A program made the position numbers and the translations under genes. A stretch of DNA of 31,884 nt from a virus. Positions 1 to 31,884 of the stretch are shown here, piece by piece; positions within the stretch are counted from its first letter, which is position 1, and every line of letters starts with the position of its first letter. The stretch is taken from positions 1-31,884 of IMG/VR virus record IMGVR_UViG_3300045741_000146, one strand, 5' to 3'. The notes under the pieces were generated by a model. That model worked only from the letters and a program-made list of their open reading frames with translations, did no database searches and was not told the DNA's origin.

Positions 1-2
1 AA

Positions 3-2072
3 GCCCTTGAAAACAAGACTGCTTATTTCCAAAATGGTGATGGAAACAACGTTGGCACTCCAACTCCAGGTAAAGTAAAATACCCTATTGATAAACTTAA
101 CGAACAACTTCGTGATCGTGAAGATAAGCAAATGGTTGGCCAAAAGCCATTCCCAGGTGTTGGTCCAGTTGATGGTCTTCACCCATCTCCAAATTCTGCA
201 GAAACTTCTGACGAATTAAAGCGTAAAGAAATGTTACGTAGAGCTGGCCTAAGAGCTAAGTTTAATAGATTTGCAAATGAAGATGGCACTATTAATTTAG
301 GAAAGAGTGCATGGGAAGTTTATAACGGAGAAAAATTACTTTTAACTGCATCTGTTGATGAGTTATCTGGTGGTCGTTCAGAAGTTATGCACGACAGCAT
401 TGCAACTAAAGATTTCGGAACTAAATTACTTGAAAAAGTAAAGGCAAATGGTGTTGATAAGATTCGTTCTCTTATAAAGAGCGCTCAAGTTCCACCAGCT
501 CCAGAAGCAGCTCCTCCAGCAGATTCTTCTGCCCCTCCAGCTGATGCAGCTGCTGAGCCAGTTGAAGATGCAGGCAATTCAGGAGATCCAGGAGCCAATG
601 TTGTTGAAATGGCAGAAAAAGCCAGAGACTTACTTTCTGATTTAGTTGAAGGTGCAAGAGCCTTAACTGGTGAACAAGCAGAAATGGGAGCAATGGAAGG
701 CGCACCAGCACCTGAAATGGGCGCAGCAGCTTCATTTAGCTCTGGAACACTAAATAATTTAAGAAAAGAACTTAACGGCACACTTAATACAGCCATGAAG
801 GAAGCAATTGCTAACCTTAATGACCACATTCAAGAACTTGAAATGATTCAAGGTCTTTATGATAAGGGTGCAGTAACCAGCTCTAATCAAGGTACTGTTG
901 GTAACATCGTTGAGGATGCACTAAATGAAACTAAGTCTGCAATTGCAGATGGTTTTAAGTTGATGACCGCTTTCGTCAAATACGCTCGTGGTACCAAAGC
1001 AATTGTCAAGCGTGCAGAAATTGAAGCAGAACTTGAGGCATTAGCTGAGGGAGAAAATATGACAGGCGAACATGACGCTAATAATGGCGATGATTTAATG
1101 GCCATGATCTCTGACACCAACTCCGATTTGGATGATGTCAAGAATTTAATGGCAGATGACAACGATCACGGTGGATTAGAACCACATGATGAGTTACTTG
1201 AAATGCTTGGTGGTGATGGTGGATTACCAGCAGATGATGCAAATGATCTAAAGGTTGATGTTAAGCCAGAAGCATTAGACAAACTTCCTCCTGGAAGCGT
1301 TGTTACAGCGGGTTTCGATTCTAAAGCAAGCCGCGCAGTTTTAAGAGCAAAATTGGCCGCAGATGCATTAGGAAAACAAGAAGATGGAGAAATCCAAGAT
1401 ATGTCACATGCAAAGTTTAGTGACATGTTACAAGAAGCAGATCATCTTGCTGATGGTCAAACTGCTCTTGATGTAAAGCCATCTGATAATCTTGGAAAAG
1501 TTGAAACTCTTCCTGAAGTTAATAAGGCCATGATGGATCTTGCAAAAGCTCCACCAAAGGTTCGTAAAGAAGCAGAAGCAATTTATAAGCTAGTTTCTGA
1601 AGGAAAACTTGATCCAGCTGATTTAGATGCATTAGTTGCAGAAGGATTAGATAAGGATGCAGTATCTTATTACAAGAAATACTGGGCACAAGCTGATGGT
1701 GGTTCTGAATTCGCAAGTGAATTAGTTAAAGAACATGTTAAAGCTCAATTAGAAGAAGAGATTAACAAGTACAAGATCAAATTAGCCAGAGCATATGAAT
1801 TAGCTTATGATATGGTTGATCGTGATATGTGCGCACCAGAAAGAATGTATGTAACTGCTCAAGTAGATGAGATTATGAAGTTTAATGATGAATCTTTCGA
1901 ATCATTAAAGAGAGTAGTTGCAAGACGCGAACCAGTTCTACGTAAGAATGCTGGACGTCTTCCACAAGTTGGTGTAATTGGCTCTGGTGAAATCAATACT
2001 GCTGCTCCAGCAGATGATGATTGGTCTCAATTGTCCGCAGCATTTGCTAAAACTTCCAAGAGAATGTTTTAA
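3..2072 (+). CDS. Scaffold/core-like virion protein (5' truncated)
   Basis: The reading frame is open from the first bases of the window, so the ATG at 132 is probably internal and the true start lies upstream. The visible part is 690 residues. It is acidic and mostly helical, with an Ala/Pro-rich linker at about residues 120-155 (numbered from Met 132), a long Asp/Glu-rich middle, and a charged C-terminal helical region that includes KLARAYELAYDMVDRD and QVDEIMKFNDESF. Composition and position upstream of the capsid gene resemble a prohead core or scaffold protein, but no family is identified with certainty. A KSAQ motif at 116-119 precedes the Ala/Pro linker and matches motifs in the downstream virion proteins. 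Virion or prohead assembly is likely; the exact role is inferred. Confidence 0.75.
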   Translation, partial: ALENKTAYFQNGDGNNVGTPTPGKVKYPIDKLNEQLRDREDKQMVGQKPFPGVGPVDGLHPSPNSAETSDELKRKEMLRRAGLRAKFNRFANEDGTINLGKSAWEVYNGEKLLLTASVDELSGGRSEVMHDSIATKDFGTKLLEKVKANGVDKIRSLIKSAQVPPAPEAAPPADSSAPPADAAAEPVEDAGNSGDPGANVVEMAEKARDLLSDLVEGARALTGEQAEMGAMEGAPAPEMGAAASFSSGTLNNLRKELNGTLNTAMKEAIANLNDHIQELEMIQGLYDKGAVTSSNQGTVGNIVEDALNETKSAIADGFKLMTAFVKYARGTKAIVKRAEIEAELEALAEGENMTGEHDANNGDDLMAMISDTNSDLDDVKNLMADDNDHGGLEPHDELLEMLGGDGGLPADDANDLKVDVKPEALDKLPPGSVVTAGFDSKASRAVLRAKLAADALGKQEDGEIQDMSHAKFSDMLQEADHLADGQTALDVKPSDNLGKVETLPEVNKAMMDLAKAPPKVRKEAEAIYKLVSEGKLDPADLDALVAEGLDKDAVSYYKKYWAQADGGSEFASELVKEHVKAQLEEEINKYKIKLARAYELAYDMVDRDMCAPERMYVTAQVDEIMKFNDESFESLKRVVARREPVLRKNAGRLPQVGVIGSGEINTAAPADDDWSQLSAAFAKTSKRMF

Positions 2073-2100
2073 GCACTAAACAAATTGAATAGAGGATACT

Positions 2101-2919
2101 ATGTCTAATAAAAGTGTATCAGATTTTGTCGCTGCAACTATGGATGCAGTTTTAAAAAGTGAAGCTCATAAGTCTTTATTTAACACACAATATAAGTTTG
2201 CATCAGATGAAAATGATGCAAAGTGTGCTAAATGTGGAAGTGGTTCTTGCTCATGTGACTCTGCAAGTGCAGACGATAATGATGCAAAAAAGAAAATGCC
2301 ACCTTGGCTAAAAGATAAGAGCGATTCTGCAAGCGCAGATGATAATAATGACGCTCGTAAGAAAAAGGAAGAATCTTCTTCTTCTAGCAGCGACTCTGCA
2401 AGCGCAGATGACAATGACGCCCGCAAAAAGAAGGAAGAATCTTCTTCTAGCTCAAGTGATTCTGCAAGTGCAGATGATAACGATGCTCGTAAGAAGAAGG
2501 AAGAGTCTTCTTCTAGCTCAAGCGACTCTGCAAGTGCAAGCGATAGTTCTTCTATGGAATCTTCTGCTGCATTTGATATTGCAATTGATAGTTTATTAAC
2601 TGCTTCTGCAGCATTAGACTCTGTTGGAATGGAAAAGTCTGCTGAATTCAGTTTGAAACTTGCTTCTTTTGTTGTTGAAGCAAAAAAGAAGGACAAGGAT
2701 TCTAAGAAGAGCGATACTAATGACGCTCGTGCAAAAGCCAAGGAAAAGGCTACTAAGGAAAAAGAAAAAGCAGCAAAAGAAAAGGCCAAAGAAAAAGAGA
2801 AGCACGACACTCAAATGGCAAAAGATAAGGCAGCTAAGGAAAAAGCTAAGGCTAAGGAAAAGGCTGACAAAGAAAAGGCTGCTAAAGAGAAGGCCAAGTC
2901 ATCTTCTTCTAAGAAGTAA
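2101..2919 (+). CDS. Low-complexity Ser/Asp/Lys repeat protein
   Basis: This 272-residue protein has a GAGGA ribosome site 5 bases before its ATG. Order of parts: an N-terminal helix with a KFAS motif at 32-35; a possible metal-binding cysteine cluster (C42, C45, C50, C52); tandem units of the type DSASADDNDARKKKEE followed by a serine run (about 53-146); a short helical module (about 155-195) resembling the hairpin in the next two genes; and a C-terminal tail built almost only of Lys, Ala and Glu (about 197-265). The charged tail could bind DNA or act as a packaged internal protein. That is inference, since no known family is recognised. It sits in a run of same-strand head genes. Confidence 0.8.
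   Translation: MSNKSVSDFVAATMDAVLKSEAHKSLFNTQYKFASDENDAKCAKCGSGSCSCDSASADDNDAKKKMPPWLKDKSDSASADDNNDARKKKEESSSSSSDSASADDNDARKKKEESSSSSSDSASADDNDARKKKEESSSSSSDSASASDSSSMESSAAFDIAIDSLLTASAALDSVGMEKSAEFSLKLASFVVEAKKKDKDSKKSDTNDARAKAKEKATKEKEKAAKEKAKEKEKHDTQMAKDKAAKEKAKAKEKADKEKAAKEKAKSSSSKK
2257..2538 (+). repeat. Tandem repeat encoding DSASADDNDARKKKEE-Ser units
   Basis: In-frame tandem units of about 66-69 bases encode an acidic patch (DSASADDNDA), a basic patch (RKKKEE) and a serine run. There are three full copies at residues 75-140, plus partial units on either side. The element D-x-N-D-A-[K/R] occurs six times in the protein, including copies outside the tandem block. Confidence 0.85.
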
Positions 2920-2933
2920 TAACGAGGTCAATT

Positions 2934-3161
2934 ATGTTTAAAAAAGCTAGTTTTGAAGACGAGATCTATCATTCGATGGAAAAACAACTTGTAGCAACAC
3001 AAGTTGAAAATGAACATGGATTCAAGAGGCTAGCACAAGCTGCTGATTATCTCAACGCTGCCGCTGAGATTTTTGAGCAAGCTGGTATGTCAGAACAAGC
3101 AGATGAAATAACTGAAGTCTTGCATGGATTATCTCAACAATTATCCGGCAAGACTTCTTAA
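2934..3161 (+). CDS. Small helical virion protein, paralogue of next gene
   Basis: This 75-residue protein has a GAGGT ribosome site 5 bases before the ATG. Its N-terminus (MFKKASFEDEIYHSMEKQL) matches that of the next gene (MIKKSIFEDELIYGMQREL). The following helical hairpin (AADYLNAAAEIFEQAGMSEQ) also matches the neighbour, so the two arose by duplication. The function is unknown. Their place among head genes suggests small internal or accessory virion proteins. An RLAQ tetrapeptide at 32-35 is a loose version of the motif seen in neighbouring proteins. Confidence 0.75.
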   Translation: MFKKASFEDEIYHSMEKQLVATQVENEHGFKRLAQAADYLNAAAEIFEQAGMSEQADEITEVLHGLSQQLSGKTS

Positions 3162-3175
3162 TTTTAGGATCTTTA

Positions 3176-3568
3176 ATGATTAAGAAAAGCATATTTGAAG
3201 ATGAATTAATTTATGGCATGCAACGTGAATTGCAAGCACATGATAAAAAACAAGGTATGAATAACCTTGTTAAGGCAGCTGATTATCTTCAATCTGCAAT
3301 TGAGATTTTTGAAGAGGCCGGACTTACATCAAAAGCTGATCAACTTTTAAAAATATTAAATAAAATTGCAAATGATGAACAAAATGCGTGGCATACTAAA
3401 GGATTAAATCCAGATAAAATGACCAATAATTTAAATCAGCATGGAACAGTATTTAATATGGTAGATGATTCTAGTGCAGAAGATGATTTACTTAATGTAG
3501 AAGTTGGAAATGAACCTTTAGAAGTATCAGACCCAAACCCTGAAAAAACCTTTGAAGATAGCGATTAA
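3176..3568 (+). CDS. Small helical virion protein, paralogue of previous gene
   Basis: This is a 130-residue protein with an AGGA ribosome site 6 bases before the ATG, and the gap to the previous gene is 14 bases. Residues 1-70 align with the previous protein: the FEDE N-terminus, AADYL, then IFEEAGLTSKAD. An added acidic, disordered tail of about 60 residues follows. No known family is recognised. The shared hairpin also appears in the genes at 2101 and 5094, so it is likely a small virion component or assembly partner. Confidence 0.75.
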   Translation: MIKKSIFEDELIYGMQRELQAHDKKQGMNNLVKAADYLQSAIEIFEEAGLTSKADQLLKILNKIANDEQNAWHTKGLNPDKMTNNLNQHGTVFNMVDDSSAEDDLLNVEVGNEPLEVSDPNPEKTFEDSD

Positions 3569-3608
3569 ATTGTTATATACTGAGTAGGTATAGTTAGAAA
3601 AGGCTCAC

Positions 3609-4298
3609 ATGCTCAGATTAGTTCAAGTTGGTAATACACTTCCAGCCTCATTTATAGTCGATCCTTCAGCTGAATTTCAGCCAGGACAAATTGCCGAATT
3701 AACAGTAATTGGAAATCAAGTAATGGCAACCATTAGTAATGGTACTGCTCCAATTGGCGTTATTGACGATATTAAAACAAAAGCTTTTACTAATGTATCA
3801 TGGAATGAAGTAGTAATTGTTCCAGCAGTTGGTGTTTCTGGTCCAGGCGGAACAATAGTAACCCCAATTGATATTAAAGCTGAACTTAAAAAGCCAAATA
3901 TTATTGCATCTAGTTTTAATTCAACAGTTAATGTTGTTTTAAATCCTGTAAATGGTATTATTACATTTGTTGCTGGAACTCAATTAAATTTTGATTTAAT
4001 GGGAACTGGCTCTCCTAATGCAATTAGAACTATTGTTAATTATACTTATCAAGTAGCAAATATTCCTGGAGATGATAGTACTCAAGGATCAGGTAGAGTT
4101 ACTGTTTGGTTTAATAGAATGTTTTTCCAAACAGATCAATATGAAACCAATCAACAATATCCTGTTAGAGCTAATTTATATGTTTCTGAAACAGGTTTCT
4201 TAACTACTAGAAGACCAAGTAGTATTCATCCTGCTGTAGCTATGGTTACTGCCCCTCCTACTCCAATGAATCCCATGTTGGAAATTTTATGGTATTAA
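3609..4298 (+). CDS. Beta-rich virion protein, possibly decoration-like
   Basis: This 229-residue protein is preceded by a purine-rich site (AAAAGG). It is rich in Val, Ile, Thr, Gly and Pro with few charged stretches, as in a beta-sandwich virion protein. The N-terminus (LRLVQVGNTLPASFIVDPSA) leads to a GTAPIGVIDD segment; APIG followed by a hydrophobic strand is reminiscent of head decoration proteins. That similarity is weak and by eye only. There is no signal peptide or membrane segment. The function is not established; it is a structural protein by context. Confidence 0.65.
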   Translation: MLRLVQVGNTLPASFIVDPSAEFQPGQIAELTVIGNQVMATISNGTAPIGVIDDIKTKAFTNVSWNEVVIVPAVGVSGPGGTIVTPIDIKAELKKPNIIASSFNSTVNVVLNPVNGIITFVAGTQLNFDLMGTGSPNAIRTIVNYTYQVANIPGDDSTQGSGRVTVWFNRMFFQTDQYETNQQYPVRANLYVSETGFLTTRRPSSIHPAVAMVTAPPTPMNPMLEILWY

Positions 4299-4348
4299 TT
4301 CGGTAATTTATTGAAACTGTTGATATAAGTTTGTATGGAGGTGTTTAC

Positions 4349-5050
4349 ATGCACTATTTATACAGAATCACAGATACATTAAATAATAAAGTTTACATTG
4401 GTCAGGCAGTAAATATTCAAAGACGCTGGACAGATCATAAGTGGAATGCTAAACAAGAAAATGCAATTCAATATATTAGTCGAGCTATGAATAAATATGG
4501 AATTTCAAATTTTATTTTTGAAGTTATTGCTACTTGTCGCAATCAAGATGATGCTAATGAAATTGAAAGTATTTTAATAGAACAGTATAATAGTCGAAAT
4601 AAAGAATATGGTTATAATATCAAGCCTGGTGGAAATAACTCTCCTCAGGCAGAAGAAACGAAAGAAAAAATACGTCAAGCTACAATTAAACAAATTGCTG
4701 AAAAAGGCCATCCCGCTCAAGGCCACAAATGGAGTGACGAACAAAAAACAAATTTAAGCATAACTTTAAAAGCGTTGGATAAAGAAGCCATTTATACCGA
4801 AGAAGTTCGTCAAAGAATGTCTGAAGCTCATATAGGAATTAAAGACTCTGAAGAGACTAAGCAAAAGAAATCTGAAAGCATTAAAAATCAGTGGCAAATT
4901 CGAGGTAATTACGATTCTAAAAAATGCGAAGCTGCTTGTTGCGAAGTATCTGGCAAAGCTAAATATAAGATAATTAATGGAATTCGCTATTGCAATAAAC
5001 ATGGCTTACGAATGTTACGTTATAATAGATTAGATACTTTAGATAGCTAA
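4349..5050 (+). CDS. GIY-YIG homing endonuclease
   Basis: This is a free-standing mobile endonuclease that would cut a cognate site and spread by repair. The ATG at 4349 is chosen over an upstream in-frame TTG at 4331 because a strong GGAGGT site lies at 4337-4342. From this ATG: a GIY-YIG core at 3-18 (YLY...VYIG), Arg 25/26 after it, the metal-ligand Glu in the helix DDANEIESILIEQY (about 73), and YGYNIKPGGN at 87-96. Next come NUMOD3-like DNA-binding repeats of the type S-E-E-x-[K/R]-x-[K/R]-[M/K]-S. The C-terminus has a Cys/His-rich segment (CEAACC...C-x-x-H) that may bind zinc. It is unrelated to the flanking virion genes and more AT-rich than the capsid genes, so it is an inserted gene. 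Confidence 0.9.
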   Translation: MHYLYRITDTLNNKVYIGQAVNIQRRWTDHKWNAKQENAIQYISRAMNKYGISNFIFEVIATCRNQDDANEIESILIEQYNSRNKEYGYNIKPGGNNSPQAEETKEKIRQATIKQIAEKGHPAQGHKWSDEQKTNLSITLKALDKEAIYTEEVRQRMSEAHIGIKDSEETKQKKSESIKNQWQIRGNYDSKKCEAACCEVSGKAKYKIINGIRYCNKHGLRMLRYNRLDTLDS

Positions 5051-5093
5051 TATCGTTGCATATTATAGAATAAATTGATCTATTGAGGCACAT

Positions 5094-6260
5094 ATGACTT
5101 TTAAACATGTAAAATTCGAAGATTCTGTGGTAATGCGCTCTTTGGAGAAGCTTGCCAAAGATAAAGGTTTAGTAAAATCTGAAGAAATTACTAAAACCGC
5201 AGCGCCTAAACTAGATTTATCTCCATCAGGAGCATTGATTAATAACGTTTTAAAGCTTTGTGAGGGCTTAAGACAGTCTGGTTTAATCAAACACGCAGAT
5301 GATTTAGAAGAGAAGTTTATAAATTACAAGCAAGCCCAAACATTATATGAAGCTCATTCTGAAAAGGGTGAAGATTTAATTGATCGCGCTCATCCAAAAG
5401 GAAGTCATCATCTTGAAGATGTTGAGGGCGATGAAGCGGTAATTGAAACTATTTTAGATCAACAGCTTAAAGCTTTAGATATGATTAAAAAGGTTCCAAC
5501 TGGAAAATTATCTAATGCAAGTTCAATAATTGATGCTGTAAAAGTTGTTTTAGCGCAATCTCCATTAACAGTAGATAGCGTAAAACAAGTTGCAAGAGAA
5601 GTTGTTGCAACTATTTCAACAATAGATTCTATGACGGGTGATGAACTAACAGTTTCACTTAGTAATTTCGTATCACACGCTCAAAAATTAGCAGAAAATC
5701 CAACAGTTTATAATTTAAAAGAAATGAAAGCGCTTTTAAATAGATTATATAAAAGATTAGATCCATCTATTAGTGGCGCTAGTATGGGTTTAGGCGGAGT
5801 TAGCGATTATACTTGGAATAGACTTCAAAATTTATTAAGTAAAGCAAATAATTTAGTTGAGAAGGCAGTTTCTCTTCGTGTAAAATTAGATCAATCAGAA
5901 TCAGAATCAGCATCATTAGAAGGTCATGAAAGTCCAGAATCTGGCGGACAATCTAGAACTGGCGAGACCGTTGTAATGAATGCAGAAGGTAAGCAATTTA
6001 TTTCTCAAGTAAATAATTATTTATCTCAATTAAGCGGGTTTCAAGTTGCAATAGAAAATGACCCTGAAAACTCTGCCGCTGATAAGAGTCAAGCAAATGC
6101 ATGGATTTATGGAAAGATAAATGCATTAAATGGTTTAAAGCAACAATTCTTATCTGAACAAGATCAAACTGTACAAAATAATAAGGCAGCTGGATTTTTA
6201 TCAGCATTAGGTAAAAATGTAAAGGATTTTGCAAAATTTAAGAGTGAATGGATTGGCTAA
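5094..6260 (+). CDS. Large helical virion protein
   Basis: This is a 388-residue, largely helical, soluble protein with a GAGG ribosome site. The N-terminus has a FED element (HVKFEDSVV) like the genes at 2934 and 3176, then KTAA at 34-37. A helical hairpin (LRQSGLIKHADDLEEKF) matches the small-protein module. A segment containing AHP (DLIDRAHPKGSHH) and, further on, KVPTGKL has a counterpart in the gene at 9628 (MEVAHPNS and KTPDGL). The C-terminal half is Gln/Asn/Ser-rich helix. No known family is recognised. It leads a run of five consecutive large genes (to 10863), probably internal head or neck proteins. Confidence 0.7.
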   Translation: MTFKHVKFEDSVVMRSLEKLAKDKGLVKSEEITKTAAPKLDLSPSGALINNVLKLCEGLRQSGLIKHADDLEEKFINYKQAQTLYEAHSEKGEDLIDRAHPKGSHHLEDVEGDEAVIETILDQQLKALDMIKKVPTGKLSNASSIIDAVKVVLAQSPLTVDSVKQVAREVVATISTIDSMTGDELTVSLSNFVSHAQKLAENPTVYNLKEMKALLNRLYKRLDPSISGASMGLGGVSDYTWNRLQNLLSKANNLVEKAVSLRVKLDQSESESASLEGHESPESGGQSRTGETVVMNAEGKQFISQVNNYLSQLSGFQVAIENDPENSAADKSQANAWIYGKINALNGLKQQFLSEQDQTVQNNKAAGFLSALGKNVKDFAKFKSEWIG

Positions 6261-6261
6261 T

Positions 6262-7410
6262 ATGTCTGATAGGCTAAAAAAATTAGTTCAAGAAATTAAT
6301 AAATATGCGCAGGTCCCAACAAGAAGCAAGGGATCTAAAACCACTGTTGCGCCAAGCAAATCAGAACCAATTTCAAACGTACCACATAAGACAACAAATA
6401 TTCCCAGTGTAAAACCTATTGGTGGTGGAGCAAATCCAAGTGAAGACGTTAAAAAGATGCAACAAGCTATTTTAAATTTAGCTGATGTAGCATCTGCGAC
6501 TGATGTAACATCAATGTCTGGAAATCAATCTGGTAAATTAACTGGTAATCAAACTAGAGCAATTCCAGTTGTTGATGATAAAAATATAAAGCCAGGTGAT
6601 TTAACTAAAGATCAAGCGGCTGATTTGAATGCACAAACTAAAGATGATAAAAATTATCTTGGTGGTTCAGATGCATTTGGAAATTTTATAACTCAAAATT
6701 ATTTGAAAAATAGTCCATTTATTGGAAAACAATATTTAAATACAGATGTTTCTGGTCAAGAAAATAGACAATCTGCATCAATTAAGCCAACTAATTTAAG
6801 GGGAATAATTGATACTATAAAAAGAGTTGGCTCACCAAATGCAAAAGGTGAAAAATCAGTAGATGGTTTGTGGCAAACTAGAACAAATAATGCTTTACAT
6901 GTAATTCGTGATTTGGTTTCTGCAATGTTATCTTTTACTAAAGATATGAACATTAAGGTGCCTGGATATACAGAAGATGATTTAAAAAAGTTTAGAGTTC
7001 CAGAATCTTATAATGATATGAAGTCATCTGAAGAAATTTCTAGTATTGCAAAAGGTTTGACATTGCATTTGAATGCTATGATTAAGTTTTTTGAAAATTT
7101 GAATGCTCAAATATTTAACAATAAAGATTTTAGAAAATATATTGATCAAAAAGAACCATTTGCAAAATATACAAGAAACATTCAAATACCAAATAACATG
7201 AAAGTATTTGGAATACCTGGAATTCAATTTAGCTGGATTAAAGATCCAAAACAAAATTGGATTTCATTGAATGAATTATCTAGTTTAGATAATTTTAAGG
7301 GATTTTTGCGTAGAACTTTAAATTTAACTAATCCAGATCAAGAGTCAATAAATAAAGTTTTTGATTTAGTATATAAACAAATAAACACGCAATCAGATCC
7401 TGGATATTAA
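6262..7410 (+). CDS. Virion protein of unknown function
   Basis: The ATG at 6262 lies one base after the upstream stop. The frame is open back to a TTG at 6229, but that would overlap the previous gene. No good ribosome site is seen, so translation is probably coupled. The 382-residue product starts with a short helix and KYAQ (14-17), followed by about 130 residues of disordered Ser/Thr/Lys/Asn-rich linker and then a helical C-terminal half. The segment VDGLWQTRTNNAL faintly resembles the DG-x-x-G-x-x-T-x-x-A core of peptidoglycan-binding repeats; this is a weak, by-eye resemblance. The function is unknown. Confidence 0.7.
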   Translation: MSDRLKKLVQEINKYAQVPTRSKGSKTTVAPSKSEPISNVPHKTTNIPSVKPIGGGANPSEDVKKMQQAILNLADVASATDVTSMSGNQSGKLTGNQTRAIPVVDDKNIKPGDLTKDQAADLNAQTKDDKNYLGGSDAFGNFITQNYLKNSPFIGKQYLNTDVSGQENRQSASIKPTNLRGIIDTIKRVGSPNAKGEKSVDGLWQTRTNNALHVIRDLVSAMLSFTKDMNIKVPGYTEDDLKKFRVPESYNDMKSSEEISSIAKGLTLHLNAMIKFFENLNAQIFNNKDFRKYIDQKEPFAKYTRNIQIPNNMKVFGIPGIQFSWIKDPKQNWISLNELSSLDNFKGFLRRTLNLTNPDQESINKVFDLVYKQINTQSDPGY

Positions 7411-7420
7411 GGAAAAATTG

Positions 7421-8503
7421 ATGTCATTTATAATAGAAGATGAAAATTTAATACATCAATTGGTAAAGTTATCACAAACTCCTTTACCACCGCAACCAAG
7501 CCCTAAACAATTTATAGATATTGCAAAAGAGCTTGTAAAAAATTTACAGACTGAATTATCTGGTGAAACTATTTTTACAGCAGAAAGAGATAATGCTGAT
7601 CTTAGTCAAGCACATATAGTTAATGTAAATGATTTATTATTCTTTTTAAATTATAATGAAATTAAAGCTAACGGTAAAAGTTTAGTTTTTAAAGCTCAAA
7701 ATTTTGATTTAAAAAATTTAGGTGATGATGGTAAATTATATGTTGCATATCCTACTCAAGGTGAAGCAATGTATTATATTTATAGAGATGGTTTGGCTCG
7801 TTATTTAGAAGATCTAAAAAGTAAAGTTACTGATAATCCTATTTTTACTGCTATGTTAGTTAAATTAACTAATAAAATTAATGCAGAGTTACCTTTACCA
7901 AAAAGACCAGAGACTCAAGTAGCTCCATCTACGCCTCCTCAATCAGTTAAACCAGAAAAAGAAGGTGAGCCATCTTCTAGTGGTAGTACTGGTCAAGTAA
8001 CACAACAAACATTACAACAAATGGCTTTAGCTTTACCTCTTGATGCTAATGATATTGATTTTGTAAGAATAAATAATTTCTTTATGTTGTTTAAACAGCT
8101 TTTAGCAAATTCAAATAATCCAAGAGCAAGTGATATCAATCAAACAATGTATGATGTTCAAACAAAAATGAATTTTGTTAGCACAGATCAAACTAGAACA
8201 CCATTACAACAATTTAATCTATATTCTGATCCTGAAGCAATTGTAAATATATTAAAGCCACCAGTTGCTGGAAGATATGTTCCATTTTTACATAACTTAC
8301 AGTTTATAGTAGATGGTGCTGCAAGAGTTGTTGATGCTTTTTATGCAATGTATGCAAGACAAATCCCTGGCGAAGAAAATCGTCCGGTTTTTACTCCAAA
8401 TCAAAGATCTTTAATTGAGGCGCAATCTAGAGGCGGCGATTCTTATGTTATGAGAAATAAAGAAAGCCTTCAAAGCCTAATAAATAGATATAAAGAATTA
8501 TGA
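7421..8503 (+). CDS. Virion protein of unknown function
   Basis: The ATG at 7421 is preferred over a TTG at 7418 because AAGGA lies 7 bases before it. The 360-residue product begins SFIIEDENLIHQLVKLSQ, an instance of the shared N-terminal motif, followed by a Pro-rich stretch. An alpha/beta region follows (about 20-160), then a Pro/Ser/Glu-rich linker (about 165-195) and a helical C-terminal domain. Its stop overlaps the next start by four bases (ATGA), so the two are translationally coupled. No family is recognised. Confidence 0.7.
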   Translation: MSFIIEDENLIHQLVKLSQTPLPPQPSPKQFIDIAKELVKNLQTELSGETIFTAERDNADLSQAHIVNVNDLLFFLNYNEIKANGKSLVFKAQNFDLKNLGDDGKLYVAYPTQGEAMYYIYRDGLARYLEDLKSKVTDNPIFTAMLVKLTNKINAELPLPKRPETQVAPSTPPQSVKPEKEGEPSSSGSTGQVTQQTLQQMALALPLDANDIDFVRINNFFMLFKQLLANSNNPRASDINQTMYDVQTKMNFVSTDQTRTPLQQFNLYSDPEAIVNILKPPVAGRYVPFLHNLQFIVDGAARVVDAFYAMYARQIPGEENRPVFTPNQRSLIEAQSRGGDSYVMRNKESLQSLINRYKEL

Positions 8504-9576
8504 AAAACAATAGTGAAATCAGTTTTTATGTAGATACTATGATAGTAGAAACCCTACTAACAGATCAGGTATTGTCTAAAACTGCTCAATCTGGAGTTTT
8601 ATCTCAATTAGTTGAAAAAGTAAAGGGATATGTTGGAAGTCATATTGATCCAAATGATAAATCTGGTAGTTTGCTTAATATATTAGCTCCAGGTGCCATT
8701 TCTGTTACATTTAGTGCTTTAGGATTACCTTGGTTAGGTATTTTATTTGGTTTGGCAATGAGGGTTTTAAATATTGATGTTAAAGGTATTTTAAAATCTA
8801 TTTGGGACAAATTAAAAAGCTCTTTAGGTAATGATAAGCAAATTTCTTCTAGTGAAGTAGATAATATTGTAAATTCATCTGTTCAAGAACATAGTTCTCC
8901 AGCAACACAAGAAGAGGCTGATAAAGCCGCACAATTAATGCAACAAAAAACATCTTCATTATTGAGAGATGCTAAATTATTAAAATTAGCTATGATTGAA
9001 TTTGATAATATTGAATTTAATAAAACTGCAGCACCTTCATCATTTTTATCAGCATATAGTGCAAAAAAAGCTTCTACAACTAGTTTATTATCTAAAGTAT
9101 TAAGTTGGATTTTTAAAGTTTCAATTGCATCTGCTGGATTAATGGTCGCGGGTGATGTTATTAATAAATTTTTGGGTCGCCCTAATGCATTGGATGGAAC
9201 TATTCAAAATGGAAAAGAAGTAGAACAATCTCAAACTCCATTATATACATCTAAACAAACCAAATTTAAAATTAATACTAATTATGTAAATGAAAATAAA
9301 AATGCAGGCAATTCTAATTGGGTTGAAAATGTATCAAATGATAAACAATCAGTAGAATCAATGTTAGTTAATTTTGCAAAACAAGTTTATCAAGGATTAG
9401 ATGGATTAGAATCAATTATAAGATCATCTCCTGCATTTCAAGTTATTGCAGATAGAATAGCTTTTTATAATCAAACATCTGCTGGAGATGCTATGGTATT
9501 TATTCCAAAGTATTTTACTTCAAAAAAACAAATTGTTGATATGTTTATTGATGATGTGGCAGAAAAAGCACCATAA
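8500..9576 (+). CDS. Virion protein with two hydrophobic segments
   Basis: This 358-residue protein overlaps the previous gene by ATGA. Two hydrophobic segments are visible, at about 58-90 (with PGAISVTFSALGLPWLGILF) and about 196-220 (with FKVSIASAGLMVAGDVINKF); the second looks like a true transmembrane helix. KTAQ at 27-30 and KTAA at 175-178 give two copies of the motif seen across the head proteins. The C-terminal third is soluble and Asn/Gln-rich. A membrane-active internal virion protein that helps DNA entry is possible, but this is inferred from the segments and context only. Confidence 0.7.
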   Translation: MKNNSEISFYVDTMIVETLLTDQVLSKTAQSGVLSQLVEKVKGYVGSHIDPNDKSGSLLNILAPGAISVTFSALGLPWLGILFGLAMRVLNIDVKGILKSIWDKLKSSLGNDKQISSSEVDNIVNSSVQEHSSPATQEEADKAAQLMQQKTSSLLRDAKLLKLAMIEFDNIEFNKTAAPSSFLSAYSAKKASTTSLLSKVLSWIFKVSIASAGLMVAGDVINKFLGRPNALDGTIQNGKEVEQSQTPLYTSKQTKFKINTNYVNENKNAGNSNWVENVSNDKQSVESMLVNFAKQVYQGLDGLESIIRSSPAFQVIADRIAFYNQTSAGDAMVFIPKYFTSKKQIVDMFIDDVAEKAP

Positions 9577-9627
9577 TAATGCATAGCTCGACATATTATT
9601 ACTATTACTTTTTAGGATGAATAAACC

Positions 9628-10863
9628 ATGAAAAACAGTGAGATTTTCGATAGCTTTGTAAAAATAGCCCAAGAAAAGGGAATGATCTCTAATGATTCTA
9701 GTGCCTCTAAAAAGAAATTAGAACAAACTGGTCGTGCAGACTCTTTGGATATTTCAGCTATTGAAGCATTATATGGTGTTAAAGGTAGCACTTCAAAAGA
9801 TATGGAATATGAAAAAAATATTATGGAAGTTGCTCATCCAAATTCTATTGTTATTTCACCATCATATGATAAACTAAATGGATTAGTTGAAAGCGAAATT
9901 GAAAGACAAAATATTAATTTACATATTGTTAATAAAACGCCAGACGGATTACAGACAAAACACAAATATGCTGAAAAAGAATTAACATTATCTTTAGTTA
10001 GAATTGCTAATGATTTAGATAATAGAAATGAAGATTCACTTCGCACATTAGCTGATTTTTGTTTATTGCAAGTAAGTAAAAAAAAAATTAAAAAAGTAGC
10101 AAATCCACTTGCAATAGCTTTGGTTGTTGGAGCTGCCGCAATATTAGGTGGACTTTATCTTAAACAACATATTGGGCTTATTAGCGATGGTATAGAAAAA
10201 GACCATCAAAAATTGATTTCAGAAATTGATGATTTAATTAATTCTAATTCTAATTGGGGAGTTGGTTATAAATATAAACCAGAATTTATTCAAATGATGA
10301 GATCATTTAGAGATAAATTAACGGCTTTTTATGGTGTTTATAGTCAAATAGCTCCAGCAATTGATGAGCTTGAAAAGCCAAGAGATGCTGCCGAATTACT
10401 TCAAGTTGCAAATAGTCCAAAAACAATTAATTTTATTAAATATTATAATGCATTTAAAAATGCAGCCAATTCATTGTATCCAATGATTAAGAAAATTCAA
10501 GAAAATTTTGCAAATGAATCTTATAAGCAACGTCAAATTCAAGATAAAGGTGCATTAACTTCTTTAATTGACGCCCCTCAAATCTTTCATGGTGGTAAAG
10601 GTTTAATTGCAGATGATTTCGATGATGTTAGACATGCATTAGATACTTATGTTAATGATATTGCAAATGTATCTAAAGTATTATCTGAAGCAGAAAATTT
10701 AAAGCAAAAAGCAACTACAGAAATGCAAGAAGCATCTATGGAAAGCAATACTTTATTAGGTCCAGGACCTTCTGAAAATACATCTAATAGAAATGTTAGT
10801 GATATTGACCAAGAAGGTGGGGATTTAGAAAAACAACTTAAGGAACATGGATTTTTAGGATAA
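9628..10863 (+). CDS. Virion protein with one transmembrane segment
   Basis: This 411-residue protein has an AGGA ribosome site 10 bases before the ATG. The N-terminus (IFDSFVKIAQ) carries the shared motif at 12-15. Residues 60-110 contain an AHP...TPDG arrangement like that of the gene at 5094. A clear transmembrane helix lies at about 159-179 (NPLAIALVVGAAAILGGLYL) behind a lysine cluster (KKKIKK). The rest is coiled, charged helix. No family is recognised. Like the gene before it, it may be an internal or injected virion protein. Confidence 0.7.
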   Translation: MKNSEIFDSFVKIAQEKGMISNDSSASKKKLEQTGRADSLDISAIEALYGVKGSTSKDMEYEKNIMEVAHPNSIVISPSYDKLNGLVESEIERQNINLHIVNKTPDGLQTKHKYAEKELTLSLVRIANDLDNRNEDSLRTLADFCLLQVSKKKIKKVANPLAIALVVGAAAILGGLYLKQHIGLISDGIEKDHQKLISEIDDLINSNSNWGVGYKYKPEFIQMMRSFRDKLTAFYGVYSQIAPAIDELEKPRDAAELLQVANSPKTINFIKYYNAFKNAANSLYPMIKKIQENFANESYKQRQIQDKGALTSLIDAPQIFHGGKGLIADDFDDVRHALDTYVNDIANVSKVLSEAENLKQKATTEMQEASMESNTLLGPGPSENTSNRNVSDIDQEGGDLEKQLKEHGFLG

Positions 10864-10904
10864 ATATAGTAATAATTGCTTATTTATTTGCTTAAACATA
10901 ATTT

Positions 10905-10925
10905 TTATTACAAATCTGGTAATAA
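10905..10925 (+). other. Hairpin in the leader of the decoration gene
   Basis: A perfect 7-bp AT-rich stem, TTATTAC and GTAATAA, encloses a 7-base loop. It lies in the 150-base gap between the membrane-type gene and the decoration gene. There is no U tract after it, so it is not a standard terminator. It may be a processing or regulatory hairpin. The rest of the gap is AT-rich and shows no convincing promoter. Confidence 0.35.
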
Positions 10926-11013
10926 TGAAATATGTTCTTTAGATTTTGTAAGTTAAGGTGTAAGTAATCATATCAATGACAAGCTCTTGATATTAGAAAT
11001 TTAGGAAAATAAA

Positions 11014-11733
11014 ATGGCTTTAAAACTATTACAACCAGGTTGCCAACCATTAGGTCAATTTGACGGTCTTGATACTGAAGTATTAACTCTTAAGGGTGGA
11101 GAAGTTGTTACATTAGTATCTTCTGTAGTACCACCAGGAGACAAGGCAGCAGCCGATTCTTTCGATGGTTATACTAACCCAGCTGGAACTCAAAAGCGTC
11201 CAGTCGTAACCAAGACATTAGACGCCTATGCTCGTCCATTAATGCTTGCTGATGAAGGTGTTTCTGGATACGGTACATTATTCGGTACTGTTGTTGGTGG
11301 TACTGTTGGTCAAACAACTTACGGTGTTGGATCTACTGTTCCAGCTTCTGCATTACTTGGACCACACACTGCAACTGGTTCTGGCAAAGTAACTTGCTGG
11401 GAAAAGCCAGGTCTTTACGCAGTATCTCTTGATGCATGCGACACTACTGTTTCTACAGGCCTTCAACCAACCAATACTACTATTGATACTGGTAAGCCAC
11501 TTTATTACACCACTGCTGGACTTTTGACTCCAAACGCCGCAGCAGCTCCATTAGGACTTGGTGGTGCACAAGTAGTTGTCGGTCGTTTCGTAGATTTCGA
11601 AACCAACGGTTCTTTGGTAACCACTCCAAACAGACTAGTTGCCGCTCTAAACAGCCCATCTGGTTTAATATCTTCAGTTGGTCCTCGTCAATTTGCTTTC
11701 GCAACTTTCTACTTCAACCCACCAGCAGCTTAA
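11014..11733 (+). CDS. Probable capsid decoration/stabilising protein
   Basis: This 239-residue protein has an AGGA ribosome site 7 bases before the ATG and lies directly upstream of the major capsid gene. It is Gly/Thr/Val/Pro-rich and beta-type, with few charges: MALKLLQPGCQPLGQFDG, repeated GT-V-G stretches near 90-110, and a C-terminal strand region (RQFAFATFYFNPP). Codons are strikingly different from its upstream neighbours: C-ending Phe, Asn, Tyr and CGT Arg codons are common, a mark of very high expression shared only with the capsid gene. An abundant capsid accessory protein fits best. The family is not identified by a diagnostic motif, and a tail-tube or other abundant virion protein is an alternative. 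Confidence 0.65.
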   Translation: MALKLLQPGCQPLGQFDGLDTEVLTLKGGEVVTLVSSVVPPGDKAAADSFDGYTNPAGTQKRPVVTKTLDAYARPLMLADEGVSGYGTLFGTVVGGTVGQTTYGVGSTVPASALLGPHTATGSGKVTCWEKPGLYAVSLDACDTTVSTGLQPTNTTIDTGKPLYYTTAGLLTPNAAAAPLGLGGAQVVVGRFVDFETNGSLVTTPNRLVAALNSPSGLISSVGPRQFAFATFYFNPPAA

Positions 11734-11740
11734 TCGCTCT

Positions 11741-11867
11741 GAATTGATTTAATTCTAGCCGAGTGGCTGGAAGAGACATGAAGTCTCAAATCTCGTAAAA
11801 AGGAACCACTCACTTTCTTTAAGTTAACTTTCAAGCTAGTAAGACTGGCAAAAAATTCCACTAGGAG
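11741..11867 (+). other. Structured leader upstream of the major capsid gene
   Basis: This 139-base gap is long for this region and holds several inverted repeats. GAATT/AATTC (11741-11755) encloses a 5-base loop. GAGTGG (11761-11766) pairs with CCACTC (11806-11811) around an inner hairpin GAGAC/GTCTC (11773-11787), whose 5' arm could instead pair with TCTC at 11791-11794. A palindrome AAGTTAACTT lies at 11821-11830. CTAGT (11836-11840) can pair with ACTAG (11860-11864), which overlaps the AGGAG ribosome site (11863-11867). The pairings are seen directly; a regulatory or RNA-stability role is inferred. Confidence 0.45.
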
Positions 11868-11872
11868 ATTTC

Positions 11873-12886
11873 ATGAATATGTTCAATCAACAAGGCCAAA
11901 TGAACGCCTCATCCCTTAAGGATGCATTACAAACTCTTGTTAAGTATGCCGCTGTTCTAGAAGAGAACACCCCATCTAACATGGGTCTTGCAGGTCAAAC
12001 TGCATTAAGCGACGATAAGCGTGATGAGCTTATTTCTCGTGCAATTATGACTCAAGATGGCAAGATTGCTTTAGCACAAGCTATGGCAAACCCAATCCGT
12101 AGAAACTTAGATTACCACGGTATCGCACGTAGAGCACTTGTAGTAGATCCTCTACCACAAGGAGCAATGCCAACTTACGATAGAGATATCGATGTTGCTG
12201 CCGTTGTTATTTCTTCTAACGGTACTGGTCCAGAATCTAGAGTTTTCGGTGACAGAGTAGTTGTTCCAGAATTCGAAATTTACGCAAACCCAACTGTACG
12301 TATCGCTGAAGTAAAGCGTCGTAGATTTAATGTTATCGACAGAGCTGTTCAAAAGGCACGTCAAGAAATCATGGCACAAGAAGATGCAAACATTTTCGCA
12401 GCTCTTGATGCAGCATCTTCTGTTGAAAACGTCTTAACTGACATCGCAGATGCAGGTCTTCTTAAGAGAGACCTTGTTGAAATCAAGCAACAAATTGATC
12501 GTTGGGACTTAGTTACTACTAAGTACTTCATGAACATCAATGAGTTCACTGATATCCTTAAGTGGGGAGCTGGTGGCGGACAAGGTGTCGGTGGTGGTGA
12601 CTTCGATCCAGTAACTATGAGAGAAGTTCTACAAACTGGTCTTTATGCCCACATCTGGGGAACTGACATTATGGTATCTAAGATCGTTCCACCAGGAACC
12701 ATCTACGGTGCAGCAGATCCAGAGTTCGTTGGAGTAATGCCAATTCGTCAAGACATTGAAGTTCTTCCAGCAGATGAACCAAAGCAACTTAAGTTAGGTT
12801 GGGTTGTTTCTGAAATCATCGGAATCGCTATCGTTAACCCACGTGGTTGCGCAGCAGGAAGAAAGAGCGTTGTTACTGGAGCTTAA
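11873..12886 (+). CDS. Major capsid protein, HK97-type
   Basis: This 337-residue protein has a strong AGGAG ribosome site 5 bases before the ATG. The sequence has the feel of large myovirus capsid proteins: NPIRRNLDYHGIARRALVVD, then a beta region (RVVVPEFEIYANPTVRIAE), a long helix (VIDRAVQKARQEIMAQEDAN), and a C-terminal region with IWGTDIMVSKIVPPGTIYGA and a terminal GCAAGRKS. Residues 1-27 form a short helical arm ending in KYAA (24-27), which could be a cleaved propeptide. Codon choice is strongly biased to C-ending and CGT codons, in line with the most abundant virion protein. A strong terminator follows. Assignment rests on sequence character and context, without a database search. Confidence 0.82.
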   Translation: MNMFNQQGQMNASSLKDALQTLVKYAAVLEENTPSNMGLAGQTALSDDKRDELISRAIMTQDGKIALAQAMANPIRRNLDYHGIARRALVVDPLPQGAMPTYDRDIDVAAVVISSNGTGPESRVFGDRVVVPEFEIYANPTVRIAEVKRRRFNVIDRAVQKARQEIMAQEDANIFAALDAASSVENVLTDIADAGLLKRDLVEIKQQIDRWDLVTTKYFMNINEFTDILKWGAGGGQGVGGGDFDPVTMREVLQTGLYAHIWGTDIMVSKIVPPGTIYGAADPEFVGVMPIRQDIEVLPADEPKQLKLGWVVSEIIGIAIVNPRGCAAGRKSVVTGA

Positions 12887-12936
12887 TCCTAATAACACTA
12901 TATACTTAACCTTGATTTTAATCGTAGGTTGATTTT

Positions 12937-12964
12937 AAAAAAGCCATCGAAAGATGGCTTTTTT
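12937..12964 (+). terminator. Rho-independent terminator after the capsid gene
   Basis: A perfect stem GCCATC/GATGGC (12943-12958) with a GAAA tetraloop is flanked by six A on the left and six T on the right. The A tract lengthens the stem and would let it work on both strands. A weaker inverted repeat (AACCT...AGGTT) lies just upstream at about 12908-12930. It closes the head module. Confidence 0.92.
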
Positions 12965-13005
12965 GTTGTTATATGGCAGGTGTATATGTTAAATAAAGGA
13001 TTATT

Positions 13006-13845
13006 ATGATTTCAATTAATTTATATGAAGAATGTAAAAAATTATATTTAGAAGGCATGTCTGTTGCAAAAATTTGTGAATTAAAAAAATTAGATAGACA
13101 CAATTTGTCAAAAAAATTTAAAAAAGATAATTTAGAGGTCAAAAAAGGATTTTCTTATGCACGCAAATATAATCTTAATGAACATTATTTTGATGTAATT
13201 GATACTGAAGAAAAGGCTTATATTTTAGGTTTTATATATGCTGATGGCAACAATTTATTTCAAACAAATAGAGTTGCAATACAATTATCTATTGTAGATA
13301 AAGAAATACTTGAAAAATTTTCTCAAATTATGTTTGGTCAAGAAAATTTAAAATATTGTAAAAAGAAAAATAATAAAGGTAAAGAATTTGAATATGTTAG
13401 TTTAAATATGTATAGTGAGTATATGAGTCGTCATCTTGCAACTTTAGGTATAATCGAGCGCAAATCAAAATTAATTACATTTCCAGAATGGCTTGATAAA
13501 TCATTATATAAACATTTTATTAGAGGATTAATTGATGGAGATGGTTGGATTTATTTGGCAGAAAATAATAGATTAAGTCCAAATGTAGGTTTAATATGTA
13601 CTCGTCAAATAAATGATAAATTATCAATTTTATTTGAAAAACAATTAGGTCTTAAAAGTTATCTTTGTAAAGCGAATAAACAAGATTTTGATGTAATGTG
13701 TGAAATTAGAATAAAAAATTATCATCAAACTAAAATTTTACTTGATTGGCTTTATAAAGACGCTACTATTTATTTGAAAAGAAAATATGATTTATATCAA
13801 AATTTCCTTTATAAGTATGATAATATAAGAGATCAAAATAAGTAA
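13006..13845 (+). CDS. LAGLIDADG homing endonuclease
   Basis: This 279-residue protein has an AAAGGA ribosome site 5 bases before the ATG. An N-terminal helix-turn-helix-like segment (EGMSVAKICELKKLDRHNLS, about 16-35) is followed by two LAGLIDADG motifs, AYILGFIYADG (71-81) and HFIRGLIDGDG (170-180), each ending in the acidic residue that binds the catalytic metal. Two motifs in one chain mean it acts as a monomer. The order and spacing match single-chain enzymes. It sits right after the capsid terminator, between head and fibre genes, and uses more AT-rich codons than the capsid gene. It is probably an intact, free-standing selfish gene. Confidence 0.9.
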   Translation: MISINLYEECKKLYLEGMSVAKICELKKLDRHNLSKKFKKDNLEVKKGFSYARKYNLNEHYFDVIDTEEKAYILGFIYADGNNLFQTNRVAIQLSIVDKEILEKFSQIMFGQENLKYCKKKNNKGKEFEYVSLNMYSEYMSRHLATLGIIERKSKLITFPEWLDKSLYKHFIRGLIDGDGWIYLAENNRLSPNVGLICTRQINDKLSILFEKQLGLKSYLCKANKQDFDVMCEIRIKNYHQTKILLDWLYKDATIYLKRKYDLYQNFLYKYDNIRDQNK

Positions 13846-13884
13846 ATACTACATAATTTAATATTTCTATAGGTAGGACTTCAT

Positions 13885-14841
13885 ATGGCAACTAAATATC
13901 CAGCACAAATAGATACCACAACAAATCTACCAACACAAGTTGATGATTCATCTGCTGTGACTGGCAAATCTGTCAATGATTTGCGAGATACTATTTTAAG
14001 AATTGAAACTGAGCTTGGTGTTAAACCAAGTGGAACTTATGGAACCGTTCGCGCCCGTTTAGATGCATTAGAAGCATTAATCGGTAGTGGAAGCGGTGGA
14101 GTTCATTTAGGCGGCGATTTAGGTGGCACTAATAACACTCCTAGAGTAATTGGCTTGAGAGGCATTCCAATTTCTAGCATTAGCCCAATACCAGGACAGG
14201 TACTTGGATTTGATGGCCTTGCATGGACTCCAGTAAATGGTGGCGGTGGCCCAGGAGTTACGTTTGATGTTTCTTTATTTGGACTAAATTTTGTTGAAGT
14301 TGGTGAAATAGTTAATGGTCCAGTATTTACAGCAATGTATAATAATACTCCTGTTAGTGCAACACTTACTGATAATTTTTATAATGTTCCATTAGATGTT
14401 AGTGCAACACCATATTTATTTTCAAGTAATGAAGGCTTTTTGATGAACACCGCTGGAGCCAGCGTAATATTTACATTAACTGCAAGTGACGGTGCTCATA
14501 ATGGTACTGATACTAATGTTCTTATTTGGGTAGAAAAAATTTATTATGGGGTTGGTGCTCCAGGACAAAGCTCAGCTTCATTTATTAAAAATTTACCTGG
14601 TGTATTATCTGGAACTCAATTAGAAAGTTTTACAGTTAATCCAACTTCAAGTGAAAAAATTTATTATGCATTTAGAACTGGAATGACTGTTCCAACATTT
14701 TATTTTAATGGTTTTTCTGGTGGATTTACTTTAGTTTCTACAACTATTGCAGTTACTAACACTTTTGGAATAACTGAAAATTATACATTATATGAAAGCG
14801 ATAATATAGGATTGGGTTTGACTACAGTATACTTGCTATGA
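13885..14841 (+). CDS. Tail fibre/adaptor protein
   Basis: This 318-residue protein has an AGGTAGGA ribosome site 5 bases before the ATG. The N-terminal part (TQVDDSSAVTGKSVNDLRDT, then a helix with RARLDALEALIG) is of the type found in phage baseplate or fibre adaptors. Next is a Gly-rich turn and the fibre signature LGGDLGGTNNTPRVIGLRG, then PGQVLGFDGLAWTPV. The C-terminal 200 residues are Thr/Ser/Asn-rich beta structure with an aromatic-rich end, probably a binding tip. The LGGDLGG and GQVL-x-x-DG-x-x-W-x-P elements recur in the downstream fibre genes, which suggests a shared attachment or trimerisation unit. Confidence 0.75.
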   Translation: MATKYPAQIDTTTNLPTQVDDSSAVTGKSVNDLRDTILRIETELGVKPSGTYGTVRARLDALEALIGSGSGGVHLGGDLGGTNNTPRVIGLRGIPISSISPIPGQVLGFDGLAWTPVNGGGGPGVTFDVSLFGLNFVEVGEIVNGPVFTAMYNNTPVSATLTDNFYNVPLDVSATPYLFSSNEGFLMNTAGASVIFTLTASDGAHNGTDTNVLIWVEKIYYGVGAPGQSSASFIKNLPGVLSGTQLESFTVNPTSSEKIYYAFRTGMTVPTFYFNGFSGGFTLVSTTIAVTNTFGITENYTLYESDNIGLGLTTVYLL

Positions 14842-14885
14842 ATAATTTGCTATATATTTGAATATTTTATGGAGTCTAACCATCA

Positions 14886-16685
14886 ATGTCTAAAAAATTT
14901 CCACCAGCATCACAATCTAGTTCAGGTGGTGTAAAATTAAATAAAGATCTAGGCGGATCTGATGACTCTCCTATTGTAATAGGAATACAGGGTAATTTTG
15001 TATCTTCAGAAAAGCCATCTGATGGTTATGTTTTATCTTGGAATGCGATAGATAAACAATGGGAGCCATCTTTATTATCTACACCAAGTGGTGCAGTTGG
15101 TGCAACTGGTCCGAAAGGATCAACAGGATCAATTGGCCCTCAAGGAAGTCAAGGAATTACTGGAGTAACTGGGCCTACTGGCCCTCAAGGACCAACCGGA
15201 ACTATTGGTGCAACTGGACCAATTGGTGGCATTACTGGAACGGCTGGCGGCAATTTAACTGGCACATATCCAAACCCAACTGTTAATAAAATTAATGGAG
15301 TTGCAGTGCCTTCAGCATTAACTGCAACTACTGGTATGGTAATGCAAATTATTGGACCAACAGCTTTAACATATGATTTTATATCAGACCAAAATGTTGG
15401 AACAGCAGCGGCAATATCTGGAACAAAAATTAATCCAAATTTTGGAACTCAAAATATTACAACTTCTGGAATGGTATTAGCTGGTACTGGAACATTTAAT
15501 GGTCCATTAACTGCGTTTAGTGTAAATGCAACCGGTGCAGCTGCTTTCATGTCTATTGGAACTGGAGTATCTACAACTGGACAATTAAGATTTGGTTCAG
15601 TTGCGACTCAAGTTGCTATTAGAAATAAAGCAAATACTGGTGATTTTGCCGCAATTTCTAGTGATGTAAATGATCAATTAATATTAGGATCTACATCTTG
15701 GACGTCAGCTATTTTAACAAGCGGCGGTAATAATATTTTACGTGGAGCTTCAATATTTGCTCAAGATTCAGCTGGTGCAGCAAATAGAATTGTTATTAGC
15801 TCAGTAAATATTGGTGGAGCACTACCATTTGGAGGATCTTCTACAGATAGCAAACCATTTCAAATTTTAAGAAGAACAGCATCTTTCAGTACTGATGCTA
15901 ATATTACATTAAATAATGCTCAATATGATGGTGGTATAGTTGAAGTTTCAAGTTCAGTACCACTAACTGCAACAAGAGATGTTATTGCCCCATTAGTTTC
16001 TGGTGCTTTTTTAATTGTTAATAATCAAACTACTGGCGGACAATCTATTAGAGTTATAGGATCTTCTGGAACTGGCGTTACAATATCAAATGGAACCAGA
16101 GAATTATGTTATTCTGATGGAACTAATTGGGTCGCCGCTGTTATACAACTTGCAGGAGATCTTGGCGGAACAACTGATTTACCAGTAGTTAGATCAATTA
16201 GCGGTGTAACCGCTGGTGTAACTGGAGCTATTACAACTAATGTTCCTATTACTGCGGCTCAAACTACATTAAATTCTGCATCATTAGTTCCAGTAGTTGG
16301 AAATAGTACATCTTATCAATCTACTGGCGCAACAGGATTAGTTCAGATTTATACTCATCCAGACAATACTCTTGGTGATTGGACAACTACTGTTATAGGA
16401 AGAGATCATTCTAATAATGGAAGCTTCTGGAGAGGCGATTTTATATTTACAACTCAAAGATTTAATAACGGTTCTGGAGTTGGAACTGGACCAATAATGT
16501 CTCCTAGCGGACCAGTTGCAATAAATATAAGATCTGCTGGTACTGGTGTAGCTGGTCCAAGCGGATTTGTAGGAGGATATTCTCCATCTATTCAAGTTTC
16601 AGGAACCAATATTAACGTTCTATTTGGTATAACAACTGGAACAATAGATTGGAATATAGTTTCTCAAATCGCTATAAGACAATGA
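14886..16685 (+). CDS. Tail fibre protein with collagen-like stalk
   Basis: This 599-residue protein has a GGAG ribosome site 11 bases before the ATG. Residues 10-60 hold the fibre signature ([18 protein letters not shown], then [17 protein letters not shown]). A collagen-like Gly-X-Y stretch with [16 protein letters not shown] follows at about 70-120. After it come [14 protein letters not shown], a common fibre repeat, and a long beta-rich shaft. A second [14 protein letters not shown] element lies at about residues 422-435. The C-terminus is beta-rich and probably the receptor-binding tip. It lies 7 bases from the next gene. Confidence 0.8.
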
Positions 16686-16692
16686 GGATAAT

Positions 16693-17478
16693 ATGATTGG
16701 CGTTGGAAAAGCAGTAAATGGCGGAATATTATCTAATGCTGGACCACTTAATATTCCTGGGTGTGTTATTTGGTTACGATCAGATATGGGCATTACATTA
16801 AATGGAAGTAATCAAGTAACTAATTGGGCAGATCAATCTGGATTTTCAAATCATGCTTTTTCATTTGGCGCTTTGCAACCTTATGTATTAAAAGATCCTG
16901 CTATTAATAATTTACCAAGCATTCAAATGAATAAAGTTGTTAATGGATCATTTTTTATACCATATAATCCAAGTTTTCAACCAGCAACATTTTCAGCATT
17001 ATCATATTTTGTTGTATATAGATATAATTTATTACCACAAACATTTGGAACAGTAGTAAGTAGTGTTTTTTCTGGAGCATGGACAGATGGTTGGGGGTAT
17101 GGCGATGTAGATGGTGTTGCTAATAATACTGGAGCTTTCGTTTCAAATTATTTACCATCTACTGGATTAAGTGCAAATTCAACCAGCACTAGTTGGAGGG
17201 CTGCAGTAGTAGTTTATGATGGCATTACTAATGCTACTGTTAGTACTTATCATAATAATGTATTATTTGCTCAAGGATCAAGAGGTCTAGGTAATGTCGT
17301 TTCTTCAGGTAATCGTCAAATAGTTATTAGCGGATATACTAATTCTGGTGGAAATGGCTCTATTGTAGGATTTGTTGGAATGGATATAGCAGAATTTGGT
17401 TTTTGGACAAGAAATATTAGTAATAATGAATTATCTATTTTACATTCATATAGTTCAGCTAGATATGGCTTACCATAA
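16693..17478 (+). CDS. LamG/concanavalin-fold receptor-binding protein
   Basis: This 261-residue protein has a GAGGAT ribosome site overlapping the upstream stop. Diagnostic parts of the LamG-like fold are visible: PGCVIWLRSDMGI with NWADQSGFSNHA near the N-terminus, and the closing strand with GMDIAEFGFWTRNISNNE, then SSARYGLP at the C-terminus. The single domain fills the whole protein. It has a paralogue at 21703. Such domains bind carbohydrate, so a role in recognising host surface glycans at the fibre tip is likely (inferred). Confidence 0.78.
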   Translation: MIGVGKAVNGGILSNAGPLNIPGCVIWLRSDMGITLNGSNQVTNWADQSGFSNHAFSFGALQPYVLKDPAINNLPSIQMNKVVNGSFFIPYNPSFQPATFSALSYFVVYRYNLLPQTFGTVVSSVFSGAWTDGWGYGDVDGVANNTGAFVSNYLPSTGLSANSTSTSWRAAVVVYDGITNATVSTYHNNVLFAQGSRGLGNVVSSGNRQIVISGYTNSGGNGSIVGFVGMDIAEFGFWTRNISNNELSILHSYSSARYGLP

Positions 17479-17504
17479 TTTATTTAGTAATAAAATACTA
17501 TGAT

Positions 17505-17528
17505 AACTATGATAATTATGGTATAATA
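17505..17528 (+). promoter_or_regulatory. Possible promoter with short direct repeats
   Basis: Three near-copies of a 9-base unit (TATGATAAC, TATGATAAT, TATGGTATAAT) end in TATAATAG, which fits a bacterial -10 element about 14 bases before the ATG. No -35 is convincing. An AT-only 6-bp hairpin (TTTATT/AATAAA) lies just upstream at 17479-17494. Confidence 0.35.
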
Positions 17529-17541
17529 GCATGGAGTTTTG

Positions 17542-18231
17542 ATGCCTACTGATATTCTTAGTAAAATAAAACCTAAAAATAATGGCCAGTTTCCGGCTTA
17601 TGATGATATTGATGCCTATGGAGGGTATCAAGTTAGGACTACAACTACTGACAGAAATTCTATACCTACTTTAAATCGTAAAGCTGGTATGTTAGTTTAT
17701 GTTCAGGCTGATGGTTATTTTTATCAATTAGGTGGTGGTTTAACTAATAGTGACTGGACAGTATCTAGTTTTGGGAGCGGCTCTGCTTCATTAATAGGAG
17801 ATGTTACTGGATTTACTACCTCAACTACTGTTGTTAAATTACAAGGAAATGCATTACAGTCAGGAACATTGGGCTCATCTCAAGATGGATATGTTCTAAC
17901 TTGGGTAAATGGATCTTCTCAATATCAACCTAAACCAACAAACGCATCTAATTTTGTTATAAATAGAGTTACGACATCATATCCAGTAGTTGCATCAGAT
18001 CAAATAATTTCTATTGGAACAACGTCTGGACCAATAAGCATAACTTTGCCCGCATCTCCGATTCTTGGCAAATGGTTTATAATAAAAGATGCTGCTGGAT
18101 TGGCATCATCTAATAATATTACAATAGTTGGTAATGGCCACAATATTGATGGAGCTGCTACTTTGATACTTAATTTAAATTATCAAGCATTAAATGTAGT
18201 ATATGATGGCGTTGGCTGGATAATAACTTAA
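17542..18231 (+). CDS. Short tail fibre protein
   Basis: The ATG at 17542 is chosen over a TTG at 17539 because GGAG lies at 17533-17536. The 229-residue product starts with a phage fibre anchor (TDILSKIKPKNNGQFPAYDD), then a QADGYFYQLGGG segment, LIGDVTG and QDGYVLTWVNGSSQYQPKP. The last part (SGPISITLPASPILGKWFII) is a compact beta domain common at the tips of phage fibres (KDAAGLASSNNITI follows). A degraded copy of the same anchor lies at 22479. It is a structural fibre or tip protein; its receptor is unknown. Confidence 0.78.
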   Translation: MPTDILSKIKPKNNGQFPAYDDIDAYGGYQVRTTTTDRNSIPTLNRKAGMLVYVQADGYFYQLGGGLTNSDWTVSSFGSGSASLIGDVTGFTTSTTVVKLQGNALQSGTLGSSQDGYVLTWVNGSSQYQPKPTNASNFVINRVTTSYPVVASDQIISIGTTSGPISITLPASPILGKWFIIKDAAGLASSNNITIVGNGHNIDGAATLILNLNYQALNVVYDGVGWIIT

Positions 18232-18241
18232 GGATAATTAA

Positions 18242-21200
18242 ATGACATATAGCATTCCATTTCCACATAATAAACCAAGGGATGGTTATTCTTTAAATTT
18301 TAAAGCATCTACTGGTTTATTTGAGCCACAACCATCTGCACTACCACCATTAAATCCAAAAGATTTCGGATGTCCTTGGGACAGTATTCATGACGACCTT
18401 CCTGGTTGGACAGCGATGATGAATTCTATTCCAGATAATTATAGTGGAGTTAGAAGGATTATACTTCCTGCTGGATTTGGTTTTTTTTCTGATCATATTA
18501 GAATTAATAAACCAGTTCATATAGAGGGTCAAAGTGGTGGTGATTGGTTTATTAATGGTGGATTTTATCTTCCACCAGGAAAAAATATTTTCGTAGATTG
18601 TGCAGCAATTGGCGATACTATTCATGATGCTTCTTGGACAAAATTTTCTCATGTATCATTTGCTTCTACATTAATGCAATGGCAAACTGATCTTGGCTCT
18701 TTTGGAGAATTTGGAATTGGTCAAGGTTATGTAACACAAGGTTTTTATAAATCTCCACAACGTGTAGATGCAACTTTTTTTGAAAAAGGAACAGTTACTG
18801 CAAGAGGGGCGGTTAATAATACTACTTGCTTCTTTAGAGCTACAGTTGGTGGCATCAGTGCCGGAACTACACCAGGATCAACAGCTAACGAGCCAGCAGG
18901 ATTCACTTCTACAATTGCAGGCGTAACATTTACAGATGGTGGAGTTACTTGGATATCAGAAATGTATCCAAAAGACTATTCTACTACAGGATACAATTCT
19001 ACTGGTTTATATAGGGTTGGAGATCGTGTTTTCGTTCCTGGAGAATGTAGATATTATTGGGAAGTAATTCAAGCCGGTGCCCCAGATCCAACTGGAGCTA
19101 CAAATACTAGTTTTACTTTTCCTCTTTATATGGCAGATTCAACTCATGCAAATGGTCAAGATACATTTTCTGATGGATTTACATATACATTAGCTGGAAC
19201 AACAGCCTCTATTACTGCTGCCTCTGGAGGCTTACAAACATTAACGGGTTTGAGTGGAATGACTGCTCAAATGGTTGGAAGTTATTTGTGGGTTACTGGT
19301 GCCGCAAATTCATTAAATAATGGCGTACATTTAATATCTAATTTTATTTCATCATCAAGCGTTCAGATATCAACGGCATCTGGCGTTGGAACTGATGCAA
19401 ATAACGGATCTATACATTGGACAGTATCACAAAAAGGAGCTGCCGCTTCTATTACTGCTGCCTCTGCGGGATTACAAACAATTACCGGATTAACAAATAT
19501 GTCCGCAGGTTCTGTTGGTAATTATTTGGTTATTTCTGGAGCTGCCACTGCCGCAAATAATGGTTCATATTTAATAACTAATTTTATTTCATCATCAAGT
19601 GTAAAAATTGCTAATGCGGCCGGCCTTGCAACAGATGCTAATAATGGTACTATTGGTTGGAGAGAATCTAGTCTTGTATGGAAAACTAAATCACACTCTG
19701 CATTAGTTATAAATTGTAATTTCGTAAAAGTACAAGATTGTTATGCACAAGGATTCACCAACGCATTCGTATATGCTCTTTCTACAACTGGTTCTGTTCC
19801 AGCTGCATATAGCGATTTTACAAAAATAGAAAAATGTATTGCTGGTTATTGTGGAATGGGAATATTTTTATCTGGCGGATTTGATACTAATGGTTGTATA
19901 GTAAGAGATTTTGAAACATTACAGTTTGGAATTGGAAGAACTATTAAAGATGCGAATATCGGAACTGGTGGTCATACAGTTTGGGATAAAGGTTTAAGAA
20001 ACTCTATTCAAAGATGCTATGCACAATTTACTAATGCCCCAGCTTATTATACTACTGGCGCAAGTACTGGAACATTTATTGATTGTGATAGTGAAAATGG
20101 CACTTATTTAGATTTATTTCTTGGAAGCAATAACATTATTATAAGGCAAAGCACTATTGGAATTAATCCAACAAGTACATCTGCAATGTTACTTGATTAT
20201 AATGGTGGAGGCTTATCTACACAAAATAGTGCCGTAAGTCCAGTAGTAAATTGGAATCCTGGTTTATCAAAACGTGTTGATACTCCATATGCAGAACAAC
20301 ATTGGTCTGCAGATAATGTTGGATATAATAATTTGCGTTGGGAATATCAAGGAAATAGAGCATTTAGCTTTCAACTTCCAGCTATTGCTGGTACGGGTTG
20401 GTGGGGAAAGTTTCATGGAGCATATGTAAATCGTATTTTCCTTGGAGAATCTCAATATCCAGCAGCAGAAGGTCCAGGACACTGGAGAGATTATTGGGGT
20501 CATTTTAATGGTCCAATTACTCCATATTATAGCGGTATAGACGTAAATGGAATTAGAGATGTACAAGTACGTGGTGGTCAACGTATTCTTGGAGATAAGT
20601 TTAAAATTCAAGGCGCTGGCAATGTTGGCGTATGGGACGAAATTATAGTTACGACTGCTGGATATCAGGGCAAACTATGGGCAAGTAACCAAAATGTTGG
20701 TATAGATAATTTTGGCTCTCCAGTTTATTATGGTTCTTTTGGAACATTAAATGAGCCTACAACAAATATTGCTGGAACAACATTATCTGGTCAAAGTGGT
20801 TCGCTTGGAAGTATAGCATCAGTATCAACTCCATTAGCTACAATTACTGGCCTTACGGGTATGACTCCACAATCTGTTGGTCATATTTTACAAATTAGTG
20901 GTGCTGGAATTAATAATAATGGATGTTGGCTAATTACTAATTATATTTCAGCTACATCAGTTAAAATTTATAATCCATTTGCAATTGTAATTAGTAATTT
21001 TACTTGGTCAGAACGCCTTCTAAATGGATATGTATTAAGTGATGGTGTAACAGTAATTTCTGGCCCTGGTGGCAAAGTATTTAAATGTACAACTAGTGGA
21101 ACTCCAGGCGTTACAGAGCCTAATTGGTCAACTGCAACAACTATTGGAAACACAGTTACAGATGGTTCTATAACATGGACATATATTGGAAATACTCCAA

Positions 21201-21703
21201 CTTACGCATATAGTAATTTTGTTGAAGATCAAAAAATATCTCGTTTACCACAAACAAGAACATTATGGGCAGATGGATACATGACAGATGGTTATATAAA
21301 TGCTCCAAAGTCTGCATCTGCAAGTTTTAGAGTAGATGGATATACTTCATCAAATACTGCAAATCAAACTATATTTAATATGGATAATGCATTATTTACA
21401 ACTCCATTGACGGCAGGCTCTTTAGTTGATAATGCAGAATATCATGTTGAAGTTTTAATTACTTGCAAATCTCCTGGAGCACATACTGAAGCAGGATCTT
21501 CTAAAATAAGTGGAGATTTTTATAGAGATGGCGGATCGCTTGTAAGAATAGGTGCATTAGATAATAATTTATCTAATTTCTTATCTGGAAGTACTTGTAG
21601 GCTAAATATAAATACTAATACACTGGATGTGCAAGTAAGTCCTGGAATAAATGCACCCTTGAATTGGACAATAATTGGTCAGGTAACAAGGAAAACCGAT
21701 TAA
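18242..21703 (+). CDS. Large tailspike, probable beta-helix depolymerase
   Basis: This 1,153-residue protein has an AGGA ribosome site 7 bases before the ATG. It opens with a short fibre anchor (KPRDGYSLNFKASTGLFEPQ). A start typical of pectate-lyase-like beta-helix tailspikes follows: DDLPGWTAMMNSIPDNYSG, RRIILPAGFGFF, then INKPVHIEG. The middle has repeated Asn/Gly/Ser-rich short strands (about 480-670), as in a right-handed beta-helix. A module of about 65-72 residues occurs three times, and a TEP-x-W/TDG-x-x-TW segment twice (about 215-240 and 950-980). Such proteins usually cleave surface polysaccharide; catalytic residues cannot be assigned by eye. The stop overlaps the next start by one base. 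Confidence 0.8.
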   Translation: MTYSIPFPHNKPRDGYSLNFKASTGLFEPQPSALPPLNPKDFGCPWDSIHDDLPGWTAMMNSIPDNYSGVRRIILPAGFGFFSDHIRINKPVHIEGQSGGDWFINGGFYLPPGKNIFVDCAAIGDTIHDASWTKFSHVSFASTLMQWQTDLGSFGEFGIGQGYVTQGFYKSPQRVDATFFEKGTVTARGAVNNTTCFFRATVGGISAGTTPGSTANEPAGFTSTIAGVTFTDGGVTWISEMYPKDYSTTGYNSTGLYRVGDRVFVPGECRYYWEVIQAGAPDPTGATNTSFTFPLYMADSTHANGQDTFSDGFTYTLAGTTASITAASGGLQTLTGLSGMTAQMVGSYLWVTGAANSLNNGVHLISNFISSSSVQISTASGVGTDANNGSIHWTVSQKGAAASITAASAGLQTITGLTNMSAGSVGNYLVISGAATAANNGSYLITNFISSSSVKIANAAGLATDANNGTIGWRESSLVWKTKSHSALVINCNFVKVQDCYAQGFTNAFVYALSTTGSVPAAYSDFTKIEKCIAGYCGMGIFLSGGFDTNGCIVRDFETLQFGIGRTIKDANIGTGGHTVWDKGLRNSIQRCYAQFTNAPAYYTTGASTGTFIDCDSENGTYLDLFLGSNNIIIRQSTIGINPTSTSAMLLDYNGGGLSTQNSAVSPVVNWNPGLSKRVDTPYAEQHWSADNVGYNNLRWEYQGNRAFSFQLPAIAGTGWWGKFHGAYVNRIFLGESQYPAAEGPGHWRDYWGHFNGPITPYYSGIDVNGIRDVQVRGGQRILGDKFKIQGAGNVGVWDEIIVTTAGYQGKLWASNQNVGIDNFGSPVYYGSFGTLNEPTTNIAGTTLSGQSGSLGSIASVSTPLATITGLTGMTPQSVGHILQISGAGINNNGCWLITNYISATSVKIYNPFAIVISNFTWSERLLNGYVLSDGVTVISGPGGKVFKCTTSGTPGVTEPNWSTATTIGNTVTDGSITWTYIGNTPTYAYSNFVEDQKISRLPQTRTLWADGYMTDGYINAPKSASASFRVDGYTSSNTANQTIFNMDNALFTTPLTAGSLVDNAEYHVEVLITCKSPGAHTEAGSSKISGDFYRDGGSLVRIGALDNNLSNFLSGSTCRLNINTNTLDVQVSPGINAPLNWTIIGQVTRKTD
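19205..21007 (+). repeat. Three-copy module inside the tailspike
   Basis: Copies lie at about 19205-19420, 19445-19660 and 20813-21007. The first two are adjacent, 216 bases each, and share the segments G-L-Q-T-[L/I]-T-G-L, S-N-F-I-S-S-S-S-V style strands and TDANNG. The third copy (ATITGLTGMTPQSVG, then GCWLITNYISATSVKIYN) is diverged and lies more than 1 kb away. Confidence 0.8.
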
Positions 21704-22428
21704 TGCATCTTCATCCAATTACTAATCACTTATATGCTGATTATACTTTTAGTCCTAAACAAATATCTGGATTAAAATTATGGCTAGATCCAACACAAGG
21801 AGTTACTGGAACAAATCCGGTATCATCCTGGGCAGATCAATCTGGAAATTTAACTCCATTAACATCAAGCTCTGGATCTGTTACTGGTAATAGTATTAAT
21901 GGTAGAGCATCAATAGATATGTCTTCTGGTATATTTTCTCATACTAGTAATATTTCTACAATTGTTTCATCTTCAGCATGGACAGCTGCCGCAGTATTTA
22001 AATATACTGGCGCTGTTGCTGAAGCAACTAATTATTTTAGTAATGCATCAATAATTGGAGATTTTGATAATTCTTTAGATGGTTATTGGGGTTTAACTGC
22101 CTCTACCACAAGCTTTGATGTTGGCCAATATGATGGAGCAATAAAACAAACAAAAACAGTAATAACTACAAGTACTAATTATTATATTTTATGTAAATAT
22201 GATGGAACTAAAATATATACAAGTTTTAATGGTGGCGCATTTGATGCCGGAACAGCTTCTGGAAATATTCAATTTCTTACAGGATCAATAAGAATTGGTC
22301 AAGATATTACTACAACAAAACATTTTGTAGGGTCTTTTGGTGATATTTTAGTTTTTAATACCGCCTTATCAGATTCTAATGTTGCATCTTTAAATTCATA
22401 TTTAAAATTAAAATATGGTTTAATATAA
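21703..22428 (+). CDS. LamG/concanavalin-fold receptor-binding protein
   Basis: The ATG at 21703 overlaps the tailspike stop (TAATG), with AAGGAAAA just upstream. The frame is open back to 21664, but that would overlap the tailspike. The 241-residue product has ISGLKLWLDPTQGVTG and SSWADQSGN near the start and GDILVFNTALSDSN, then LNSYLKLKYGLI at the end, the hallmarks of LamG-like domains. It is a paralogue of the gene at 16693. Probable role: a glycan-binding tip coupled in expression to the tailspike. Confidence 0.8.
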   Translation: MHLHPITNHLYADYTFSPKQISGLKLWLDPTQGVTGTNPVSSWADQSGNLTPLTSSSGSVTGNSINGRASIDMSSGIFSHTSNISTIVSSSAWTAAAVFKYTGAVAEATNYFSNASIIGDFDNSLDGYWGLTASTTSFDVGQYDGAIKQTKTVITTSTNYYILCKYDGTKIYTSFNGGAFDAGTASGNIQFLTGSIRIGQDITTTKHFVGSFGDILVFNTALSDSNVASLNSYLKLKYGLI

Positions 22429-22447
22429 GTATGGGCTACTTAAATTG

Positions 22448-22455
22448 TATATAAT
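22448..22455 (+). promoter_or_regulatory. Possible -10 element before the decayed fibre gene
   Basis: TATATAAT lies 23 bases before the ATG of the remnant at 22479. No good -35 is seen at the proper distance. It resembles TATA-rich boxes placed 20-30 bases before several other starts in the window. Confidence 0.3.
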
Positions 22456-22478
22456 GGGAAAACTAAACAGGAAATTAT

Positions 22479-22798
22479 ATGTCAATTGATATTATTAGTA
22501 AAATAAAGCCTAAGAATAACGGCCAATTTCCAGTCTATGATGACGTAGATGGTTATGGAGGATATCAGGTCAGAGCGACTGTTTCTGAACCCCAACTGTA
22601 ATTGGATCTCAATCAGCAACTACACTAGGCAATCATGGTATAACAATAGGTGATTATGGCGCATCAACAGATTTTCTTTATGGCCTTACGGGACAAATGG
22701 CATAAATTGTCGTTGTAGGAGCCACAGTAACTACACAAAATATTACTGACTTGTTTGGTTATTTTGGCAGTAGATACGGTATAGCAATAGGATCATAA
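22479..22798 (+). pseudogene. Decayed fibre gene with duplicated anchor
   Basis: A good ribosome site (CAGGA) and ATG start a 40-codon frame, SIDIISKIKPKNNGQFPVYD onward, that closely matches the anchor of the gene at 17542 before a TAA at 22599-22601. In another frame, the sequence after about 22589 reads through fibre-like residues (IGSQSATTLGNHGITIGDYG) to GLTGQMA, a TAA at 22703, then IVVVGATVTTQN and LFGYFGSRYGIAIGS. The end looks like the closing strand of a LamG-like domain, where QMAEI would be expected, so GAA has probably become TAA. At least one internal loss or frameshift and one nonsense change are implied. It explains the only gap above 300 bases outside the listed genes. Confidence 0.75.
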
Positions 22799-22799
22799 T

Positions 22800-24023
22800 T
22801 TAAAATTTTCTTGCAACTTCTAATAAATGATATTTAGTATTATGTTCAGGGGTCTTTAATATTTCTAAATAACACGCCTCTAAAGCTTGTTTAATTCTTG
22901 GCCCAGCTGTCATTCCAGCGGCAAGCAAATCATTTCCATTTATATTCATTTGTCTTTTTGCCAAAACAATTTCATTATCAAATTTTGCAAGTTGATTTCT
23001 AGATCCCATTCCTAACGCTTCAGTTAATTTACAAAATTCTTCTAATGTGTGTTCCCAGTGGTCAGGCGCATGATTTTTAATCACTGCCATAAAGCTCTTA
23101 TAAGCCAAGGCGCTGTCTTTTTGAACAAAAATTTTGTATCTCTCTAAAATCTCTAATAAAAACAATACTTTATTGAGTTCTTTATTGGAAAACTTTAAAG
23201 ACATTAGTTCTTCTTTAACATTTTGAATAATAGAATTATTATATAGATAAGCTAATTTTGTTTCAAATTCTGCTTTTAAATTATCTAAATGCAATAGTGT
23301 ATTATTAGATTTATTTAATAGCGGACATATAATTTCTAAAGCTCCGCATTTTTGCAATAGTTGCATACCATATGAAGAGTTAGATGACATTATAATCTTG
23401 TGTAATTCATCTTGAATTCGCTCTTTTGAAACCAATTTAAGTGTTTCTAAATTTTTTCCCATAGCATCAAATGTATTAGATTCTACAGAATATCCAAAAC
23501 GAGCTGCAAATCTAGCTACTCGCATTATTCTTAGTCCATCTTCTTGGAATCTAAAATTAGCATCACCAACTGCCTTAATAATTTGATTATTAAGATCTTC
23601 AATTCCTTTAAATGGATCAACTAAAGAGTTATTTAAAGGGTCGTAAGCTATTGCATTGATAGTTAAATCTCTTCTTGATAAATCTTGATCAATATTCATT
23701 ACAAAAAAGACTTCTTCTGGCCTTCTACCGTCAGTATAAGCGCCCTCAATTCTAAAAGTTGTTACTTCAAAATGATTTTCAACACCAACGCCCATGGCAA
23801 CGGTTACAGTTCCATGTTGTAATCCAGTAGGAATAGTTTTAGGAAAAATTTTTATAACTTCTTTTGGAGGAGCATCTGTGGCAATATCCCAGTCTTTTGG
23901 AGTAGTTCCAAGAAGAAGGTCTCTTACACATCCGCCTACGATAAAGGCTTGATATCCGTTTTCATTCAGAATTTTACAAATTGAAACGGCTTTCGTGTTA
24001 ACTAATTTTTGTAAATTTAACAT
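22800..24023 (-). CDS. cca: CCA-adding tRNA nucleotidyltransferase (class II)
   Basis: This enzyme adds or repairs the 3'-CCA end of tRNAs. The ATG at 24023 gives 407 residues; a GTG two codons upstream (24029) is also possible and neither has a clear ribosome site. Motif A is GGCVRDLLLG (30-39) with catalytic Asp 44 and 46 in PKDWDIAT. EVTTFRIEG and the Arg/Asp strand SRRDLTINAIAYDP (116-129) form motif B. DPFKGIEDL is motif C, EDGLRIMRVARFAARF (161-176) is motif D, and the helical tail is full length for the family. It is the only minus-strand gene and lies between fibre genes. On its strand TTGACT and TATTTT are spaced 16 bases apart but only 6 bases before the ATG, so a leaderless start is possible. 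No tRNA gene is seen in the window. Confidence 0.93.
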   Translation of the reverse strand: MLNLQKLVNTKAVSICKILNENGYQAFIVGGCVRDLLLGTTPKDWDIATDAPPKEVIKIFPKTIPTGLQHGTVTVAMGVGVENHFEVTTFRIEGAYTDGRRPEEVFFVMNIDQDLSRRDLTINAIAYDPLNNSLVDPFKGIEDLNNQIIKAVGDANFRFQEDGLRIMRVARFAARFGYSVESNTFDAMGKNLETLKLVSKERIQDELHKIIMSSNSSYGMQLLQKCGALEIICPLLNKSNNTLLHLDNLKAEFETKLAYLYNNSIIQNVKEELMSLKFSNKELNKVLFLLEILERYKIFVQKDSALAYKSFMAVIKNHAPDHWEHTLEEFCKLTEALGMGSRNQLAKFDNEIVLAKRQMNINGNDLLAAGMTAGPRIKQALEACYLEILKTPEHNTKYHLLEVARKF

Positions 24024-24077
24024 GCGCACAAAATAAATCTTAAAAAAATGGAGTCAAGGGCCTTACAAAATTATATG

Positions 24078-24106
24078 TTCAAAAGTGTAATAATACAGCA
24101 TAATAT
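24078..24106 (+). promoter_or_regulatory. Possible promoter for the downstream fibre block
   Basis: TTCAAA (24078-24083) and TAATAT (24101-24106) are separated by 17 bases and lie 24 bases before the ATG at 24131. A promoter is needed here because the upstream gene runs the opposite way. The match to a sigma-70 promoter is moderate. Confidence 0.35.
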
Positions 24107-24130
24107 TGACCCACAACCTGAAAGAGTAAA

Positions 24131-24874
24131 ATGAATTTAGAAACAATTTACGAATTGTATGAATTGATATCTGCTGGAACAGCTAATATTCCAGTCAGAA
24201 AACAATTAATTTTGCTTAGAAAACAAGGTTTAAATAGCTGTACGTCTGCCACTGGATTTTCTAAATTAGCTTTTGATACTAGAAGAATAAACCAAGAAAC
24301 TGATTTTATTCCACGTAGAGGGTTGCAAAACTATCATAGAAGCGAAAAATTTATATCTGATTCAATTGCTTCTAAAATTACTGCTTTTAAAAAATTATCT
24401 GATGTATTGGATCTTTTAAAGTTAGAATTTGAAAAAAATTCAGAGTGGCAAGATAGTTACACTAGAGTTTTAGCATCAACAATTCATAAAGGTTTAAGAA
24501 CTATTGAAGCAGATGATGATTTTAGTGATTCACAACCATCAATGGCAAGTTTAGCATATTTGGAAGAATTATTATTTGTTAGATATAGATTAACTGCTGA
24601 CAATTTAATGACAATGTCTGCCGTTGAATTAAGAGATGTTATTTTAAAAAAGGATGAGTTGCTAACTAGAAATCATTCTTTAGAAGATAATAATTTTGAA
24701 ATAAAACCTTCTGATATATCTAAAAATAGTTATGATCAAATGATGAATAAAATGTTAGCAACAATGGCACAAATGATTTCAACATATAAACAACCTCAAC
24801 AAGAAAAAGTGGATGTGAAAACTGATAATAGTTCCAATGATGAAAAAACTGTTACAATAACTATTAAAGTTTAA
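24131..24874 (+). CDS. Protein of unknown function in fibre block
   Basis: This 247-residue protein has a weak AAAGAG ribosome site. It is helical and soluble, with an N-terminal helix pair (ETIYELYELISAG, then RKQLILLRKQG), an Arg-rich middle (FIPRRGLQNYHRSEK), further helices and a polar tail rich in Lys, Asn and Asp. No known family is recognised. It lies 11 bases before the next gene and is probably a chaperone, connector or assembly protein for the fibres downstream; this rests on position only. Confidence 0.6.
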   Translation: MNLETIYELYELISAGTANIPVRKQLILLRKQGLNSCTSATGFSKLAFDTRRINQETDFIPRRGLQNYHRSEKFISDSIASKITAFKKLSDVLDLLKLEFEKNSEWQDSYTRVLASTIHKGLRTIEADDDFSDSQPSMASLAYLEELLFVRYRLTADNLMTMSAVELRDVILKKDELLTRNHSLEDNNFEIKPSDISKNSYDQMMNKMLATMAQMISTYKQPQQEKVDVKTDNSSNDEKTVTITIKV

Positions 24875-24885
24875 AGGAAGCTATA

Positions 24886-25482
24886 ATGGATGAATTTGCA
24901 CCATATCTTAAAAAGAATGGAACTTTTGTAGTTAAAAATATAACGCCAGATCAAAATAAAACAATAAAAATTTTTAACTATCCAATTCTTTTTAATCAAA
25001 CGCGCGATTTACTTCAAATTCCTGGAGTAGCAGAACAAGATATTAGAGCTTCTCTTTTAAAAGGCGAGTTAAGACATAAAATTTTAGCTCAAGATATTGT
25101 AATTGTGTCTAGTGATATTGATTTGTTACAATTCAATACTGCACAAAAACAATTTTTACAAAATGCTGGAATAATTAATGGATTACAAATAACATCTTCT
25201 AATTTAAGTGTTTTAAGACAAGAAGATATTCAATTAATTGGAACTGTAGATAATATAAATACTGTTTTTCAAATTCCTACTGGAAAATTTTTACAAAACT
25301 CTAACTATAAAATCATAGTATATAAAAACGGTGTTAAGCAATTATATCTTGATGATTATTTCATTGCTGAAAGTGGTGGTCCAGGAACCGGATATGATAC
25401 TGTAATTTTTACTGTTGCCCCAACTACAATACCAGCTCCTGTTGATGTAATTACTGCTGACTATTATATTTCTAACACTTAA
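24886..25482 (+). CDS. Fibre-associated connector-like protein
   Basis: This 198-residue protein has a strong AAGGAA ribosome site 6 bases before the ATG. The N-terminus ([20 protein letters not shown], then [20 protein letters not shown] and GELRHKIL) followed by [14 protein letters not shown] is a type seen in large phages next to fibre genes. The C-terminal 60 residues ([20 protein letters not shown]) resemble the NG-x-x-L-x-x-x-x-D-Y beta unit found in phage fibre tips and adaptors. It may join the giant fibre to the tail. Its stop is two bases before the fibre start, so expression is coupled. Confidence 0.65.
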
Positions 25483-25484
25483 AT

Positions 25485-28400
25485 ATGACAAAAATAAATT
25501 CCAATCAAATTAAAGGGGTTCCAACCGGCTCAGGCGGAGGCGGTGGTGTAAGCTCTGGAATTTATGTTTTAAATAATACTGGAACTGGATTAGTAAATAC
25601 ATTAAACATTCATGGTAATGGCGTTGTTGTTGTTTCAAGTGGAGCATCATCTGATATTTTAATTAATACATCTGCTTCTGGAACTCAAGGGCCACAAGGA
25701 TCTCCTGGTGTTACTGGCGTTCAAGGACCACAAGGATCTCCTGGTGTTACTGGTCCTGCTGGATTGCAAGGTATTCAAGGTAGTCCAGGAGTTACTGGTC
25801 TTCAAGGCCCAACTGGATCTCAAGGCCCTCAGGGCGCACAAGGATCACCTGGAGTTACTGGCCCTCAAGGAATTCAAGGCATTCAAGGATCTCCAGGAGT
25901 TACAGGAGCAACGGGACCTACTGGGCCTCAAGGATTACAAGGACAACAAGGTTCTCCTGGAGTTACTGGATTACAAGGTCCAACTGGATCTATTGGCCCT
26001 CAGGGTCCACAAGGATCTCCTGGCGTTACTGGTCCACAAGGTCCAACCGGATCTGCCGGACAAAACTCATTTAACACAACTCCAACTTATTCTCAAAATA
26101 ATTTAGGTCCAGTTTCAGTAGTCTCTGGAGCTTATCAGGGCTGGGAACAAGTCGGTCAAGCTGTATTTGTTGGTACTGGAGGCTATTACGTAGTTACAGG
26201 CATTTCGGGAACCAATCTTGTTCTAGCTAACCTTGCAAGTAATCTTCCAAGCGGCACTGTAATTAATGCAAGTAACATCTCTCCTGGAGGCATACCTGGA
26301 GTTACAGGACCTACTGGATCTATTGGCCCTCAAGGTAATCAAGGAAGTCCGGGAGTAACAGGAACTCAAGGACCAACTGGAACTATTGGCGCAACTGGAC
26401 CAACTGGCCCACAAGGTAATCAAGGGTCTCCAGGAGTAACTGGGCCTACAGGACCTCAAGGTCCGCAAGGAAGTCAAGGATCAACTGGATCTATTGGACC
26501 TCAAGGATCACCTGGTGTAACAGGCGCTCAAGGACCAACAGGATCTGCTGGACAAAATGCCTTTAATACAACTCCAACTTATACTCAAAATAATGCAGGT
26601 TTAGTTTCTGTAGTGTCTGGAGCATATCAAGGTTGGGAACAAGTTGGTCAAGTTGTATTTATTCAAACTGGTGGTTATTATGTTGTTACAGGTATATCAG
26701 GAACTAATTTAGTTCTAGCTAACCTTGCAAGTAATCTTCCAAGTGGTACTATAGTAAATTTTGCTAATATTTCACCAGGAGGCATACCTGGAGTTACAGG
26801 ACCACAAGGCCCTCAAGGTATTGGTGCTTCTGGTATTCCAGGTCCAACCGGCCCAACAGGACCACAAGGACCACAAGGCCCACAAGGATCCCCTGGCGTA
26901 ACAGGAGTAACAGGGCCTACTGGGCCTCAAGGACCACAAGGAAGCCCTGGAGTTACTGGAGTAACAGGCCCAACTGGACCTCAAGGTAATCAAGGCTCTC
27001 CTGGTGTTACAGGTCCTACAGGACCTCAAGGCCCTCAAGGAAGTCAAGGATCAACTGGATCTATTGGCCCTCAAGGTTCTCCTGGAGTAACAGGAACACA
27101 AGGTCCAACTGGAACAATTGGAAGAGATTCATTTAATAGCACCGCAACATTTACTCAGAATAACTCTAATCAAGTAACAGTAGTGTCTGGCGCTTATGCA
27201 GGTTGGGAGCAGTTAGGTCAGGCTGTTTATATAGGAACTGGCGGTTATTATGTAGTTACAGGTATATCTGGAACCAATTTAGTTCTAGCTAACCTTGCAA
27301 GTAATCTTCCAAGTGGTACTATAATTAATGCAAGCAATATTTCACCAGGAGGCATACCGGGAGTAACAGGACCAACAGGATCTATTGGTCCTCAAGGATC
27401 TCCTGGCGTTACTGGAACTCAAGGACCACAAGGATCACCTGGTGTTACTGGAACTCAAGGTCCAACTGGAACTATTGGAGCAACTGGTTCCCAAGGCCCA
27501 CAAGGAAGTCCTGGAGTAACAGGTGTAACAGGTCCAACTGGCCCAGCGGGATCTCAGGGATCACAAGGTTCTCCTGGTGTTACAGGTCCAACCGGACCTC
27601 AAGGCCCACAAGGAAGTCAAGGATCAACTGGATCTATTGGACCTCAAGGACCAACCGGATCTGCTGGACAAAATGCCTTTAATACTACAGCTACGTTTAC
27701 TCAAAACAATTCTAATCAAGTAACTGTTGTCTCTGGAGCCTATCAAGGCTGGCAACAATTAGGCCAAGCTGTATTTGTAGGAACAGCTGGATACTATGTT
27801 GTTACAGGTATATCTGGAACCAATTTAGTTCTAGCTAACCTTGCAAGTAATCTTCCAAGTGGTACTATAATTAATGCAAGTAACATCTCTCCTGGAGGCA
27901 TACCTGGTGTAACTGGTCCAACAGGATCAATTGGACCTCAAGGAAGCCAAGGAGCAACAGGATCAATTGGACCTCAAGGTATTCAAGGAAGCCCCGGAGT
28001 AACAGGTGTAACAGGACCTACTGGGCCTCAAGGACCACAAGGAAATCAAGGAAGTCCTGGAGTAACTGGTGTTACAGGGCCTCAAGGTAATCAGGGATCA
28101 CCTGGAGTAACAGGACCACAGGGACCACAAGGAAGTCAAGGATCAACTGGATCAATTGGACCTCAAGGATCACCTGGTGTAACAGGAACACAAGGCCCAA
28201 CAGGAACAGTTGGACAAAACGCCTTTAATACTACAGCAACATTCACTCAGAATAACTCTAATCAAGTAACTGTTGTTTCTGGCGCATATGCTGGATGGGA
28301 GCAGTTGGGCCAGGCTGTTTATATAGGTACTGGAGGCTATTATGTAGTAACTGGAATTAGTGGAACTAATCTTGTTTTAGCTAACCTTGCAAGTAACCTT

Positions 28401-31400
28401 CCAAGTGGTACTGTAATAAATGCAAGTAATATTTCACCAGGAGGTATACCTGGAGTTACAGGGCCTACTGGATCAATTGGTCCTCAAGGGTCTCCTGGTG
28501 TTACTGGAACTCAAGGTCAACAAGGATCTCCAGGAGTAACAGGCCCAACCGGACCTCAAGGCCCACAAGGAAGTCAAGGATCAACTGGATCTATTGGCCC
28601 TCAAGGAAGTCCAGGAGTAACTGGCGCTCAAGGACCAACAGGAACTGTAGGTAGAGATTCTTTTAATACGACACCTACTTACTCTCAAAACAACTTAGGC
28701 CCAGTTTCTGTAGTATCTGGAGCTTATGCAGGTTGGGAACAGTTAGGCCAGGCTGTTTATATTGGTACTGGAGGATATTATGTAGTCACAGGTATATCTG
28801 GAACTAATTTAGTTCTAGCTAATCTTGCAAGTAACCTTCCAAGTGGTACTGTAATAAACTTCTCTAGTATATCTCCAGGAGGTATTCCTGGAATAACAGG
28901 ACCTACTGGTTCTCAGGGACCTCAAGGATCACAAGGATCTCCAGGAGTAACAGGTCCAACCGGACCTCAAGGCCCACAAGGAAGCCCTGGAGTTACTGGA
29001 GTAACAGGCCCAACTGGACCTCAAGGTAATCAAGGCTCTCCTGGTGTTACAGGTCCAACCGGACCTCAAGGCCCTCAAGGAAGTCAAGGATCAACTGGAT
29101 CTATTGGACCTCAAGGATCACCTGGTGTTACTGGTCCAACTGGTGCTGCTGGTAGAGATTCATTTAACACCACGCCTACATTTACACAAAATAATTCAAG
29201 TTTAGTTTCTGTTGTGTCAGGCGCCTATGCTGGCTGGGAGCAATTAGGTCAAGCTGTTTATATCGGTACTGGAGGCTATTACGTAGTAACTGGCATATCT
29301 GGAACTAATCTTGTTCTAGCCAACCTTGCAAGTAATCTTCCAAGCGGTACTGTAATTAACGCAAGCAACATATCTCCCGGAGGAATACCTGGAGTAACAG
29401 GACCACAGGGACCACAAGGAAGTCAAGGATCAACTGGATCAATTGGACTTCAAGGTATTCAAGGATCTCCAGGTATAACTGGCGCAACGGGACCTACTGG
29501 ACCTCAAGGACCACAAGGAATTCAAGGCTCTCCTGGTGTTACGGGAGCAACTGGACCTACTGGGCCAGCAGGATCTCAAGGACCTCAAGGATCACCTGGT
29601 GTTACTGGACCAACCGGACCTCAAGGACCACAAGGCCCTCCAGGAAGTGGAAGCGGTGGTGGAGGAGCTACATTTGCAAGCCAATTTACTGCAGGGCTTG
29701 TTAATATGCCAGCTGGAGATCTTTCAGGTAGAAGTTCAAGTGCAACAGCCCCAACTATTAATAAATTAACTGGAGATGCTACTGGTGGAATTCAACTTCC
29801 AACTGGTGGATTCATTTATTATGGTGGTAGTGTATCATCTTCTATTGCAACTGGATTAGTAAGACTTCCATATATAATTAATGATGGCACTACTACAAGT
29901 AATATTCCGGTAGTTGCTGCCCCTGGATTTAATCCAGGAACTTTTGTAAATCTTCTTGGTCTTGGATATGATAATCTTAATGGTACTACATATTTAACAA
30001 TAAATCATGGGTGGGATTCTTCTGCACCTGGTGGTGGCGGGCCTCACAATCATAGATTTGGTTTTAATCAATATGTTGTATTTACTGACTCAAATATTAA
30101 CAATTATTTTGCTTTGGATGCAAATAGGCCTGGTGGTATTCCGGCAGTAATTATTCCTGCTCCAAATATGTATTTTGGTAACATTAAAGATCAGCCAAAT
30201 GGAAATCATAATTTAATTATGGTTCCAATGAATTCTGATAATGTTACTCAAGATCTTTCAATAATTGCTCAAGCTCCATTTTCTACAGCAACAGTTAATA
30301 GACAACCAGGTGATATAAATCTTAATATTCCTCAACCAGTTGGTACTGGAATAATACCTTATGGTAAAATATTCTTTACACAAGGCGCATCTGGAGGTCT
30401 TTCTGGAATATCAGCTTCTGGAATGGCTGAAATAAGTAGAGATTCAAAAGGTGCTCCATATATTGCAATATATGGGCCTGCATCTTCAACTGGAATGCTT
30501 AGTTTCCAAGTTCAATCTGGAGTAGCATCTTATACATTAAATTGGCCAAATGCAGTTGGTGCAGCTGGAAACGTATTATCAACAGATGCTGTTGGTAATT
30601 TGTCTTGGGTCACTCAAAGTGCATCATCTGGTGGCGGTGCTGGAGTAACATTAGCCACTCAGGCAACTCCAGGTGTTCTTTATCTTCCTGCTGGAGATTT
30701 AAATGGAACGGGATCAAATGCAACCGGCCCAACAATTTCTAAATTAAGTGGCGATGCATCTGGTATGATTCAAATACCAACAGGAGTGGCCGCTTATGTT
30801 GGAGGATCTGTTGGATCTGCAGCCCCTACTGGCTTAATAAGATTACCATATGTTTCAAATATAATTGGTAAAAATTTTGCAATTATAAATGCACTTGGAC
30901 ATACTGGTTCTTATGGAATATTATCTACTTCTATAGATTCATCAGCAACAGCAGATCAAATTAATGTCGGCGATTTAACTAAAAATACCGGAAATGAATT
31001 ACTTTCATTAAATGCTCAAAATCAAATCTTCTTTGCTGTAAATACACCATCTACTATAGCTACTGGATTAAATCCAGCTAATGCAAATGCAGTTATTATT
31101 AGTAGAGATGCAAATAATGCGCCATTCCTTGGAATATATGGCCCATCTGGAGCAACTGGATTAATGACATTTAAGGTCCAATCTGGAGTTGCCTCTTATG
31201 CATTAAATTGGCCAAATGCAGTTGGACCAAGTGGTAATTTCTTATCAACAGATTCTGTTGGTAACTTATCTTGGCAGCCACACATTATATTGCCAGCAGG
31301 AGACTTAAGTGGAACAGGATCAACTACGACTGGCCCAACTATTTCTAAATTAAGTGGAAATGTTTCTGGAACAGTTCAAATTCCATCAGGAATTGGATTA

Positions 31401-31884
31401 TATGTTGGTGGCGCTGGTCAATCAGCGGCAGCTACTGGAATTTTAAGATTACCATTTGCCGGCCCAACAAATAATTCATTTCCAGTTATTGATGTTCTTG
31501 GACAAAGTGGTTCATATAATATATTATCATACGGTGTTGATCAATCTTTTAAATCAGATGAAATAAATATAGGTGATGTTAATAAGCTTGCTGGAAATAA
31601 TTTATTAATATTTGGCGCTCAAAATATAATTCAATTCCAAGTAAATACTCCATCTACTACAGCAACTGGATTAACTATAGCTAATACCAATGCTATTACA
31701 ATATATAGAGATACATTAAATGCTCCAGTATTAGGAATATATGGACCTTCTGGCGCAACTGGATTAATGACATTTAAGGTTCAATCTGGAGTTGCTTCTT
31801 ATGCTTTAAATTGGCCAAATGCAGTTGGACCAAGTGGTAATTTCTTATCAACAGATTCTGTTGGTAATTTATCTTGGCAATCTG
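25485..31884 (+). CDS. Giant collagen-like tail fibre (3' end outside window)
   Basis: The frame opens at ATG 25485, two bases after the previous stop, and stays open to the window end: 2,133 codons without a stop. There is no clear ribosome site, so translation is probably coupled. Parts: a short N-terminal head with a Gly-rich linker (about 1-65); a collagen-like stalk of units such as [10 protein letters not shown]; seven copies of an 80-residue globular module separated by Gly-X-Y stalks (module 1 starts at codon 193); a final stalk ending in GSGSGGGG (about 1,385); then a second repeat family starting with PAGDLSG and ending GNLSWQ. Collagen stalks trimerise, so this is likely a very long, flexible trimeric fibre. 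Function in adhesion is inferred. Confidence 0.88.
25684..29650 (+). repeat. Collagen-like Gly-X-Y stalk segments
   Basis: Stalks between the globular modules are 252, 330, 306, 306, 198 and 261 bases long, plus one leading and one trailing stalk. They are built from [20 protein letters not shown] and [10 protein letters not shown] units with many Pro and few charges. The 330-base stalk has one break in the triplet phase ([12 protein letters not shown]), a two-residue slip; the others keep the triplet phase. Confidence 0.9.
26061..29393 (+). repeat. Seven 240-base globular modules in the giant fibre
   Basis: Copies lie at 26061-26300, 26553-26792, 27123-27362, 27669-27908, 28215-28454, 28653-28892 and 29154-29393; each is exactly 80 codons. 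The core VSGAY-[Q/A]-GW-[E/Q]-Q is followed by [20 protein letters not shown] (one copy has AGYYVV) and SNLPSGT, and each ends SPGGIPG. Variation is mostly in the first 25 residues. The module starts with either Q-N-[S/A]-F-N or R-D-S-F-N. Confidence 0.93.
29706..31884 (+). repeat. Second repeat family in the giant fibre
   Basis: Units begin at about 29706, 30684 and 31290 with [L/M]PAGDL-[S/N]-G and TISKLSG-like strands, continue with Y-[V/G]-GG and TG-[L/I]-[V/I/L]-RLP[Y/F], and close with [22 protein letters not shown] and DSVGNLSWQ. The first unit is 978 bases and carries an extra insert; the second is 606 bases. The third is nearly complete at the window end and the family probably continues. 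Confidence 0.88.

Follow-up and report, generated by a model that had tools for sequence, protein, structure and literature searches.

Many head proteins encoded in this 31,884-nt stretch of viral DNA (the window) carry near their N-termini a short motif, [L/I/V/F/M]-x-K-x-A, that is probably the processing site of the phage family's own prohead protease, an enzyme with a predicted gp21/assemblin fold, and that would mark the end of targeting leaders like those of T4. The window covers part of the genome of a huge, phage-G-like phage; the genomes of its relatives reach 430 to 480 kb, and the nearest isolate is Bacillus phage G (53% identity in the capsid protein). The capsids of phage-G-like phages are among the largest known, and the majority of the head proteins lack an assigned role (a Pfam scan of the tagged head proteins gave no matches above the cut-off).

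The first-pass annotation had listed a recurring tetrapeptide, K-x-[AS]-[AQS], in these proteins, and all of the copies listed are present (Table 1). Alignments of orthologues narrow the motif to [L/I/V/F/M]-x-K-x-A, in which the next residue is mostly Q, S, or A. Averaged over ten sites, conservation falls on positions -2, 0, and +2, with -1, +1, and +3 left free, an every-second-residue pattern that fits a peptide lying extended in a protease groove. In seven of eight families the leader is more conserved than the body, with median identities of 79% versus 37% in the 2101 family (six orthologues; K-x-A in 7/7 rows), 67% versus 25% in the 5094 family (leader higher in 33/33 orthologues; K-x-[AGS] at residue 34 in 32/34 rows), and 71% versus 41% in the 9628 family (K-x-[AGS] in 49/51 rows). 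The site is also retained as K-x-[AGS] in 25/26 rows of the 6262 family despite a body identity of 16%, and in 42/42 (first site) and 32/42 (second site) rows of the 8500 family, while the relatives of 7421 have K-x-[AG]-Q followed by an Ala/Pro linker, at a shifting position. The earlier view that the proteins are otherwise unrelated has to be amended for the leaders, two pairs of which are alike by profile: those of 2934 and 3176 match each other, and the 5094 leader profile matches the N-termini of the 9628 family (E values from 4e-4 to 0.02).

Table 1. Head genes and motif sites in the window; residues are numbered from the start of each protein
Position	Strand	Feature	Site (first residue; nucleotides)	Similarity or conservation
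3..2072	+	C-terminal 689 residues of prohead protease-scaffold fusion		61.2-73.5% identity to 4 loci
477..488	+	Internal site, then variable Pro/Ala-rich linker	KSAQ	K 60/62, A/G/S 62/62, Q 57/62, middle residue free
2101..2919	+	Head protein, 34-aa conserved leader (2101-2202); body Ser/Asp- and Lys/Ala/Glu-rich	KFAS (32; 2194-2205), ends leader
2934..3161	+	Small helical protein	Arg for Lys in window copy	Relatives F-x-K-[LI]-[AS] at residue 32
3176..3568	+	Small helical protein, paralogue-like	Not intact in window copy	Relatives L-x-K-x-[AG] at about residue 21
5094..6260	+	Head protein, 33-aa conserved leader	LEKLA (17-21); KTAA (34-37; 5193-5204)
6262..7410	+	Head protein, 16-aa leader, then variable Pro-rich linker	KYAQ (14; 6301-6312), ends leader
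7421..8503	+	Head protein, leader, then Pro-rich linker	KLSQ (16; 7466-7477), ends leader
8500..9576	+	Head protein with leader	KTAQ (27; 8578-8589), ends leader; KTAA (175; 9022-9033)
9628..10863	+	Head protein with leader	KIAQ (12; 9661-9672), ends leader
11873..12886	+	Major capsid protein, N-terminal extension of about 42 residues with LVKYAA	KYAA (24; 11942-11953)	phrog_2522, E 1.7e-76

At the KYAA site of the major capsid protein, Lys is found in 98% and Ala in 100% of 62 rows, and the capsid protein of phage G (gp27) begins at the residue matching position 43 of the window capsid, i.e., past the leader region. The capsid body also contains GKIALA in 55/62 rows, where cutting would be harmful, and this counts against a cut site; no hydrophobic residue is found there in the three positions preceding the Lys. 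A leader site common to the major capsid proteins of PaBG, Lu11, Motura, and Aura was considered and rejected (a GEINAS-like N-terminal segment aligns, but K-x-A is absent).

The first-pass annotation had suggested that a prohead protease gene be sought upstream, and it was found as the N-terminal half that the first ORF lacks in comparison with its relatives. This ORF is truncated at its 5' end (full-length relatives have 1160 to 1253 aa), so that the protein does not begin at Met 132, as previously taken, and KSAQ lies internally; the protease half falls outside the window. In the relative from the reference genome G006, residues 106 to 214 match the head maturation protease family phrog_18299 (E value, 6e-13), and the gene order is terminase (272728), portal (274669), protease-scaffold (281824), and capsid (295873). 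An AF2 model of the protease core, built from an alignment with distant rows (pLDDT 84.8, pTM 0.79), replaced a poor first model from 35 close rows (pLDDT 51, pTM 0.38). Its best structural match was T4 gp21 (5jbl; Z 10.4, 2.8 Å over 132 residues), followed by herpesvirus proteases (Z up to 9.5), and Foldseek also ranked 5jbl first, though with an E value of just 5e-3. The model thus predicts a gp21/assemblin fold and a putative serine protease. Among 30 protease rows with identities of 21 to 89%, no variation occurs at H103 or at S154-M155-G156, which makes H103 and S154 the putative catalytic His and Ser, and the core also contains a C-x-x-C...C-x-H element. The Pfam S78 profile matched none of 18 records, with controls matched in four genomes, and S77 also matched none of the 18, an uninformative result since no control matched either; a PDB sequence search with the protease domain gave no match.

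Within the fusion, the scaffold retains its internal K-x-A-Q directly ahead of a Pro/Ala linker that cannot be aligned (one row of the site alignment, L298, is doubtfully aligned). The density of K-x-A per 100 residues in the N-flank, core, and C-flank is 3.86, 0.28, and 2.75 in the window lineage (70 rows), 5.13, 0.43, and 4.23 in the Tunturi_5-type lineage (11 rows), and 5.66, 1.61, and 5.81 in phage G (2 rows); the 70 rows are the distinct ones from 80 loci and the 11 from 15, the remainder being duplicates or outside the boundary patterns. A conserved K-x-A is also present in the scaffold body, where cutting would be harmful, another point against a cut site. We propose that head proteins would enter the prohead carrying N-terminal leaders of about 14 to 36 residues, which would probably bind a core built by the scaffold half of the fusion. 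After closure of the shell, the protease would release itself at the K-x-A sites on either side of its core and would then cut the leaders and the scaffold, most likely right after the Ala. Of the original suggestion of a prohead protease site or a packaging tag, the protease itself and the enrichment of the motif in head genes are borne out, while cleavage and targeting are what we infer from them.

The main alternative is that the leaders are docking helices only, i.e., that an amphipathic N-terminal helix with K-x-A at its end attaches to the scaffold or to the inner shell, carries its protein into the head, and is not cut at that point. The leaders of the 2101, 5094, and 9628 families are conserved over their whole length and some leaders resemble one another, as such helices might be; moreover, in 5094 and 9628 the residues after the first K-x-A (EKG-L) are conserved too, a feature as compatible with a binding helix as with a cut site. 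However, the -2/0/+2 spacing is that of an extended strand and not of a helix face, and a docking helix would not be expected at the K-x-A sites flanking the protease core or ahead of the Pro/Ala linker of the scaffold. We therefore consider docking alone unlikely.

The distribution of the motif was analyzed in 237 orthologue groups from five related genomes, with G006 as the reference (694 genes called, of which 237 had orthologues in three or all four of the remaining genomes and were counted); gene starts came from a home-made caller, and the long contigs G002 and G005 were left out. The refined motif is kept near the N-terminus in 9/12 window-type head genes, in 5/20 held-out upstream head and packaging genes (P = 6e-4), in none of 25 tail genes, and in 4 of the 180 others, so that the whole-genome enrichment proposed as a check at first pass is present and the frequency in nonstructural genes is not equal to that in head genes. 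Among 16 altered patterns, only K-x-[AGS], a superset of the motif, was comparably enriched. K-hydrophobic-A-[AQ] occurs in G006 15 times in the first 45 residues of proteins and 22 times in the far longer remainder (odds ratio 3.1, P = 0.0018), while in G001 the N-terminal excess is weak (odds ratio 1.7, P = 0.12) and counts against the cut-site reading.

Inside the window, the total number of K-x-[AS]-[AQS] in head proteins is ordinary (19 observed against 16.9 expected, a count reached by 33% of 500 shuffles), a consequence of the high Lys, Ala, and Ser content of several of them, and the raw pattern was rejected as a composition-independent signal. Within residues 1 to 40, it is found in 8 of the 11 head proteins whose start is known against 1.55 expected (none of 5000 shuffles reached 8) and in 0/11 of the other plus-strand proteins of the window; the signal is N-terminal placement in head proteins, not raw number. 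In this form, the claim that the motif runs across most head proteins stands, with the exception of 3609 and 11014, which have no conserved site among their orthologues, and of 2934 and 3176, where the site carried by most relatives is not intact in the window copy. The homing endonuclease genes at 4331 (GIY-YIG) and 13006 (LAGLIDADG) have no site in residues 1 to 40. For 11014, identity as a decoration protein finds no support in sequence (its profile does not match gp26 of phage G), the sole hint being its place beside the capsid gene. Under a reading by chance or composition, Lys/Ala-rich helical proteins would often hold K-x-A and the pattern would have been chosen to fit; such a reading would agree with the raw window count and with the raw phage G test (8/28 head-region genes against 92/491, P = 0.22). 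Nevertheless, it seems very improbable given the position test, the held-out genes, and the retention of sites in 25 to 50 orthologues at 16 to 41% body identity (6262, 5094, 8500, and 9628 families). Since the motif was picked after viewing the genes of the window, the orthologue tests, above all that on the held-out upstream genes, weigh more here. The least probable reading is that a host protease or a second phage protease cuts the sites, for although the link between them and the prohead protease is a proposed one, K-x-A flanks the core of this protease in three lineages and is not kept in tail proteins.

The protease of the window family resembles herpesvirus assemblin in its predicted fold, its fusion to a scaffold, and the sites beside its core, and it differs in the Lys two residues ahead of the Ala, in the added C-x-x-C...C-x-H element, and in being a phage protein. 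In assemblin, Ala precedes the cut. Herpesviruses produce protease and scaffold as nested gene products, whereas the window family has a single fusion protein. As in T4, short N-terminal leaders are common to otherwise different head proteins; in T4 they are removed by the prohead protease, at I/L-x-E sites. Targeting and cutting have been demonstrated in T4, whereas in the window family both are proposed. The T4 leaders have 7 to 65 residues and phiKZ is cut at S/A-x-E (PMC9026906), compared with leaders of about 14 to 36 residues here. T4- and phiKZ-type sites end in Glu (x-x-E), while at the sites of the window family a hydrophobic residue at -2, Lys at 0, and Ala at +2 are conserved and Glu is not. 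The SPN3US gp245 system is similar in that many head proteins of a giant phage carry N-terminal propeptides, with several sites each (PMC5694885 and PMC10052503), but its site is A-x-E and was proven by mass spectrometry, whereas ours are read from the genomes. The sites of phiKZ and SPN3US have two read residues with one free between them (PMC9026906 and PMC5694885). In the literature surveyed, the known phage proteases of the gp21 kind cut after Glu, which counts against the cut-site reading. Our search on phage prohead sites, which covered literature outside subscription journals, found no K-x-A site and no precedent for the putative Lys(P3)-Ala(P1) specificity.

Phage G is like the window in that its protease (gp19) has VKTAAKVVKIAPK ahead of the core and LLKIAS after it, and its portal (gp14) carries AKQAAS near the start. 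It is unlike the window in its leaderless capsid protein, in its 300-aa protease without a long scaffold fusion, and in an enrichment of the refined motif that is just marginal (5/28 head-region genes against 33/491, P = 0.045). This marginal result and the nonsignificant raw phage G test count against a cut site, as does the Tunturi_5 lineage, in which sites are found only in the protease and the capsid protein is leaderless.

A broader and more tentative idea, somewhat less likely than not, is a general head import code, in which any leader ending in [L/I/V/F/M]-x-K-x-A would lead to loading into the prohead and trimming by a protease of gp21 fold that recognizes Lys at P3 and Ala at P1. Such a code would be legible in the sequence and would predict cargo whose genes lie at a distance from those of the head, e.g., the G006 genes at 110774, 203954, 219419, and 403826. 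A maturation site of this kind, if it can be read from sequence, would flag unknown genes making internal head proteins, as well as the starts of mature proteins, and would show how a protease of old fold shifted its specificity from Glu to Lys/Ala. It also yields direct predictions for the isolate phage G, and a 2020 paper on its capsid in J Mol Biol reportedly included mass spectrometry. The virion of phage G has already been analyzed by this technique, according to PMC8570332.

The capsid protein encoded in this 31,884-base fragment shares 53% identity with gp27 of Bacillus phage G across residues 43-327 and 89-99% with the best 80 of its 285 viral-contig relatives. Several of these 80 loci sit in contigs of 430-480 kb. 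The window thus covers head and fibre genes of a huge phage resembling phage G.

Features of the window
Feature	Position	Family match	Remarks
First ORF	3-2072 (+)		C-terminal 689 residues of the protease-scaffold fusion
Two neighbouring small proteins	2934-3568		Look like paralogues; common helical motif A-A-D-Y-L-x-x-A-x-E-I-F-E-x-[AM]-G
Homing endonuclease, GIY-YIG	4331-5050		Splits the head/fibre region
Major head (capsid) protein	11873-12886	phrog_2522, E 1.7e-76
Homing endonuclease, LAGLIDADG	13006-13845		Splits the head/fibre region
tRNA nucleotidyltransferase	22800-24029 (-)	phrog_2244, E 1.4e-72	Within the fibre region; shorter second relative in the packaging region of G006, a related large phage genome (268352)
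Fibre protein	25485-31883		At least 2133 aa, extending past the window end; many collagen-like G-x-y repeats broken up by repeated globular blocks

The K-x-[A/S]-[A/Q/S] motif is real, positional and conserved, and is a property of head genes. All the tetrapeptides reported by the first-pass annotation lie at the residues it gave; KSAQ is internal, because the first ORF lacks its 5' part. Over the full length of the head proteins, the motif occurs no more often than shuffling predicts (19 vs 16.9). Within residues 1-40, it occurs in 8 of the 11 head proteins whose start is known, where 1.55 would be expected (0 of 5000 shuffles reach 8), and in none of 11 other plus-strand window proteins. Of the eight sites that this annotation listed in leaders or the scaffold, seven have a hydrophobic residue at exactly -2, a count that leaves out the second site of gene 8500 (window genes are named by start coordinate); the exception, KFAS, has Tyr at -1 instead.

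Genes were called in five related genomes and grouped into orthologues anchored on G006, giving 237 groups with at least four members. Conserved K-x-A within the first 45 aligned residues was found in 9/21 groups of the terminase-to-capsid stretch vs 20/216 elsewhere (p = 1.9e-4), and, leaving aside K-x-[AGS], which contains the motif, 17 other residue pairs showed no significant enrichment there. When a hydrophobic residue was required within three places before Lys, the counts were 8/12 for window-type genes, 5/20 for upstream head or packaging genes outside the window (p = 0.013), 0/25 for tail and fibre genes, and 11/180 for others. The refined, alignment-free pattern [LIVFM]-x-K-x-A gave 9/12, 5/20, 0/25, and 4/180, in the same order; the first value involves some circularity, since those families served to refine the pattern, but the held-out upstream value does not (p = 6e-4 vs others). 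The upstream set was chosen by position and takes in possible non-head genes, e.g., endolysin-like and nucleotidyltransferase-like ones, both of which lack the motif. Among sixteen altered patterns, K-x-[AGS] was likewise enriched, and none of the other 15 came near the motif, including [LIVFM]-K-x-A (3/12 window genes, p = 0.009) and [LIVFM]-x-K-x-V (3/20 upstream genes, p = 0.035). Enrichment across whole genomes, proposed earlier as a check, thus favors the head genes.

Seven of the eight families conserve the stretch ending at the motif better than the remainder of the protein (median identities to the window copy: 79 vs 37 in 2101, 65 vs 47 in 2934, 65 vs 25 in 3176, 67 vs 25 in 5094, 35 vs 16 in 6262, 50 vs 39 in 8500, and 71 vs 41 in 9628), the sole exception being the capsid protein (85 vs 96). 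Some leaders are related to one another, in contrast to the first-pass annotation, which called the proteins "otherwise unrelated." In the 6262 family and the scaffold, an unalignable Pro/Ala-rich linker lies past the site, a layout shared by relatives of 7421. The body of 2101 is low-complexity, Ser/Asp-rich and then Lys/Ala/Glu-rich, which might suit an internal DNA-associated protein. The LVKYAA-bearing leader of the capsid protein is conserved across 62 aligned rows (K 98%, A 100%). Phage G gp27 begins at the residue matching 43 of the window protein, and the leader is likewise absent from Tunturi_5-type capsid proteins; therefore, the shell fold works without it. The capsid proteins of PaBG, Lu11, Motura, and Aura retain a GEINAS-like segment that aligns, in which K-x-A is missing.

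The prohead protease sought by the first-pass annotation was found fused ahead of the scaffold whose C-terminal part stands first in the window, as argued by a family match, invariant residues and a structural model. The G006 counterpart of the first ORF has 1219 residues (281824-285483), of which 106-214 match a head maturation protease family (E 6e-13). Searches and alignments covering 14 other related records found full-length counterparts in 12 and partial ones in two more. The 30 aligned core sequences (21-89% identical to the first row) represent three lineages, that of the window, that of phage G (gp19), and the Tunturiibacter phage type, and in all of them one His (H103) and Ser-Met-Gly (S154) are invariant. 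The closest structure to the AF2 core model (pLDDT 84.8, pTM 0.79) is the T4 capsid assembly protease gp21 (Z 10.4, 2.8 Å over 132 residues), followed by herpesvirus proteases (Z 9.5 downwards); Foldseek alone again ranked gp21 first, weakly (E 5e-3). A C-x-x-C...C-x-H element (first-row residues 164-180; Cys 164, 167, and 178 invariant, His 180 nearly so), kept in all three lineages, looks like a small zinc site inside the gp21-type protease.

An excess of K-x-A flanks the core in all three lineages, the 83 protease rows counting as three observations since rows are related within each. The density of K-x-A per 100 residues is 3.86 ahead of the core, 0.28 within it, and 2.75 behind it in the window lineage (70 distinct rows; 128 vs a shuffled mean of 39.7, 38 vs 96.9, and 63 vs 40.0), 5.13, 0.43, and 4.23 in the Tunturi_5 type (11 rows), and 5.66, 1.61, and 5.81 in phage G (two rows). 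Depletion inside the core is evident only in the window lineage, because the Tunturi_5-type core is at the shuffled expectation (9 vs 8.9) and that of phage G exceeds it (6 vs 2.0). The flanks are the low-confidence ends of the AF2 model, as would be expected for cut sites.

Alignments of N-terminal sites in six head-protein families (7, 34, 26, 42, 51, and 62 rows) and of four protease-scaffold sites (62, 61, 61, and 60 rows) gave, on average over the ten sites, Lys at position 0 in 96%, Ala at +2 in 95%, and Leu/Phe/Ile at -2 in about 85%; -1 and +1 are unconstrained, and +3 holds a mixture (Q 26%, S 18%, A 15%). Such every-second-residue conservation is typical of a peptide lying extended in the groove of a protease. 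Fixed residues with a free one between them also characterize the sites of phiKZ (S/A-x-E; PMC9026906) and SPN3US (A-x-E; PMC5694885, PMC10052503), in which two residues are read.

Against a cleavage role stand the weak enrichment in phage G (p = 0.22 raw, 0.045 refined), where single cases are nonetheless convincing (portal AKQAAS, gp13 SKTAAR, and gp19), and the Tunturi_5-type phages, in which the motif occurs solely round the protease. The phage G gene at 107642, from its start a likely tail sheath, carries RFVKTASA, probably by chance, and the capsid body also keeps a K-x-A (GKIALA, 55/62 rows), with none of the three residues preceding Lys hydrophobic. On balance, it is likely that the motif is the cutting site of the gp21-fold prohead protease, ending targeting leaders, with a cut after Ala favored because the residue past it varies. 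The leaders are predicted to work in the same way as those of T4; however, the Glu-ending site that is the hallmark of the T4 leader system was looked for in the window-type motif and not found, and the system is therefore not classed with it.

The leader motif is also kept in G006 genes distant from the head cluster (203954-204451, 110774-112798 (-), 219419-220951, and 403826-404287), with examples such as FKKIAQ, FEKLAQ, and LTKLAQ followed by a variable linker; these are candidates for packaged proteins. The scaffold part of the G006 fusion (281824-285483; window 3-400) holds two tandem copies of a module resembling Y[FY]xGTEEPTPGxxKYPxD...PFPGVGxVDGxHPSP. An unlinked G006 gene (269674-270408) opens with LTKWAQMYKKSYFQGTEEPTP, a K-x-A-Q leader plus the start of this module, and the 69466 region of G001, another related large phage genome, holds a stand-alone 77-residue ORF 45% identical to a 60-residue scaffold stretch (residues 578-637 of the G006 fusion).

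Follow-up and report, generated by a model that had tools for sequence, protein, structure and literature searches.

Organization of the fibre gene and its neighbourhood

The window, i.e. the whole stretch of 31,884 bases that was analysed, is a complete IMG/VR record, and its end is occupied by a giant collagen-like fibre gene on the + strand (25485..31883). The open reading frame runs for 2,133 codons without a stop and leaves the contig before terminating, so that the gene lacks its 3' end here. The N-terminal part (25485..25682) comprises an anchor-like motif, a linker rich in Gly and a small domain of non-collagen type (...DILINTS), and is followed by the first Gly-X-Y stalk (25683..26060). 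Seven beads, each with a 77-aa core, can then be observed in the same orientation: bead 1 at 26061..26291, bead 2 at 26553..26783, bead 3 at 27123..27353, bead 4 at 27669..27899, bead 5 at 28215..28445, bead 6 at 28653..28883 and bead 7 at 29154..29384. The Gly-X-Y stalks that separate them, also on the + strand, measure 87 aa (26292..26552), 113 aa (26784..27122), 105 aa (27354..27668), again 105 aa (27900..28214), 69 aa (28446..28652) and 90 aa (28884..29153), and the last stalk of ~87 aa (29385..29645) has a GPQGPPG end that passes into a Gly/Ser linker. The remainder (29646..31883, +) is a non-collagen C-terminal part built of repeated domains of ~200 aa with the pattern LPAGDLxGTGS...NWPNAVGxxGNxLSTDxxGNLSW, in which an exact 62-nt repeat recurs at a spacing of 603 nt. 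About 745 residues of this part lie in the window, and the 3' truncation of the gene falls inside it; a domain resembling the repeat is present in the second fibre of a related contig, L011.

An earlier, sequence-only reading had described seven modules of identical length threaded on Gly-X-Y stalks of varying length (198-330 nt), within a frame unbroken for more than 2,130 codons and running past the window. This architecture was confirmed: the modules are 80 codons long by the borders used in that reading and, given beads of this length, its stalk lengths correspond to the 69-113 residues found between the 77-residue cores. The reading made no mention of the conserved N-terminal motif, of the ~745-residue C-terminal part with its ~200-residue domains or of the truncation within that part.

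The Pfam Collagen family (PF01391) matched the whole fibre protein in 16 stretches (E 1.8e-107), and no other Pfam domain was found in it, nor in the N-terminal part searched alone. Pfam and PHROG searches with the C-terminal part within the contig gave no match. The PHROG matches of the fibre are mainly to tail fibres, with the collagen repeat driving them. In the stalks, Thr occupies 34% of the Y positions in the window and 27-57% in the relatives, and charged residues amount to 0-4%.

The major head protein gene (11873..12886, +; phrog_2522, E 1.7e-76) encodes a product that shares 53% identity with Bacillus phage G gp27 across 85% of its length, and because of this similarity the record probably represents part of a jumbo phage genome. 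A LamG-like protein and other fibre-like proteins are also encoded in the contig and, with the head protein, provide a virion-gene context. By eye, the open reading frames at 4331-5050 and 13006-13845 resemble homing endonucleases (GIY-YIG-like and LAGLIDADG-like, respectively); the latter lies just behind the head protein gene, where similar-looking frames are also found in L012, L009 and L017. A tRNA nucleotidyltransferase (CCA-adding-like) gene is present on the opposite strand (22800-24029), as well as in L012, and ARAGORN detected no tRNA in the window. A low-complexity protein with repeats of SASADDNDARKKKEESSSSSSD is encoded at 2101-2919.

The conserved locus and the bead family

Directly upstream of the fibre gene lies a gene of 198 aa (24886..25482, +), which is 61-81% identical in 11 IMG/VR contigs of up to 394 kb and had no match in the phages collection or in Pfam. 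A collagen-fibre gene is found behind it in most of these contigs; L018 and L019 carry the upstream gene with no collagen gene within the flank examined. In L020 and L021, both of one metagenome, the upstream gene is split over two contigs, which apparently belong to one L012-like genome. A scan of genome contigs did not find relatives. Behind the upstream gene, the fibres of L008/L011, L009, L012 (the same locus as L021), L013 (the same locus as L014), L015, L016 and L017 (two genes) begin with the motif M(S/T)K(V/I)NxxQIKG or a sequence very similar to it, and the fibres at this locus in L028 and L029 share the motif.

Behind this common beginning the fibres differ considerably. Beads resembling those of the window occur in two additional contigs, which come from one metagenome. 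L009 has at least 4 beads, and L011 carries 8 and 4 beads in two adjacent genes, of which the second (11230-14625) lies directly behind the first; in the tree, the two genes' beads fall into a common group. In the L012 fibre the seven beads are of a less specialised, general type. Other inserted domains can be observed in several of the fibres, and a C1q-like identity suggested by eye for an insert of L011 was not supported by Pfam. The sister fibres of L013 and L017 consist of ~1,490-1,560 residues of uninterrupted Gly-X-Y without any bead, and because such bead-free fibres exist at the same locus, beads are not an essential part: the constant parts are the stalk and the anchor, and beads are optional. 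The locus emerges as a conserved fibre locus of huge phages whose contents are swapped freely, with the N-terminal motif and the upstream neighbour remaining constant.

The seven window beads are 77-94% identical in protein and 74-84% in DNA. They contain an invariant block of 26 residues, and 11 of the first 25 alignment columns are variable, compared with 13 of the remaining 52, so that the earlier statement that they differ mainly in their first 25 residues is roughly right. The profile search proposed in the sequence-only reading was run and recovered homologous beads in ten other fibre ORFs. The bead profile reached E ~1e-48 on beads, whereas no reversed decoy scored above 6.8 bits, which is far beyond chance. 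When the profile was built from window-type beads only, the general beads were still detected at 1e-13 to 1e-10 and the beads of Nodularia phage (L022) at 1.4e-7, the best reversed decoy again scoring 6.8 bits. Bead 2 also matched phrog_31840, the family of the Nodularia phage gp45 bead, at E 0.0042. The iterated search yielded 66 beads, distributed over eleven fibre ORFs (a pair of these being copies of one), with 2-11 beads per fibre; bead number does vary between related phages. The window bead had no match in Pfam and PDB sequence searches, nor by tblastn against the phages collection, in which only the "generic" L012 bead reached the Nodularia phages.

The AlphaFold model of the bead is all-beta (mean pLDDT 74). 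Its best fold match is a Nodularia phage protein (TM 0.76, probability 1.00, E 1.3e-3), both structures being predicted; the third and sixth matches, with far weaker scores, are "Collagen triple helix repeat" proteins of uncultured phages. A fold search of the PDB returned weak beta-barrel matches only (best E 0.14). In an AlphaFold run with three beads no trimer was formed (pTM 0.24), which is a weak test. The bead is a member of a widespread, undescribed phage module that occurs in 2-11 copies per fibre, and the window fibre defines an unannotated fibre module without Pfam or PDB match. The claim that such an array is unusual for a phage was overstated, as homologous arrays are carried by further contigs of jumbo phages and by Nodularia phages in culture.

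Repeated sequences often fragment assemblies, and it was considered whether the bead pattern could have arisen by misjoining or multiplication of repeats. The records of the window, L008, L009, L028 and L029 do stop within the fibre gene, as would be expected of a repeat that is difficult to assemble. Against an artefact, the bead copies differ by 16-26% in DNA and are therefore distinguishable, the longest exact repeat in the fibre gene is 83 nt, below ordinary short-read length, and the frame stays open without a stop. Moreover, this architecture was met again in a number of independent metagenomes (other IMG/VR contigs) and in the genomes of isolates, the cultured Nodularia phages, where the linkers are short and Gly-rich. 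An artefact is therefore very improbable, and neither a stop nor an assembly error of the kind that the sequence-only reading had named as a possible refutation was found. The repeats hamper assembly but do not create the bead pattern.

The near-identity of the beads had been attributed to recent homogenisation or duplication. Among the window beads, 42% of the codons for identical residues differ synonymously (0.424, versus 0.558 expected under random codon choice), the same value as that found when the major head protein genes of the window and of L011 are compared (42%). In the L026 beads the synonymous difference is nearly random (0.615 versus 0.651 expected). Because the synonymous codons are so divergent, the copies must be old and their likeness in protein must be kept by selection; conserved amino acids combined with near-random synonymous codons indicate purifying selection on the bead protein. 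The idea that codons of the copies are actively selected to diverge was unsupported, since the observed difference does not exceed the random expectation. The beads therefore offer a clean natural case of repeats that are alike in protein while their DNA is nearly random.

Recent homogenisation or duplication was therefore rejected for the beads at large. Only a single tract looks recently exchanged, a stretch of ~13-15 codons (alignment codons ~58-71; ~27279-27320 in bead 3 and at the same place in every bead), in which the synonymous difference drops to 0.16-0.17 (clustering p 0.003). The possibility that this tract is a conserved DNA element was rejected, as 64-71% of its synonymous codons (0.64-0.71) differ between the window and its relatives. 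The tract fits a short recent gene-conversion tract. In the bead tree, all seven beads of the window cluster together and are separated from the L009 and L011 beads (support 96/83; 98% of bootstrap trees), and synonymous differences are 0.42 among window beads versus 0.56-0.58 between these and the beads of L009 and L011. The grouping and the lower differences within the window fit expansion or slow exchange within each lineage.

Sugar genes downstream of related fibres

In five related loci (L030 to L034, derived from G001, G002, G004, G006 and G010), a GT2 protein of 815-1,141 aa is encoded on the same strand ~0.1-4 kb past the collagen gene; the window contig ends before the corresponding place. 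These proteins have TPR-like parts and, in some cases, also methyltransferase and GT4-like parts. The GT2 gene is followed, with variation, by genes for GT4-like, cupin, C-methyltransferase, 4,6-dehydratase-like and Gfo/Idh/MocA oxidoreductase proteins, and often by a patatin-like gene. The arrangement of GT2-TPR and deoxysugar genes downstream of the collagen fibre is conserved in L030 (1028-9837), L031, L032, L033 and L034. Also in L030, a single phage protein (7165-8076) combines response-regulator and dual-specificity phosphatase domains. PF08421 was found once per record, downstream of the fibre, in all six large fibre-bearing records searched, and it is absent from the collagen-free G007, which also lacks the large GT and the C-methyltransferase.

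The stalks of the window are Thr-rich at their Y positions, and we tentatively propose, by analogy with BclA-like proteins, that these Thr residues may be O-glycosylated by the downstream GT2-TPR enzyme, using a deoxysugar that the neighbouring genes would produce. Such glycosylation would stabilise and mask the uncharged collagen. The enzyme set of the lineage (GT2-TPR, GT4, 4,6-dehydratase, cupin, C-methyltransferase and oxidoreductase) might then coat the stalks with a branched deoxysugar, a suggestion that we regard as equally tentative. If true, the coated stalks would be a viral counterpart of the spore BclA nap, and, should the stalks be the target of the sugar genes, virus-encoded collagen glycosylation would have a tractable case in these phages.

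On the other hand, there is close to an even chance that the GT and deoxysugar genes are unrelated to the fibre and instead alter the surface of the host or its polysaccharide (superinfection exclusion), or else phage DNA. Glycosyltransferase and deoxysugar genes of phages that lie near host-recognition genes are usually interpreted in this way (PMC7029224; PMC10202952), and the same gene set occurs without nearby collagen in L039, one of five close GT relatives (with L052, L054, L055 and L056) that have no collagen in the upstream flank examined. Association with collagen nevertheless follows relatedness of the enzyme: in a comparison of 80 GT loci, many of which share ancestry and are thus not independent tests, a same-strand collagen gene lies upstream in 14 of the 19 close relatives with at least 4.5 kb of upstream sequence (some being near-duplicates), versus ~2 of some 40 distant relatives. 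The lack of the large GT and the C-methyltransferase in the collagen-free G007 points in the same direction.

Role of the fibre and comparison with known systems

The fibre is real and well conserved; it is kin to known collagen-like phage fibres, and its bead family is undescribed. We consider it a collagen-stalked virion-surface fibre of a jumbo tailed phage that presents many beta-rich beads for host contact, a reading to which we assign a probability of about 0.68, its glycosylation being the less certain part. Three chains would be aligned by the N-terminal domain and wind into collagen triple helices, and three copies of a bead would therefore be shown at each bead position; the N-terminal motif would fix the fibre to the virion, and the stalks would determine reach and spacing. 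The beads and the C-terminal domains would touch the host surface through many weak sites. The multivalent adhesin proposed in the sequence-only reading is a plausible candidate function.

Two other assignments of function were weighed against a host-contact fibre. The beads might be structural rather than adhesive, spacers that at intervals re-register the three collagen chains and lock them against slipping while a very long fibre folds, the C-terminal domains alone binding the host. Collagens commonly need trimerisation domains, and the equal length of the beads, their strong protein conservation wherever they sit, the invariant block in their middle and their position between stalks of very different length would all suit this function, as would the precedent of PfC, the trimerisation domain of EPclA (PMC3368898). 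The beadless runs of ~1,490-1,560 Gly-X-Y residues in L013 and L017 argue that locking is not needed everywhere, and the N-terminal third of the bead is more variable than the remainder, a feature expected of an exposed surface; a pure spacer function is less likely than not. A location on the capsid has a fair, though less than even, chance: in the window and in relatives, the fibre is encoded downstream of the major head protein, and the collagen-like gp12 of SPP1 is a capsid-bound trimer (PMC7602432), so that the protein could be a head fibre or capsid decoration aiding loose surface attachment rather than a tail fibre. The gene of the homologous Nodularia bead protein, however, is flanked by those for the major tail protein and a lectin, and the PHROG matches are mostly to tail fibres, even if driven by the collagen repeat.

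Among known systems, the closest in bead sequence is the hypothetical protein gp45 of Nodularia phage vB_NspS-kac68v161 and its relatives, in which four consecutive beads belong to this family and whose gene adjoins tail and lectin genes. Its beads are ~24-30% identical to those of the window, they are joined by short Gly-rich linkers instead of collagen stalks, and its N- and C-terminal parts are different. The E. coli prophage fibres EPclA and EPclB resemble the window fibre in having collagen domains between globular domains; EPclA forms a trimer with a demonstrated collagen triple helix, which serves as a model for the fibre trimer proposed here, EPclB has two collagen domains with a Pf2 repeat between them, and stalk lengths in these fibres vary by multiples of three (PMC3368898). 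In contrast to the window fibre, they are far shorter, have at most one insert, contain a coiled coil and possess other globular domains (PfN and PfC). These terminal domains were not found by Pfam in the window fibre, whose true C-terminus lies beyond the contig. SPP1 gp12 is likewise a collagen-like trimer on the phage particle (PMC7602432), but it is small and no bead array has been described for it. For the stalks, the nearest parallel is BclA3/SgtA of Clostridioides difficile, in which the gene for a GT adjoins that for a collagen rich in GPT triplets, and the enzyme O-glycosylates Thr residues of the collagen region with GlcNAc (PMC7157674). BclA3 is a beadless spore protein and SgtA is small (358 aa), so the relation is by analogy only; the Thr-rich Gly-X-Y character of BclA/SgtA-type collagen is nevertheless shared by the window fibre, in which Thr makes up 34% of the Y residues.
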